Assembly (NCBI RefSeq): GCF_014451325.2
Contig: NZ_JACSCH020000007.1
Location: 68,965-132,964 of the forward strand
DNA: 64,000 bases
Direction of reading: 5' to 3'
Source: Streptomyces sp. CB02980
GTDB taxonomy: Bacteria; Actinomycetota; Actinomycetes; Streptomycetales; Streptomycetaceae
Shown here: in pieces, positions 1 through 64,000 of the stretch
Position numbering within the stretch: position 1 is the stretch's first letter
How the letters are laid out: each line of letters begins with the position of its first letter
Made by a program: the position numbers and the translations under genes
The notes under the pieces: generated by a model
Seen by the model: the letters and a program-made list of their open reading frames with translations, nothing else
Told to the model about the DNA's origin: nothing
Databases searched by the model: none

Positions 1-681
1 CCTGGGGCGGACACCCCGCCTGCGGCGGCACGCCCGCCGCGCCGGACCCGCTCGGCGGCGGACGGTTCGGCAAGCCAGACGGCGCCGACCCCTGAGCAGC
101 CGGCCGACACCCTGCCTGCGGCGGACCGCCCGCCGCGCCGGACCCGTTCGGCTGCCGACGGCTCCGCGAGCCGGTCGACCCCGGACGGCCCCGCGCCACG
201 CGCGGAGGCCGCACCCCCGCGTACCCGCAGCTCGGACGCTCCCTGGCACCACGCCCGCCCGGCCTTCGGCGAGGAGGCGCCCGAGCCCAAGGCCGAGCCT
301 GCGCCTGAGGCCGAGCCCGAGCCCAAGGCCGAGCCTGCGCCTGAGGCCGAGCCCGCGCCTGAGCCCAAGGCCGAGCCTGCGCCCGAGCCTGTGCCTGAGG
401 CCGAGCCCGCGCCTGAGGCTGAGCCCGCGTCCAAGCCGGAGGCCCCGGAGGTGCCCGAGCCGGAGCCCAAGGTCGAGCCCGCGCCGAAGGACGGCCCCAC
501 CGGCCCCACCGGCCCCACCGGCCCCACCGGTCCCACCGGTCCCACCGGTCCCACCGGTCCCACCGGTCCCACCGGTCCCACCGGTCCCACCGGTCCCACT
601 GGTCCCACCGGTCCCACCGGTCCCACAGACCCCACCGGCCCTAGCGGCCCCACCACTTCCGCCGGAGGCGATCCCGCGTGA
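1..681 (+). CDS. C-terminal part of an unidentified nuo-cluster gene (5' end outside window)
   Basis: The reading frame is open from the first base to the TGA at 679-681, so about 226 residues of a longer protein are visible. None of it is a recognisable catalytic domain. It starts with Pro/Ala/Arg-rich sequence containing a repeated stretch ([14 protein letters not shown] twice), continues with Glu-Pro-Ala-Lys repeats, and ends in a Gly-Pro-Thr array. The stop overlaps the GTG start of nuoH by four bases, so the gene is translationally coupled to the nuo cluster. By position it should be a nuo subunit upstream of nuoH (NuoG, or in a partial second cluster NuoC or NuoD). The visible part cannot decide which. 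The composition suggests a disordered, probably cytoplasmic tail. Confidence 0.6.
493..627 (+). repeat. Collagen-like (Gly-Pro-Thr)15 array in the coding sequence
   Basis: A 9-base unit (GGYCCCACC) is repeated 15 times without interruption, in frame, encoding 15 Gly-Pro-Thr triplets. Imperfect triplets DPT, GPS and GPT follow. Gly-X-Y with Pro at X is the collagen-like pattern. The near-identical codons suggest recent expansion by slippage, so the copy number is likely to vary between strains. Confidence 0.95.
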
Positions 682-1646
682 ACGACGTACTCGACGTCGC
701 CCTCCGGCTTCTCGTCGTCTTCGCCGTCTTCCTCGTCCTGCCGCTCGTCGTCGGCCAGACCGAGCACAAGGTCATGGCCCACATGCAGGGCCGCCTCGGC
801 CCCATGTACGCCGGTGGTTTCCACGGCTGGGCGCAGCTCGTCGCCGACGGGGTGAAGTTCGCGCAGAAGGAGGACATCGTCCCCAAGGACGCCGACCGGC
901 GGGTCTTCCAGATCGCGCCGGCCGTCGCCCTCCTCCCGTACCTCCTCGTTCTCGTCGCGATCCCGATCGGTCCGAGCGAGGGCGCCGTCGGGCAGGTCGT
1001 CGACGCCGGCATCTTCTTCGTGCTGGCCGTGATGGGCGTCGGCGTCCTCGGCAGTCTGATGGCCGGCTGGGCGTCCGCGAACAAGTTCTCGCTGCTCGGC
1101 GGGCTCCGTACCGCCGCCCAGCTCCTCGCGTACGAGCTCCCCATGCTGCTCGCCGCCGCCTCCGTCGCGATGGCCGCCGGCACCGTCTCGCTGCCCGGCA
1201 TCCTCAACGCCTTCGAGTGGTGGTGGGTGCCCTGGCAGATCGTCGGCGCCCTGGTGTTCTTCGTGGCGGGTCTCGCCGAGCTCCAGCGGCCCCCGTTCGA
1301 CATGCCCGTCGCCGACTCGGAGATCATCTTCGGCGCGTACACCGAGTACACCGGTCTCCGTTTCGCGCTGTTCCTGCTCGCCGAGTACGCCGGCATCGTC
1401 GTCCTGTGCGGCCTCACCACCGTCCTGTTCCTCGGCGGCTGGCACGGCCCCTTCGGCGGCGACGGTCTCGGCTGGGTGTGGACCCTGCTCAAGACCGCCG
1501 TCCTCGCGTTCGTCGTGATCTGGCTGCGGGTCAGCTACCCGCGTCTCCGCGAGGACCAGCTCCAGAAGCTCGCCTGGACGACCCTCGTCCCGCTCGCGCT
1601 CGCGCAGATCGCGCTCACCGGCATCGTGAAGGTGGCGATCCAGTAA
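678..1646 (+). CDS. nuoH: NADH-quinone oxidoreductase subunit H
   Basis: This is the 322-residue integral membrane subunit that joins the peripheral and membrane arms of complex I and forms much of the quinone chamber. About eight hydrophobic helices are visible. The conserved loop [15 protein letters not shown] followed by a TEYTG motif (around residues 200-225) is the family signature near the quinone site. The GTG start overlaps the preceding stop (GTGA), and the TAA stop overlaps the ATG of nuoI by one base. It lacks the long C-terminal extension that I recall for the main streptomycete NuoH, which favours the paralogous partial nuo locus. Confidence 0.96.
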
Positions 1647-2248
1647 TGGCCCCTCTTCTCCCTCCCTCCCGGCCCGGCATCCCCGGCTCGGGCCTCGCCA
1701 AGGGCCTCGCCGTCACTCTCCGCACGATGACGAGGAAAACCGTCACCGCGCAGTACCCGGACGTCCAGCCCGAGCTGCCGCCCCGCACCCGCGGGGTCAT
1801 CGGGCTGTTCGAGGAGAACTGCACGGTCTGCATGCTCTGCGCCCGTGAGTGCCCCGACTGGTGCATCTACATCGACTCCCACAAGGAGACGGTGCCGGCG
1901 GCCGCCCCCGGTGGCCGCGAGCGCAGCCGGAACGTCCTCGACCGCTTCGCCATCGACTTCTCCCTCTGCATGTACTGCGGTATCTGCATCGAGGTGTGCC
2001 CGTTCGACGCGCTGTTCTGGTCGCCCGAGTTCGAGTACGCGGAGACCGACATCCACGAGCTGACCCACGAGCGCGACAAGCTCCGCGAGTGGATGTGGAC
2101 GGTTCCCGAACCGCCCGCCCTCGACCCGTGCGCGGAGGAGCCGAAGGAGATCGCGGCCGCCCGCAAGGCAGCCGAGAAGGCCGCCGCCGCAGCCCAGGCC
2201 GAGGCCGAGGCCGCAGCCCAGGCCGAGGCCGAGGGGGACCAGTCGTGA
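1646..2248 (+). CDS. nuoI: NADH-quinone oxidoreductase subunit I (2x[4Fe-4S] ferredoxin subunit)
   Basis: This 200-residue peripheral subunit passes electrons through two [4Fe-4S] clusters to N2 and quinone. Both motifs are intact: [12 protein letters not shown] near residues 58-69 and [12 protein letters not shown] near 108-119. After residue 155 the protein becomes an Ala/Glu/Lys-rich tail with repeated AAQAEAEA, which is longer than in typical NuoI and probably disordered. The ATG is taken because it overlaps the nuoH stop by one base. The TGA overlaps the GTG of nuoJ by three bases. Confidence 0.96.
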
Positions 2249-2853
2249 TCCTCGCCGCAGCTCAGCAAGTCGCCCGGCAAGCTGCTCAGCAGGCCGCCCA
2301 GCAGCCCGTGCTGGACCAGCAGACCCACGGCTTCCTCTCGCCCACCGGCGTCGAGATCGCCTTCCTCCTCGTCGGCCTCGTCACCCTCGGCGCCGCCCTC
2401 GTCACCGTCACCACCCGCCAGCTCGTCCACGCCGCGCTCTGGCTGGTCGTGGCGCTCGGCGGTCTCGCCGTCGAGTACCTGCTCCTGACGGCCGAGTTCA
2501 TCGCCTGGGTCCAGGTCCTGATCTACGTCGGTTCCGTCGTCGTCCTCCTTCTCTTCGGGCTCATGCTCACCAAGGCCCCCATCGGCCACTCACCGGACGC
2601 CGACTCCCGCAACAGACCGGTCGCCGCGGCCGTCGCGCTCGCCGCCGCGGGCGCGCTCGTCTGGGTGGTCGTCGACGCGTTCCGTACGACCTGGATCGAC
2701 CTCGACGGAGCCGTGCAGGGCTCCACCGAGGTGTCCGGCGAGACCCTCTTCCGGCACTGGGTGCTGCCGTTCGAGGCGCTGTCCGTGCTTCTCCTTGCCG
2801 CCCTGGTCGGCGCCATCGTGCTCTCCCGCAGGAAGAAGGAGGAGCAGCGCTGA
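2245..2853 (+). CDS. nuoJ: NADH-quinone oxidoreductase subunit J
   Basis: This 202-residue membrane subunit of the complex I antiporter-like arm has an Ala/Gln-rich N-terminus, about five transmembrane helices and a conserved [15 protein letters not shown] helix near residues 93-107 (the NuoJ TM3 hinge). The GTG start is chosen because it overlaps the nuoI stop (GTGA). The stop overlaps the nuoK ATG by one base. It ends in a basic/acidic tail (SRRKKEEQR), as expected for a cytoplasmic C-terminus. Confidence 0.95.
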
Positions 2854-3242
2854 TGCACCTCGCCTACCCGGCCGTCCTCGCCGCCCTCCTCTTCGCCATC
2901 GGCGTGTACGGCGTCCTCGCCCGCCGCAACGCGATCCTGGTCCTGATGTCCGTCGAGCTGATGCTCAACGCCGTCAACCTCAACCTGGTCGCCTTCGACG
3001 TCTGGCTCCGCGACACCCTCCACGCCGGTCAGGCCCTCACCCTCTTCACCATCGCCATCGCCGCCGCGGAGATCGGCATCGGGCTCGCGATCGTCCTGAT
3101 GGTCCACCGCAACAAGGGCACCTCGGACATCGACCGGCTCCGTGACACGGCGGAGCCGCCGCAGCCCTGGGACACCGCGGCCGAGTTCGGCACGACCACC
3201 GACGACACGCCCACCGGCGAGAAGGCCGAGGCCACCGCGTGA
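2853..3242 (+). CDS. nuoK: NADH-quinone oxidoreductase subunit K
   Basis: This 129-residue, three-helix membrane subunit is homologous to MrpC. The family pattern is clear: the sequence [19 protein letters not shown] carries the membrane Glu needed for proton transfer, and a second Glu lies in the [13 protein letters not shown] helix. Residues 95-129 form a hydrophilic tail longer than the roughly 100-residue family norm. ATG overlaps the nuoJ stop, and the stop overlaps the nuoL GTG by four bases. Confidence 0.96.
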
Positions 3243-5230
3243 CCACCACGACCCTCGCGGTCCTCGTCCCCCTCCTCCCCTTCCTCGGCTCCGTCGCCGG
3301 ACTCCTGCTCGGCCGCACCGCCCCCGGCTACGTCCGCCCGCTGGCCGTGCTGCCCACCGTCGCCGCCGCGGTCCTGGCCGTGGTCGTCGCCGTGCGGCAG
3401 GGCGGCGGGAAGGCGATCGACGCCTCGACCCAGCTCACCCCCACCGGCTCGGTCCCCATCGACCTGGCGCTGCACATCGACGGCTTCGCGGCCCTCGTCG
3501 CCGTCCTCGTCGGCGTCGTCGCCACCTGTGTGCAGATCTACTCGACCGGCTACCTCCGCGAGGACCCGCGCTACCCCTCGTACGCCGCGCTCGTCTCCCT
3601 CTTCACCTCCGCGATGCTGCTCGTCGTCTACTCCGGCGACCTGATGGTGCTCCTGGTCGGCTGGGAGATCATGGGCATCTGCTCGTACTTCCTCGTCGGC
3701 CACTACTGGGAGACGCCCGAAGCGCGGGCCGCCTCCCTGAAGGCCTTCCTCGTCACCAAGCTCGGTGACGTCCCCTTCCTCATCGGTCTCTTCGCGCTCG
3801 CCACCGACGCGGGCACGTTCCGGATCACCGGCGTCCTCGGCGCGGTCGCGCGCGGCGAGCTCGACCACCCCACCGTGATCGCGCTGCTGCTGCTCGCCGG
3901 TGTGGCGGGCAAGTCGGCCCAGTTCCCGCTGCACACCTGGCTCCCGGACGCCATGGCCGGCCCCACCCCCGTCTCCGCGCTCATCCACGCGGCGACGATG
4001 GTCGCCGCCGGCATCTACTTCACGGCCCGGCTGCTGCCCGTCTTCGCCGCCTCCGCCGCCGCGATGACGGTGCTCGCCGTGATGGCCGCGATCACGATGG
4101 TCGGCTCGGCGCTCGCCGCGCTCGCCCAGGACGACATCAAGCGGGTCCTCGCCTACTCGACGATCGGTCAGCTCGGCTACATGGCCGGCGCCCTGGCCGT
4201 CGGCGACCGCGGGTCCGCCGTCTTCCACCTCCTCTCGCACGGCGCCTTCAAGGCCCTGCTCTTCCTCGCCGCCGGCACCGTCATCCACGCCGCCGGTACG
4301 AACTCGCTGACCGCCATGTCCCGGATGAGCGGCCTCGCGAAGCGCATCCCGGACGCGTACTGGACGATGACCGTCGCCCTGCTCGCGCTCGCCGCGATCC
4401 CGCCCTTCGCCGGCTTCTTCTCCAAGGAGGCCGTCCTGGTGGCCGCCGAGCACACCGCGCTCGGGGACCGGACCGTCGCCCCCGCAGGGGCCGGCTGGAC
4501 CGTCCTCGTCGCCGGGCTGCTGACCGCCTTCCTCACCGCCGCGTACGCGCTCCGCCTCTGGCTGCGGACCTTCCGCGGCCGAGGCGCCGAGGCTCCGGAC
4601 CACGGTCGCCAGCCGATCGCCATGACCTCCGTCCTGTGGGTGCTCGCGATCCCGTCCCTGGGCTTCGGCCTGACCGTCACGTACCTCGACGACTGGTTCG
4701 ACGGGAACGCCCTCACCCCGACCGTCACCACGGCCGTCCTCGGCACCGGCCTCGCCGCCGCCGGCGCCGTGATCACGTACGCGGTCTGGCGCACCCTCGC
4801 CGCCAGGACCCCGGTGACGGCCGCCGCCCAGGCGCCCGCCCCGCACGTGGCCCACCCGGACGCCGACGCCGGTCTCGTCGAGGCCGAGGCGCTGCACCTG
4901 CCGCACCCCGCCGAGGACCCGGCCGACCCCGGCCGCGCCCTCCTCGGCCCGCTGCACGGTCCCGCCGCCGACGGCTTCCACCTGGACGCCGTCTACCGGA
5001 CGGCGTTCGTCCGCCCCGTCCTCGCCGCCGCCTCCCTGGTCCGGTTCCTGGACCGCGAGGTCGTCGACACCTACGTCCGCGCCGCGGGCACCTCCGCCAA
5101 GGGGCTCGGCTGGCTCGTCCGCCGCGCCCAGACCGGCAACGTGCAGACCTACCTCAGCGCCCTGCTCGCCGGCTCCGTCGTCCTGGCGATCGTCGCCGTC
5201 GCCCTCGCCAACGCCGCCGCCGGAGCGTGA
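3239..5230 (+). CDS. nuoL: NADH-quinone oxidoreductase subunit L
   Basis: This 663-residue antiporter-like subunit is the distal proton-pumping unit of complex I. The N-terminal oxidored_q1 region is followed by the antiporter domain with [15 protein letters not shown] near residues 224-238 and the histidine-containing HAATMVAAG helix. The C-terminal part after residue 480 is more hydrophilic (His/Ala/Asp-rich near 535-570) and ends with a lateral-helix-like region and a final membrane segment. GTG overlaps the nuoK stop. Only three bases separate it from nuoM. Confidence 0.97.
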
Positions 5231-5233
5231 GCC

Positions 5234-6811
5234 GTGATCGATATCAGCGAATCCGTGATGCAGTTCCTTCTGGCGTTGATCGTCGCCGGACCGCTCCTCG
5301 GCGCGGCCGCCGCCCTTCTCCCCGCCCCGCCGGGGCTGAAGGGGAAGTCCCCGGACCAGGCCGTGCTCCGCCACGGCGTCACCGTCACCGGTGTGATCCT
5401 GCTTGCCGCGATCGTCCTCGCGCTCGGCTTCGACCACGACCAGCCGTCGAGGATGCAGGCCACGACGGACATCAGCTGGATCCCCGCACTCGACGTGCGG
5501 ATCCACCTCGGTGTCGACGGCATTTCCCTCCCCCTCCTGGTCCTGACCGCGCTCCTGAGCTTCCTCTGCGCGCTGTACTCCTCCTTCAAGATGCCGAGCG
5601 GCCCTTCCCCCAAGGGCTTCGTCGCGCTGCTCCTCGTCCTGGAGTCCGGCACCCTCGCCACGTTCGCCGTCCTCGACCTGGTCCTGTTCTTCCTGGCCTT
5701 CGAGATGGTCCTCATCCCGATGTACTTCCTCATCGCCCGCTGGGGCGGCGAGGGCAAGCAGGCCGCGGCCTGGAAGTTCATCCTCTACACGCTGCTCGGC
5801 TCCGTCGTCATGCTGCTCGGCCTGCTCCTCATCGGTGTGAAGGCGGGCACGTTCGACATGGTGGCACTGGCCACTGACAACGGCCGTGGACTGACCACGT
5901 CCGTGCAGGTCATCGCCGTTCTCGCGATCGGCGTCGGGCTCGCGGTGAAGACCCCGATGTGGCCGCTGCACAGCTGGCTCCCGGACGCCCACACCGCCGC
6001 CCCGACGGTCGGCTCGGTCCTCCTCGCCGGCGTCCTGCTCAAGATGGGCACGTACGGCTTCGTCCGGATCGTCCTGCCGATCGCCCCCGACGGCATGCGG
6101 ATCCTCGCCCCCTACCTGGCCGCCTTCGCCGTCGCCGGGATCATCTACGGATCGCTCGCCTGCCTCGCCCTCGTGCGGCCCGGCAACAAGGGCGACCTCA
6201 AGCGCCTCATCGCGTACTCCTCCGTCGGCCACATGGGCTTCGTGCTCCTCGGCATCGCCACCATGACCCCCACCGGGGTCAACGGCGCGCTCTTCGCCAA
6301 CGTCGCCCACGGCCTCGTCACCGGCCTGCTGTTCTTCCTGGTCGGCGCGGTCAAGGACCGGTACGGCACCGCCGACCTCGACACCCTCGCCGGGGCCACC
6401 GGCGCCGCCCTCTACGGCCGCGCCCCGCGGCTCGGCGCCCTCCTCGCCTTCGCCGCCGTCGCCTCCCTCGGCCTGCCCGGCCTGGCCGGCTTCTGGGGCG
6501 AGATGCTGGCCCTGTTCGGCGCCTTCGAGCCCGCCGAGGGCCTCAGCCGCCCCGCCTTCCTCACCTTCATGGCGATCGGCGCCTTCGGCACCCTCCTCAC
6601 CGCCGCGTACCTCCTGCTCGTCGTCCGTCGCGTCTGCATGGGCGGCCCCCGCCCCGCCGGGGAGACGCCGATCGCCGACGTCCAGGGGTACGAGTTCGCC
6701 GCCTGGACCCCGCTCGTCGCCCTCACCGTCCTCGCCGGCCTCTGGCCCGCGGTCCTCCTCGGACTCACCGACCCAGCCGTCCAGAAGCTCCTCGCCGGAG
6801 GCACCCGATGA
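5234..6811 (+). CDS. nuoM: NADH-quinone oxidoreductase subunit M
   Basis: This 525-residue antiporter-like proton-pumping subunit carries the conserved VKTPMWPLHSWLPDAHTAAP motif near residue 237 and the Lys-containing DLKRLIAYSSVGHMGF motif near residues 320-335. Around 14 hydrophobic helices are visible. GTG is the nearest start after the nuoL stop, and the TGA overlaps the ATG of nuoN, so the cluster is one translationally coupled operon. Confidence 0.97.
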   Translation: MIDISESVMQFLLALIVAGPLLGAAAALLPAPPGLKGKSPDQAVLRHGVTVTGVILLAAIVLALGFDHDQPSRMQATTDISWIPALDVRIHLGVDGISLPLLVLTALLSFLCALYSSFKMPSGPSPKGFVALLLVLESGTLATFAVLDLVLFFLAFEMVLIPMYFLIARWGGEGKQAAAWKFILYTLLGSVVMLLGLLLIGVKAGTFDMVALATDNGRGLTTSVQVIAVLAIGVGLAVKTPMWPLHSWLPDAHTAAPTVGSVLLAGVLLKMGTYGFVRIVLPIAPDGMRILAPYLAAFAVAGIIYGSLACLALVRPGNKGDLKRLIAYSSVGHMGFVLLGIATMTPTGVNGALFANVAHGLVTGLLFFLVGAVKDRYGTADLDTLAGATGAALYGRAPRLGALLAFAAVASLGLPGLAGFWGEMLALFGAFEPAEGLSRPAFLTFMAIGAFGTLLTAAYLLLVVRRVCMGGPRPAGETPIADVQGYEFAAWTPLVALTVLAGLWPAVLLGLTDPAVQKLLAGGTR

Positions 6812-8346
6812 CCCCAGTGACGGCGTTCGCCGGCGAGTCGCTCGTCCAGTCCGTCGACTGGCTCACGATCGCGCCCCCCACCCTCACGGCCGTGGTCGCC
6901 CTCGTCGTGCTCGTCGCCGACCTGTTCGTCCCCGAGGAGCGCAAGCGGCTCCTCGGCTGGACCGCGATCGCCGGCCTCGTCGCCGCCCTCGCCCTCCTCG
7001 TCCCCCTGCGGGCCGGCGACCGCTCCACCTTCTGCCTCGGCGCGGACACCCAGGTCGGCGCGTGCAGCTACACGGCCGACCACTTCACCCTGGTCATCCA
7101 GCTGCTCGTGCTCGGCGGCGCGCTCGTGACGGCGCTGCTCTCCCTCACCGAGACCCGCGAGAGGCTCCCGGCCGGCGAGTACTGGTTCCTGCTGCTCTCC
7201 TCGGCCGCCGGAGCCGCCCTGCTGCCCGCCTCGCGGGACCTCGCGACCCTGGTCGTCGCCCTCGAGGTGGCCTCGCTGCCCGCCTTCGCGCTCGTCGGCC
7301 TCAAGCGCGGCGACCGCATGTCCGGCGAGGCCGCGCTCAAGTTCTTCCTGTCGTCCGTGACCGCGACCGCCGTCACCCTGCTCGGCGTCAGCTTCGTGTA
7401 CGCGGCGACCGGCACCCTCCACCTCACGGAGCTCGCCCAGTCACTCGACGACGTCCCCGGCCGGCTCCAGACGCTCGCCGAGGCGGGCGTGGCCCTCACC
7501 CTCGTCGGCTTCGCCTTCAAGACGGCCGCCGTCCCCTTCCACTTCTGGGTGCCGGACACCTACGTCGGCGCCCCGCTGCCCGTAGCCGCCTACCTGTCGG
7601 TGGTCGGCAAGGCCGTCGGCTTCACCGGGCTCATCCTGGTGACGGTCGTCGCCTTCCCCTCGTACGCCGATGTGTGGGGCCCGGCGCTCGCCGTCCTCGC
7701 CGCGCTGACCATGACCGTCGGCAACGTCGCCGCCCTCCGGCAGCTGCCCACGCGCGCGTGGAGCGCGGTCCGGCTGCTCGCCTGGTCCTCCGTCGCCCAG
7801 GCCGGCTACCTGCTCGTGCCGATCGCGGCCGCCGCGTACTCCAGTGACGACCAGATCGGCGCCACCGTCGCGTACGCCCTGATGTACGCCGTGGTGAACC
7901 TCGGCGCGTTCGCGGTCGTCGCGCTCGTCGCCCGCCGGCACCCCGAGAACCGGATCGCGGACTACCGGGGCCTGTACGCGACGAGCCCCGCCGCCGCCCT
8001 CGCGCTCGCCTTCTTCCTCCTGAATCTGGCCGGTTTGCCCCCGGGTATCATCGGCCTCTTCGCCAAGGTGACCGTCTTCTCGGCGGCCGTCGACGCGGGA
8101 CTCGGCTGGCTGGCCGTGATCATGGGCGTCAACGTCGTGATCGGGCTGTACTACTACCTCCGCTGGACGGCACTGCTGTTCCGCACGCCGGAGGGAGCGG
8201 TGCGGCAGGCGTCTGCCGGGACCCCCGTCCCCCACACGGTCCCCGCGCCGATCACCCTGGCGATCGTGCTGACCGCCGCAGCCGGAGTCGTCCTGTCGGG
8301 CTACCCGCAGATCGCGCTCCGCTTCGCGGCGAACAGCCTGTTCTGA
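6808..8346 (+). CDS. nuoN: NADH-quinone oxidoreductase subunit N
   Basis: This 512-residue last antiporter-like subunit has the family motif FKTAAVPFHFWVPDTYVGAP near residue 236, followed by the VVGKAVGFTGL helix, and a late motif NLAGLPPGIIGLFAKV. The start is the ATG overlapping the nuoM stop (ATGA). It closes the nuo run, and no strong terminator is visible before mscL, which begins 35 bases later with its own ribosome binding site (AGGAGCGAG). Confidence 0.97.
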   Translation: MTPVTAFAGESLVQSVDWLTIAPPTLTAVVALVVLVADLFVPEERKRLLGWTAIAGLVAALALLVPLRAGDRSTFCLGADTQVGACSYTADHFTLVIQLLVLGGALVTALLSLTETRERLPAGEYWFLLLSSAAGAALLPASRDLATLVVALEVASLPAFALVGLKRGDRMSGEAALKFFLSSVTATAVTLLGVSFVYAATGTLHLTELAQSLDDVPGRLQTLAEAGVALTLVGFAFKTAAVPFHFWVPDTYVGAPLPVAAYLSVVGKAVGFTGLILVTVVAFPSYADVWGPALAVLAALTMTVGNVAALRQLPTRAWSAVRLLAWSSVAQAGYLLVPIAAAAYSSDDQIGATVAYALMYAVVNLGAFAVVALVARRHPENRIADYRGLYATSPAAALALAFFLLNLAGLPPGIIGLFAKVTVFSAAVDAGLGWLAVIMGVNVVIGLYYYLRWTALLFRTPEGAVRQASAGTPVPHTVPAPITLAIVLTAAAGVVLSGYPQIALRFAANSLF

Positions 8347-8381
8347 CCCCCCACCACGCAACACCAGGAGCGAGAAACACC

Positions 8382-8837
8382 GTGCTGAACGGATTCAAGG
8401 ACTTCATACTTCGCGGGAACGTCATCTCGATGGCCATCGGTCTGGCCGTCGGAACGGCGTTCACGGCCGTCGTCACCGGCTTCAGCAAGGCCTTCATCAC
8501 CCCGCTCATCGGTCTCGCGACCGGCTCCGTCGGCAACTTCAACGACGCGCAGTTCCACGTCGGCAAGACCGTCTTCCCCTACGGTCTCGCCATCTCCGCC
8601 GCCATAGCCTTCGTCATCACCGCCGCGGTCCTGTACTTCCTGATCGTCGCCCCGCTGGCGAAGGTCCAGGAGCGGTTCGCGAAGGAGGAGGCGGCCGACC
8701 CGAAGTCCGAGAAGCGCGACTGCCCCCGCTGCTTCACGGAGATCCCGGCCATCGCCTCCCGCTGCGCCCACTGCACCAGCGAGGTCGAGCCCATCGCCAC
8801 CACCCTGGAGAAGCTCGGGATCCCGGCGGCCCGCTGA
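8382..8837 (+). CDS. mscL: Large-conductance mechanosensitive channel with a C-terminal zinc-ribbon-like tail
   Basis: MscL opens under membrane tension and releases solutes on hypo-osmotic shock. The 151-residue protein starts with LNGFKDFILRGNVISMAIG, the amphipathic N-helix and TM1. A second helix spans about residues 67-92. The channel part ends near residue 100. Beyond it lies CPRCFTEIPAIASRCAHC (about 113-130), two CxxC knuckles that would form a small zinc ribbon. This is absent from E. coli MscL. GTG start with AGGAGCG upstream. Confidence 0.93.
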   Translation: MLNGFKDFILRGNVISMAIGLAVGTAFTAVVTGFSKAFITPLIGLATGSVGNFNDAQFHVGKTVFPYGLAISAAIAFVITAAVLYFLIVAPLAKVQERFAKEEAADPKSEKRDCPRCFTEIPAIASRCAHCTSEVEPIATTLEKLGIPAAR

Positions 8838-9023
8838 CCGCCTCCCGCCGGCCCTCCCCGCCGATCACCCGAACGGCCCACACCCCGCCACCTGCGCCCC
8901 CGGTGCGGCCGGGGGAACCCGAACCTCCCGCCTGGCGTTGACCAGTACGGAAGGGTCCACTGGACGAGTGGATATGACCACGAAGCAAAGGGTTCCCCTG
9001 CCGCACCACTTGGAGGGCGTACC

Positions 9024-9887
9024 GTGCACCGCCGGCACAACGGGCTGAGGACCGCCGTACTCCTCGGAGGGCTCTCCGCCCTCATCATCGTCATCGGCAG
9101 CTTCTTCGGCCGTACGGGACTGATCGTCGCGCTCTTCGTGGCGCTCGGCACCAACGCGTACGCGTACTGGAACAGCGACAAGCTGGCGCTGCGGGCCATG
9201 CGGGCCCGTCCGGTCAGCGAGTTCGAGGCCCCCGCGCTCTACAAGATGGTGCGGGAGCTCTCCACGCAGGCGCGTCAGCCCATGCCGCGGCTCTACATCT
9301 CCCCGACCCAGGCACCCAACGCCTTCGCGACCGGCCGCAACCCGCGGAACGCGGCGGTGTGCTGCACCGAGGGCATCCTCGCGATCCTCGACGAGCGCGA
9401 GCTGCGCGGGGTCATCGGTCACGAGCTGAGCCATGTCTACAACCGGGACATCCTCATCTCCTCGGTCGCCGGAGCGCTCGCCTCCGTGATCATGTTCCTG
9501 GTCAACTTCGCGTGGCTGATCCCGGTCGGCCGCTCCAGCGACGACGACGGACCGGGCATCCTCGGCTATCTCCTGGTCCTCATCCTCGGCCCGATCGCCG
9601 CCTCGATCATCCAGCTCGCCATCTCCCGCTCCCGCGAGTACGAGGCCGACGCCTCCGGGGCCCAGCTCACCGGCGACCCGCTCGCCCTGGCCAGCGCCCT
9701 GCGGAAGCTGGACGCCGGTACCAAGCAGCTGCCGCTGCCCGCCGAGCCCCGGATCGAGACCGCGAGCCACATGATGATCGCGAACCCGTTCGGGCCCGGA
9801 AAGGGCGTGTCCAAGATGTTCTCCACCCACCCGCCGATGGCCGAGCGGATCGCCCGGCTCGAACAGATGGCAGGTCGACGCCCGTGA
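9024..9887 (+). CDS. htpX: HtpX-family membrane zinc metalloprotease (M48B)
   Basis: HtpX cleaves misfolded membrane proteins at the cytoplasmic face. The 287-residue protein has two N-terminal helices, the zinc motif HELSH at about residues 133-137 ([13 protein letters not shown]), two further membrane segments, and the third-ligand motif [11 protein letters not shown] near residue 205. A late [15 protein letters not shown] motif is also typical. GTG start with TTGGAGGGCG upstream. It overlaps the next gene by four bases. Confidence 0.95.
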
Positions 9888-10282
9888 AGACGATCCTCAA
9901 CATCATCTGGCTGATCCTCTGCGGATTCTGGATGTTCCTGGGCTACATGCTCGCGGGCGTCCTGCTCTGCATCACGATCATCGGCATCCCCTTCGGACTC
10001 GCCGCGTTCCGCATCGGGATCTACGCGCTGTGGCCCTTCGGGTACACGGTCGTGGACCGCCGCGACGCGGGCGCGCCCTCCTGCGTGGGCAACGTCCTGT
10101 GGCTGATCCTGGCCGGCTGGTGGCTCGCCCTCGGTCACATCACCACCGGCATCGCCCTCTGCATCACGATCATCGGCATCCCGCTCGGCATCGCGAACTT
10201 CAAGATGATCCCGGTGTCGCTGCTGCCGCTCGGCAAGGAGATCGTCCCCACGGAGCAGGCGTACGGATACGCGGCCCGCTAG
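9884..10282 (+). CDS. YccF-domain inner membrane protein
   Basis: This 132-residue membrane protein is built from two copies of the YccF unit: [16 protein letters not shown] near residues 26-41 and [16 protein letters not shown] near 89-104, each preceded by a hydrophobic helix. The biochemical role of YccF proteins is not established. The GTG start overlaps the htpX stop (GTGA), and its stop overlaps the next GTG by one base, so htpX, this gene and the barstar-like gene are probably one transcript. Confidence 0.9.
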
Positions 10283-11295
10283 TGCAGAACCCCCGATACG
10301 CGCTCCTCTCCGGCTCGTACGCCGTCGCCCTCTGCAAGGACGTCGACGGCCTGTACGGGGAGCCCGTACCGGTGCCGCCCGTGCGCTACGAGCTCCGCGG
10401 CTGCGAGCCGCGCGGGGAGCTGGCCAGGGCCGTCACCGAGGCGCTCGTGGAGGGCACGGCACCGCTCGGCACGCTGGACGTGGAGGTTCCCGACGGCCTG
10501 TGGCGCCTCGAAGGGGTCCGCGTCCTCGGCGCGCGCGGAGACGCCGTGACCGTCGAGACGACGGGCGGCCCGCGCCGCCGGGCCCACGGCTCGCACCCGG
10601 CCCGCTGCGCCAATCTGATACGGGTCTCGCCCGAGCCGCCGCCGGAGGTCACCCACACCGAGGTCACCTTCCTCGGCTGCTCCCCGCGCGGGGCGCTGCG
10701 GGACGCGCTGGCCGCCGGGGCGGAGGAGTTCGGGACGGTCGACTACCACGTCCTGGCCTGGGCGGGGGATCTGCACCACGGCGGCGAGGCGGGCCGCATC
10801 ACCGGCTGGGACACCGCGGCCGGCCACCGCGGCCTGGTCGACCTGACCGTGGCCTTCCCCCGCGCGCGGCTCGTGCCGCCTCAGACCCGCGAGGTCTGGG
10901 ACCTGTTCTTCGGCGGCAGGCCCGCCGAGCCCGGCACCTGGCGGCGGTTCACCGGCGCGGCGCGCGGCGAGTGGCTGAGGCAGGCCGCCCGCCGGCCGCA
11001 CGGCGCGCCGGAGATCACCCCGGGGGGCACGTACGACCTCGACGGGACGGATGTCGTCGACGAGGTCTCCTTCCTGTGCGCCCTCGGGGAGGCCGTGTAC
11101 GGCCCCGGCCGGGGGCCCGGTGCCGAGGCCGGGGTGTTCGGGGAGGAGTGGGCGGGCATCACGCTCGTCTGGCACCGGGCCGACGTGGCCCGCGCCTGCC
11201 TGGGCGTCCAGCCGTGGCTCGGACAGCGTCCCGCGACCTTCCAGGAGCTGGCCGACGCCCTCAGGAAGGCGGGGGTACGGCTCGTCCTCGACTGA
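10282..11295 (+). CDS. Barstar-like protein with a long N-terminal region
   Basis: This is a soluble 337-residue protein. Residues from about 250 to the end resemble the barstar (barnase inhibitor) fold as found in streptomycetes: a YDLDGTDVVDEVSFLCALGE strand-helix and a later ITLVWHRADVARACL motif. Residues 1-240 contain two related stretches (RYELRGCEPRGELARAVTEA and EVTFLGCSPRGALRDALAAG), so the N-terminal part looks like an internal duplication. No barnase-like ribonuclease is visible nearby. The GTG start overlaps the previous stop, and its 3' end overlaps the convergent permease gene by 35 bases. Confidence 0.7.
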   Translation: MQNPRYALLSGSYAVALCKDVDGLYGEPVPVPPVRYELRGCEPRGELARAVTEALVEGTAPLGTLDVEVPDGLWRLEGVRVLGARGDAVTVETTGGPRRRAHGSHPARCANLIRVSPEPPPEVTHTEVTFLGCSPRGALRDALAAGAEEFGTVDYHVLAWAGDLHHGGEAGRITGWDTAAGHRGLVDLTVAFPRARLVPPQTREVWDLFFGGRPAEPGTWRRFTGAARGEWLRQAARRPHGAPEITPGGTYDLDGTDVVDEVSFLCALGEAVYGPGRGPGAEAGVFGEEWAGITLVWHRADVARACLGVQPWLGQRPATFQELADALRKAGVRLVLD

Positions 11296-12499
11296 TCGCC
11301 CACGCCACCACGCCCGCGGCGACCACTCCGGACCCCGCGAGGACGGCGCCGAGCGGCAGCGCGAAGGCGAGCGCCGCGCACCCGGCGAGCCCGAGCGCGG
11401 CGAGCGGCCGGCGGGCGGGTTCCAGGGTCCAGGCGGAGGCGTTCGCGATGCCGTAGTAGACGAGCACCCCGAAGGACGAGAAGCCGATCGCGCCCCGCAC
11501 GTCCGCCGTCGCCGCGACGACGGCGACCACCGCGCCCACCGCGAGCTCGGCCCGGTGCGGTACCCGGAAGCGGGGGTGGACGGCCGCGAGCGCGGTCGGC
11601 AGATAGGCGTCCCTGGCCATCGCGAGGGTCGTACGGGACACCCCGAGGATCAGCGAGAGCAGCGAGCCGAGGGCCGCGACGGCCGCGCCCACCGCGACCA
11701 CCGGCACCAGCCATGCCGCGCCCGCCGCCCGGGCGGTGTCCGTCAGCGGCGCGGGGGAGGCGGCGAGGGCCTCGGGGCCGAGGACGGTGAGCACGCTGAC
11801 CGCGACGAGCGCGTAGACGGCGAGCGCGATGCCCAGCGCGAGGGGCACGGCCCGGGGGATCGTTTGGGCCGGTTCGCGGACCTCCTCGCCGAGCGTGGCG
11901 ATGCGCGCGTACCCCGCGAATGCGAAGAAGAGCAAACCCGCGGCCTGCAGCACCCCGCCGGTGGTGAGCTCCGCGCCGAGGGAGAGCGGGGTCGTCCCGC
12001 CGGCCCGGAGGCCGACCGCGACGACCGCGACGAGGACTGCGAGAACGAGCCCCACGATCACCCGTGAGAGCAGCGTCGACTTCTGAACTCCCCGGTAGTT
12101 GACGGCTGTCAGGGCCACGACGGCGGCCACCGCCACCAGGTGTGCGTGCTCCGGCCACACGTACGCGCCGACGGTCAGTGCCATGGCCGCGCAGGAGGCC
12201 GTCTTGCCGACCACGAACGCCCAGCCGGCGAGGTACCCCCAGAAGGATCCGAGGCATTCGCGACCGTACACATAGGTGCCGCCCGAACTGGGGTACCGGG
12301 CCGCGAGCCGAGCCGAGGCCATGGCGTTGCAGTACGCGACGACGGCGGCGATCCCGAGCGCGAGGAGCAGCCCGCCCCCGGACCCGGCGGCCGCCGTGGC
12401 GGGCCCGAGCGCGACGAAGATCCCGGCCCCGACCATGGCGCCGAGCCCGATCACGACCGCGTCGAAGACACCGAGGGACCGGCGCAGCTCAGCACTCAT
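11261..12499 (-). CDS. APC-superfamily amino acid permease
   Basis: This 412-residue transporter has about 12 hydrophobic helices. The N-terminal FDAVVIGLGAMVGAGIFVALG motif, with the unwound Gly-rich TM1, is the hallmark of amino acid/polyamine antiporters. An LGEEVREPAQTIPRAV loop follows TM6, as is usual in the family. Substrate cannot be predicted. The ATG at 12499 starts just before the conserved motif. A frame extending further upstream is GC-rich and Arg-rich and is unlikely to be translated. Confidence 0.9.
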   Translation of the reverse strand: MSAELRRSLGVFDAVVIGLGAMVGAGIFVALGPATAAAGSGGGLLLALGIAAVVAYCNAMASARLAARYPSSGGTYVYGRECLGSFWGYLAGWAFVVGKTASCAAMALTVGAYVWPEHAHLVAVAAVVALTAVNYRGVQKSTLLSRVIVGLVLAVLVAVVAVGLRAGGTTPLSLGAELTTGGVLQAAGLLFFAFAGYARIATLGEEVREPAQTIPRAVPLALGIALAVYALVAVSVLTVLGPEALAASPAPLTDTARAAGAAWLVPVVAVGAAVAALGSLLSLILGVSRTTLAMARDAYLPTALAAVHPRFRVPHRAELAVGAVVAVVAATADVRGAIGFSSFGVLVYYGIANASAWTLEPARRPLAALGLAGCAALAFALPLGAVLAGSGVVAAGVVAWAISRGRAVPPPS

Positions 12500-12528
12500 G
12501 CGCCGCAGCCTAGGGGGTGTCCTGCCGA

Positions 12529-13191
12529 TCAGGCCGGGCTCGCGGCTCCGGCCCGCGCCTCGTCGCCCTGGAGCCCCGTCTCCCTCAAGGTGATGTTGAG
12601 TCGCCCGGCAAGCCCGAGTGCGGGATCGGCCGTCCCCGGCCGGACCTTCGGCACCCCGTGATGGACCCACCGCGAAGCCCCGCCGAACACGAACAGATCA
12701 CCGGAGACCAGCTCGACGTCCTGGTACGGCCGTCCCCGGCCCTCCTCGTTGCCGAAGCGGAACACGCATCGGTCACCGAGGCTCAGGGACACCACCGGCG
12801 CGCCCGAACGCTCCTCGCGGTCCTGGTGCATGCCCATCCGCGCCCCCGGCGCGTAGAAGTTCACGAGCGCGGTGTCGGGAGTGAATCCGCCGTCGTCCCC
12901 GTAGGCCTCGACGAGCGCCTCCCGGCCCAGGCTCACGAGCCAGTCGGGCAGCGGAACCCCGAAGGAGTCGAGATAGCGATACGGCACCCATTGCCGGCCC
13001 AGGCACAGCGACCGCACCGACATGACCCCGCCACCGGGCAGCACGGTCTGCCGGTACGGCACGGGCCCCCGCCCCCACTCCCGGCAGACGTCGACCAACT
13101 CCCGCTGCCGCGCGAGCGGGAGCCACGCGGGCACGTGTACCGCGCCGGGCGCGATCGTGGCCCGCGCGCGGGGAAACAGCCCCTCGGTCAC
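12529..13191 (-). CDS. alkB: AlkB-type alpha-ketoglutarate-dependent DNA demethylase
   Basis: AlkB oxidatively removes 1-methyladenine and 3-methylcytosine. The 220-residue protein has the Fe(II) ligands in MHQDREER (H122, D124) and in WVHHGV (H178), and the 2-oxoglutarate-binding Arg pattern GRLNITLRET near residues 196-205. GTG at 13191 overlaps the ogt stop (GTGA), so alkB follows ogt in one operon. The pairing of direct-reversal repair genes fits an alkylation-response unit. Confidence 0.93.
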   Translation of the reverse strand: MTEGLFPRARATIAPGAVHVPAWLPLARQRELVDVCREWGRGPVPYRQTVLPGGGVMSVRSLCLGRQWVPYRYLDSFGVPLPDWLVSLGREALVEAYGDDGGFTPDTALVNFYAPGARMGMHQDREERSGAPVVSLSLGDRCVFRFGNEEGRGRPYQDVELVSGDLFVFGGASRWVHHGVPKVRPGTADPALGLAGRLNITLRETGLQGDEARAGAASPA

Positions 13192-13685
13192 ACCGGAGCT
13201 CCCTCCAGGCCGAGGAGCCGCTCCTTGCGGTCGAGCCCCGCGGCGTACCCGCGCAGACTGCCGTCGGCCCCGATCACCCGGTGGCAGGGCCGCACCACGA
13301 GCAGCGGATTGCGCCCGATCGCGGTCCCCACGGCCCGTACACCGGCGCCGGGGGAGCCGACCCGCCGGGCGATCTCCCCGTACGAGACGGTCGTGCCGTA
13401 CGGGATCTCCTCCAGGGCCCGCCAGACGCGCCGCTGGAACTCGGTCCCGGCGTCGCTGTCGAGCGGCAGGTCGAACCGGTCGCGCCGGCCGGCGAAGTAC
13501 TCGCCGAGCTGCCCGGCGACCTCGGCGAAGGCCTCGGGCGCCAGGGTCCACCCGTCCTCGACCTCGACGGCGCCCTTCTGCCCCGGCAGGGACAGCGAGC
13601 GCAGCACGGCACGGCCCCCTTCGGCGAGCTGTCCGACAAGCAGCATCTCGCCCAGGGGGCCGTCGACGTACGCGTACACGGTCAT
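13188..13685 (-). CDS. ogt: Methylated-DNA--protein-cysteine methyltransferase
   Basis: This suicide enzyme transfers the methyl group from O6-methylguanine to its own cysteine. The active-site motif VVRPCHRVIGADGSLRGYAG-like is present with Cys134 in PCHR. The HTH part (SYGEIARRVGSPGAGVRAVG) lies just before it. The 165-residue length is normal. The ATG at 13685 is preceded by GGAGAGGAACC, a good ribosome binding site. Frame extension upstream is not needed. It forms an operon with alkB. Confidence 0.95.
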   Translation of the reverse strand: MTVYAYVDGPLGEMLLVGQLAEGGRAVLRSLSLPGQKGAVEVEDGWTLAPEAFAEVAGQLGEYFAGRRDRFDLPLDSDAGTEFQRRVWRALEEIPYGTTVSYGEIARRVGSPGAGVRAVGTAIGRNPLLVVRPCHRVIGADGSLRGYAAGLDRKERLLGLEGAPV

Positions 13686-13789
13686 GGCTGGTTCCTCTCC
13701 CCGCACGGGTCTTCCACGTCCAGTGTGCGGGGCCCGCCGCGCCTCGGGCTGGCGGTATTCGGACACGAGCCTCACGACCCGTTACGAGG

Positions 13790-14281
13790 TCAGCGGTAGT
13801 TCACGAACTGGATCGCGAAGTCGAAGTCCTTGCCCTTGAGCAGCGTCTGCACGGCCTGCAGGTCGTCCCGGCTCTTCGAGCTGACCCGCAGCTCGTCACC
13901 CTGGACCTGCGCCTTGACGCCCTTGGGGCCCTCGTCGCGGATGGCCTTCGCGACCTTCTTGGCGTTCTCCTGGGAGATGCCCTCGGTGACCGACGCGAAG
14001 AGCTTGTACTCCTTGCCGGACAGCTGCGGCTCGCCCTCGACGTCCAGCGACTTCAGCGAGATGCCCCGCTTGATCAGCTTGGTCTGGAAGATGTCGAGGA
14101 TCGCCATGACGCGCTCCTCGCCGTTGGCCTGCATGAGGATCTTCTCGCCCGACCACGAGATCGAGGCGTTGGTTCCCTTGAAGTCGTAGCGCTGCGAGAT
14201 CTCCTTCACGGCCTGGTTGAGGGCGTTGTCGACCTCCTGCCGCTCGACCTTGGACACGATGTCGAAACTGGAGTCGGCCAT
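13790..14281 (-). CDS. YajQ-family nucleotide-binding protein (DUF520)
   Basis: This 163-residue soluble protein has the characteristic start [20 protein letters not shown] and the conserved RYDFKGT motif near residues 34-40. Members bind nucleotides, and some homologues bind cyclic di-GMP. The role in streptomycetes is unknown. The ATG at 14281 is preceded by AAGGAGCCACGAGTC. It stands alone on the minus strand, 102 bases upstream of the ogt start. Confidence 0.92.
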
Positions 14282-14451
14282 GACTCGTGGCTCCTTGCTC
14301 GGATGCTGGGGGTACAGCCCAAAGCCTAGGGGGTGAGTCACGGCCCGAACCGCTGATCAATCCGGTGGCGAACCACCCTCTGGGATCAGGTATCGTTTAC
14401 GTCGTTGCCACGGAACACCGCCGAAAAGCGGCTCCACGGCAGCAGTCTCAT

Positions 14452-14533
14452 GGCGATGTGCCCGAGTGGCCAATGGGAGCGGACTGTAAATCCGTCGGCT
14501 TAGCCTACCCAGGTTCGAATCCTGGCGTCGCCA
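14452..14533 (+). tRNA. tRNA-Tyr (GTA anticodon)
   Basis: The acceptor GGCGATG pairs with CGTCGCC with one G-T wobble. The anticodon loop CTGTAAA contains GTA. A long variable arm (class II, as expected for bacterial tRNA-Tyr) is followed by a normal T arm GGTTCGAATCC. CCA is not encoded. Confidence 0.96.
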
Positions 14534-14603
14534 CGCGAAACGGAAGGTCCCCGGTGCTTGCACCGGGGACCTTCCTTCGTTTCCGGGAGTGGTGCCGGAC
14601 CCG

Positions 14604-15260
14604 TCAGTTTCCGGCCACGTCCTTCACCGCGACCGAGAGCGGGGTCGAGCCCGCGATCAGTTCCAGGGTCAGGCCGGCCGTCGCCGGGGTGTCCAGGAGT
14701 TCGGCGATCGTCGCCGCCACGTCGTCGCGGGAGACCGGGCCGCGGCCCGTGCGGGCCTCCAGGCGGACCAGGCCGGTGCCCGCGTCGTTCGTGAGGCTGC
14801 CGGGGCGCAGGATCGTCCAGTCCAGGGCCGTACGGGAACGGACCTCGTCGTCGGCCGCGCCCTTGGCGCGCAGGTAGACGTCGAAGACCCCGTCGCCCGT
14901 GTGCGTGGCGTCCGCGCCCATCGACGACACGACGATGTACCGGCGTACACGCGCGCGTTCGGCCGCGTCGGCGAACAGGACCGCCGCCGCGCGGTCCACC
15001 GTGTCCTTGCGGTCCGCGCCGCTGCCCGGGCCCGCGCCGGCCGCGAAGACGGCCGCGTCGGCGCCCTGGAGCACGGCGGCGACCATCTCGACCGACGCCG
15101 ACTCCAGATCGAGGACGACGGGCTCGGCCCCCGCGTCCCGCAGGTCGCCGGCCTGTTCCGGTCTGCGGATGATCCCCGCGACCTCGTGCCCGTGCGCCGA
15201 GAGCAGCCTCTCCAGGCGCCGGGCGATCTGTCCGTGTCCTCCAGCGATGACGATGCGCAT
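14604..15260 (-). CDS. NAD(P)H-binding atypical short-chain dehydrogenase-like protein
   Basis: This 218-residue Rossmann protein begins with RIVIAGGHGQIARRLERLL (GxxGxxxR nucleotide motif) and has VVLDLES (acidic strand 2-3) and YIVVSSMGAD near residues 107-116, typical of the NAD(P)H-binding family (YwnB/NmrA-like). No full YxxxK catalytic motif is evident, so it may be a redox sensor or a reductase with an unusual active site. It follows the amidohydrolase gene by two bases and is probably co-transcribed. Confidence 0.8.
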   Translation of the reverse strand: MRIVIAGGHGQIARRLERLLSAHGHEVAGIIRRPEQAGDLRDAGAEPVVLDLESASVEMVAAVLQGADAAVFAAGAGPGSGADRKDTVDRAAAVLFADAAERARVRRYIVVSSMGADATHTGDGVFDVYLRAKGAADDEVRSRTALDWTILRPGSLTNDAGTGLVRLEARTGRGPVSRDDVAATIAELLDTPATAGLTLELIAGSTPLSVAVKDVAGN

Positions 15261-15262
15261 AC

Positions 15263-16543
15263 TCACGACCGTACGACGGGACCGGCCGGAGGGCTTCCCG
15301 GCTCGGGCGGCCGCTCCGGACGTGCCTGGCGGGGCAGGTCGAGCGCCGCCGCCGAGTCGCAGTACTCGCGCACCGCGCTCGTCCGGGCCACCACCCGCCC
15401 CCGGTGCACCACGATCCGGCTGTACGCGAGGGACAGCACGCCCGACAGGCGCTCGCCGCGCACCGCGAGCAGCTCCGCCGGGAAGCCTGCCTCGACCCGC
15501 ACCTCCGGCAGCCCCATCGCCGCCCGCGCCTCGGCGCTCACCGCCGCGTACGCCTCCTCCGCCGGCAGCCCTCCGAGCGAGGCGAGGAGGTACGCCGCCT
15601 CCAGCGGATCGCCGCGCCCCACCGGGTTGGCCACGTCCCGCATCGCCCCGCTGCCCGCCGCGACCCGCACCCCGGCCGCCCGCAGCAGCCGTACCGGCGC
15701 CGCGCCGCGCAGCTCCGTACCCGCGCAGCCGCCCTGCGGCAGGCACACCACGGTCACGCCGGCCGCCGCGAGCCCGTCCGCCGCCCGCCGCGCCACGTCG
15801 GAGGGGAGCCGGCCGAGGCCCGCGCACGGTCCGATCGTCACGCCGGGCCGCAGCCCGCCGGCCATCGCCGCGAGCCGGGCGAGCCGGGCCGGGTCGTCCC
15901 CGTCGGTGTGCAGGTCGACCGGCACGCCGTGCTCGGCCGCGACCTCCAGGACCGCCTCCACGTACCCCGCCGGGTCCGGGTCGAGGTCCGGGCAGCCGCC
16001 CACCACCCCGGCGCCCATCTTCACCGCGTCCCGCAGCAGCGCGAGACCGTCCGCGCCGGCCACCCCGGTGAGCAGCCTCGGCACCGCGACCGCGGTGAGG
16101 TCCACGAGGCCGCGCAGGGAGCGCCGGGCCTGGAGGACGGCTTCGAGCGGGCCGAGCCCGTGGACGTCGCCGATCCGGACGTGCGCGCGCTGCGCGGTCG
16201 CGCCGTGGCCGAGCTGGAGCAGCGCCGCCTCGGTGGCCCGGCGCTGCACCTCCTCGGCGGCGTACGAGACGGGCCCGGGGGAGTCCGCGGAGAGCGCGGT
16301 GTCGGAGTGGGCGTGGGGTTCGGCGGCGGCGGGCAGCAGCAGATAGCCGGCGAGGTCCACGCGCGCGCCCACGGCGGTGAGGCTGCCGGCCGTGCCGACC
16401 GCCTCGATCCGGCCGCCGACGAGCCGTACGTCCACGGTCCGTCCGTCGGTGAGCCGTGCGTGGGAGAGCAGGAGCGAGGTCGAGTCGGCCGTCGTGGCGG
16501 CCCCGTCCTCGGGCGGCTGGGGCTGCTTGCTTTCGGCTGACAT
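15263..16543 (-). CDS. Degenerate cytosine-deaminase-like amidohydrolase
   Basis: This 426-residue protein has the amidohydrolase beta-sandwich plus TIM-barrel layout. HAH (H77, H79) is present after strand 1, and H212 is present in DLHTDGDD. Relative to cytosine deaminase motifs, the catalytic Glu after HxD is Gly, the next His position reads IGPC, and the strand-8 metal Asp reads GSGAMRD (Gly at 297/299). The pocket seems to have lost the proton shuttle and some metal ligands. It may be inactive, or it may use another chemistry. It is first gene of a two-gene operon. Confidence 0.75.
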   Translation of the reverse strand: MSAESKQPQPPEDGAATTADSTSLLLSHARLTDGRTVDVRLVGGRIEAVGTAGSLTAVGARVDLAGYLLLPAAAEPHAHSDTALSADSPGPVSYAAEEVQRRATEAALLQLGHGATAQRAHVRIGDVHGLGPLEAVLQARRSLRGLVDLTAVAVPRLLTGVAGADGLALLRDAVKMGAGVVGGCPDLDPDPAGYVEAVLEVAAEHGVPVDLHTDGDDPARLARLAAMAGGLRPGVTIGPCAGLGRLPSDVARRAADGLAAAGVTVVCLPQGGCAGTELRGAAPVRLLRAAGVRVAAGSGAMRDVANPVGRGDPLEAAYLLASLGGLPAEEAYAAVSAEARAAMGLPEVRVEAGFPAELLAVRGERLSGVLSLAYSRIVVHRGRVVARTSAVREYCDSAAALDLPRQARPERPPEPGSPPAGPVVRS

Positions 16544-16750
16544 CGGGGCTCCTCAAGGCTCCTCAAGATCAAGATCACGAAGCGTGGGGCAGAGCCTAGG
16601 GGCGCTCGGACCGAGCTTCGAGGAGGAGCGCAATAGTCGTACCGATGAGGCCACGAGTGGCGTACGGGACGCCTGGTGAGGGCGGTCGCGAGGGCGCCGC
16701 GAAACGGATTTGGGTGATGGGCCGGAGACCGTGTAATGTCTTCCTCGCTC

Positions 16751-16823
16751 GCCCCAATAGCTCAGTCGGTAGAGCGTCTCCATGGTAAGGAGAAGGTCTA
16801 CGGTTCGATTCCGTATTGGGGCT
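16751..16823 (+). tRNA. tRNA-Thr (GGT anticodon)
   Basis: The acceptor stem GCCCCAA/TTGGGGC is fully paired. The D arm is GCTC..GAGC, the anticodon stem TCTCC/GGAGA holds loop ATGGTAA with anticodon GGT, and the T loop is TTCGATT. The tRNA is 73 bases long and CCA is not encoded. Confidence 0.96.
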
Positions 16824-16866
16824 CTGGTGAGAAGGACCCGTCTTCGGACGGGATCCGGATCATCAA

Positions 16867-16939
16867 AGCGGTGTAGCTCAGTCGGTAGAGCAAGCGGCTC
16901 ATAATCGCTGTGTCACCGGTTCAAGTCCGGTCACCGCTA
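16867..16939 (+). tRNA. tRNA-Met (CAT anticodon, elongator type)
   Basis: The acceptor AGCGGTG/CACCGCT is fully paired. The anticodon stem AGCGG/TCGCT holds loop CTCATAA with anticodon CAT, and the T arm is ACCGG-TTCAAGT-CCGGT. The paired first base argues for the elongator tRNA and against the initiator. It lies 43 bases after tRNA-Thr and just upstream of rpmG. Confidence 0.94.
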
Positions 16940-17025
16940 CACACGGTAGCCGATTGTGGGGTCGGTCCTTCGATCGGCTACTCTTTTATGCGTTCATCCG
17001 TCCCATCCGTCCAAGGAGCACTCAC

Positions 17026-17190
17026 GTGGCTGCCACCGACGTCCGCCCGAAGATCACGCTGGCCTGCGTGGAGTGCAAGGAGCGGAACTACATCACCAAG
17101 AAGAACCGGCGTAACGACCCGGACCGTCTTGAGATGAAGAAGCACTGCCCCCGCTGCAACTCGCACACTGCGCACCGCGAGACGCGCTAA
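17026..17190 (+). CDS. rpmG: 50S ribosomal protein L33, zinc-binding (C+) type
   Basis: This 54-residue ribosomal protein has two CxxC pairs (CVEC near residue 13 and CPRC near 43), so it is the zinc-containing form. The GTG at 17026 is preceded by CAAGGAGCACTCAC and gives the usual length. The order tRNA-Thr, tRNA-Met, rpmG, two MaoC genes, and further on tRNA-Trp-secE-nusG resembles the actinobacterial rpmG-had-secE neighbourhood. Confidence 0.97.
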
Positions 17191-17200
17191 TCAGGCTCGT

Positions 17201-17236
17201 ACACGAGGCCGTCCCCACTCGGGGGCGGCCTCGTGT
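17201..17236 (+). terminator. Hairpin after rpmG
   Basis: A 16-base-pair stem (arms 17201-17216 and 17221-17236, one G-T wobble, ACTC loop) is followed by CGTTTGTC. It lies ten bases after the rpmG stop and 37 bases before the first MaoC gene, so it terminates or attenuates rpmG transcription into that operon. Confidence 0.75.
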
Positions 17237-17272
17237 CGTTTGTCGGCAACAAATCCAGGAGGTATCGAGTCC

Positions 17273-17725
17273 ATGGCGCTCGACCAGTCCTTCGTGGGCC
17301 GGACCTATCCGCCCACTCCGGCCTACGAGGTCGGCCGCGAGAAGATCCGCGAGTTCGCCGAGGCGATCGGAGACGCGAATCCCGCCTACGTCGACCAGGA
17401 AGCGGCCAAGGAACTCGGGCACCCCGATGTGATCGCTCCGCCGACGTTCGTGTTCGCCATCACGTTCAAGGCGGCCGGCGCGGTCGTCGAGGACCCCCAG
17501 CTGGGTCTCGACTACAGCCGGGTCGTCCACGGCGACCAGAAGTTCGTCTACACGCGGCCGGTGCGCGCCGGGGACCGGCTGTCGGTCACCTCCACCATCG
17601 AGGCGATCAAGTCCCTCGCGGGCAACGACATCCTGGACATCCGCGGCGAGGTCCACGACGAGTCCGGCGAGCACGTCGTGACCGCCTGGACGAAGCTCGT
17701 CTCCCGCGCACCCGAGGGGGCCTGA
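17273..17725 (+). CDS. MaoC-like (R)-hydratase subunit, HadA-type
   Basis: This 150-residue hot-dog-fold protein contains YEVGREKIREFAEAIGDANP followed by HPDVIAPPTF, as in the N-terminal/HadA-like half of 3-hydroxyacyl dehydratases. It lacks the catalytic Asp-His hydratase motif, so it probably serves as substrate-binding partner of the next gene. The ATG at 17273 follows CCAGGAGGT. Mycobacterial HadA-HadB are the best functional precedent, but streptomycetes make no mycolic acids. The substrate may therefore be another acyl-CoA or acyl-ACP. Confidence 0.85.
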   Translation: MALDQSFVGRTYPPTPAYEVGREKIREFAEAIGDANPAYVDQEAAKELGHPDVIAPPTFVFAITFKAAGAVVEDPQLGLDYSRVVHGDQKFVYTRPVRAGDRLSVTSTIEAIKSLAGNDILDIRGEVHDESGEHVVTAWTKLVSRAPEGA

Positions 17726-17727
17726 CC

Positions 17728-18156
17728 ATGACCGCGAAGATCGCCTACGACGAGGTCGAGGTCGGCACCGAGCTGCCCGCGCAGACCTTTCCCGTGACCC
17801 GCGCCACACTCGTCCGGTACGCCGGCGCCTCCGGGGACTTCAATCCCATCCACTGGAACGAGAAGTTCGCGGTGGAGGTCGGCCTCCCCGACGTCATCGC
17901 CCACGGCATGTTCACCATGGCCGAGGCGATCCGCGTCGTCACCGACTGGGCCGGCGACCCCGCCGCCGTCGTCGAGTACGGCGTCCGCTTCACCAAGCCC
18001 GTCGTCGTCCCCAACGACGAGACCGGTGCGCTGATCGAGGTCAGCGCCAAGGTCGCCGCCAAGCTGGACGACCAGCAGGTACGGGTCGACCTGACCGCGA
18101 TGTGCGCGGGCCAGAAGGTCCTGGGCATGTCCCGGGCCGTGGTCCGGCTCGCGTAG
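17728..18156 (+). CDS. MaoC-like (R)-hydratase catalytic subunit, HadB-type
   Basis: This 142-residue protein carries the hydratase-2 motif YAGASGDFNPIHWNEKFA, with catalytic Asp37 and His42. It is expected to pair with the upstream HadA-type protein as a heterodimer that hydrates 2-enoyl thioesters or dehydrates 3-hydroxyacyl thioesters. The ATG lies two bases after the previous stop, so the two are co-translated. A strong hairpin follows. Confidence 0.88.
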   Translation: MTAKIAYDEVEVGTELPAQTFPVTRATLVRYAGASGDFNPIHWNEKFAVEVGLPDVIAHGMFTMAEAIRVVTDWAGDPAAVVEYGVRFTKPVVVPNDETGALIEVSAKVAAKLDDQQVRVDLTAMCAGQKVLGMSRAVVRLA

Positions 18157-18176
18157 TCGCACCGATCGCAGAACAG

Positions 18177-18209
18177 GGGTGGGCGGCCGCGGAGAGCGGC
18201 CGCCCACCC
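18177..18209 (+). terminator. Terminator hairpin after the MaoC pair
   Basis: A 14-base-pair GC-rich stem (arms 18177-18190 and 18196-18209, GGAGA loop) is followed by TTTCCG. It separates the MaoC operon from the tetR operator that begins 13 bases downstream. Confidence 0.8.
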
Positions 18210-18221
18210 TTTCCGCTTGCC

Positions 18222-18245
18222 AAGTTAGTGAGTGAGCACTAACTT
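18222..18245. promoter_or_regulatory. TetR-type operator upstream of the regulator gene
   Basis: There is a perfect inverted repeat, AAGTTAGTG, six bases, then CACTAACTT. The same geometry recurs at 18887-18910 before the efflux gene. The site covers a possible GTG start at 18232, which argues for a regulator start further downstream and for autorepression. Confidence 0.85.
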
Positions 18246-18252
18246 GGTTCAC

Positions 18253-18822
18253 ATGGTCAGGATGAGTGCGGAGGAGCGGCGCGAGAGCGTCATTCGCGCG
18301 GCGATGAGCGAGTTCAGCCGCGGCGGCTATTACGGCACGTCCACCGAGGCGATCGCCAAGCGCGTCGGCGTCTCGCAGCCGTACCTCTTCCGGCTCTTCC
18401 CGGGCAAGAAGGCCATCTTCCTGGCCGCATCCGAGCGCTGCATCAGCGACACGATCCGTGTCTTCGAGAAGGCCTCGGAGGGGCTGACCGGCCAGGAGGC
18501 CCTCCACGCCATGGCCTCCGCGTACACCCGGATCATCACCGAGGACCCCGACCGGCTCCTCATGCAGATGCAGGTGTACGTGACCGTCGCCGCCGCCGAG
18601 GCGGCCGGTGACCACGAGTTCGGCGAGGCCGTGCGGGCCGGCTGGACGACGCTCTGGGAGACCGTCCACCTCGCGCTCGGCGCCGACGCCGACGAGACCA
18701 CGACCTTCCTGGCGTACGGGATGCTCATCAACACCCTCGTCGCCATGGGCTTTCCGCCCGAGCACCGGGTCTGGGAGGGGTTCTACCCCTCCGTCCGGCG
18801 CCCCGGCGGTCCGGAGGAGTAG
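18253..18822 (+). CDS. TetR-family transcriptional regulator
   Basis: This is a 189-residue protein with an N-terminal HTH (RAAMSEFSRGGYYGTSTEAIAKRVGVSQPYLFRLFPGK) and an all-helical ligand domain ending in WEGFYPSV. It should repress itself and the adjacent DHA2 transporter, since matching operators precede both genes. Alternative starts are GTG 18232, inside the operator, and ATG 18262. ATG 18253 was chosen because it lies just beyond the operator. A weak or absent ribosome binding site suggests a leaderless or near-leaderless message. The inducer is not predictable. Confidence 0.88.
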   Translation: MVRMSAEERRESVIRAAMSEFSRGGYYGTSTEAIAKRVGVSQPYLFRLFPGKKAIFLAASERCISDTIRVFEKASEGLTGQEALHAMASAYTRIITEDPDRLLMQMQVYVTVAAAEAAGDHEFGEAVRAGWTTLWETVHLALGADADETTTFLAYGMLINTLVAMGFPPEHRVWEGFYPSVRRPGGPEE

Positions 18823-18886
18823 CGCCGCCGCCCGCCTTCGCGCGTCCCGGCCCTTCATGAACACGACGGGCGACTCATGGGCACGA

Positions 18887-18910
18887 AAGTTAGTCAGTAA
18901 TAACTAACCT
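18887..18910. promoter_or_regulatory. Second TetR-type operator upstream of the MFS gene
   Basis: AAGTTAGT, eight bases, then ACTAACCT. This is the same 24-base span and half-sites as the operator at 18222-18245 with one right-arm mismatch. It ends 18 bases before the transporter start, a position suited to blocking transcription. Confidence 0.82.
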
Positions 18911-18928
18911 GAGATCTGAGGGGCAGTA

Positions 18929-20374
18929 ATGAACCAGCCAGCAGCCCGCCGCGGTTCCGCCGCCTGGGCACTCGTCATCACCAGCGCCGCCGGCTTCATG
19001 GCGGCCCTCGACAACCTCGTCGTCACCACCGCCCTCCCCTCGATCCGCGAGGACCTGGGCGGAGCACTGCACGACCTCGAATGGACGGTGAGCGCGTACA
19101 CCCTCACGTTCGCCGTCCTGCTGATGTTCGGCGCGGCCCTCGGCGACCGCTTCGGCCGCCGCCGCCTCTTCCTCGTCGGACTCACCGTCTTCACCGGCGC
19201 CTCCGCCGCGGCCGCCCTCGCCCCCGGCATCGACGCGCTGATCGCCGCCCGCGCCGTCCAGGGCGTCGGCGCCGCGATCATGATGCCGCTCACGCTCACC
19301 CTGCTCACCGCGGCCGTCCCGGCCGCCAAGCGCGGCATGGCCTTCGGCATCTGGGGCGCCGTCCAGGGACTCGCCGTCGCCTCGGGCCCCCTCATCGGCG
19401 GCGTCCTCACCGAGCACCTCTCCTGGCAGTGGATCTTCTGGCTGAACGTCCCGCTCGGCCTCGCCCTGCTGCCGCTCGCCCGGCTGCGCCTCGCCGAGTC
19501 GCACGGCACCGGCGCCCGCCTCGACATCGCCGGCACGCTCCTCGCCAGCGGCGGCCTCTTCGGCATCGTGTACGGGCTGATCCGCGGCCCGATCGACGGC
19601 TGGACCTCCCTGACCGTCCTCACCGGACTGATCGCCGGCACCGCGCTCATCGGCGGATTCATCCACCACGGCATACGCGCCAAGGCGCCGATGCTGCCCA
19701 TGCGGCTTTTCCGCAACCGCGCCTTCGCCGGGATCAACGCGGCCAGCCTGCTGATGTTCCTCGGCATGTTCGGCTCGATCTTCCTGCTCAGCCAGTACAT
19801 GCAGGGCGTCCTCGGCTACTCGCCCACCGAGGCCGGGCTGCGGATGCTGCCCTGGACCGGTATGCCGATGATCGTCGCGCCGCTCGCGGGCGCCCTCTCC
19901 GACCGCGTCGGCGGCCGCCCGGTCGTCGCCGCGGGCCTCGCCCTCCAGGCGATCGGCCTCGCCTGGTTCGCGCTCGTCCTGACCCCCGACGCCTCGTACG
20001 CCGCCCAGCTCCCCGCCCTCGTCGTGAGCGGCATCGGCATGGCGCTGTACTTCGCACCGGCGGCCAACCTGGTGATGTCCAGCGTCCGCCCGTCCGAGCA
20101 GGGCATCGCCTCCGGCGCCAACAACGCGCTGCGCGAGGTCGGCGGCGCGCTCGGCGTCGCCGTGATGGCCTCGATCTTCGCCGCCCAGGGCGGCTACGAG
20201 TCCGGCCAGAGCTTCGTCGACGGCCTGCTGCCCGCGCTGTGGGTCGGCGCCGGGGCGGTGGCCCTCGGCGCGGTGGCGGTGCTGTTCGCGCCGTCGCGGC
20301 GCCAGGAGGCCCGGCGGAAGGCGGAGGGGGCGACCGAGGCGGAGGCCGGGGAGAAGGACCTGGTCGCCGTGTGA
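18929..20374 (+). CDS. MFS drug efflux transporter, DHA2 (14-TMS EmrB/QacA) family
   Basis: This 481-residue protein has about 14 hydrophobic helices. It carries the DHA2 N-terminal pattern FMAALDNLVVTTALPSIRED, motif A GAALGDRFGRRRLFLVG near residues 71-87, and the motif-C-like GAVQGLAVASGPLIGG stretch. It is expected to export a toxic compound in exchange for protons. The linked TetR gene and the duplicate operators indicate substrate-induced derepression. The last 25 residues are charged and cytoplasmic. Confidence 0.92.
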   Translation: MNQPAARRGSAAWALVITSAAGFMAALDNLVVTTALPSIREDLGGALHDLEWTVSAYTLTFAVLLMFGAALGDRFGRRRLFLVGLTVFTGASAAAALAPGIDALIAARAVQGVGAAIMMPLTLTLLTAAVPAAKRGMAFGIWGAVQGLAVASGPLIGGVLTEHLSWQWIFWLNVPLGLALLPLARLRLAESHGTGARLDIAGTLLASGGLFGIVYGLIRGPIDGWTSLTVLTGLIAGTALIGGFIHHGIRAKAPMLPMRLFRNRAFAGINAASLLMFLGMFGSIFLLSQYMQGVLGYSPTEAGLRMLPWTGMPMIVAPLAGALSDRVGGRPVVAAGLALQAIGLAWFALVLTPDASYAAQLPALVVSGIGMALYFAPAANLVMSSVRPSEQGIASGANNALREVGGALGVAVMASIFAAQGGYESGQSFVDGLLPALWVGAGAVALGAVAVLFAPSRRQEARRKAEGATEAEAGEKDLVAV

Positions 20375-20385
20375 ACGGCCCCCGC

Positions 20386-20428
20386 GCCGTCCCGGCCGGG
20401 AGACGAAACGTCTCCCGGCCGGGACGGC
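20386..20428 (+). terminator. Perfect 20-base inverted repeat between the MFS gene and murB
   Basis: Arms at 20386-20405 and 20409-20428 are exact reverse complements separated by only AAA. The GC-rich stem has no U tract. It can end the efflux transcript. Its right arm finishes 17 bases before the murB start, so it may also affect murB initiation. Confidence 0.78.
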
Positions 20429-20432
20429 CCCG

Positions 20433-20438
20433 TACCCT
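20433..20438 (+). promoter_or_regulatory. Candidate -10 box (TACCCT) for a leaderless murB transcript
   Basis: TACCCT matches the TANNNT actinobacterial -10 pattern and ends seven bases before the murB GTG. That spacing would place transcription start at the start codon. No ribosome binding site is seen upstream of that GTG. The -35 region would fall within the hairpin. This is an inference. Confidence 0.4.
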
Positions 20439-20445
20439 TGAGCCC

Positions 20446-21504
20446 GTGCAGCCTCTTCTCGACGCCCCCCTCGCGCCCCTGACCACCTTCCGGCTCGGCG
20501 GTCCCGCGACCCGGCTCGTCACCGCCACCACGGACGACGAGGTGGTCGCGGCCGTTCGCGAGGCCGACGCCACGGGGACGCCGCTGCTGATCATCGGCGG
20601 CGGGTCCAACCTCGTCATCGGCGACAAGGGCTTCGACGGCACCGCCCTGCGGATCGCGACCACGGGCTTCGCCCTCGACGGGACGAGGCTGGAGCTCGCC
20701 GCCGGTGAGGTCTGGACGGACGCCGTCGCCCGCACCGTCGAGGCCGGGCTCGCCGGGATCGAGTGCCTGGCCGGCATCCCCGGCTCGGCCGGCGCGACCC
20801 CGATCCAGAACGTCGGCGCGTACGGGCAGGACGTCTCCGCCACCGTGACCGAGGTCGTCGCCTACGACCGGCGCGCCGAGGAGACCGTCACCCTCACCAA
20901 CGCCGAGTGCGCCTTCTCGTACCGCCACAGCCTCTTCAAGGACCACCCCGACCGGTACGTGGTGCTGCGGGTCCGCTTCGAGCTGGAGGACGCGGACGGC
21001 CTGTCCGCGCCGATCAAGTACGCCGAGACCGCCCGCGCCCTCGGCGTCGGGGCGGGCGACCGGGTGCCGCTCGCGCAGGCCCGCGAGACCGTCCTGCGGC
21101 TGCGCGCCGGCAAGGGCATGGTCCTGGACCCGGCGGACCACGACACCTGGTCCGCGGGCTCCTTCTTCACCAACCCGATCCTCACGGCGGGGGAGTACGA
21201 GACCTTCCTCACGCGCGTGGCCGGGCGCCTCGGCGCGGACGTCACCCCGCCGGCCTTCCCCGCGGGCGGCGACGGCGCCGTGAAGACCTCCGCCGCCTGG
21301 CTGATCGACAAGGCCGGGTTCACCAAGGGGTACGGCTCCGGGCCCGCGCGGATCTCCACCAAGCACACGCTCGCGCTGACCAACCGGGGCGAGGCGACCA
21401 CCGAGGACCTGCTCGCGCTGGCCCGTGAGGTCGTCGCCGGGGTCCACGAGGCGTTCGGGATCACGCTGGTCAACGAGCCCGTGACGGTCGGCGTCAGCCT
21501 CTAA
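20446..21504 (+). CDS. murB: UDP-N-acetylenolpyruvoylglucosamine reductase
   Basis: MurB uses FAD and NADPH to make UDP-N-acetylmuramic acid for peptidoglycan. The 352-residue protein has the FAD-binding LLIIGGGSNLVIGDKGFDG, GIPGSAGATPIQNVGAYGQD, the active-site Ser in WSAGSFFTNP, and the C-terminal Glu in NEPVTVG. GTG 20446 is the nearest start before LLDAPLAPLTTFRLGGP. An upstream TTG at 20438 is possible. Confidence 0.96.
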   Translation: MQPLLDAPLAPLTTFRLGGPATRLVTATTDDEVVAAVREADATGTPLLIIGGGSNLVIGDKGFDGTALRIATTGFALDGTRLELAAGEVWTDAVARTVEAGLAGIECLAGIPGSAGATPIQNVGAYGQDVSATVTEVVAYDRRAEETVTLTNAECAFSYRHSLFKDHPDRYVVLRVRFELEDADGLSAPIKYAETARALGVGAGDRVPLAQARETVLRLRAGKGMVLDPADHDTWSAGSFFTNPILTAGEYETFLTRVAGRLGADVTPPAFPAGGDGAVKTSAAWLIDKAGFTKGYGSGPARISTKHTLALTNRGEATTEDLLALAREVVAGVHEAFGITLVNEPVTVGVSL

Positions 21505-21545
21505 AACGTTTGTGCGGGACCCGCGCGGGGCCGCAGTCTTTCGGG

Positions 21546-22259
21546 ATGCGTCTCAAGGCCCGGGAGTACCGGATCCGCGCGGGGGAGCGCGAGCACCGGG
21601 TCGTCCGGCCGTGGCCCCCGTTGCGGCACACCACGGTCAACTCGCCCCTCCACGACCGCTGGGGCTATCTCGTCGGCGACCACGACGGCCTCGCCCGGCT
21701 CGCCGCGCTCTTCTCCTTCGCCGCGTTCTCCCGGCACACGCTCGTCCACGTCCCGCTGCGCGACAGCCTGCCGCGCGCCTACGCGCCGGGCACCCCCGTC
21801 GACCTCGTCCTCGCCCACCGGGACACCGGTGGCCTGCGCCCCTCCGCATGGCCCGCGCTGCGCGGCCGGCTCCGCGACGGGCGGCCGCTGACCCTCCGTA
21901 CCGACGAGCGGCGCACCGCCGACCGCGCCGCCGCCTGGGAAGCGGCCCCCGAGCGGGTCGCCGGACGGCTCCGGCCCGCCGTGCACGCCCGCACGCTCTT
22001 CCTCTTCGGCGACCGGGACGTGCTCTGCGCCGCCGCAGGGGAGCTCGCCGTCGCGGCGGGACACGGGCCGCTGCACGAGCGGGCTCCGAAGGGCCACGAC
22101 GTCCTGCTCGCCTCGCTGACCCCGTTCCTGGAGCAGCCCGCCTCCGGACGGGACCTCACCGAGGTGGACATCGGCTTCCAGGCCCGGCCCCCGCTGCACC
22201 GCTTCACCCCACCGGGACGGCCAGCCAGTCGTCGATCCCGGACAGCAGCTTCTCCCTGA
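21546..22259 (+). CDS. Conserved-looking hypothetical protein
   Basis: This soluble protein of 237 residues has no domain I recognise. It begins MRLKAREYRIRAGEREHRVVRPWPPLRH and contains WGYLVGDHDGLARLAALFSF near residues 39-58. It has no signal peptide or membrane helix. Charge distribution and codon use fit a real gene. Its 3' end overlaps the convergent adenosine deaminase gene by 56 bases, so one of the two stops may be read through a shared tail. The start follows CTTTCGGG, a weak ribosome binding site. Confidence 0.6.
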   Translation: MRLKAREYRIRAGEREHRVVRPWPPLRHTTVNSPLHDRWGYLVGDHDGLARLAALFSFAAFSRHTLVHVPLRDSLPRAYAPGTPVDLVLAHRDTGGLRPSAWPALRGRLRDGRPLTLRTDERRTADRAAAWEAAPERVAGRLRPAVHARTLFLFGDRDVLCAAAGELAVAAGHGPLHERAPKGHDVLLASLTPFLEQPASGRDLTEVDIGFQARPPLHRFTPPGRPASRRSRTAASP

Positions 22260-23235
22260 TGTCCTCCGGCGCCGCCGAGCCGCGGACCGACTGCCGGGCC
22301 AGTTCCGCCAGTTCCGGGTCCGTGAAGCCGTGGTGCCTGCGGGCGATCTCGTACTGCGCCGCCAGGCGGGAGCCGAAGAGCAGGGGGTCGTCCGCGCCGA
22401 GGGCCATCGGGACCCCCGCCTCGAAGAGCGTCCGCAGCGGGACGTCCTCGTGCTTCTCGTACACCCCGAGGGCCACGTTGGACGCCGGGCAGACCTCACA
22501 GGTCACCCCCCGCTCCGCGAGCTTGCGCAGCAGTCGCGGGTCCTCGGCGGACCGGACTCCGTGGCCGACCCGGGACGCCCGCAGATCGTCCAGACAGTCC
22601 CGTACGGACGCCGGACCCGTCAGTTCGCCGCCGTGCGGGGCCGCGAGCAGGCCGCCCTCGCGCGCGATGGCGAAGGCCCGGTCGAAGTCCCGCGCCAGGC
22701 CGCGCCGCTCGTCGTTGGAGAGCCCGAAGCCGACCACGCCCCGGCCCGCGAACCGCACGGCGAGCCGGGCGAGCGTCCGCGCCTCCAGGGGGTGCTTCAT
22801 CCGGTTCGCCGCGACGAGCACCCGCATCCCGAGCCCGGTCTCCCGCGAGGCCGCGTCGACCGCGTCGAGGATGATCTCCAGGGCAGGGATGAGTCCGCCG
22901 AGGTGCGGGGCGTACGAGGTGGGGTCGACCTGGATCTCCAGCCAGCCGGAGCCGTCCCGGACGTCCTCCTGGGCCGCCTCGCGGACGAGCCGCTGGATGT
23001 CCTCGGGAGTGCGCAGGCAGGAGCGGGCGATGTCGTACAGCCGCTGGAAGCGGAACCAGCCGCGCTCGTCGGTCGCCCGCAGCTTCGGAGGCGTACCACT
23101 GCTCAGCGCCTCGGGAAGGTGCACGCCGTACTTGTCGGCCAGCTCGATCAGGGTGGTGGGCCGCATCGAACCGGTGAAGTGCAGGTGCAGATGGGCCTTG
23201 GGCAGCTGGGTGAGATCGCGGTAAACGTGCTCCAT
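22204..23235 (-). CDS. add: Adenosine deaminase
   Basis: This 343-residue purine-salvage enzyme of the amidohydrolase superfamily has the zinc ligands in KAHLHLHFTGS, the catalytic Glu in APHGGELTG, a SRVGHGVRS motif and the terminal metal Asp pair in LGADDPLLFG. The ATG at 23235 begins MEHVYRDLTQLPKAHLH. A GTG/ATG further upstream at 23271 is possible but unnecessary. It lies downstream of the aspC terminator and so has its own promoter region of about 60 bases. Confidence 0.94.
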   Translation of the reverse strand: MEHVYRDLTQLPKAHLHLHFTGSMRPTTLIELADKYGVHLPEALSSGTPPKLRATDERGWFRFQRLYDIARSCLRTPEDIQRLVREAAQEDVRDGSGWLEIQVDPTSYAPHLGGLIPALEIILDAVDAASRETGLGMRVLVAANRMKHPLEARTLARLAVRFAGRGVVGFGLSNDERRGLARDFDRAFAIAREGGLLAAPHGGELTGPASVRDCLDDLRASRVGHGVRSAEDPRLLRKLAERGVTCEVCPASNVALGVYEKHEDVPLRTLFEAGVPMALGADDPLLFGSRLAAQYEIARRHHGFTDPELAELARQSVRGSAAPEDIREKLLSGIDDWLAVPVG

Positions 23236-23297
23236 TGGCTGATCCTGCCGCACCCGAATGGACGAAGGCACCCCGTTTCCCCGATCGGGACCTTGCT

Positions 23298-23341
23298 AGA
23301 ACGCAAAAACGGGCCCCCGGCTCCGAAGAACCGGGGGCCCG
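23298..23341 (-). terminator. Rho-independent terminator of the aminotransferase gene
   Basis: On the minus strand, an 11-base-pair stem (23341-23331 with 23320-23310) is followed by GTTTTTGCGTT. It sits 12 bases after the aspC stop and ends that transcript before the add promoter. Confidence 0.9.
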
Positions 23342-23353
23342 CGAGGAGTGCGA

Positions 23354-24580
23354 TCAGTCCGTCGCCTCGGCGAGGAGCTTCTGCAGGCGGGACACGCCCT
23401 CCACCAGGTCCTCGTCACCCAGCGCGTACGACAGGCGCAGGTAGCCCGGCGTGCCGAAGGCCTCGCCCGGGACGACCGCGACCTCGGCCTCGTCCAGGAT
23501 CAGGGCGGCCAGCTCGACGGAGGTCTGCGGGCGCTTGCCGCGGATCTCCTTGCCGAGCAGGGCCTTCACCGAGGGGTACGCGTAGAACGCGCCCTCCGGC
23601 GTCGGGCAGTACACGCCCTCGATCTCGTTGAGCATCCGCACGATCGTCTGGCGGCGACGGTCGAAGGCGGTCCGCATCTCCGCGACGGCGTCCAGGTTGC
23701 CCGAGACGGCGGCGAGGGCGGCGATCTGCGCCACGTTGCTCACGTTGGACGTGGCGTGCGACTGCAGGTTCGTCGCGGCCTTCACGACGTCCTTCGGGCC
23801 CACGATCCACCCGACGCGCCAGCCCGTCATCGCGTACGTCTTCGCGACACCGTTGACCACGATGCACTTGTCGCGCAGCTCGGGGACGATCGCCGGCAGC
23901 GAGGTGAACTTCGCGTCCCCGTAGACGAGGTGCTCGTAGATCTCGTCGGTGAGGACCCACAGGCCGTGCTCGACGGCCCAGCGGCCGATCGCCTCGGCGT
24001 CGGCCTCGGTGTACACCGCGCCGGTCGGGTTGGACGGCGAGACGAAGAGGACGACCTTGGTCCGCTCCGTACGGGCCGCCTCCAGCTGCTCCACCGACAC
24101 CCGGTAGCCGGTGGTCTCGTCGGCCACGACCTCCACCGGGACACCGCCCGCGAGGCGGATCGACTCCGGGTACGTCGTCCAGTACGGCGCCGGGACGATG
24201 ACCTCGTCGCCCGGGTCGAGGATCGCGGCGAACGCCTCGTAGATCGCCTGCTTGCCGCCGTTGGTCACCAGGATCTGGGAGGCTTCGACCTCGTAGCCGG
24301 AGTCGCGCAGCGTCTTGGCGGCGATGGCGGCCTTCAGCTCCGGCAGACCGCCGGCCGGCGTGTAGCGGTGGTACTTCGGGTTCTTGCAGGCCTCGATGGC
24401 CGCGTCGACGATGTAGTCCGGGGTCGGGAAGTCGGGCTCACCCGCGCCGAAACCGATCACCGGGCGCCCGGCGGCCTTGAGGGCCTTGGCCTTGGCGTCG
24501 ACGGCGAGGGTGGCGGACTCGGAGATCGCACCGATCCGGGCGGAGACCCGACGCTCGGTGGGAGGGGTAGCAGCGCTCAT
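23354..24580 (-). CDS. aspC: Pyridoxal-phosphate aspartate-type aminotransferase
   Basis: This class I aminotransferase has 408 residues. It carries [13 protein letters not shown] near the start, the [10 protein letters not shown] and [11 protein letters not shown] motifs, and the Schiff-base Lys in [16 protein letters not shown] near residue 246. The [12 protein letters not shown] beginning is usual for streptomycete AspC. ATG 24580 was chosen because the longer frame upstream is non-conserved and Arg-rich. It stands between tRNA-Trp, on the other strand, and add. Confidence 0.95.
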
Positions 24581-24787
24581 ACGGCCCATCGTCCCAGACC
24601 TCATCAAGGCCCGGCACACAGGTTTCACGGACCGGACAGGAACGGTCATTCCCGGTCGTACGCGCGTCCGACGGCAGGCCGGTCGTGGTTTCTGTTCGAC
24701 GTGGGGGCCCCTGACCACGTATGCTCACTCCTCGTTGGCCCGCAGCAACCACATCTCACGATGCGGTACGTTGAGGGACACCAACAA

Positions 24788-24860
24788 AGGGTCGTAGCTC
24801 AATTGGTAGAGCACCGGTCTCCAAAACCGGCGGTTGGGGGTTCAAGTCCCTCCGGCCCTG
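24788..24860 (+). tRNA. tRNA-Trp (CCA anticodon)
   Basis: The acceptor AGGGTCG pairs with CGGCCCT (one T-G). The anticodon stem CCGGT/ACCGG holds loop CTCCAAA, and the T arm is GGGGG-TTCAAGT-CCCTC. It is 73 bases long and CCA is not encoded. It lies directly upstream of secE, a classical actinobacterial arrangement. Confidence 0.97.
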
Positions 24861-24963
24861 CTACACACACCGCCAGGTGTTGTGCGCATGTACGTACTTC
24901 ATTGCACCGCCGTGCGGCTCCACCCGGGCGCGGCACGGCCGACCCGGAATCAGGTGAGAGATC

Positions 24964-25251
24964 GTGACGGACGCCGTAGGCTCCATCGACATGCCTGATG
25001 CCGATGACGAGGCCTCCGAGTCGAAGAAGAAGTCCCGCAAGGGCGGCAAGCGCGGAAAGAAGGGCCCCCTGGGCCGTCTCGCGCTCTTCTACCGACAGAT
25101 CGTCGCCGAGCTCCGCAAGGTCGTCTGGCCCACGCGCAGCCAGCTTTCGACGTACACCACCGTGGTGATTGTCTTCGTCGTCATCATGATCGGCCTTGTC
25201 ACCGTGATTGACTATGGCTTCCAGGAAGCAGTCAAGTACGTCTTCGGCTGA
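24964..25251 (+). CDS. secE: Preprotein translocase subunit SecE
   Basis: This 95-residue essential SecYEG subunit has a hydrophilic Lys-rich N-terminus, the conserved cytoplasmic helix [20 protein letters not shown] and one C-terminal membrane helix ([20 protein letters not shown]). GTG start after a GTGAGAG purine run. It is followed 44 bases later by nusG and forms the secE-nusG operon. Confidence 0.97.
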
Positions 25252-25295
25252 CTTTTTGTTCCACCCCATCTGTATCGCAGGAAGAAGCAGCCACC

Positions 25296-26234
25296 GTGTC
25301 TGACGCGAACCTGAACGACGCCTTCGAGTCCGAGTCCGTCGAGGACGAGCTGGACATCGTCGAGGCCGCCGACGAGGACCAGGCAGACGCTGCTGACGAC
25401 GTTGCCGGCGAGGCCGCCGAGGAAGCCGCTCTCCAGGTCGAGGACGAGGACCAGGACGAGGCGGAGTCCGACGAGGACGCTGACGCCGAGGACGACGAGT
25501 CCGACGCCGAGGACGACGAGTCCGTCGCTGAAGGTGACGAGGACGACGAGTCCGTCGCCGACGAGGTCGAGGACGCCGAGGAAGAGACCGAGGAGGAGGC
25601 CGAGCCGGCCGCCCCGGTCGACCCGGTCGCCGCGCTCCGCGAGGAGCTGCGCACCCTGCCCGGCGAGTGGTACGTCATCCACACCTACGCGGGCTACGAG
25701 AAGCGTGTGAAGGCCAACCTCGAGCAGCGTGCCGTCTCGCTCAACGTCGAGGACTTCATCTACCAGGCCGAGGTCCCCGAGGAAGAGATCGTCCAGATCA
25801 AGGGCGGCGAGCGGAAGAACGTCAAGCAGAACAAGCTTCCCGGCTACGTTCTCGTCCGCATGGACCTGACGAACGAGTCCTGGGGCGTCGTCCGCAACAC
25901 CCCCGGCGTCACCGGCTTCGTGGGCAACGCCTACGACCCGTACCCGCTGACCCTGGACGAGATCGTCAAGATGCTCGCCCCGGAGGCCGAGGAGAAGGCC
26001 GCCCGCGAGGCCGCCGAGGCCGAGGGCAAGCCGGCTCCGGCCCGCAAGCTGGAGGTCCAGGTGCTGGACTTCGAGGTCGGCGACTCGGTCACCGTCACCG
26101 ACGGCCCCTTCGCCACCCTCCAGGCGACCATCAACGAGATCAACCCCGACTCGAAGAAGGTCAAGGGCCTCGTCGAGATCTTCGGTCGCGAGACCCCGGT
26201 CGAGCTCAGCTTCGACCAGATCCAGAAGAACTGA
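25296..26234 (+). CDS. nusG: Transcription termination/antitermination factor NusG with an acidic N-terminal extension
   Basis: NusG binds RNA polymerase, and its KOW domain links to Rho or S10. The 312-residue protein has a highly acidic Asp/Glu-rich region of about 115 residues, with repeated DAEDDES units, before the NGN domain ([21 protein letters not shown], about residues 126-146). The KOW domain near residues 262-310 contains [20 protein letters not shown]. coli NusG is about 181 residues, so the extension is the odd part. GTG start preceded by GCAGGAAGAAGC. Confidence 0.96.
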
Positions 26235-26251
26235 TCTCACAAGTTTCCGAC

Positions 26252-26296
26252 CAGGTCAGAGTGGCTCTTGCAGCCGCTCTGACCTGCTCGGTTTTT
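26252..26296 (+). terminator. Rho-independent terminator after nusG
   Basis: A 14-base-pair stem (26252-26265 with 26273-26286, one G-T) is followed by CTCG and TTTTT. It closes the secE-nusG transcript. Confidence 0.88.
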
Positions 26297-26392
26297 GGCC
26301 GCGCGCCTATACCCGTTATCGTTGTGCGGTATGCCTCCATCCGGATGACCGGATGGCGGGCTGAACACTCTCACTAGGACCCGGAGAGAGCA

Positions 26393-26827
26393 ATGCCTCC
26401 CAAGAAGAAGAAGGTCACGGGGCTTATCAAGCTCCAGATCAACGCTGGTGCGGCCAACCCGGCCCCGCCGGTCGGTCCCGCGCTGGGCCAGCACGGCGTC
26501 AACATCATGGAGTTCTGCAAGGCCTACAACGCCGCGACCGAGTCGCAGCGTGGCATGGTCGTGCCGGTGGAGATCACGGTCTACGACGACCGCTCCTTCA
26601 CCTTCATCACCAAGACTCCGCCGGCCGCCAGGCTGATCCTCAAGGCCGCTGGTGTGGACAAGGGCTCCGGCGAGCCGCACAAGACCAAGGTCGCCAAGCT
26701 CACGGCTGCCCAGGTCCGCGAGATCGCCACGGTCAAGCTCCCCGACCTGAACGCCAACGACCTGGACGCCGCGTCCAAGATCATCGCTGGCACCGCCCGT
26801 TCCATGGGCATCACGGTCGAGGGCTGA
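26393..26827 (+). CDS. rplK: 50S ribosomal protein L11
   Basis: This 144-residue ribosomal GTPase-centre protein has [20 protein letters not shown] in its N-terminal domain, the region contacted by thiopeptide antibiotics, and a typical C-terminal rRNA-binding part ending in [13 protein letters not shown] follows CCGGAGAGAGCA. It is paired with rplA 79 bases downstream. Confidence 0.98.
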
Positions 26828-26906
26828 TCACCCCCCCTCGTGACCTAGTGGTAGGGCCAGCGCCGGCCCGCACCACGACTCCACACCTGAACCAACAGGA
26901 GAAGCA

Positions 26907-27635
26907 GTGAAGCGCAGCAAGACCCTCCGCGCAGCGGACGCCAAGATCGACAGCGAGAAGCTCTACGCTCCTCTCGAGGCCGTCCGTCTCGCCAAGGACA
27001 CCTCCAGCACGAAGTTCGACGGCACCGTCGAGGTCGCCTTCCGCCTGGGCGTCGACCCGCGCAAGGCCGACCAGATGGTCCGTGGCACCGTGAACCTTCC
27101 GCACGGCACCGGCAAGACCGCCCGGGTCCTGGTCTTCGCGACCGGTGACCGTGCCGAGGCCGCGATCGCCGCGGGCGCCGACATCGTCGGCTCCGACGAG
27201 CTCATCGACGAGATCTCCAAGGGCAACCGCCTGAACGAGTTCGACGCCGTTGTGGCCACCCCGGACCTCATGGGCAAGGTCGGCCGCCTCGGCCGCGTCC
27301 TCGGCCCGCGTGGTCTCATGCCGAACCCCAAGGTCGGCACCGTCACCCCCGATGTCGCCAAGGCTGTCAACGAGATCAAGGGCGGCAAGATCGAGTTCCG
27401 CGTCGACAAGCACTCGAACCTGCACTTCATCATCGGCAAGGTCTCCTTCGATGAGACGAAGCTGGTCGAGAACTACGCCGCGGCCCTGGACGAGATCCTT
27501 CGTCTGAAGCCGTCCGCCGCGAAGGGTCGCTACATCAAGAAGGCGACCATCACGACGACGATGGGCCCCGGCATCCCGCTGGACTCGAACCGCACCCGCA
27601 ACCTCCTCGTCGAGGAGGACCCGGCCGCGGTCTGA
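26907..27635 (+). CDS. rplA: 50S ribosomal protein L1
   Basis: This 242-residue L1-stalk protein contains [20 protein letters not shown], the signature of the family, near residues 127-146. GTG start with CAGGAGAAGCA upstream. In other bacteria L1 represses its own L11-L1 operon by binding the leader. Whether that happens here cannot be read directly. A strong terminator follows. Confidence 0.98.
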
Positions 27636-27662
27636 GCCCTTCCGGCTCACTGAGTGGTCAGT

Positions 27663-27701
27663 CGGCCCCGCACCTCTTCGGAGGTGCGGGGCCGGCTTTT
27701 T
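27663..27701 (+). terminator. Rho-independent terminator after rplA
   Basis: A perfect 14-base-pair stem with TTCG loop (27663-27676 and 27681-27694) is followed by GCTTTTT. It ends the rplK-rplA operon ahead of the lipoprotein gene. Confidence 0.92.
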
Positions 27702-27750
27702 GTTACGGTGCGAGGGACCGTACGAAGCTGTCCAAGGGGTGGGGGAACAG

Positions 27751-28671
27751 ATGAACGTGTCCGTATGGAAGCGCGCGGGGGTCGCCGTGACGGCCGTGGC
27801 CGTCGTCACCGGAGTCGCGGGGTGTCAGGACGGGGACGGGAAGGCCGCGGGCGCGGACAAGGCGCAGACGCAGAGCCTCGGCGACATCACGAAGATCATC
27901 CGGACCGCCTACGAGAAGACCTCGGCCGCCAAGTCCGCGAAGATCCGGATGACGATGGACCTGCCGACCGGTCTCGAAGGCGGCGGCACCGTGGAGATGA
28001 CCGGTGTCCAGGGCTGGGACCCGACCGTCATGGACATCACCGTCAAGGGCTCGATGCTGGGCGCGGCCAACGCCGGCGGCCCCGACACGATGCGCATGAT
28101 CATGCTCGGCAACGTCATGTACATGGACATGGGTGCCGGGCAGGCCGCGCAGATGGACGGCAAGCGCTGGATGAAGCTCGACATGCAGGCCGCCGCTGCG
28201 GCCTCCGGCGACAAGGCCCTGTCGAAGTCGATGACCGGCGGCCTGGAGAACATGAACCAGGACCCGGCCAAGCAGCTGGCCCTGCTCCTCGACTCGCCCA
28301 ACCTCAAGCACCTCGGTGCCGAGAAGGTCGACGGCGCCGAGACCCAGCACTACAAGGGCACGCTGACCCTGGAGCAGATGGTCGCCACCAACAAGTCCCT
28401 GGACGTGCTGTCCGAGAAGGACCGCGCGGACCTGGTCGAGAGCGTCAAGAAGGCCGGCATCACGGCGTACGACACCGAGGTCTGGGTCCGTGAGGACGGC
28501 TACCCGGCCCGGATGGACATCGGCATGAAGTCGGCGCAGGGCACCGTGAAGATGGGGATGCACTTCTCCGACTACGGCGCCGAGGCCGCCGTCCAGGCCC
28601 CGCCCGCCAAGGACACCGTCGACCTCTTCGAGATGCTGAAGGGCCTCGGCGCAGGGGGCGGACAGGTCTGA
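27751..28671 (+). CDS. Putative secreted lipoprotein (LppX/LprAFG-like)
   Basis: This 306-residue protein has a basic N-terminus, a hydrophobic stretch and a lipobox VAGC with Cys25, so it should be lipid-anchored outside the membrane. The mature part contains an AYEKTSAAKSAKIRMTM strand, many Met-rich strands near residues 110-145, and a C-terminal WVREDGYPARMDI element. Alternating strands suggest the LolA/LppX-like fold that binds lipids, by weak resemblance only. It sits between rplA and rplJ with its own terminator-bounded unit. ATG follows GGGGTGGGGGAAC. Confidence 0.75.
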   Translation: MNVSVWKRAGVAVTAVAVVTGVAGCQDGDGKAAGADKAQTQSLGDITKIIRTAYEKTSAAKSAKIRMTMDLPTGLEGGGTVEMTGVQGWDPTVMDITVKGSMLGAANAGGPDTMRMIMLGNVMYMDMGAGQAAQMDGKRWMKLDMQAAAAASGDKALSKSMTGGLENMNQDPAKQLALLLDSPNLKHLGAEKVDGAETQHYKGTLTLEQMVATNKSLDVLSEKDRADLVESVKKAGITAYDTEVWVREDGYPARMDIGMKSAQGTVKMGMHFSDYGAEAAVQAPPAKDTVDLFEMLKGLGAGGGQV

Positions 28672-28707
28672 TTTGCCCCCGGGCGTCTCGGTCGCGTACT
28701 CTTCCGA

Positions 28708-28836
28708 AGAAGCCAAAGACCGCTGGTCGTCACTGTGCCGTCAAGGTGCGGTGGCCGAAGGATTCGCTGCGACGCGAACGACCCGCGCAGGTGATTGTGG
28801 ATGAGTTCCCGGATCCTCGTGATGCGGTTGAGCTGA
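28708..28836 (+). promoter_or_regulatory. L10 leader (autoregulatory 5' UTR of rplJ-rplL)
   Basis: The untranslated stretch carries the GAAGCCAAAGACCGCTGGTCG element followed by several paired segments and a downstream hairpin, upstream of rplJ. This arrangement matches known L10-binding leaders, in which L10(L12)4 binds the mRNA and represses its own synthesis. Exact boundaries are estimated. Confidence 0.75.
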
Positions 28837-28871
28837 GCCCCGAGCGCCTGCGCCCGGGGCGTTTTGTTTTG
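28837..28871 (+). terminator. Terminator-like hairpin in the rplJ leader
   Basis: GCCCCG (28837-28842) pairs with CGGGGC (28855-28860), with an imperfect inner stem, followed by GTTTTGTTTTG. Located 50 bases before the rplJ start, it probably acts as an attenuator within the L10 leader. Confidence 0.75.
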
Positions 28872-28920
28872 TCAGTCCCTTCTGAGCGGTCCTCATCACC
28901 CGGAAGGAGGCCGACGCTCT

Positions 28921-29451
28921 ATGGCAAGGCCCGACAAGGCTGCCGCGGTAGCCGAGCTTGAGGACAAGTTCCGCAGCTCGAACGCCGTCGTGCTGACCTC
29001 GTACACGGGGCTCACCGTGGCGCAGCTGAAGACGCTGCGTCGTTCGCTCGGTGAGAACGCCCAGTACGCCGTGGTGAAGAACACGCTGACCAAGATTGCG
29101 GCCAACCAGGCCGGCATCTCCGCGCTGGACGACCAGCTTGCTGGTTCGACCGCGGCCGCCTTCGTCACCGGTGACCCGGTGGAGTCGGCGAAGGCTCTGC
29201 GTGACTTCGCCAAGGAGAACCCGAACCTCGTCATCAAGGGCGGTGTCCTTGATGGCAAGGCGCTGTCCGCCGACGAGTTCAAGAAGCTCGCGGACCTCGA
29301 GTCCCGCGAGGTTCTGCTCAGCAAGCTGGCCGGCGCGTTCAAGGGCAAGCAGTCCCAGACTGCCTCGCTCCTGCAGGCGCTGCCGTCGAAGTTCGTCCGC
29401 ACCGCGGAGGCGCTTCGCGTCAAGCTCGCCGAGCAGGGCGGTGCCGAGTAA
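28921..29451 (+). CDS. rplJ: 50S ribosomal protein L10
   Basis: This 176-residue stalk-base protein has [20 protein letters not shown] at the N-terminus, [15 protein letters not shown] in the rRNA-binding domain and a C-terminal helix that binds L7/L12 dimers. The ATG at 28921 is preceded by GGAAGGAGG. A frame extension upstream lies in the leader and is rejected. It is followed by rplL after 109 bases. Confidence 0.97.
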
Positions 29452-29560
29452 TTCGGCTCGCGTCATGATCTGTGCCGCCTAGGCGCAGGTCGTAGCGGGC
29501 CGTAACGCCCGCCTCTCTATACATCCGGCACCTGCCGAATTAGTGGAAGGATCGCCCATC

Positions 29561-29944
29561 ATGGCGAAGCTCTCTCAGGACGACCTCCTCGCCCAGTTCG
29601 AGGAGATGACCCTCATCGAGCTCTCCGAGTTCGTGAAGGCCTTCGAGGAGAAGTTCGACGTCACCGCCGCCGCGGCCGTCGCCGTTGCCGGCCCCGCCGC
29701 GGGTGGCGCTGCCGCCGAGCCCGAGGCCGAGCAGGACGAGTTCGACGTCATCCTCGAGGGTGCCGGCGACAAGAAGATCCAGGTCATCAAGGTCGTGCGT
29801 GAGCTCACCTCCCTGGGCCTCAAGGAGGCCAAGGACCTCGTCGACGGCACCCCGAAGCCGGTCCTCGAGAAGGTCGCGAAGGAGGCCGCCGAGAAGGCTG
29901 CCGAGTCCCTCAAGGCCGCCGGCGCCTCCGTCACGGTCAAGTAA
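29561..29944 (+). CDS. rplL: 50S ribosomal protein L7/L12
   Basis: This 127-residue protein has an N-terminal dimerisation part ([20 protein letters not shown]), an Ala-rich hinge near residues 38-52 and the C-terminal factor-binding domain with [25 protein letters not shown]. The ATG at 29561 gives the normal length, and GGAAGGATCGCCC upstream supplies the ribosome binding site. It forms the multimeric stalk on L10. Confidence 0.98.
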
Positions 29945-29997
29945 GACCGTTTCGAGTCGCTGAAGCTGACTCCTGCCCCCGTGTAACGCGGAGGCAT

Positions 29998-30033
29998 CGA
30001 AAGGCGATCACCCTTCTGGGTGGTCGCCTTTCG
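29998..30033 (+). terminator. Partial terminator between rplL and rpoB
   Basis: A 16-base-pair stem (29998-30013 and 30018-30033, TTCT loop, one G-T) is followed only by GCGTTCC. The weak U tract suggests attenuation, as known between L12 and rpoB in other bacteria. Confidence 0.72.
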
Positions 30034-30493
30034 GCGTTCCCCGGGAAGGGCGTGGCGACGGGCCCGAGGGCCGCCGGCAGCGGAGTATGGTGATCTTCGC
30101 CGTGCGCCCCGCAGACCGGGGGGCCTTGACGAACCGCACGCAGCGCGCAATTCTCAGGACGCGTCGTCACAACGATCCGTTTCCGAGGCATGGATCGACG
30201 ACTGAACGGGCAGTATCGAGGTGCGCCGCACGGCGCGAGGTACCGCGGAGTTGAGAGCAACGAGGGTCGCGAATTATTCGCCCTGGACATCAGTGAGCCG
30301 AGTGGCTACACTGACCCTTTGCGCTGCCTGTTAGCTGCCCCCTGCCCGTCACCAGGGGCATACCTTCGCATCCGCTTCGTGGACCGACCCCGTCTGAACT
30401 GGCCTTTTGGCCGTATCAGGAAAAGTCTGCCGTGAAGCGATGCAGGGGACCGGTACGCGCGTAGTGAGTCCGAGCCCTCGGAAGGACCCCCTC
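30034..30493 (+). promoter_or_regulatory. rpoB: rpoB upstream region with a candidate promoter at 30284-30312
   Basis: This 460-base stretch has no convincing gene. Its best signal is TGGACA (30284-30289), a 17-base spacer and TACACT (30307-30312), a good match to an HrdB-type promoter. That would give an rpoBC leader of about 170-180 bases. The TTG start of rpoB at 30494 follows GGAAGGACCCCCTC. Confidence 0.65.
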
Positions 30494-33400
30494 TTGGCCG
30501 CCTCGCGCAACGCCTCGACCAATACGAACAACGGCGCAAGCACCGCCCCGCTGCGCATCTCTTTTGCAAAGATCAGGGAGCCCCTCGAGGTTCCGAACCT
30601 CCTCGCGCTGCAGACCGAGAGCTTTGACTGGCTGCTCGGCAACGCCGCCTGGAAGGCTCGCGTCGAGGCTGCCCTTGAGTCGGGACAGGACGTCCCCAGG
30701 AAGTCCGGCCTGGAAGAGATCTTCGAGGAGATCTCGCCGATCGAGGACTTCTCCGGGTCGATGTCGCTGACCTTCCGCGACCACCGCTTCGAGCCGCCGA
30801 AGAACTCGATCGACGAGTGCAAGGACCGTGACTTCACGTACGGCGCCCCGCTCTTCGTCACCGCCGAGTTCACCAACAACGAGACCGGCGAGATCAAGTC
30901 CCAGACGGTCTTCATGGGCGACTTCCCGCTCATGACGAACAAGGGCACCTTCGTCATCAACGGCACCGAGCGTGTCGTGGTGTCGCAGCTGGTCCGTTCG
31001 CCGGGTGTCTACTTCGACTCCTCCATCGACAAGACGTCCGACAAGGACATCTTCTCGGCCAAGATCATCCCGTCCCGGGGTGCCTGGCTGGAGATGGAGA
31101 TCGACAAGCGCGACCTGGTCGGTGTCCGCATCGACCGCAAGCGCAAGCAGTCCGTCACCGTCCTCCTCAAGGCTCTCGGCTGGACCACCGAGCAGATCCT
31201 GCAGGAGTTCGGCGAGTACGAGTCCATGCGCGCCACCCTGGAGAAGGACCACACCCAGGGCCAGGACGACGCGCTGCTCGACATCTACCGCAAGCTGCGT
31301 CCGGGCGAGCCGCCGACCCGTGAGGCCGCTCAGACGCTGCTCGAGAACCTCTACTTCAACCCGAAGCGCTACGACCTCGCCAAGGTCGGCCGCTACAAGG
31401 TGAACAAGAAGCTCGGCGCCGACGAGCCGCTGGACGCCGGCGTGCTCACCACCGACGACGTCATCGCCACGATCAAGTACCTGGTCAAGCTCCACGCGGG
31501 CGAGACCGAGACGATCGGCGAGAACGGCAACGAGATCGTCGTCGAGACCGACGACATCGACCACTTCGGCAACCGTCGTCTGCGCAACGTCGGCGAGCTC
31601 ATCCAGAACCAGGTCCGCACGGGTCTGGCTCGTATGGAGCGCGTCGTGCGTGAGCGCATGACCACCCAGGACGTCGAGGCGATCACGCCGCAGACCCTGA
31701 TCAACATCCGGCCGGTCGTCGCCTCCATCAAGGAGTTCTTCGGCACCAGCCAGCTGTCCCAGTTCATGGACCAGAACAACCCGCTGTCGGGTCTGACGCA
31801 CAAGCGTCGTCTCTCGGCGCTGGGCCCTGGTGGTCTGTCCCGTGAGCGGGCCGGCTTCGAGGTCCGAGACGTGCACCCGTCCCACTACGGACGCATGTGC
31901 CCGATCGAGACCCCCGAAGGCCCGAACATCGGTCTGATCGGTTCGCTCGCCTCGTACGGCCGCGTCAACGCGTTCGGCTTCATCGAGACGCCGTACCGCA
32001 AGGTCATCGACGGTACGGTCACCGACGATGTCGACTACGTCACCGCCGACGAGGAGGACCGCTTCGTCATCGCGCAGGCCAACGCCGCGCTCGACGACGA
32101 ACTGCGGCTCACCGAGAACCGCGTCCTGGTTCGCAAGCGTGGTGGCGAGGTCGACTACGTCGAGCCGTCGGACGTGGACTACATGGACGTCTCGCCGCGC
32201 CAGATGGTGTCGGTCGCGACCGCCATGATCCCGTTCCTCGAGCACGACGACGCCAACCGTGCCCTCATGGGCGCGAACATGATGCGTCAGGCGGTGCCGC
32301 TGATCAAGTCGGAGGCCCCGCTCGTCGGCACCGGCATGGAGTACCGCTGCGCCACCGACGCCGGTGACGTGCTCAAGGCCGAGAAGGACGGTGTCGTCCA
32401 GGAGCTCTCCGCGGACTACGTCACCGTCGCCAACGACGACGGCACGTACATCACGTACCGCCTGCACAAGTTCTCGCGCTCGAACCAGGGCACCTCGGTC
32501 AACCAGAAGGTCGTCGTCGACGAGGGCGACCGCGTGATCGAGGGCCAGGTCCTCGCCGACGGTCCCGCCACCGAAGACGGCGAGATGGCGCTCGGCAAGA
32601 ACCTGCTGGTCGCGTTCATGCCGTGGGAGGGTCACAACTACGAGGACGCGATCATCCTGTCGCAGCGCCTCGTGCAGGACGACGTCCTCTCCTCGATCCA
32701 CATCGAGGAGCACGAGGTCGACGCCCGTGACACCAAGCTCGGCCCGGAGGAGATCACCCGGGACATCCCGAACGTCTCCGAGGAGGTCCTCGCGGACCTC
32801 GACGAGCGCGGCATCATCCGTATCGGTGCCGAGGTCGTCGCCGGCGACATCCTCGTCGGCAAGGTCACGCCCAAGGGCGAGACCGAGCTGACCCCGGAGG
32901 AGCGCCTGCTCCGCGCGATCTTCGGTGAGAAGGCCCGTGAGGTCCGTGACACCTCGCTGAAGGTGCCGCACGGCGAGATCGGCAAGATCATCGGCGTTCG
33001 CGTCTTCGACCGCGAGGAGGGCGACGAGCTTCCCCCGGGCGTGAACCAGCTGGTCCGCGTCTACGTCGCCCAGAAGCGCAAGATCACCGATGGTGACAAG
33101 CTCGCCGGCCGTCACGGCAACAAGGGCGTCATCTCGAAGATCCTGCCGATCGAGGACATGCCGTTCCTGGAGGACGGCACCCCGGTCGACATCATCCTCA
33201 ACCCGCTGGGTGTCCCGTCCCGAATGAACCCGGGACAGGTCCTGGAGATCCACCTCGGCTGGCTCGCCAGCCGCGGCTGGGACGTCTCCGGTCTCGCGGA
33301 CGAGTGGGCGCAGCGCCTCCAGGTGATCGGCGCCGACAAGGTCGCCCCCGGCACCAACGTCGCCACCCCGGTCTTCGACGGTGCGCGTGAGGACGAGCTC

Positions 33401-33976
33401 GCGGGTCTGCTGAACCACACCATCCCGAACCGCGACGGCGAGCGCATGGTGCTCCCGACCGGTAAGGCGAGGCTGTTCGACGGCCGCTCCGGCGAGCCGT
33501 TCCCGGAGCCGGTCTCGGTCGGCTACATGTACATCCTCAAGCTGCACCACCTGGTCGACGACAAGCTCCACGCGCGTTCGACCGGACCGTACTCGATGAT
33601 CACCCAGCAGCCGCTGGGTGGTAAGGCCCAGTTCGGTGGCCAGCGCTTCGGTGAGATGGAGGTGTGGGCGCTGGAGGCGTACGGCGCCGCTTACGCCCTC
33701 CAGGAGCTGCTGACGATCAAGTCCGACGACGTGACCGGCCGCGTGAAGGTCTACGAGGCCATCGTCAAGGGCGAGAACATCCCTGAGCCCGGCATCCCCG
33801 AGTCCTTCAAGGTGCTCATCAAGGAGATGCAGTCCCTGTGCCTCAACGTGGAGGTGCTGTCCTCGGACGGCATGTCCATCGAGATGCGCGACACCGACGA
33901 GGACGTCTTCCGCGCAGCGGAGGAGCTCGGCATCGACCTGTCCCGGCGCGAGCCGAGCAGCGTCGAAGAGGTCTGA
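30494..33976 (+). CDS. rpoB: DNA-directed RNA polymerase subunit beta
   Basis: This is the catalytic beta subunit, 1160 residues from a TTG start that yields [22 protein letters not shown], the usual streptomycete N-terminus. GTG/ATG options further upstream lie in the leader. The rifampicin pocket reads [16 protein letters not shown]...[13 protein letters not shown], so Asp, His and Ser at the classic resistance positions are wild type. [24 protein letters not shown] near the C-terminus is intact. The gene forms an operon with rpoC 107 bases downstream. Confidence 0.98.
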
Positions 33977-34083
33977 CGGGAGTTCGGTCGGGGACTCGGC
34001 GTTTCACCGCTGAGTTCCCGGCCGGCCCCAGGACCCCCGTATCAGACCCCAAGCCTTACAACCCTGAGAGGGATTGACGCATA

Positions 34084-37983
<3,900 letters not shown>

Positions 37984-37996
37984 GCGAGTCGCTTGA

Positions 37997-38035
37997 CCGA
38001 AGGGCGGTCACCCCGATGGGGTGGCCGCCCTTCGG
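37997..38035. terminator. Bidirectional terminator between rpoC and the tail module
   Basis: An 18-base-pair stem (37997-38014 and 38018-38035, GAT loop, one G-T) lies 14 bases after rpoC and 37 bases after the end of the converging minus-strand module. It can end both transcripts. On the plus strand it is followed by CGTTCGTTTC. Confidence 0.85.
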
Positions 38036-38071
38036 CGTTCGTTTCACCGGTGGTTCGTCCCGCACGAGGGG

Positions 38072-38335
38072 TCAGCGTGCCGCCAGCTCCCAGACGGCGA
38101 CGAGCACACCGGCGCTCGCGGCCAGCGCGGCGATGCTGGTCAGCGGCCAGCGGGCGCGTTCCAGGTCGTCGAGGCGGGCCTCGTGGTCGGCGAGCTGCCG
38201 GTCGGTCTGGTCGCTGCGCTGCACGAGCAGGGCGAGCGAGCCGTCGACCCGGGCGAAGCCGGCCTCCAGGGTGCCGCGGAGCCGTTCCAGTTCGAGGGCG
38301 ACGGCGACGGGGTCGTTCGGGTCAGGATCGGTCAT
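38072..38335 (-). CDS. Small coiled-coil protein with one C-terminal membrane helix (lysis module)
   Basis: This 87-residue protein has a long charged helix with heptad-like spacing (LERLRGTLEAGFARVDGSLALLVQRSD...LADHEARLDDLERARW), followed by a single hydrophobic segment (SIAALAASAGVLVAVWELAA). It overlaps the holin gene by 14 bases and is the last gene of the module. Comparable small coiled-coil/TM proteins next to holins act as holin partners, antiholins or spanin-like proteins in phages. Which applies here is unknown. ATG 38335 was chosen. ATG/GTG 38341 is possible. Confidence 0.65.
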   Translation of the reverse strand: MTDPDPNDPVAVALELERLRGTLEAGFARVDGSLALLVQRSDQTDRQLADHEARLDDLERARWPLTSIAALAASAGVLVAVWELAAR

Positions 38336-38588
38336 CGGCACCGCCTTCGGCCGGGGTGCTGATCGGGCCGCGGGTACCGCTGTCGGTGCGGAGCCAGGCC
38401 GGGAGCAGGTTCTGCACCAGGTCCAGGGCCATCACCCGGGCCAGTCCGCCGGCGACGGCGAGCGCGCCGGCGACCCAGGGGAGGGTCGCGGGGACGCCGG
38501 AGGCGTCGACGATCGCGGGGAGCACGACGGCGATGCCGACGGCGGTCTGGAGGACGGTACGGGCCGTGCGCTGGGCGGCATCGGACAT
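38322..38588 (-). CDS. Holin
   Basis: This 88-residue protein has two hydrophobic segments (TVLQTAVGIAVVLPAIV and LPWVAGALAVAGGLARVMALDL) joined by a short loop and ending in a hydrophilic tail, the usual shape of an actinophage holin. It follows the amidase gene by 25 bases. Holins permeabilise the inner membrane so that the endolysin can reach peptidoglycan. Its presence indicates release of the particle by cell lysis. ATG is preceded by AGAGGAGACCCCCG. Confidence 0.8.
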   Translation of the reverse strand: MSDAAQRTARTVLQTAVGIAVVLPAIVDASGVPATLPWVAGALAVAGGLARVMALDLVQNLLPAWLRTDSGTRGPISTPAEGGADDRS

Positions 38589-38613
38589 CGGGGGTCTCCT
38601 CTGGGTGGGGTGG

Positions 38614-39525
38614 TTACTTCGTGTACGGGACCTTCAGCGCGCTCCAGGACGCGGCGCCGGGTATGCCGTCGGCGTCGGAGCCGCGGAAGCCGAGCTTGCG
38701 CTGCCACTTCGCGTAGCTGAGCCGGTCGGCCTCGCTCCAGCGGGGGCCGGGGCCGACGGTGTACGCGGCGCAGCCCTCGGCGACGAGACGGCGGCCCATG
38801 GCCGTGATGACCGGGGAGCTCGTCTCCTTGCGGAAGAACGAGGTGCCAGGGAACGGCTGGAGGCGGGGGGCGGCCGGCTTTCCGCTGCCGGGGGTGGGCT
38901 TGGCGGCGGCCTTGGCGAGCCGGGTCTGGACGCGCTGCCGGAGGGTCGGCATGCCGAAGCCCTTGGGGTCGCTCTTCCAGTCGGACCACTCCAGGTGGCC
39001 GATGACGGACTTGGCGCCCCAGCCGTGGGCCCGGCAGAGGGCGGCGGAGACCCGTTCGATCGCGTCGAGCTGGGCGGTCGGCCAGGGGTCGGTGCCGTTG
39101 CCGAGGTTGATGCACTCGAAGCCGTAGAAGCGGGAGTTGCCGTCGACGGCGCCGTCGCTGCCCTGGTGTTCGCGCGGGGCCGGCGGCCGGTCCGCGTACG
39201 TCTCGGTGATCACGGCCTGGAGGACGGACGGGTCGCCGCCGCCGGCGTGGTTGGCGCGTCCGTTGGCGACGAGGTGGACGGTGCCGTCCTTGGCGATGAC
39301 GCCGTGGCAGAGCGGGCCGGGCAGGCCCTCGTAGCCGTTGAAGCACATCTCGACGGTGGAGCGGGTGCCGGAGCTGACGGTGTGGTGGATCATCACGCCG
39401 GTGACCGGGCCCCAGGCGCCGGTGTGGTTGCGGTTGTGGGAGCGCCAGCCGGGGTGCTCGACGACGGTGACGCCTTCGGCGCGGAGTGCGGCGAGGAGCC
39501 GGTCCGCAGGGAGGGGAGTGGCCAT
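38614..39525 (-). CDS. Endolysin: N-acetylmuramoyl-L-alanine amidase (Amidase_2) with a C-terminal peptidoglycan-binding-like region
   Basis: This 303-residue enzyme cleaves the bond between muramic acid and the stem peptide. The amidase domain (about residues 20-195) contains MIHHTVSS (zinc His near 47-48), FECIN (Glu138), GHLEWSD (His177) and WKSDPKG (Asp186). Residues 235-303 carry a WSEADRLSYAKWQRKLGFRGSDADG motif resembling peptidoglycan-binding repeats. There is no signal peptide, consistent with holin-dependent release. ATG 39525 sits eight bases after GGAGG. Confidence 0.9.
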   Translation of the reverse strand: MATPLPADRLLAALRAEGVTVVEHPGWRSHNRNHTGAWGPVTGVMIHHTVSSGTRSTVEMCFNGYEGLPGPLCHGVIAKDGTVHLVANGRANHAGGGDPSVLQAVITETYADRPPAPREHQGSDGAVDGNSRFYGFECINLGNGTDPWPTAQLDAIERVSAALCRAHGWGAKSVIGHLEWSDWKSDPKGFGMPTLRQRVQTRLAKAAAKPTPGSGKPAAPRLQPFPGTSFFRKETSSPVITAMGRRLVAEGCAAYTVGPGPRWSEADRLSYAKWQRKLGFRGSDADGIPGAASWSALKVPYTK

Positions 39526-39698
39526 CTGGTGTCCTCCGGACATGAAAAAGGCCCGCGCGGAGGGCGGGCGGGCGTACGGGTGAGGCGGGGAGGCGGGTGA
39601 GGCGGGGGAGGGGCTCCCCGGGTGCCGGGGCCTGCGAGGGGCGGGTGCGGGCTCCGGTGCCGGCTCGGCTACGGGGCGGGTGCGGGCTCCGGTGTCGG

Positions 39699-40100
39699 CT
39701 ACGGGGCGGGCGCGGGCTCCGGCTCGGGTTCCGGTTCCGGCTGTGGGGCCCAGGTGTCGCAGAGCGAGGCGTAGGCCGCCCGGCGGGCCTCGAAGTCGGC
39801 GAGCGCGGCGGTGACGGCCCGCTGCGCGGCGGTCGGGTCGGGCGCGGCGGGGACGCCGTCCTTCGCCTCGATGACGGCCAGGCCGAAACCGCGCAGGGTG
39901 GCGTCACCCGTGCCGGTCCTGGCGAACTCCGCGCTGACGTGCACCGACGGGTACTGGCCCGTGATCGGGTCCCGCTCCAGGGTGTGGCCCAGACCGTTGT
40001 CGTAGACGCGTACGGAGAGGGTGTGGCCGTTCTCGGTGACGGAGGCGCGGCCGGCGTAGTCGATGGCCACGCCCCAGGGCTGGGTGGGGTCGATGTTCAT
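39699..40100 (-). CDS. Small tail-module protein with a Pro-Glu tail, unknown function
   Basis: This 133-residue protein begins MNIDPTQPWGVAIDYAGRASVTENG and contains VSAEFARTGTGDATLRGFGL and a helical AAQRAVTAALADFEARRAAYASL segment, ending in an alternating Glu-Pro/Ala-Pro tail. No known family is recognised. Its place between the tail fibre region and the endolysin suggests a tail accessory or adhesin piece. Downstream at 39666-39725 the non-coding DNA carries two copies of a 30-base GC-rich repeat. Confidence 0.6.
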   Translation of the reverse strand: MNIDPTQPWGVAIDYAGRASVTENGHTLSVRVYDNGLGHTLERDPITGQYPSVHVSAEFARTGTGDATLRGFGLAVIEAKDGVPAAPDPTAAQRAVTAALADFEARRAAYASLCDTWAPQPEPEPEPEPAPAP

Positions 40101-40143
40101 GGTGTGCTCCTCGGCGGCCCGGTCGGCCGCGATGGGCGGACGG

Positions 40144-40725
40144 TCAGGACTGGGTGCCGTACATGCTGACGGGCTGGGCGTACACCGTGCCGCTCGCGCT
40201 GGTGACCACGGCGTGGATCTCGACGGTCATCACCTTGCCGAACTTGGTCGCCAGGTCGACCGGGAGTAGACCGGTGTGGTCGAAGGTCTGCCCGGCGGCG
40301 ACGGTCGGGCCGAACTGCTGGCCGTCGACCATGACCTTCACCTGACCGGTCGCGCCGCTGGAGACCTTCGTGTACATCGCCAGCCGCATCTTGGGCTGCC
40401 AGACGGGATTGAAGGACTGGGCGATGGGGGTGAAGGCGGTGCTCGTCGTGGACGGCCACTTCGCTTCCTTCAGGTGGTCCACCGGCGGCATCAGCTGCAG
40501 CCACGGCCTGGCGAGGCCACCGGTGGCGATGTCGTCCGCGAAGATCTCGTGGTTGTAGCCGTCGAAGACCCGGAGGACCGGCTTGTTCGTGGCGGGGGAG
40601 GAGGCGGTCGGGACGGGCCGGATCTCGTTGAGGGGCGGCCGGGTGTTGACCGCGGTGGACAGCGCCTGGATCCGGCGCTCCATCTGGATCAGCCGGTCGA
40701 TGATGTCCTCGGGCAGCAGGGCCAT
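40144..40725 (-). CDS. Putative minor tail protein with N-terminal coiled coil
   Basis: This 193-residue protein has a short coiled-coil N-terminus (DIIDRLIQMERRIQALSTAVNTR), then VLRVFDGYNHEIFADDIATGG and a beta-rich C-terminal half (residues 100-193) likely to form a sandwich. Similar proteins occur near the tail tip of actinophages and may trimerise through the coiled coil. ATG 40725 shares a base with the stop of the upstream hub gene, so the two are coupled. Confidence 0.65.
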   Translation of the reverse strand: MALLPEDIIDRLIQMERRIQALSTAVNTRPPLNEIRPVPTASSPATNKPVLRVFDGYNHEIFADDIATGGLARPWLQLMPPVDHLKEAKWPSTTSTAFTPIAQSFNPVWQPKMRLAMYTKVSSGATGQVKVMVDGQQFGPTVAAGQTFDHTGLLPVDLATKFGKVMTVEIHAVVTSASGTVYAQPVSMYGTQS

Positions 40726-41840
40726 CAGGCCTCCTCGAGTGCGAGTTCGGCGGTGTCGGGTCGGCCTCGCTCGGCCGGCCTGACCTTGACGCCGACGATG
40801 CGGTAGCGGGCGTCGAGGCCCGTCGGGTGCCATTCGTCGGTGATGCGGATGCGGGCGGTGCGGCCGAGGAGCGCCGGGGGGACGATCCCGCCGAGCCGGA
40901 TGCTGATCTCGGGGATCTGCACGTGGCCCGCCTCCTGGTCGACGGCGGCCTGGGCGAGCGAGTTCAGCGTGTCCTTGTCGCTGACGTCGTTGTGGTCCGA
41001 GGACAGGTCGAGCTGGGGCCACAGGTCCGGGAGCGGATTCGTCGGCGTGGCCGGGTCGGAGACGGTCGGCCTGGACTCGGTGCCCGCGTTGCTGTTGGCC
41101 GAGGCGCCGCGGGCCAGGGCCACGGTTCCGCCGCGGGTGGCGTCGTCCGGGAGGGAGTACGACAGGATCGCGCCGGGCCGGTCGAAGAGCATGTCGGTGG
41201 CGCCGGTACGGATCTTGGGCGAGCCGAGCCGGAGCTGGCGGATCCGCGCGCCGTCGTCCGGGTCCCGGTAGACGAGGATCTGGTACTCGAAGCCGTTGTC
41301 CTGGGCGCCGAGCTGGTCGAGTGCCTCCTGGTAGACCGTCTCGTCCCCGTGCCGCCAGGAGGCCGTCCGCAGTACGCCGGAGTCCTCCGTCTCGTCGCCG
41401 ACGTCGATCTTGCTGCCGGCCAGGCCCTTGGACAGTTGCGACCAGAGGCTGCGGGCGATGACGAACTGGTCGGTCGGCTGGAGGAACCGGGTCTCGAACT
41501 CGTCCGTACGGATGCGTCGTCGGCCCGCGTACGAGTCGAAGGTGGAGGCCTGGATGCCCAGGGTCACCACGCCCCGGTCGCTGGACTGCAGGTTGGTGGT
41601 CCAGACGATGCCGCCCCACCAGAGGTCTCCGCCGCGCTCCAGGTAGACGGTGGTGCGGCCCGGCTTGATCTTGTGGGCCCGCTCGGCGATGGTGCGGTCG
41701 GGGATGGGGACGGTGCCGGAGAGGGAGCCGGCCCGGCCGATGTAGTCCTCGAAGGAGACGTCCCGCAGCGGCAGGATGTCGAGGGTCGTGTCGGTCACGA
41801 GGTCGCAGAAGATGGCCCGGTAGGGCGTGTCGAGTGCCAT
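40725..41840 (-). CDS. Tail hub/tail-associated protein (Gp37-like)
   Basis: This 371-residue protein begins MALDTPYRAIFCDLVTDTTLDILPLRDVSFEDYI and has RTTVYLERGGDLWWGGIVW, an N-terminal beta-barrel pattern of hub proteins, then a mixed region and a C-terminal barrel-like part. The layout matches siphovirus minor tail/hub proteins of the ReqiPepy6 Gp37-like type, which sit below the distal tail protein and hold fibres. Its place after the fibre genes is unusual, since hub genes usually follow the distal tail gene directly. Confidence 0.7.
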   Translation of the reverse strand: MALDTPYRAIFCDLVTDTTLDILPLRDVSFEDYIGRAGSLSGTVPIPDRTIAERAHKIKPGRTTVYLERGGDLWWGGIVWTTNLQSSDRGVVTLGIQASTFDSYAGRRRIRTDEFETRFLQPTDQFVIARSLWSQLSKGLAGSKIDVGDETEDSGVLRTASWRHGDETVYQEALDQLGAQDNGFEYQILVYRDPDDGARIRQLRLGSPKIRTGATDMLFDRPGAILSYSLPDDATRGGTVALARGASANSNAGTESRPTVSDPATPTNPLPDLWPQLDLSSDHNDVSDKDTLNSLAQAAVDQEAGHVQIPEISIRLGGIVPPALLGRTARIRITDEWHPTGLDARYRIVGVKVRPAERGRPDTAELALEEA

Positions 41841-41852
41841 GGGACAGCCCCC

Positions 41853-42989
41853 TTACAGGACGTAGGTCGCGGAGATGCGGATGTTCCGCCCGGCGACGAG
41901 GGCGCCGTTGGACGACCAGGTGCGCAGGTTGACCTGTCCGCTGGGCGAGATGTAGGCGCCGCCGTTGCCGAAGCCGTCGCAGGCGGAGGCCTCGTAGTCG
42001 ATGGCCGGGCGCCATCCGGCGGGCAGGGTGCACAGCGGTTCGTCGGCGATGTTGCCGGCGCTCTCGGCGTTGATGTTGGCGCCGTTGCGGGTGACGGTGA
42101 CGAGGACGGTCGCGAGGCCCCGGGAGCGGCGGGCGGAGAAGGACACCACCGTCCAGCCGGTCAGCGGGGTCACGCCGTTCGCCGTGGTCTCGACCTCCAC
42201 CGGCGGCTGGTAGGCCACCCAGCCGTTGCCGTTCCAGCGCTGGAGGGTCCCGTTGTTGTCGCGGAACTGGCCGGGGTAGCCGCCGGTGGAGATCGTCCCG
42301 TTGGGGGCGATGCCGCCGATCTCCTTCGGGTAGGCGACCCAGCCGTTGCCGTCCCAGCGCTGGAGGTAGTGGGCGTTGTCGTTGTCCTGGTACTGACCGG
42401 GGTAGGAACCGGGCACACCGGCGTTGTTGTAGACGGGCAGGATGCCGCCCACGCCGACGAGGGTGGTCCGCAGGTCGGTGACGGCCCCGCCCGCCCAGGC
42501 GATGCCGCCGGTGCCGGCCGAGGCCGACTTCTCCACCCTGACCGAGAAGAGGGGCAGGGAGAGCGGGGGTGCGTCCGGGGCGGACGGCTGCGCCTTCGGC
42601 GCGCCCCTGACGATCTCCAGGGCGGCTTCGCTCCTGGTCAGGGTGTCGAACTCGTCGTCGTACACGCGCAGGACGACGAGGTCGACGCGGGGGTTGAGCG
42701 GATCGCCGTCGCCGAAGGTGAGGACGGTGTCCGCGTCGAGGGTGACGGGGTACGCGCCCTGGGCGTTCGGGCCCTGGACGACGGCGCGGCCGGCGTAGAC
42801 GGTCGCGCTCATGGGGCCGCTGCCGCTCATCCAGAGGCCGCCGACCCGGTACTTGCCGTCGACCGTGCCGGGCAGGACGCCGGAGCGCGAGGCGAGCGGG
42901 TTGACCGGCGTGGTGGCGCCGTGGGCGGTGAGACGGGTGGTGACGCGGGTCTGCCCGGTCGGCGGGAGCCAGCCGCTGCGCAGTGCCAT
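41853..42989 (-). CDS. Tail fibre/receptor-binding protein paralogue 3
   Basis: This 378-residue protein starts MALRSGWLPPTGQTRVTTRLT, like its two upstream relatives. A shared N-terminal domain of about 165 residues is followed by a repeated unit of the form YPGQ-x-x-D...LQRW-[DN]-G-x-x-W-V-x-Y (two copies near residues 180-245). The C-terminal region of about 130 residues is unlike the other two. The N-terminus should anchor to the tail tip. The variable C-terminus should bind the target surface. It starts 33 bases after paralogue 2. Confidence 0.78.
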   Translation of the reverse strand: MALRSGWLPPTGQTRVTTRLTAHGATTPVNPLASRSGVLPGTVDGKYRVGGLWMSGSGPMSATVYAGRAVVQGPNAQGAYPVTLDADTVLTFGDGDPLNPRVDLVVLRVYDDEFDTLTRSEAALEIVRGAPKAQPSAPDAPPLSLPLFSVRVEKSASAGTGGIAWAGGAVTDLRTTLVGVGGILPVYNNAGVPGSYPGQYQDNDNAHYLQRWDGNGWVAYPKEIGGIAPNGTISTGGYPGQFRDNNGTLQRWNGNGWVAYQPPVEVETTANGVTPLTGWTVVSFSARRSRGLATVLVTVTRNGANINAESAGNIADEPLCTLPAGWRPAIDYEASACDGFGNGGAYISPSGQVNLRTWSSNGALVAGRNIRISATYVL

Positions 42990-43021
42990 GGTTTTCTCCT
43001 GTGGGGTGGGTGGATCCGGGA

Positions 43022-44212
43022 CTACGGCAGCGCGTCGACCCTGATGAAGGTGTTGTCGAAGCCGGCCTTGAGGGCGGGGGTGGCGGGGACGACCCGGAAG
43101 AAGGCCGTGAGGGTGTACGTCGCGCCCGCGGTCAGGCCGGACTGGCGGGTCGTGGTGGACACCGAGACCATGTTCTGGCTGGCGGCGAGCGCCGCGTAGT
43201 CGTCCTCGAGGTCGGCGATGACCGTGGTGCCCTGGGTGAGCCTGACCGCCATGAACGCGTAGTGGTCGGGGCTCGTCGACCGCATCTTCGCGCCGAAGCT
43301 GATGACGACCGCCCTCGACGGCGGGGCGACGAAGGAGAGCGTGAGCGGGTTGTTGGTGCGGCCCGCGAGCGTGGAGGTGTAGGCGGTCGACGTGGTGTCG
43401 CCGTAGTCGCGGTTGTCGACGAAGTACGGGCCCGCCACGACCGGGACCCACGTGGAACCGTCCCAGCGCTGGAGCTTGCCGTTCGTCGAGTCGCGGTACT
43501 GGCCCGTGTAGCTCGCCGGCGTGGTGGACGCGGACAACGGGATGATGCCGCCGAGCGCCGACGGGTACGAGACCCAGGCGCCGCCGTCCCAGCGCTGGAG
43601 CGCGCCGCCCGCGTCCTGGTACTGGCCGGGGTAGGCGCCCGGCAGGGACGCGCCCTCGACCGGGAGGATGCCGCCGAGGGCGACGACCGGGGTGCGCAGG
43701 TCCTTGAGCGCGCTGTCCCAGGGGATGCCGCCGTTGCCCGCGCTGGCACCGGCGGGGACGGTCACCTCGTACAGCGGGAGGCAGCGCGGCGGGACGGCCG
43801 GGGCCTGCGGGTCCTGGGTGGCTGCGCCCTGGATGATCTCGATGGTGGCCTCGGTGCGCGTGCCGCCGTCGTAGAGCTTGTCGTAGATCTTCAGGACGAG
43901 CACGTCCTTGCGGCTGTACAGGGCGTTGCCCGGGGCGAAGGTCACGACCTCGGAGGCCGGCAGCGTGACCGGGAAGACGCCCTGGGAGATCTCGCCCTGG
44001 ATGACGGCCCGGCCCTCGGAGACGGTCGCCGACATGGCGGCGGAGCCGAAGGTCCAGAAGCCGGAGAGCCGGTACTGGCCGCCGTACGAGCCGGGCAGGA
44101 CGCCGGAGCGGACCTGGACGGGGTTGGTCATGGTGGTGACGCCGGTCTGGGTGAGCCGGGTGTCCTCGCGGGTCTGGCCGGTCTCGGTGACCCAGCTGCT
44201 GCGCAGGTTCAT
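43022..44212 (-). CDS. Tail fibre/receptor-binding protein paralogue 2
   Basis: This 396-residue protein begins MNLRSSWVTETGQTREDTRLT. The N-terminal domain contains GVLPGSYGGQYRLSGFWTFG and a VLVLKIYDKLYDGG region equivalent to those in paralogues 1 and 3. Two copies of the GQYRD...LQRWDG repeat follow, and then a distinct C-terminal beta-rich domain ending FDNTFIRVDALP. It is one of three tandem genes with a shared 5' part and different 3' parts. Confidence 0.78.
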   Translation of the reverse strand: MNLRSSWVTETGQTREDTRLTQTGVTTMTNPVQVRSGVLPGSYGGQYRLSGFWTFGSAAMSATVSEGRAVIQGEISQGVFPVTLPASEVVTFAPGNALYSRKDVLVLKIYDKLYDGGTRTEATIEIIQGAATQDPQAPAVPPRCLPLYEVTVPAGASAGNGGIPWDSALKDLRTPVVALGGILPVEGASLPGAYPGQYQDAGGALQRWDGGAWVSYPSALGGIIPLSASTTPASYTGQYRDSTNGKLQRWDGSTWVPVVAGPYFVDNRDYGDTTSTAYTSTLAGRTNNPLTLSFVAPPSRAVVISFGAKMRSTSPDHYAFMAVRLTQGTTVIADLEDDYAALAASQNMVSVSTTTRQSGLTAGATYTLTAFFRVVPATPALKAGFDNTFIRVDALP

Positions 44213-44267
44213 GGGGTTTCTCCGTTCGGGGAGGCGGGAGTCGGGGGTCGGTGCGGCGTTCGGGGCG

Positions 44268-45461
44268 TCAGGACCGGACCCATTCGGCGGAGAGGGTGCA
44301 GGCGTAGCCCGAGCCGCCGAGGGTCTTGATCGCCGCGGTGTGGCTGTGGAAGCCGGCGAGCTGGAGGGTCTCGCCCGCGACGAGCCTGACCACGCTGCTG
44401 CCGCCGACGGAGATGGCGCCGTTGCCGGCAGGGGTGAGCCAGGTCATCCGGGACTGTCCGACGCCGCCGACCACGACGCGGGCGCCGCGCATGCCGGTCT
44501 GGGAGTCATTGGCCCAGGTGGCGTGTGCGGAGACCCGCCACCAGCCGGTGCGCGGCACGATGTAGGTGTTGTTCGAGGTCCAGGCGGCGGCGTCGTCGAC
44601 CTCGACGGTGGGCAGACCGAGGACGGTCCAGGTGTTGGGGGCGACGCTCTGGGCCTGGGCGGTCTGCCACTGGGTGGCGCAGAGCAGCACGGTCGCGGCG
44701 CCCTGGACGTACTGCCAGGAGGAACCGTTCCAGCGCTGCAGTCCGCCGCTGTTGTCCCGGTACTGGCCGGGGTAGCCGCCGGCGGCGGTGCCGCTCGGGG
44801 CGATGCCGCCGACGGCCTTCGGGTACGAGACCCAGGCCGCCCCTTCCCAGCGCTGGAAGAGGCCCGCGGTGTCCCGGTACTGGCCGGTGTAGGCGCCCTT
44901 GAAGCCGCTGGCGGGCATGATGCCGCCGAGCGCGACGACCGGCCAGTGCATGGTGGTGACGGCGGTGGCCCAGGCGATGCCGCCGGTGCCGGCCGAGGTG
45001 CCCTTCGGCACCCGGATCGTGTAGAGCGGGATGGTGCTGCCCGTACCGGTCTGCGGGACGGTGGGCGTCGCAGCGGGGGTGCCCTTGACCAGCCGTACGA
45101 CTGCCTCGGTGGTGCCCGTACGGTCGTAGACGTCGTCGATCACGGCCAGTTCGAGCAGGTCGATCCGGTCGTACTGCGGGTCGCCGTCCGCGAGCGTGAA
45201 GGTCTCCGGCGCGATGGCGGCCACGAGGTAGGCGCCCTGGGCGGTGTCGTTGCCCTGGACGATTGCGCGACCGGTGCCGATGGTGGCCTGCATGGGCGCG
45301 CTGCCGGTCAGGAGGAAACCGCCCGGCACGATGCCCGGGCGGGAGCGCAGGGGGGTCTCGTCGGCGCTCTGGCCGCTGGGGGTGAGCAGGGCGGCGAGGG
45401 TCAGGCGGGTGTCCTCGCGGGTCTGGCCGGTGGACGGGAGCCAAGCGGCGCGTACGGTCAT
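44268..45461 (-). CDS. Tail fibre/receptor-binding protein paralogue 1
   Basis: This 397-residue protein starts MTVRAAWLPSTGQTREDTRLT. It has the common N-terminal domain, two GQYRD...QRW repeats near residues 180-240, and a C-terminal domain whose WWRVSAHATWANDSQTGMRG and ETLQLAGFHSHTA stretches recall C1q/TNF-like jelly-roll receptor-binding tips. ATG 45461 lies eight bases after GGAGAGG. The GTG at 45470 is too close to that site. Confidence 0.78.
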   Translation of the reverse strand: MTVRAAWLPSTGQTREDTRLTLAALLTPSGQSADETPLRSRPGIVPGGFLLTGSAPMQATIGTGRAIVQGNDTAQGAYLVAAIAPETFTLADGDPQYDRIDLLELAVIDDVYDRTGTTEAVVRLVKGTPAATPTVPQTGTGSTIPLYTIRVPKGTSAGTGGIAWATAVTTMHWPVVALGGIMPASGFKGAYTGQYRDTAGLFQRWEGAAWVSYPKAVGGIAPSGTAAGGYPGQYRDNSGGLQRWNGSSWQYVQGAATVLLCATQWQTAQAQSVAPNTWTVLGLPTVEVDDAAAWTSNNTYIVPRTGWWRVSAHATWANDSQTGMRGARVVVGGVGQSRMTWLTPAGNGAISVGGSSVVRLVAGETLQLAGFHSHTAAIKTLGGSGYACTLSAEWVRS

Positions 45462-45573
45462 GGGGGTCACCTCTCCGGAAGGGGTCGGGGCGGGGCGGGC
45501 GCTGCGGAGGGCCGCCGCCCGCGGGCGCCCGTGGGCGGCCGGCGGGCGGCGGCGGGCGGTCGGCGCGTCCCGG

Positions 45574-46497
45574 TCACCACTCGGCGCTGCGCCAGCGCAC
45601 GGTCATCAGCGCGTTCTCGGTGCCCTCTTCGGGCCGGAAGGACAGGTCGGTCCGGCCGGGGTCGAGCACGAACAGCTCTTCCGGGGTGGAGTCGGCCATC
45701 GCGGTGTGCAGGCGGGAGGCGGAGTTGTTGAGCATGACCGTGCCCGCGCGGGTGTCGATGGTCAGTTCGTCGCCGGCGGTCAGGTCGATCGCGTACCGCA
45801 GCCGGCGCCTGCTGACCCGCTCGGTGACGGTCGGCATGGAGCACGGGCCGCGGAAGACGATGACCGGGTGGACCGGGGCCGAACCGGTGTTCTCGACGAC
45901 GGCGTCACCCGTGCTCTTCGCCTGGCCCCAGCTGAGCGGCCAGCTGAGCGGCCAGGTGAGGCCCGACTCAGGCTGCGGGGGGCTGGTCGTGGCGGTCTGC
46001 TCGTTGACGACGTACCGGCGCGGGTCGGCGGCCAGCCACTGGACCGACATGCGGGAGCTGCCCTGGGTGGCGAAGCCCTGGTCCGCCGGGACGACGCGCT
46101 GGGCGATCCGGGCGCGGACGGCGAGCAGTTCGCCGTGCAGCCGGACGGTGAGCCATCGCTCCTCGTCGAGGAGGGCGAGCGACTGCCGCAGGGCCCGGAC
46201 GGCCCCGGCGGTGCCGCCGTACTCCGGCATCAGCACGATCGTGCCGCCGACCTTGCGCGGCTTGGCGTACCGGGAGCCGGGCCAGGCGCCGTGGGAGGTG
46301 GGGCGGTCGGCGTCGGAGGAGTCGTACTCGGGCAGGTCCTCCCAGCCCGAGAGGCCGCTCTTGTCGACGGCGAAGGGGGTGCCGGGGCCTATGAGGAGTC
46401 CGGCCCACTGCATCTGCCCGTCCTGGGTGATGAGCGAGCCGGGCGCGAGGTCGGCGATGTAGGAGTTTCCTGCGTACGGGGTCGTGGTCTCGGCCAT
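45574..46497 (-). CDS. Distal tail protein (Dit-like, siphovirus tail component)
   Basis: This 307-residue protein has a Dit-type layout: an N-terminal barrel (DGQMQWAGLLIGPGTPFAVDKSGLSGW), a middle helix-rich part (GAVRALRQSLALLDEERW), and a C-terminal galectin-like part with VENTGSAPVHPVIVFRGPC, the segment most typical of phage tail-tip families. It should form the hexamer between tail tube and hub. A 12-base direct duplication inside the gene gives the repeated PLSW at about residues 182-189. Confidence 0.82.
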   Translation of the reverse strand: MAETTTPYAGNSYIADLAPGSLITQDGQMQWAGLLIGPGTPFAVDKSGLSGWEDLPEYDSSDADRPTSHGAWPGSRYAKPRKVGGTIVLMPEYGGTAGAVRALRQSLALLDEERWLTVRLHGELLAVRARIAQRVVPADQGFATQGSSRMSVQWLAADPRRYVVNEQTATTSPPQPESGLTWPLSWPLSWGQAKSTGDAVVENTGSAPVHPVIVFRGPCSMPTVTERVSRRRLRYAIDLTAGDELTIDTRAGTVMLNNSASRLHTAMADSTPEELFVLDPGRTDLSFRPEEGTENALMTVRWRSAEW

Positions 46498-46651
46498 GGG
46501 GCCGTCACCTCACTTGGGATGGGTCGGCGGTGGGCGGACGGGCGCGGGTCGGGGCGCGGGGCGGGGCCGTGGGCGGACGGGCGCGGGTCGGGGCCGCGGG
46601 CGGCGGCGGGCGGCGGGGTGAGCCGCCGTACCGGGTCCGCGGCTCCGGGTG

Positions 46652-47908
46652 TCAGCGGGCGGCGGTCGCGAGGAAGAGCAGGTCCTCGGCGGTTGACCGG
46701 GGGCCGGCGCCGGGCTCCTCGTGGAAGTCCCGGACGCGGTGCGGCGGCCGGGGCGTCTCGGTGAGGGCCGGGACGCGGCGGTTCTCCAGCTGTGCGAGCG
46801 AGTCGATGCGGTAGTCGTCCGCGGAGCCGGGAGAGACGATGCCGCCGTCGGCGAGCATCGGGATCTTGTCGAGTTCGACGCCGAACTTCTTGCCGGTGAG
46901 CGGGATTTCGAAGCTGAGCTTGTTGAGCCCGTCGATGATCCAGTTGGCGAAGGCGATCAGGCCGTTGATGGGCCCCTTGACGACGCCGATCACGGCGCTG
47001 AGGCCGCCCTTGACCAGGTCTCCGATGCCCCGCATGGCCTTGCTCACGGCGTCCTTGGCGGTACGGAAGAAGCCGGGCACCTTGTCGGTGACCCAGGTGA
47101 CGACCGGCTGGACGGCGCTCTTGATGCCGCCGATCGTGCGGGAGGCGATGCCGCGGAGCGCGTTCGTGGCGGAGGAGACGGCGGAGCGGAGCTTGGAGAT
47201 CCCGCCGATGGCCGCGCCGACGATCTTCAGCGCGGTCTTGAAGAGGGTCAGATAGGCCTTGAAATAGGTGCCCACGGCCTCGCCGAGGAGCTTCATGATC
47301 GGCTGGAGGAACTTCCAGACCGCCTGGAAGCCCTTCAGCGCCTGCTGCATGGCCTGCTTGATGAGTCGCTGACCGGTCTCGGAGTTGACCGCGAGCTCGA
47401 TCAGATACGCCGCGACGGGCACGATCAGGCCGACGAGGAAGCCGAGCGGATTGGCCCGCATGGCGACGTTGACGCCTGTCATGGCGACGGAGGCGACGGT
47501 CATGACGATGCCGAAGGTGCCCATGAGACCGGCGATGACGTCGGTGATGGGCAGCAGCGGCAGGAGGATGCCGAGGACGGCGGCGCCGCCGGTGCCGATC
47601 CTCCCCGCGGCGGTACGGGCCTTGCCGGCGGCGGTGCCGATGCGCCGGACGCCCGTGGGCGCGGTGGAGCGGCGGATCCTGCCCATCGCGGTGGCGGCTC
47701 CGGAGGCGTTCTGGCCGAGGTTCCGGAGAGCGGTGCCGGTCGTGCCCATCACGGTGGCGAGGCCGCCGATCCCGCCGGCCGCCTGTCGTACGTCCTGGGA
47801 GAGGCGCCGCAGTGAGCCGCCCGCGTCACCGAGTCCCCGGGCCAGGGAGTTCACCGTCGGGACGGCCGCCCGGAAGTTCGGCAGGCCGCCCAGGGCCACG
47901 GCGCTCAC
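46652..47908 (-). CDS. Tape-measure-related tail protein 2
   Basis: This 418-residue protein has an N-terminal Ser/Gly/Ala helix region (SLRRLSQDVRQAAGGIGG), several long hydrophobic helices between residues 100 and 215, and a C-terminal half that aligns by eye with that of the upstream gene (IKSAVQPVVTWVTDKVPG..., GKKFGVELDKIPMLADGGIV). These traits fit a tape-measure protein. GTG 47908 overlaps the previous stop (GTGA). At 418 residues it is far shorter than the 800-2000 of many siphophages. Confidence 0.75.
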   Translation of the reverse strand: MSAVALGGLPNFRAAVPTVNSLARGLGDAGGSLRRLSQDVRQAAGGIGGLATVMGTTGTALRNLGQNASGAATAMGRIRRSTAPTGVRRIGTAAGKARTAAGRIGTGGAAVLGILLPLLPITDVIAGLMGTFGIVMTVASVAMTGVNVAMRANPLGFLVGLIVPVAAYLIELAVNSETGQRLIKQAMQQALKGFQAVWKFLQPIMKLLGEAVGTYFKAYLTLFKTALKIVGAAIGGISKLRSAVSSATNALRGIASRTIGGIKSAVQPVVTWVTDKVPGFFRTAKDAVSKAMRGIGDLVKGGLSAVIGVVKGPINGLIAFANWIIDGLNKLSFEIPLTGKKFGVELDKIPMLADGGIVSPGSADDYRIDSLAQLENRRVPALTETPRPPHRVRDFHEEPGAGPRSTAEDLLFLATAAR

Positions 47909-49119
47909 GCGCGTGCTCCACGCGCCTTCACGAGGTACATCAGCGCGTCGGCGGTCGCGTGCGGGTCGCTGGTGCGGGCCGCGTGGTAGTGCTCGATGTG
48001 CAGTCCGGCGCCGACGCCGGTGCCGCCGGTCTGGTGGCCCTGGGCCGCGCGGGCGCGGCGGGCGGTCTGGGCGAGGAGCCGGTCCAGCTTGGAGAGCGGG
48101 AGGACGGCCTCGGCCTCGCCGGCCTCGGCGAGGATCGCCGGGACACCGCCGTGGCGGGGCATGACGACACCACCGGTGGCGAGCATCGGGATGGTCGGGA
48201 TGCTGACGCCGAAGGTCTTGCCGCCGACGACCGGCACCCAGCCGGGGACGCTGACCTTGACCCTGTTCAGGCTGCCGATCATGCCGTTGATCAGGCTGAT
48301 GACGGCGTTGATCGGGGACTTCACGCCGTCCTTGATGCCGTTGAACGCCCGGGACGCGATGTCCTTGAGGCCGTTCCAGACGGACGACATCTTGTCCTTG
48401 ACGGCGCTGAAGGCCTTCGGGATCGCGGACTTGATCCAGTTCACCACCGGGGTGATGACGGCCTTGATGCCGTTCCAGACCGTGCTGATCACGGTCTTGA
48501 TCGCCTTCATGACCGTGGTGATGACCGTCTTCCAGATCTTCACGTAGGTCTTGATGACGGTGGCGACGGCCTTGACGACGGTGGAGATGGCCTTCTTGAT
48601 GCCGTTCCAGACCGTCTTGATCAGGTCGCCTGCCTTCTTCATGATCGGCCCGACGGCCTTCATGACGGAGCTGATGACGCTCTTGATGGCACTGAAGGCC
48701 TTCTTCAGGACCGTCTGCATCGTCTTCGAGCGAAGCGCCATGTCGACGATCGCCTCGATGAGCGGCATGAAGAGTTCGAGCAGGCGGACCAGGAAGTTGC
48801 CCTTCATGGACTTGTTGAGCTTGTCCTGGCCCTTGGCCGCCTTGCCGGCGCCGGACTCGTACTTGCCGAGCTTGCCGCCGGCCGACTGAGCGGTGTCGCC
48901 GGCCTTCTTCATGGCGCGTTCGGCCTGCTCGGAGGCGGTCTTGAGGTTCTTGAGCTGGGTACCGGAGCCCTGGGCGTTGGTCCGGAGCGTCTTGAGCTGC
49001 CCGGATGCCGACTTTCCGGCGTCTCCGACCTTCTTGACCGAGGATCCGGCTCCGGAGGCCTGGGTCTTGAGGTTGCGCAGGGCGTCGGACGACTTCTTGA
49101 GGGAACTGACGAGAGACAT
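47905..49119 (-). CDS. Tape-measure-related tail protein 1
   Basis: This 404-residue protein has a Lys/Ser-rich coiled N-terminus (residues 1-105), a central run of repeating amphipathic-hydrophobic helices with recurring VWNGIK (near 170, 220 and 260), and a C-terminus with LATGGVVMPRHGGVPAILAE, the very typical end of tape-measure proteins. The tape-measure protein sets tail length. It is coupled to the second tape-measure-like gene by a four-base overlap. ATG follows GAAAGGAGGTAACCCCCC. Confidence 0.85.
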   Translation of the reverse strand: MSLVSSLKKSSDALRNLKTQASGAGSSVKKVGDAGKSASGQLKTLRTNAQGSGTQLKNLKTASEQAERAMKKAGDTAQSAGGKLGKYESGAGKAAKGQDKLNKSMKGNFLVRLLELFMPLIEAIVDMALRSKTMQTVLKKAFSAIKSVISSVMKAVGPIMKKAGDLIKTVWNGIKKAISTVVKAVATVIKTYVKIWKTVITTVMKAIKTVISTVWNGIKAVITPVVNWIKSAIPKAFSAVKDKMSSVWNGLKDIASRAFNGIKDGVKSPINAVISLINGMIGSLNRVKVSVPGWVPVVGGKTFGVSIPTIPMLATGGVVMPRHGGVPAILAEAGEAEAVLPLSKLDRLLAQTARRARAAQGHQTGGTGVGAGLHIEHYHAARTSDPHATADALMYLVKARGARA

Positions 49120-49149
49120 GGGGGGTTACCTCCTTTCGGGGCGGGTGGG

Positions 49150-50175
49150 TCAGGCCATGGCCTGAGCGGCCTCCTGGGCCTTGGTCTTGAGGGTGTTGAA
49201 GGCCTGGGCCACGTCCCGGCCCGCTTCCGCGAGCCGCTCGGCGGCCTTGGCGGCCGATTCCAGACCACGGGCCTTCGGGATCTTCTTCGGGTCGAAGTGC
49301 CGCTGCGCGCTCGCGAGCTTTCCCGTCGCCGTCGCCATCGCCTTGACCTGCGTGGGGTTGCTGTCCGCCATGGCCGCGTTGAGCTTCTCGAGCTTCTTGG
49401 GGTCGGGGACCTTCTTCGGGTCGTAGTCCTGCAAGGCCTTGACGAGCTTGTCGGCCTTGTCGGCGACGAGGTCGATCTTCTCGGGGTTGGCGGCGCTGAT
49501 GACGGTGTTGACCTTGCCGACGGCTTCCGCCGTCTTGGCGAGAGAGCTCGCGCTCGGCAGCTTGCGGACGCCGTTGTTGAACACCAGGATTCGCCGGTTG
49601 ACGGCGCCGAGCTTCTCGAACAGGGGATTCAGCAGGGCGGGGTTCGGCGGATCGGTGAGGCCGGCGAGGCCGCCACCCGCGGCGGCCTCGCGGCCCTCGA
49701 CGAGATCGCGGTTCTGGGGACGGATGCCGCGACCGCTGTTCGAGGTGGCCAGGACGGTCGACCGGCCGGTGAAGAGCCTGGAGATCGCTGCCTGGAGGGT
49801 TCGTTGGAGGTATTGCGCATTGGCCACGAACAGGACGCCGAGCGCGCCGATGACGAGGGCCGCGACGGCGCCGGCGATGGTCGACGTCCAGTACTTGAGG
49901 GCCGTTCCGATGCTCTCGCCCTCGTACAGCTTCTCGATGCCGGCGGCGATGCCGTCGAAACCGGCGGCCTCCCAGTACTCCGACACCGGGTTCTTCACGA
50001 CCTCCTTGTGGATGTCGTCGATCTTCCCCTTCATGCCGCTCACCAGCTCTTCGAGGGGAGCCAGTTTCTGCTTCAGCCACTCGGTCGTGGGCAGCCAGCC
50101 GCCGTCCACCTTCCGTACGTAGTGCCTGATGCCTGCGATCTGGAGCTGGAGATCCTCTGTCGTTACTTCTGCCAT
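49150..50175 (-). CDS. Tail-module protein with one membrane segment
   Basis: This 341-residue protein has an N-terminal helical part (EDLQLQIAGIRHYVRKVDGGWLPTTEW), a hydrophobic segment at about residues 97-119 (WTSTIAGAVAALVIGALGVLFVA), and a long Lys/Ala/Asp-rich helical C-terminus with DPKKVPDPKKLEKLNAAM and DPKKIPKARGLESAAK, two related units. No family is recognised. It starts the structural run before the tape-measure genes and might be delivered with or shape the tape measure. ATG 50175 was chosen because the upstream frame is Arg/Pro-rich non-coding sequence. Confidence 0.65.
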   Translation of the reverse strand: MAEVTTEDLQLQIAGIRHYVRKVDGGWLPTTEWLKQKLAPLEELVSGMKGKIDDIHKEVVKNPVSEYWEAAGFDGIAAGIEKLYEGESIGTALKYWTSTIAGAVAALVIGALGVLFVANAQYLQRTLQAAISRLFTGRSTVLATSNSGRGIRPQNRDLVEGREAAAGGGLAGLTDPPNPALLNPLFEKLGAVNRRILVFNNGVRKLPSASSLAKTAEAVGKVNTVISAANPEKIDLVADKADKLVKALQDYDPKKVPDPKKLEKLNAAMADSNPTQVKAMATATGKLASAQRHFDPKKIPKARGLESAAKAAERLAEAGRDVAQAFNTLKTKAQEAAQAMA

Positions 50176-50269
50176 GGTCTGCTCCGCTTCTGGCCGGTGA
50201 CGGCCGAGCGCCGAAAAGCCCCCACCGGTGTCGGCAGGGGCTTGTTCGAGTGGGGGCGGCGGGCGGCGG

Positions 50270-50482
50270 CTAGGCGTCCTCGCTCCGGCGGGAGTCGCGC
50301 CGCACCGTCGCGAGCGCGTCGTTCCAGCCGGCCGCGTACGCACGGGTCTCGCAGCGGGAGACCTCGGCGTACAGGCTGCCGAGCAACGCTCTCTTGTCGA
50401 GGGCGGCGGGTCCGTCGAGGAGCTGGCGGAGGCGGTCCTGGAGAGGGATCTGCGGTCGCGATGCCTCGGCCTGCTGGGTCAT
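50270..50482 (-). CDS. Small protein of the tail module, related to the divergent gene
   Basis: This 70-residue protein is MTQQAEASRPQIPLQDRLRQ followed by LLDGPAALDKRALLGS, YAEVSRCETRAYAAGWNDAL and a charged end. The AEV-x-R-x-ET-x-A[FY]-x-AGW-x-[ED]A motif also occurs in the plus-strand gene at 50784. No known domain is recognised. It is first after the divergent promoter region and may be a regulator-like or chaperone-like small protein. Confidence 0.6.
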   Translation of the reverse strand: MTQQAEASRPQIPLQDRLRQLLDGPAALDKRALLGSLYAEVSRCETRAYAAGWNDALATVRRDSRRSEDA

Positions 50483-50783
50483 GGACGCCTGCCTTCCGGT
50501 TGCTTGCCCGTGCGTGCGTGGCGGCGCCGCGGAGTGAGGAGCGGGGGCACCACGTGTTCGAACTCTTGTGCGAATAGAGTGTGGAACATCTGTTCGGTGT
50601 TTGTCGAGCGGGAAACGTCTGACGGTGTGTCTTCTCGTCAAGTTCCCGAACGGGTTGGCGGCTGAAGGTGATTCTGTTCGACCGGGTAACCTGGAAGACG
50701 CTCTCCGGACCGGACCACGTCGGGGCGCGGGGGGCGCGAGGGGCGCGCGGGGACCCCAGGGGGCTGGAAGGCAGTACTGACGC
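50483..50783. promoter_or_regulatory. Divergent intergenic region inside the tail module
   Basis: This is 301 bases between a minus-strand gene starting at 50482 and a plus-strand gene starting at 50784. It is less GC-rich than its surroundings, holds a LexA-like palindrome at 50558-50573 and a plus-strand TANNNT hexamer TAGAGT at 50575-50580, and shows no coding pattern. It must contain the promoters of both divergent units. The minus-strand -10 is not clear. Confidence 0.6.
50558..50573. promoter_or_regulatory. LexA (SOS) box-like palindrome
   Basis: TCGAAC-TCTT-GTGCGA differs by one base from the actinobacterial SOS consensus TCGAAC-N4-GTTCGA. It lies 76 bases upstream of the 70-residue gene that begins the leftward tape-measure/fibre/lysis run. 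Damage control of that run is an inference. Confidence 0.55.
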
Positions 50784-51548
50784 ATGGAAACGGAGCCGGG
50801 TGCCAACCGGCGGGAGCGAGTCGTCGACTGGCTCGCGTCCCATCCCGATCTGCCCCATCTCTTCGCACGCCTCTCCGAGCTCGTCCTGGTCCACGGGTAC
50901 GCCACCGAGGACCTCGTCGTGATCCCCCGGGCCGAGGTCGACCGCCGGGAGACGGCCGCGTTCACCGCGGGCTGGGCCGAGGCCGTGTCGGACGAACTCC
51001 CGCGCATACGACGGGAGTACGAGAAGCGCGTCGCCGACGCCTACACCCAGGGCCAGGGCGACGCGCGGGGCATCCGCCGGCCCGAGCGGCGGATCGACAG
51101 CGGACAGGACGGCGCCCGGGTCATCGCGCTGCCCTTCGCCCGGCTCCTCGAACCGCCCGCCGCCGTGGTCGAGGCCGAGGAGCGTGTCCGCAGGGAACGC
51201 GAACTGTTCGAACAGCGGCCCGAACCGGAACCCGAGCACGCCTCGGGCCCGGAGCCGGGCTCGGACCCCGACGTCCTCGTGACCGCCCAGGAGAGCCGCA
51301 CCCGCAGGAGCGCCCAGCCGGTACGGAAGGTCGTGCGCGGCAAGGGCGGGCGCCCGATCGTGCCGCCGCTCGCCGGGGTCCCCACACAGAACGGCCCGAA
51401 CGCCGACCGGCGCGACCACGAGGCCAACGACGCCGACACGCGTCCCGGCAAGGGGCGCCGGGGCTCGCTGTCCGAGCGGGCCAAGGCCCTGGAGAAGGAG
51501 CTCTCCGCCGAGCGAGCACGGGAAGCGCCCCCGGAGTCCGCTCCCTGA
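50784..51548 (+). CDS. Plus-strand gene of unknown function within the minus-strand tail module
   Basis: This 254-residue protein has NRRERVVDWLASHPDLPHLFARL at the start, then a motif AEV-x-R-x-ET-x-AF-x-AGW shared with the 70-residue gene on the other side of the divergent promoter, and a long charged, Pro/Glu/Arg-rich and probably disordered C-terminal half with RGSLSERAKALEKELSAER helical end. It could be a regulator or an assembly factor. No domain is recognised. It converges on the chaperone T frame, leaving 27 bases between them. Confidence 0.6.
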   Translation: METEPGANRRERVVDWLASHPDLPHLFARLSELVLVHGYATEDLVVIPRAEVDRRETAAFTAGWAEAVSDELPRIRREYEKRVADAYTQGQGDARGIRRPERRIDSGQDGARVIALPFARLLEPPAAVVEAEERVRRERELFEQRPEPEPEHASGPEPGSDPDVLVTAQESRTRRSAQPVRKVVRGKGGRPIVPPLAGVPTQNGPNADRRDHEANDADTRPGKGRRGSLSERAKALEKELSAERAREAPPESAP

Positions 51549-51575
51549 CGGGAACGGCCTCCGGGGGCCGCGGGG

Positions 51576-52312
51576 TCACCCGAAGAACCGGGCGAGGGCG
51601 TGGGGAGACACTGCCGCGCTCTCCTCGGCACGCGTGGTCCGTCCGTGCTCGTCGGTGTCCGTGCCGTCCGCCCCGTCGTGGTCGCCGTCCTCGCCCTCGT
51701 CCGGGCCGCCCGGACGGGGGACGGGCGTCGGCGGATCGGGCTGGTCGCCGTCCTCGCCGCCGTTGACGCACATGAACATCCAGTTGGAGACGGCCAGATG
51801 GTCCACCGTGGCCGCCAGCAGATGGTCGGTGACCGACCACTCCGCGGCCTCGCCGTGGAGCTCCCGCTGGACGGCGCTGTCCCGCGGCAGATGCTTGATC
51901 AGTGCCAGCACCCGGCGGCTGGAGAGCGTGCCGCGGTGCCAGTCGAGGAGATCGGTGGAGTAGTAGCGGAGGAAGTCCGCCTCAAGGGCCTCGGCGTGTT
52001 CGTCGACGAACTCGACGAGGCTCAGTCTTCCCCCAGGCCGAGCCCGGTCTCCTTGCCGTAGGCCTCCAGGATGGCGGCGATGTCCTGCATGGTGATGTCG
52101 TGCTGCTCGAAGGCGGCGAACTGCTTGTCACCCATCAGGAGCGCGAGCAGCCCGTCCACGTCGTTGTCGTCGAGCTTGCGCAGCGCCTTGGCCGTCGCAC
52201 GGCTCAGTTCGGTCGGAAGGGTGTAGCTCTCGCCGTCCAGCTCGAAGGACCAGGCGCGACCGTGGGCCTCCTGTCGCTGGGCGCGGGCGGCGTTGACGTC
52301 GAAACGGGCCAT
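51576..52312 (-). CDS. Tail assembly chaperone G-T fusion made by -1 frameshifting
   Basis: The 96-residue G frame (52312-52022) runs into a second frame that is open from about 52028 to a stop at 51576. Shifting back one base after GAA in GGGGGAA joins them into a 245-residue protein. The T part continues RLSLVEFVDEHAEALEADFL, then YYSTDLLDWHRGTLSSRRVLALI and ends in an acidic Asp/Gly region. In lambda and many siphophages gpG and gpGT coat the tape measure during tail assembly. Reading frames and the slip site are seen. The ratio of products is not. Confidence 0.8.
52022..52312 (-). CDS. Tail assembly chaperone G (unshifted product)
   Basis: This 96-residue protein, MARFDVNAARAQRQEAHGRA, contains SFELDGESYTLPTELSRATAK and a helical C-terminus (DITMQDIAAILEAYGKETGL). 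Such small proteins follow the tail-tube gene in siphophages. Termination at TGA yields G. A minority slip gives the G-T fusion. ATG is preceded by AAGGAGTACGCATCACC. Confidence 0.82.
   Translation of the reverse strand: MARFDVNAARAQRQEAHGRAWSFELDGESYTLPTELSRATAKALRKLDDNDVDGLLALLMGDKQFAAFEQHDITMQDIAAILEAYGKETGLGLGED
52028..52034 (-). promoter_or_regulatory. Slippery heptamer GGGGGAA for -1 frameshifting
   Basis: On the minus strand the zero frame reads CTG GGG GAA GAC TGA. The G-GGG-GAA heptamer ends six bases before the G-frame stop, and a one-base backward slip enters the open T frame. The G-run allows full re-pairing in the P site and partial re-pairing in the A site. Confidence 0.75.
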
Positions 52313-52406
52313 GGTGATGCGTACTCCTTGTTCCGGGTGAAAGAAGGGGAGATCGGGAGAGGGGCGGGGCGGGACGGATCTCTCCGTCCCGCCCCTGGAG
52401 AAGGGA

Positions 52407-53018
52407 TCAGACGGTCGCGGAGTACTGGCTGTCCTTCATGAGGAAGGTCGCCAGCGGCTTGCCGTCGCCCTTCGACATGGCGCTGAAGGTGACGCCCAGC
52501 TGGGACGCCGCCTTGCGGGCCAGCTTGATGTCGTCGGTGGCGGTGACCTGACCGCGCGGGATGATGAAGCGGTACTTCACCGCGGTCGTGCCACCGGCCT
52601 TGACGTCGGTGAACTCCAGGCCGAGGGCGCGCACGTCGGCGAACGGACGCTCGGCGATCTCGTAGCGGTAGGTGTCGACGGCCGGGGTCGGCTCCGCCTT
52701 GACGGCGTCGCCGCCCATGAAGAAGGGCAGCGTGTCCTCGTTGAACTGGAGCAGCGAGAACTTCAGCGAGAGGTCACGGCTCGAGTAGATGTAGTGGACC
52801 GGGGAGACCGACTGCCACGAGTCGATGGCCTCCAGCTTGTCCTTCTTCGAGAAGGTGACGCCGTCGCCGGAGGTGAAGCCCAGGTCCTTCCAGCCCGCGC
52901 CGGACCAGTCGGCGGCGGAGTCGGTGCCGAAGGTGGCCGGGGCGGAGGTGCCGGCGTCGGCCACGTAGAGCTTGCCGGTGCCGGCGACGCGGATCTCGGC
53001 CGAGTTGTTTCCTGCCAT
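52407..53018 (-). CDS. Major tail tube protein
   Basis: This 203-residue protein, MAGNNSAEIRVAGTGKLYVADAG, is followed by repeated beta-strand segments (WKDLGFTSGDGVTFSKKDKLEAIDSWQS, SRDLSLKFSLLQFNEDTLPFFMGG, KYRFIIPRGQVTATDDIKLARKAASQLGVTFSAM). This matches actinophage tail tube subunits with a gpV-like fold. Position directly between the tail terminator candidate and the chaperone gene supports the call. It should be the most abundant particle protein. ATG follows AAGGAGAAACCCACC. Confidence 0.85.
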   Translation of the reverse strand: MAGNNSAEIRVAGTGKLYVADAGTSAPATFGTDSAADWSGAGWKDLGFTSGDGVTFSKKDKLEAIDSWQSVSPVHYIYSSRDLSLKFSLLQFNEDTLPFFMGGDAVKAEPTPAVDTYRYEIAERPFADVRALGLEFTDVKAGGTTAVKYRFIIPRGQVTATDDIKLARKAASQLGVTFSAMSKGDGKPLATFLMKDSQYSATV

Positions 53019-53159
53019 GGTGGGTTTCTCCTTGATGAGAGGGCCGCCGCCCCGGACATCGGTCCGGGTACGGCAAAGGCCCCGCCGGACGGCGAGGCCT
53101 GGTCTGTGGGGCGAGCGCCCGGGGGCACTCGGTGAGGCCCGGAGGCGCTCGGCGAGCGG

Positions 53160-53570
53160 CTAGAACACGCTCAGGGAGAGGCGGATGACGCACAGGTAGC
53201 GGTTGGCGCCCCGGTAGAGGTAGTCGGGCAGCCAGCGCGGCCCGTCCTGCTCCTCGACGTCGTGGACGACGTTGTTGGCGCCGATCTGCTTGCCGATGGT
53301 GGCGAGCAGGGCCCGGCGGGCGCCGTTGGCGAGGACGTGGGCGGCGTTCTTGGTCGGCCCGTACACCTCGAACTCGATCAGCGGCATGTCGACGTGCAGG
53401 TCGCCGATCCAGGCGCCGCCGCGGCGGTTCACCAGGACGGCGGCCTGGGTGCCGTCGAAGCCGGCCGGCGCGTTGACCGCGATGGTCGCGCCGGCCAGGG
53501 CCGGATCGGCCTTGAGGGCGTCGACGACCAGCTTCTCGACGTCCGGGAAAGCACTCGGGGGAGTGGTCAT
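53160..53570 (-). CDS. Putative tail terminator / tail completion protein
   Basis: This 136-residue protein, MTTPPSAFPDVEKLVVDALK, contains GATIAVNAPAGFDGTQAAVLVNR and YLCVIRLSLSVF at the end. Short proteins of this type immediately precede the tail-tube gene in siphophages and cap the tail, normally where a head would join. In this module no head gene precedes it, so it would be the outer end of a headless tail. ATG 53570 was chosen because it follows GGAGAACCCGTC. The long upstream frame is non-coding. Confidence 0.65.
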   Translation of the reverse strand: MTTPPSAFPDVEKLVVDALKADPALAGATIAVNAPAGFDGTQAAVLVNRRGGAWIGDLHVDMPLIEFEVYGPTKNAAHVLANGARRALLATIGKQIGANNVVHDVEEQDGPRWLPDYLYRGANRYLCVIRLSLSVF

Positions 53571-53870
53571 GACGGGTTCTCCTCGGGGAGAGGGATGCGG
53601 GACGGGGTGCCGCCCGGGGCGCTCCGGCGGGAGGGGGCGGGGCGCGGCAGCGCGCCCGGACGGCGAACGGCGAAGCCGCCGCCCGTCGTTCGGGCGCAGC
53701 TCCGCCGCTGCACCAACTGTGACAGAGAGCGTGCGCGCACGCAACTAGTTCGGTGCGTCCTTCCGATCCCTTCCGTACGCCCCTGCCGCAGGCCCCCGCC
53801 GCGCCTCCTTCCGTACGGGGCCCGCACGGGCGCCCGATAGGTTGGCGGCCACCGACCGAGGAGCCGCCCC
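53571..53870. promoter_or_regulatory. Divergent region upstream of the tail operon and the ATP-grasp gene
   Basis: This 300-base stretch has no gene. It holds a 14-base palindrome GCGTGCGCGCACGC (53729-53742), extended on the minus strand to GTTGCGTGCG, a motif shared with the regulator region at 56071. A TAGGTT hexamer (53838-53843) could be the -10 of the ATP-grasp gene. The tail operon promoter must lie here, but its hexamers are not clear. Confidence 0.6.
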
Positions 53871-54698
53871 GTGCCCGCCGCCCGCCCCCGCCTTCTCTAT
53901 GTCACCGACCTCGCCTACCCGGCCCGCGGACGGCGCTACTGCGACGAGGACATCCACCTCACCGCCCGGCTGCGCGAGAGCTTCGACCTGGCGCTCTGCC
54001 ACCCGCTCGACGCCGCCGCCCTCATGGACGGCTTCGACGCCGTCGTCGTCCGCAACAGCGGCCCGGTCATCGGCTACCAGAAGGAGTACGACGCCTTCCG
54101 CGAGCGCGCCCTGGCCGAGGGCACCCGCGTCTACAACCCGCTCCACGGCCGCGGCGACATGGCCGGCAAGCAGTACCTGCTCGACCTGACCGTCGCCGGG
54201 TACCCCGTCATCCCCACCGTCGACCGGCCCGAGGACCTCCACCGGCTGCCCGCCGCCGCCGAGTACGCGGTCAAGCCCAAGGCCGGCGCCGACTCGATAG
54301 GCCTGCGCTTCCTCGCGTACGAGGAGCTCGCCGGCCTCGCGTACGACGGCCTCCTCGTCCAGCCGCGCATCGACTTCCGGTACGAGGTCTCCTTCTACTT
54401 CGTCGACGACCTCTTCCAGTACGCCCTCCACGCCCCCGACCCCGCACGCCGCTGGGTCCTGGAGCCGTACGAGCCCACCGAGGACGACCTCGCCTTCGCC
54501 CGCCGCTTCGTCGACTGGAACACCCTCGACCACGGCATCCAGCGCGTGGACGCCTGCCGCGCCCCCGACGGCGAGCTGCTCCTCGTCGAACTGGAGGACC
54601 TCAACCCCTATCTCTCCCTGGACCGCGTCCCCGAGGAGACCCGCGACCGCTTCGTCGCCGCCTTCACGGCCTCGCTCGACCGTTTCCTGCGGGCATGA
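53871..54698 (+). CDS. ATP-grasp domain protein
   Basis: This 275-residue protein starts ARPRLLYVTDLAYPARGRRY. It has a Rossmann-like N-domain with AVVVRNSGPVIGYQKEYDAF, a central EYAVKPKAGADSIGL (the ATP-binding Lys and Gly-rich loop) and a C-terminal LLVELEDLNPYLSLD, where Glu and Asn would bind Mg2+, as in RimK/GshB-like ligases. It should join a carboxylate to an amine or thiol. The partner is unknown. GTG follows GAGGAGCCGCCCC. It is plus-strand and may be a host gene next to the insertion or part of the module. Confidence 0.78.
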   Translation: MPAARPRLLYVTDLAYPARGRRYCDEDIHLTARLRESFDLALCHPLDAAALMDGFDAVVVRNSGPVIGYQKEYDAFRERALAEGTRVYNPLHGRGDMAGKQYLLDLTVAGYPVIPTVDRPEDLHRLPAAAEYAVKPKAGADSIGLRFLAYEELAGLAYDGLLVQPRIDFRYEVSFYFVDDLFQYALHAPDPARRWVLEPYEPTEDDLAFARRFVDWNTLDHGIQRVDACRAPDGELLLVELEDLNPYLSLDRVPEETRDRFVAAFTASLDRFLRA

Positions 54699-54700
54699 GA

Positions 54701-54735
54701 AAGCGCCCCCCGTCCTTCACGGACGGGGGGCGCTT
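54701..54735. terminator. Bidirectional terminator between the ATP-grasp gene and the regulator operon
   Basis: A perfect 15-base-pair stem (54701-54715 and 54721-54735, TTCAC loop) lies between two converging units, three bases after one stop and 17 after the other. On the minus strand it continues into TCTCATG. Confidence 0.88.
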
Positions 54736-54751
54736 CTCGTACGACGGGGAG

Positions 54752-54955
54752 TCAGGCGGTACGGGGACGGCGACGGGCCACGCGCTCGGCGGCGAACACG
54801 TCCTCCAGGCGGAAGAGCTGTGCCCGGCCCGCCTTCCCGGCGGCCCGCAGATGGCCGAGCTGGACCCACTTCCGGATGGTCGCGGGGGCGACCCCGGCCT
54901 CCTCGGCGGCGAGCGGTCCGGGGATCAGGGCCGGCAGGGCGGGCGAGCTCAGCAT
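54752..54955 (-). CDS. MerR/excisionase-type HTH protein
   Basis: This 67-residue protein has EEAGVAPATIRKWVQLGHLRAAGKAGRAQLFRLEDVFAAE at residues 18-57, a winged-helix HTH of the MerR or phage excisionase type. It contains nothing else. It overlaps the Cys-rich gene by seven bases and ends the three-gene minus-strand regulator operon. A role as a promoter switch of the tail module is inferred. Confidence 0.75.
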   Translation of the reverse strand: MLSSPALPALIPGPLAAEEAGVAPATIRKWVQLGHLRAAGKAGRAQLFRLEDVFAAERVARRRPRTA

Positions 54956-55692
54956 GAGATCTCCTTCGGGTCGTCCATCGCCGCCTCGATCTCCTCGGTG
55001 CGTGAGCCGGCGGCGGCCGCGAGCTCCGCCCACTCCCGCTCCGGCCACAAGTGCCGGTAGGCGGGGTCGTCCTGGCAGCCGCACGCCTCGTCCACGCACA
55101 CACAGGCCGGGTTCACACAGAGCACCGCGCGCCGGTCGGGGAAGGCCCGCAGCGACACCGAGTCGCACCAGGGGCAGCGGCCCGACACCCGTACGACCGT
55201 CTCCGAGTCGCCGAGCGTCCGGGCGCAGCGCCGGGCCATCCGGCGGATCTCGTCCCGTACGTGCCGGGCGAGGTCCGGGTCGGTGGCGATCGCGTCGAGG
55301 AGTCCCACGACCCGGCGGAGCCGGTCGATCACCCCGGCGCGCGGCGGCCGGGGCAGCGCGAGCCGGGCACACACGGCCTCCTCCAACTCCACCACCCCGT
55401 CGGTGATGTCGCGGATCGCGTCGGAGACGTGCAGCCGGATCGGGGCGGCGCCGTGGCCGGGGACGGAGAGACCGTGCCGCTGCTGGAGGAGCAGCGCCTC
55501 GCGGCGCTCCTCGCGGATCTGCTCGTCACGGCCCGCGGGGGAGGGGACCGGGGTGCTCCCGGCGGGGCCGCGGCGGCCGGGCGCGAGCTCTTCGGCGAGC
55601 TCGGGGAACTGGCGTACGAGGGAAGCGGTCCAGAGCGCGATGTCGCGCAGCACGAGCTCGACGGATGCGGTGGGGGGCGTGCGGTCAGCCAC
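54949..55692 (-). CDS. Cys-rich helical protein of the regulator operon
   Basis: This 247-residue protein has a helical N-terminal two thirds (VELVLRDIALWTASLVRQFPELAEELAPG; LHVSDAIRDITDGVVELEEAV) and a Cys cluster CPWCDSVSLRAFPDRRAVLC, then VNPACVCVDEACGCQDD at about residues 182-217, a probable zinc ribbon or double knuckle. No catalytic motif is seen. GTG 55692 overlaps the WhiB-like gene by eight bases. Similar proteins are known to me only as unnamed actinophage/streptomycete proteins. Confidence 0.65.
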   Translation of the reverse strand: MADRTPPTASVELVLRDIALWTASLVRQFPELAEELAPGRRGPAGSTPVPSPAGRDEQIREERREALLLQQRHGLSVPGHGAAPIRLHVSDAIRDITDGVVELEEAVCARLALPRPPRAGVIDRLRRVVGLLDAIATDPDLARHVRDEIRRMARRCARTLGDSETVVRVSGRCPWCDSVSLRAFPDRRAVLCVNPACVCVDEACGCQDDPAYRHLWPEREWAELAAAAGSRTEEIEAAMDDPKEISC

Positions 55693-55984
55693 GGCGGCCG
55701 CTCCGGGTGAGCGTCGGGGTGAGGGCGACCGCCTTCGCCACGCGGGCCGCGTCCGCCGGACGCCCGTTGCGCCAGAGGCGGCCCGCGCAGACGCCGTCGA
55801 AGTAGCTCTCGGCGGGGGCCACCGCCGTCTCGCACTCGCGGCGGACGGGGCAGCCGGCGCAGGCGCGCAGCGCCGGGGCCGCCTCCTTGGCGCGGCGGGC
55901 GAAGACGACGGACGGGGAGAGGTCGGCGCACGCGGCGTCGGCCTGCCAAGGGGTGGGGTCGGGCTGGAACAAGAGGTTCTCCAC
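55685..55984 (-). CDS. WhiB-like iron-sulfur transcription factor
   Basis: This 99-residue protein has Wbl Cys ligands at C19, C42, C45 and C51 (CAGCPVRREC), giving C-x22-C-x2-C-x5-C for a [4Fe-4S] cluster, and WQADAACADL as the usual entry. The Trp-Gly turn is altered: canonical G[VI]WGG reads GVCAG, with an added Cys66. It may bind sigma factor and act as activator of the tail promoters. GTG follows GGGGAGCCCCGGACC. It heads the minus-strand regulator operon and is divergent from the XRE gene. Confidence 0.85.
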   Translation of the reverse strand: MENLLFQPDPTPWQADAACADLSPSVVFARRAKEAAPALRACAGCPVRRECETAVAPAESYFDGVCAGRLWRNGRPADAARVAKAVALTPTLTRSGRRG

Positions 55985-56219
55985 GGTCCGGGGCTCCCCG
56001 AACCCATGGGACCGATGGGGCCCTTGGGGCTCGGGGGGCCGACGAGTGCGGCGGCGAGCCAGACTTACATGTTGCGTGCGGGCGCGCAACAACTTTGTGT
56101 GGGGTACCCCTGGAGTGACCTTCATCGTTTCGACACGTTGCGTACCCGAAACCAAGTAATTCTGTGCGCGCAAGCACGCTAGAGTTGAGCGCCTGGAGGA
56201 GTGGAGTGAGGAGCTGTAC
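55985..56219. promoter_or_regulatory. Divergent promoter region between the WhiB-like and XRE genes, with repeated GTTGCG motifs
   Basis: GTTGCG-N8-CGCAAC lies at 56071-56090. GTTGCGTAC at 56137-56145 lies inside a GTTTCG/CGAAAC inverted repeat (56127-56152). TGTGCGCGCAAGCAC lies at 56163-56177, directly before a TAGAGT hexamer (56180-56185). These are candidate operators for the XRE protein and would allow autorepression. The same GTTGCGTGCG core recurs upstream of the tail operon. Confidence 0.55.
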
Positions 56220-56669
56220 ATGACCACTCGTGGGCTGGATGAGTTCGCAGGCTGGGTCGAAGGCCTGATGCGACAGCGCGGCTACGACATCGACAGCCCG
56301 CGCGGCGGCGGCAAGTCCCGGATCGCGGACGAGGCCGGGGTGCACCGGGCCGCCGTCACGCGCCTGCTGCAGCGGCAGAGCATGCCCGACCTGGAGACCA
56401 TGCGCAGGATCGCCCCGCTGCTCGGGGTCTCGGTCCGCGACATGCTGATCCGGTCCGGCCGCGTGAGCCCGGAGGAGCTCCCGATGGCGGCGGATCTGCT
56501 GCCGCCGAGCGACTGGCAGCCGTCGATGGAGGACTTCGCGCGCTGGCTGGGCGTCCCCGACGACCGTATGGGCGTCTTCGTCAAGGTCGTGAACCAGTTC
56601 CTGGAGCCCGACGCGGAGGCGGAGGGGCCCGCCGGGGCCCCCGAACCCCGCCGCACGGCCCGGGACTGA
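56220..56669 (+). CDS. XRE-family HTH repressor of the tail module
   Basis: This 149-residue protein contains KSRIADEAGVHRAAVTRLLQRQSMPDLETMRRIAPLLGVSVRDML (about residues 28-75), a Cro/C1-type HTH. The C-terminal half has a SMEDFARWLGVPDDRMGVFVKVVNQFL helical element and a Pro/Ala tail, with no Ser-Lys protease motif, so it is not a self-cleaving LexA/CI type. Its divergent position from the WhiB-like operon resembles a lysogeny switch. ATG follows GTGAGGAGCTGTAC. Control of the tail operon is inferred. Confidence 0.82.
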   Translation: MTTRGLDEFAGWVEGLMRQRGYDIDSPRGGGKSRIADEAGVHRAAVTRLLQRQSMPDLETMRRIAPLLGVSVRDMLIRSGRVSPEELPMAADLLPPSDWQPSMEDFARWLGVPDDRMGVFVKVVNQFLEPDAEAEGPAGAPEPRRTARD

Positions 56670-56672
56670 CCC

Positions 56673-56769
56673 CGGTCCCGCCCGGGACCGACCCGGTTCC
56701 GCCCGGTCCCGCCCCGGACCGGGCCCGGCCCGAAGCGATCTTGCCTGGTCCCGGCCTTCCTCGGCCGGG
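56673..56769 (+). terminator. GC-rich hairpins after the XRE gene
   Basis: CGGTCCC/GGGACCG (56673-56679 with 56684-56690) and CCCGGCC/GGCCGGG (56750-56756 with 56763-56769) are stable stems with no U tract. They separate the regulator from the rpsL promoter. Confidence 0.55.
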
Positions 56770-56793
56770 GCCACGTGCGCGTGGGCATTTGTT

Positions 56794-56822
56794 TTGACCG
56801 GAGTCCATGCGATAGGTACGCT
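56794..56822 (+). promoter_or_regulatory. rpsL: Promoter of the str operon (rpsL)
   Basis: TTGACC (56794-56799), a 17-base spacer and TACGCT (56817-56822) form a strong HrdB-type promoter about 190 bases before rpsL. The rest of the 56670-57015 gap holds no gene and forms the leader. Confidence 0.75.
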
Positions 56823-57015
56823 CAAGCCTTGTGCCTGGGGTGTGCCTGGGCTCGCGTGCGTGTCCTCAACCGCAAGGCGAGTCATATATCGGCCACCGTG
56901 ATCCGCGCCTTTCTGCCTTGGCGGAGAGGGCCGCGAGATTCGACACACCCGACCGCGTGGGTCGGCGAATGTTCCAGGTTAGTTTCACCGACGGCACACA
57001 GAAACCGGAGAAGTA

Positions 57016-57387
57016 GTGCCTACGATCCAGCAGCTGGTCCGGAAGGGCCGGCAGGACAAGGTCGAGAAGAACAAGACGCCCGCACTCGAGGGTTCCCCTC
57101 AGCGTCGCGGCGTCTGCACGCGTGTGTTCACGACCACCCCGAAGAAGCCGAACTCGGCCCTCCGTAAGGTCGCGCGTGTGCGTCTGACCTCCGGCATCGA
57201 GGTCACGGCCTACATCCCGGGTGAGGGTCACAACCTGCAGGAGCACTCCATCGTGCTCGTGCGTGGTGGCCGCGTGAAGGACCTGCCGGGTGTTCGCTAC
57301 AAGATCATCCGCGGTTCCCTCGACACGCAGGGCGTCAAGAACCGTAAGCAGGCTCGCAGCCGCTACGGCGCCAAGAAGGAGAAGTAA
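57016..57387 (+). CDS. rpsL: 30S ribosomal protein S12
   Basis: This 123-residue decoding-centre protein contains [12 protein letters not shown] (the Lys of the K43 position) and [10 protein letters not shown] (K88), both wild type, so no streptomycin-resistance change is present. GTG start with CCGGAGAAGTA upstream. It begins the str operon rpsL-rpsG-fusA-tuf, with two bases between stop and rpsG. Confidence 0.98.
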
Positions 57388-57389
57388 GA

Positions 57390-57860
57390 ATGCCTCGTAA
57401 GGGCCCCGCCCCGAAGCGCCCGGTCATCATCGACCCGGTCTACAGCTCTCCTCTTGTCACCTCGCTGATCAACAAGATCCTGCTGGACGGCAAGCGTTCC
57501 ACCGCCGAGCGCATCGTGTACGGCGCCATGGAGGGTCTTCGTGAGAAGACCGGCCAGGACCCGGTCATCACGCTGAAGCGCGCTCTCGAGAACGTCAAGC
57601 CGGCCCTCGAGGTCAAGTCCCGCCGTGTCGGTGGCGCCACCTACCAGGTGCCGATCGAGGTCAAGCCGGGCCGCGCGTCCACGCTGGCCCTCCGCTGGCT
57701 CGTCGGTTACTCCCGCGCCCGTCGCGAGAAGACCATGACCGAGCGCCTCATGAACGAGCTCCTCGACGCCTCGAACGGCCTCGGTGCGGCCGTCAAGAAG
57801 CGTGAGGACACGCACAAGATGGCCGAGTCCAACAAGGCCTTCGCGCACTACCGCTGGTAG
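57390..57860 (+). CDS. rpsG: 30S ribosomal protein S7
   Basis: This 156-residue assembly protein of the 30S head starts [20 protein letters not shown] and contains [25 protein letters not shown], with the usual C-terminal [21 protein letters not shown] has an AAGGAGAAGTAAGA ribosome binding site inside the end of rpsL. It lies two bases after rpsL and 39 before fusA. Confidence 0.98.
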
Positions 57861-57899
57861 TCGCAACCCACATCGAGACCGAGAGAAGACTGAGCCGAT

Positions 57900-60029
<2,130 letters not shown>

Positions 60030-60179
60030 CTCTTCCGAGTTCACGCTTTAGGCTTGACACCAGTCGCCGGGGCTCAGCCCCCGAAACCCGAGGGTTCGGG
60101 TCCCGGCGGATGGCATCCCAGCAAAGATCACCTGGCGCCGATGAGCAAGGCGTACAGAACCACTCCGCAGGAGGATTCA

Positions 60180-61373
<1,194 letters not shown>

Positions 61374-61410
61374 TTGGTGATCTGACCTGGTAGCTCCACG
61401 AGCTGCAGGA

Positions 61411-61442
61411 GAAGGCCCCGCACCTTTCGGTGCGGGGCCTTC
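61411..61442. terminator. Terminator after tuf
   Basis: A perfect 14-base-pair stem (61411-61424 and 61429-61442, TTTC loop) lies between tuf and the converging lipoprotein gene, so it can act on both strands. Confidence 0.85.
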
Positions 61443-61459
61443 TCGCATGTCCGGAGGAG

Positions 61460-63439
61460 TTACGGCCGCCAGCTCCACGGGTGTCCGTCCGCGCCCAGGC
61501 CCACCACGGTCGCCCGGCCCGCGCGCAGGTGCAGCGCCGCCGACACCGCCGGCGCCCCCGTCGGACGGGTCCGCACCCGGTCCCCGGCCCGCACCCGCAG
61601 CCGGCCGTCCGGATCCGTGCCCAGGAGCACGGTCCCCAGCGCCGCGGAGCGCGCGGCGACCACACCCCCGTAGCCGTCCAGACCGGTGTCGCCCCCGGGC
61701 CCGAGGAGTTCCCCGGTCGCCGGGCGCCGGTAGTAGAGCTCGCCGCCCGCCGACGCCACCGTGGATCCGGAGAGCGGCAGCGGCTCCGTCTGCTCGACTC
61801 CGTCCACCCAGTGCCGTACGGACTCCCGTCCCGCCGCGTGGAGGTGCACCCGGCCCGTCGCGTCGAGCGACACGGCGAGTCCGTCCTGGACCTCCGCCGC
61901 CCCGGGGAGCGTCCGCCACGGGCCCCACGCCCCGCTCGCCGCCCGCACCCGGGTCGAGACGTTCTTGTCCGCGTTCCGTACGAAGAGATGCACCCGGCCG
62001 TCGGGCGCCGCGACCGCCACCGGCGCACCGACCCGGCGCCCCCGGTCGTCCGTGCGCTCCGGATTCCCGAGCCCGCGCCAGGCCAGGAACGGGCCACCGG
62101 GGGAGCGCTGCTCCAGGAGCACCAGCTCGCGCCGGTTCCGCCCGCCGTGTCCGTCGACGGCGGAGAACCGCACCCCGAAGAGCAGCACCCGGCCGTCGCC
62201 CAGTACCGCAGAGCCGAGCGCGGGGGCGAGCGGGCCGCCGCCGAGGTCCTTCGGCTCGCCCCAGACGCCGGGCGTCGTCTCCTGCCAGCGGACCGCGCGC
62301 AGGCCGAGCACCCCGTAGGCGTCGAGGCGGCCGTCCGGCCGCTCGGCGAGCGCCGGGCCCGCGGTGGGCCAGCGGTGGTGGGTGGAGCGGACCCAGCCCT
62401 TGCGGTTGGTGAGCGGCCGTTCGCCGCCGACGCCGTAGTCGCCGCAGCCCGAGGGGTTGCCGCACTCCCAGGAGGGGTCACCGCCGTACGGGACGAGGCG
62501 GGCGGCCTTCGCCTTGAGCACCTGGGGCGGGAGGTTCTTCGGCCAGTGCCGGTTGTAGTAGCCGCGGAAGGCGGTCGTCGTGAACGCCGGTATGGGTTCG
62601 CCGTCCCGGACCGCGTCCGAGACCCAGCGGCTCAGCGCGGCCCAGGTGAAGGAGGCGACGGCCGTGTGGTCGCCGTGGTCCGAGTAGCCGGGCTGCTCCG
62701 AGTCCCGCTTGCGGGTGGCCTCGTCGCTGAGCTGGATGTCCGGGTCGGGGTCCAGGGTGTGCACGACGGTGGGCCGGTAGCGGCCGAGCAGTCCGACGAG
62801 GACGCCGACCAGCTGGTCGTAGTCGTAGGTGTCCGAACGGGTGACGGGCGAACCGGTCGACAGATGGGTCCGCAGCTCCAGGGCGCGGTCGTGCCAGAGG
62901 GCCGGCAGGGCCATGTAGCGACGGTTCGTGTGCATCGGCAGGTTGAGGAAGACCAGCTCGATCCGGTTCCGGCCGTGGACGAGGGTGTCGATCTCCGCCC
63001 GTCGGCCGCCGGGGAGCGTGAGCGCCTCGCGCTGCCAGGGCGTGAACATCGGCAGGCCGAGCGCCGCCGCGTACGACTGGCGCAGGCCCTGGTGGCGTGC
63101 CGAGGAGTAGGCGGCGCGGTCCGGGGGAGTGTCCGGCATTCCCTTGATCCGGTTCCGGCCGGTGTGCTCGCCCGCGGTCACGTACACGGAGACGAGCGGG
63201 ACCCCGGCGTCGAGGAGGCGCTGGGTGTCCGGGTTCATGAAGTACAGGTCGTCGTCGGGGTGTGCGGCGACCTGCAGGAGCAGCGCCCGCCGGGTCCGTG
63301 CAGAGGCGATCGGCTTGCCGGGCGCGGGGTCGACGGTCGGCGCGGCCCTGCGCGGCTCCGGTACGGAACACCCGGCGACGGCCGAGGTGACGGCGAGGGC
63401 GGCGGCGAGAACCGCCCGCCGGCGGGGTGCTGTGGTCAC
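61460..63439 (-). CDS. Secreted PIG-L/LmbE-family deacetylase lipoprotein with a C-terminal beta-repeat region
   Basis: This 659-residue lipoprotein has a basic signal ([23 protein letters not shown]) with lipobox Cys24. The LmbE/PIG-L zinc deacetylase domain covers about residues 45-290, with [30 protein letters not shown] and [14 protein letters not shown]. The C-terminal 330 residues consist of repeated strands with GRVHLHA and [10 protein letters not shown] units, suggesting a beta-propeller or lectin. It likely removes N-acetyl groups from an external sugar. GTG 63439 was selected. The longer frame lacks a signal before it. Confidence 0.85.
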
Positions 63440-63567
63440 GTTCGCGGTCCGTCCCCTGGGCAGTGCGGTCCCCCGTAAGACGGATGTTCGATGCCGGTGG
63501 TTGTGTGCGGACCGATCCCCGCCTGGCAGGATTCGGCCACCGGAAAGGGATCTTCGAAGATCGCCGT

Positions 63568-63594
63568 CGATCACGTCGATCACGTCGATCACGT
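63568..63594. repeat. Three tandem copies of CGATCACGT
   Basis: Three exact 9-base units form a short repeat in the 231-base gap between the PIG-L start and the YCII-related start. Each unit contains GATCACGT, but no matching regulator is known to me. The rest of the gap shows no gene. Confidence 0.7.
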
Positions 63595-63670
63595 CGAGGC
63601 CCGGCCGCCGGCTCCGACCAAGGGGTGACAGCGCGCCGCAGGGGCGGGCGGGACGGGGAGGACGACCACG

Positions 63671-64000
63671 ATGAAGTACGTCGCGATGATCTACGGCAAC
63701 CAGGCCAAGTGGGACGCCTTCCCCGCCGAGGCCTGGCCCGAGGCGATCGCCCGCCAGGAGGCCTTCACCAGGAAGTACTGCGAGAGCGGCGAGCTGATCG
63801 GCGCGTACGGACTCGCCGACGCGGCCGCCGCCCAGCTCGTACGGCGTGAGGGCGGCGCCCCCGCGGTCACCGACGGCCCGTACCTGGGGACCGAGGAATA
63901 CCCGGCCAGCTTCTACCTGCTCGACTGCGACAGCCGGGAGCGGGCCCAGGAGATCGCCGCGGACATGCCCTTCGCGGACACCGACCCCGTCGAGCTGTGG
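63671..64000 (+). CDS. YCII-related (DGPF domain) protein, 3' end cut by the window
   Basis: The visible 110 residues begin MKYVAMIYGNQAKWDAFPAE and contain the family motif VTDGPYLGTEEYPASFYLLD, normally DGPF. Small proteins of this type have a dimeric alpha-beta fold, are often encoded near extracytoplasmic-function sigma factors, and have no well-established function. ATG follows GGGGAGGACGACCACG. No stop occurs before the end of the window. Confidence 0.85.
   Translation, partial: MKYVAMIYGNQAKWDAFPAEAWPEAIARQEAFTRKYCESGELIGAYGLADAAAAQLVRREGGAPAVTDGPYLGTEEYPASFYLLDCDSRERAQEIAADMPFADTDPVELW

Follow-up and report, generated by a model that had tools for sequence, protein, structure and literature searches.

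A headless siphovirus-type tail cluster with three tandem fibres in Streptomyces sp. CB02980 is a probable SOS-induced F-type tailocin

F-type tailocins are headless siphovirus tails encoded together with lysis genes, in which proteins of the fibres or tail tip determine the target. Few are known: rhizoviticin of Allorhizobium has been described, with F-pyocin and monocin, of Pseudomonas and Listeria respectively, listed as the others (PMC10811719). The cluster described here is alike in its headless tail genes, its lysis genes and a target that fibre or tip proteins would determine, but differs in its Streptomyces host, in tail genes akin to those of phages Raleigh and SV1, in its two to four paralogous tandem fibres, in a tape measure made as separate short proteins and in its site between rpoC and rpsL. 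In the accessible portions of reports on carotovoricin (PMC13195805) and the R-type syringacins (PMC6331570), recombination at the fibre locus renews the target range between strains. In contrast to those systems, so far as these portions describe them, each of several slots here is confined to one tip family, and the tail is encoded by genes of non-contractile type. The contractile injection systems of Streptomyces are also derived from phage tails in this genus; the sheath and contractile baseplate that define them and the R-type tailocins had no match among the cluster proteins in Pfam and PHROGs scans.

The window, a stretch of 64,000 nucleotides from this soil bacterium, contains a siphovirus-type tail-plus-lysis cluster of about 18 kb (38072-56125) between the essential genes rpoC and rpsL. 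In order of transcription it encodes WhiB-like and MerR-like proteins, a terminator, tube, chaperone, TmpA, two short tape-measure-like proteins and Dit, followed by the three fibres F1-F3, Tal, two tip proteins, an amidase and a holin-like protein. The features other than the fibres are as follows.

56220..56669, plus strand: helix-turn-helix-type regulator adjoining rpsL, assigned by reading the sequence; travels with the cluster
55685..56125, minus strand: WhiB-like regulator (PF02467, 1e-7)
54752..54955, minus strand: MerR-type DNA-binding protein (phrog_2474, 6e-13)
53160..53570, minus strand: tail terminator (phrog_123, 7e-19)
52407..53018, minus strand: major tail tube protein (PF25681, 1e-58)
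51576..52127, minus strand: tail assembly chaperone (phrog_3656, 1e-28)
50784..51548, plus strand: divergent gene conserved in the cluster, no assigned function
50558..50597, no strand: two LexA/SOS-box-like palindromes, TCGAACTCTTGTGCGA and TGGAACATCTGTTCGG, between the divergent genes
50270..50482, minus strand: conserved small protein, encoded by the first leftward gene of the divergent pair
49150..50175, minus strand: TmpA, fast-evolving; reading its sequence suggests a hydrophobic segment
47905..49119, minus strand: TmpB, short tape-measure-like protein (phrog_1535, 8e-27)
46652..47908, minus strand: TmpC, short tape-measure-like protein (phrog_3981, 2e-28)
45574..46497, minus strand: Dit, distal tail protein (phrog_5577, 7e-79; PF22768, 8e-9), directly upstream of F1
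40725..41840, minus strand: Tal-like minor tail protein (phrog_1885, 4e-61), directly downstream of F3
40144..40725, minus strand: tail-tip protein (phrog_9849)
39699..40100, minus strand: short tip-region protein, no match in family searches
38614..39543, minus strand: endolysin, an N-acetylmuramoyl-L-alanine amidase (PF01510, 1.7e-21; phrog_880, 1e-75)
38322..38588, minus strand: holin-like protein (phrog_4316, 4e-24; weak holin matches)
38072..38341, minus strand: conserved small lysis-region protein with homologues at the equivalent place in phages Raleigh and SV1

Pfam and PHROGs matches make up a non-contractile siphovirus tail set (tube, terminator, chaperone, tape measure, Dit and Tal), and the amidase endolysin and holin-like protein form a lysis cassette. 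From gp12 to the holin, phages Raleigh and SV1 have the same gene order. These temperate Streptomyces phages (Raleighvirus and SV1-like) share the terminator-to-holin order and the gp18 mount domain with the cluster; unlike it, they have heads and an integrase, one gp18, and a tape measure that is a single protein of about 800 aa, and Raleigh has an additional fibre, gp21. The fibre gene that these phages have once is present three times in the cluster. The head, packaging and integration genes that define such a prophage were searched for in the window and in 80 related loci, nearly all from Streptomyces, fetched with a Dit profile; no homologue of the Raleigh terminase, portal, head morphogenesis, major capsid or integrase proteins was detected in either. 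Likewise, no scanned cluster protein was assigned as capsid, portal, terminase or integrase, the MerR-like protein giving only weak matches to small-terminase helix-turn-helix domains. The initial annotation of this DNA mentioned neither the missing head genes nor the LexA-type site.

Every one of the 44 loci tested has, in the corresponding intergenic region, an SOS palindrome at 11 or 12 of 12 positions with a varying spacer; in the window it reads TCGAACTCTTGTGCGA and lies at 50558. In S. venezuelae, a study combining mitomycin C treatment with LexA ChIP-seq reports, in its accessible part, a LexA-regulated locus induced 190- to 526-fold (genes vnz_21525, vnz_21545 and vnz_21550) and called a predicted prophage cluster; that part of the account describes no headless tail or fibre array (PMC9380542). 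Both published 14-base LexA boxes match exactly one of 158 loci, L037, which lies on an 8.22-Mb chromosome. One box lies between the counterparts of the divergent genes 50270-50482 and 50784-51548, the other 171-184 bases upstream of Dit, and the published distances from SOS boxes to start codons agree with L037 to within about 20 bases. By these sequence matches, L037 is very probably the S. venezuelae cluster and an orthologous locus. Since the palindrome is conserved and the very probable S. venezuelae orthologue is LexA-regulated, LexA control is likely in CB02980 also, by analogy. A consensus promoter scan found nothing, and terminator-like sites occurred at chance level.

We propose that F1-F3 are probably the fibres by which a domesticated siphovirus tail binds its receptors, that this tail is probably an SOS-induced F-type (non-contractile) tailocin with a three-adhesin tip, and that the cluster is most likely a weapon against related bacteria. 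LexA control together with a holin and an endolysin is the usual tailocin arrangement, which argues against a tail particle serving signalling, development-linked lysis or cargo delivery, with TmpA as the cargo and the fibres anchoring it to the producer's own or partner cells. Fast-evolving tips that are exchanged between species, as described below, also point to conflict with varying targets rather than to such a particle. In its favour, the cluster contains a WhiB-type regulator, and TmpA is its fastest-evolving gene, with 34% median identity between species against 90% for Dit. Effectors related to tape measures are also known in Streptomyces contractile systems (PMC13277306; and PMC11126660, in the part available). 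On balance, we regard a non-killing particle as unlikely.

The three fibres lie between Dit and Tal on one strand, inside the tail-tip gene block.

44268..45461, minus strand: F1, slot 1 fibre, 397 aa; mount (residues 1-180), two repeats and a C1q-like family C tip (250-397)
43022..44212, minus strand: F2, slot 2 fibre, 396 aa; mount, two repeats and a TNF/C1q-like, lectin-type family B tip
41853..42989, minus strand: F3, slot 3 fibre, 378 aa; mount, two repeats and a family A tip (phrog_9468/12150)

The genes are separated by 55 bases (F1/F2) and 32 bases (F2/F3), with 12 bases between F3 and the Tal-like gene. This verified the three tandem reading frames with a common N-terminus recognised by the initial annotation, as well as the shared features it had described: all three begin with the motif W...TGQTR..TRLT, and each carries two GQYRD..(L/F)QRW repeats, at residues 191 and 230 (F1), 194 and 235 (F2), and 196 and 238 (F3). 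Pairwise alignment and a breakpoint test indicated an abrupt break, directly C-terminal to the second repeat, rather than uniform divergence. Identity between pairs was 44-54% up to residue 249-261 and 15-20% beyond, and the two-rate break was reached by none of 500 permutations. The C-termini had been said to diverge completely over the last 130-150 residues. Complete divergence was borne out, as local scores of tip against tip equalled those of shuffled tips and profile-profile comparison among the tip families gave no similarity; the divergent stretch is instead about 120-148 residues long. Pfam gave only weak, sub-threshold matches to F1-F3, searches of solved structures with the fibre sequences and their alignments returned nothing useful, and F1 had no relative among the viral contigs searched.

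Tips were assigned to families by clustering on their last 112 residues; single-linkage clustering of tips including the repeats merged the families and was discarded. Four families predominate: those of F1 (C), F2 (B) and F3 (A), and a fourth, D. The slots always follow one another as C, D, B and finally A or D; individual slots may be missing, and a locus has one to four fibres. The C-B-A array is found in 24 loci including the window, with all three slots intact. Other arrays are D-B-D (6 loci), D-B-A (5), C-D-B-A (2) and C-D-B-D (2, or 3 counting L115), and single-fibre loci carry a D tip (18) or a B tip (11). Locus L115, listed with five or six fibres, has four, as two of the listed 'fibres' are overlapping reading frames in the wrong frame. 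Among loci whose stretch includes Tal as well as amidase, a second fibre of the gp21 type was found in 24 of 25 one-fibre loci and in none of 46 multi-fibre loci, so the extra slots accompany absence of this fibre.

Structures of F1 and F2 were predicted using AlphaFold2 with relatives. The F2 model had a mean pLDDT of 81.5, with the tip mostly above 90; that of F1 was weaker (mean 70.1, tip blocks mostly 73-93). The modelled F1 tip is C1q-like, best matching the central spike knob of phi812 (Z 18.1, rmsd 2.0 over 136 residues), followed by C1q-family domains (Z about 15-17) and the carbohydrate-binding domain of the cyanophage A-1(L) short fibre (Z 14.6). The modelled F2 tip is TNF-like, matching Pgp3 (Z 12.3) and the lectins PLTL (Z 12.0, rmsd 2.6 over 118 residues) and BC2L-C (Z 11.3). 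Over all C1q/TNF-type knobs, matches of the monomer models ranged from Z 14.5 to 18 for F1 and from 8.5 to 12.3 for F2. On these models the two tips appear to belong to one superfold, with no detectable sequence similarity. The F2 mount gave moderate matches to the HFTV1 fibre (Z 9.2, rmsd 3.0 over 122 residues) and the cyanophage A-1(L) tail fibre (Z 9.1, rmsd 3.0 over 97 residues). Whether the tips bind sugar or protein had been raised at the outset; for F1 and F2 the models give a knob fold, and the lectin matches suggest sugar binding.

We also asked how the fibres have been inherited, since their pattern had been read as possible cassette exchange. In a tree of N-domains (mounts) that included six C-B-A loci, each slot formed its own clade, indicating that the fibre set is old and was inherited slot by slot. 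This would be consistent with F1-F3 being ordinary duplicates in which different segments diverged at unequal rates and tips were never exchanged, as would the superfold common to the modelled F1 and F2 tips. However, in the same tree tips A, B and D are borne by at least two to four distinct lineages of mount, a tip of family A, the family of the F3 tip, is also present in Raleigh gp18, and the break after the repeats is abrupt. Distances in the 24 C-B-A loci also count against plain duplication. Here the backbone genes were mutually consistent (rank correlations up to 0.85) and B-tip distances followed Dit, TmpB, TmpC and Tal (0.41-0.60), whereas A tips followed the backbone more weakly (0.30-0.50) and C tips hardly followed these four genes (0.09-0.23), these correlations being descriptive since pairs of loci are non-independent. 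We therefore consider simple duplication quite unlikely; the distances point to allelic exchange of tips, clearest in slot 1. Nei-Gojobori dN/dS, which in such GC-rich genes serves only as a relative ranking, rose from 0.19 (tube) and 0.23 (Dit) to 0.45-0.67 in mounts and 0.75-1.07 in tips. Cassette exchange appears to hold in a restricted form. Tip alleles in slots 1 and 3 probably reassort between species, slots are inherited as units, and tip families have changed mounts in the deeper past. The repertoire is not freely shuffled, since close relatives keep one and the same kind of tip in a given slot.

The distribution of the cluster bears on whether it is a decaying remnant of a Raleigh-like prophage, with a chance duplication of the fibre gene and without a function of its own. 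The relationship of the tail genes to those of temperate Streptomyces phages would fit such a remnant, as would two damaged loci, L077 with a broken slot 2, and G012 with the cluster split and displaced. However, tail, fibre and lysis reading frames persist across dozens of species, and both the headless state and the site recur, with rpoC in the flank of 63 of the 80 loci. Counting against the tailocin reading, a strong TmpB match is found in only 18 of 199 sampled Streptomyces genomes; the mount profile matches 43 of the 199, some via true prophages with heads and one fibre. The rpsL site was examined in nine other genomes. In seven, rpoC and rpsL are 0.4-7.6 kb apart and the interval is free of cluster genes; G096 has none at this site and carries a cluster elsewhere, and G012 retains two regulators only. 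With the exceptions of G012 and G096, the cluster is a persistent chromosomal locus across species. Together with conservation of the SOS palindrome and the induction of up to 526-fold reported for S. venezuelae, this makes decay an improbable explanation. Donation of tails to a satellite or gene transfer agent with heads supplied from elsewhere in the genome, although tail-only clusters can in principle be completed in trans, is very improbable given lysis genes beside the tail and packaging genes within the cluster in 0 of 80 loci.

An F-type tailocin with several adhesins is thus the reading that we prefer, and of the possibilities raised initially a multi-receptor device is the best supported, by the one-strand tip block, the 24 intact C-B-A loci and the C1q/TNF-type knobs modelled for F1 and F2. 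Gene content, headless state, conservation, tip modularity and SOS-type sites were computed, and we infer assembly, co-mounting, receptor type and killing. DNA damage would inactivate LexA, leading to expression of the cluster genes and assembly of tails with Dit and Tal as the hub, at which the N-terminal mounts of F1-F3 would dock. The amidase and holin would then lyse the producer and release the tails, whose C1q/TNF-like tips may recognise glycans in the cell walls of related actinobacteria. Whether displayed together on each particle or spread over a mixed population, three tip types could provide a wider range or higher avidity. Recombination between strains, probably joining at the repeat linker, would renew the tip alleles. 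We suggest, more tentatively, that a single particle might carry up to four different adhesins in a set order, taken from four tip families that form a nearly closed alphabet, with allelic recombination renewing each slot and multi-receptor recognition taking the place of the gp21-type second fibre found in one-fibre relatives.

F-type tailocins are few, and none was reported for Streptomyces in the open-access literature searched. New here are the host group, the insertion between rpoC and rpsL, a tape measure in two parts and an array of several tips in fixed order. The locus very probably exists in S. venezuelae, a model species in which it ranks with the LexA targets that respond most strongly to DNA damage and is named, in the accessible part of that report, only as a predicted prophage cluster. 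The ordered array would allow a direct test of whether one tail uses several receptors at once, and fixed slots with moving alleles may make the evolution of target range testable.

Among the genes of the tail cluster, the one encoding TmpA, upstream of Dit, showed the quickest evolution, with a median identity of 34% as against 90% for Dit and with the highest dN/dS in the cluster. A hydrophobic segment is apparent in the protein, and a search for family matches to TmpA found none. TmpA is a candidate cargo or pore protein. Two genes are located in the window as follows.

49150-50175: TmpA, fast-evolving cluster gene
53871-54698, plus strand: ATP-grasp-like gene, named by reading the sequence, without family search

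The ATP-grasp-like gene lies within the cluster in several relatives, though not in every one.

The related phages Raleigh and SV1 have a single tape measure of approximately 802 aa, whereas the window cluster has two short, mutually overlapping ORFs of 404 and 418 aa (46652-49119). Since both ORFs match overlapping parts of tape-measure families, this arrangement may represent a split or a duplication.

Rearranged and damaged forms of the cluster were also observed. In one genome (G012; loci L061, L062 and L041) the cluster is in two pieces, with TmpB-TmpC-Dit and fibres-Tal on opposite strands and approximately 54 kb between them, as after an inversion; the XRE and WhiB regulator homologs are still at rpsL (L156). 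In Streptomyces hydrogenans JCM 4771 (L077), the family B fibre in slot 2 is broken at about position 12298, beside intact slots 1 and 3.

One locus with the C-B-A order of fibre tips (L078), found among Streptomyces loci, comes from a record titled Microtetraspora glauca NRRL B-3735, a name that is probably wrong. Two-fibre loci were present in Yinghuangia soli (L124) and in Catenulispora rubra (L145); the tips of the Catenulispora locus form a separate family of their own. Related elements therefore extend outside Streptomyces.
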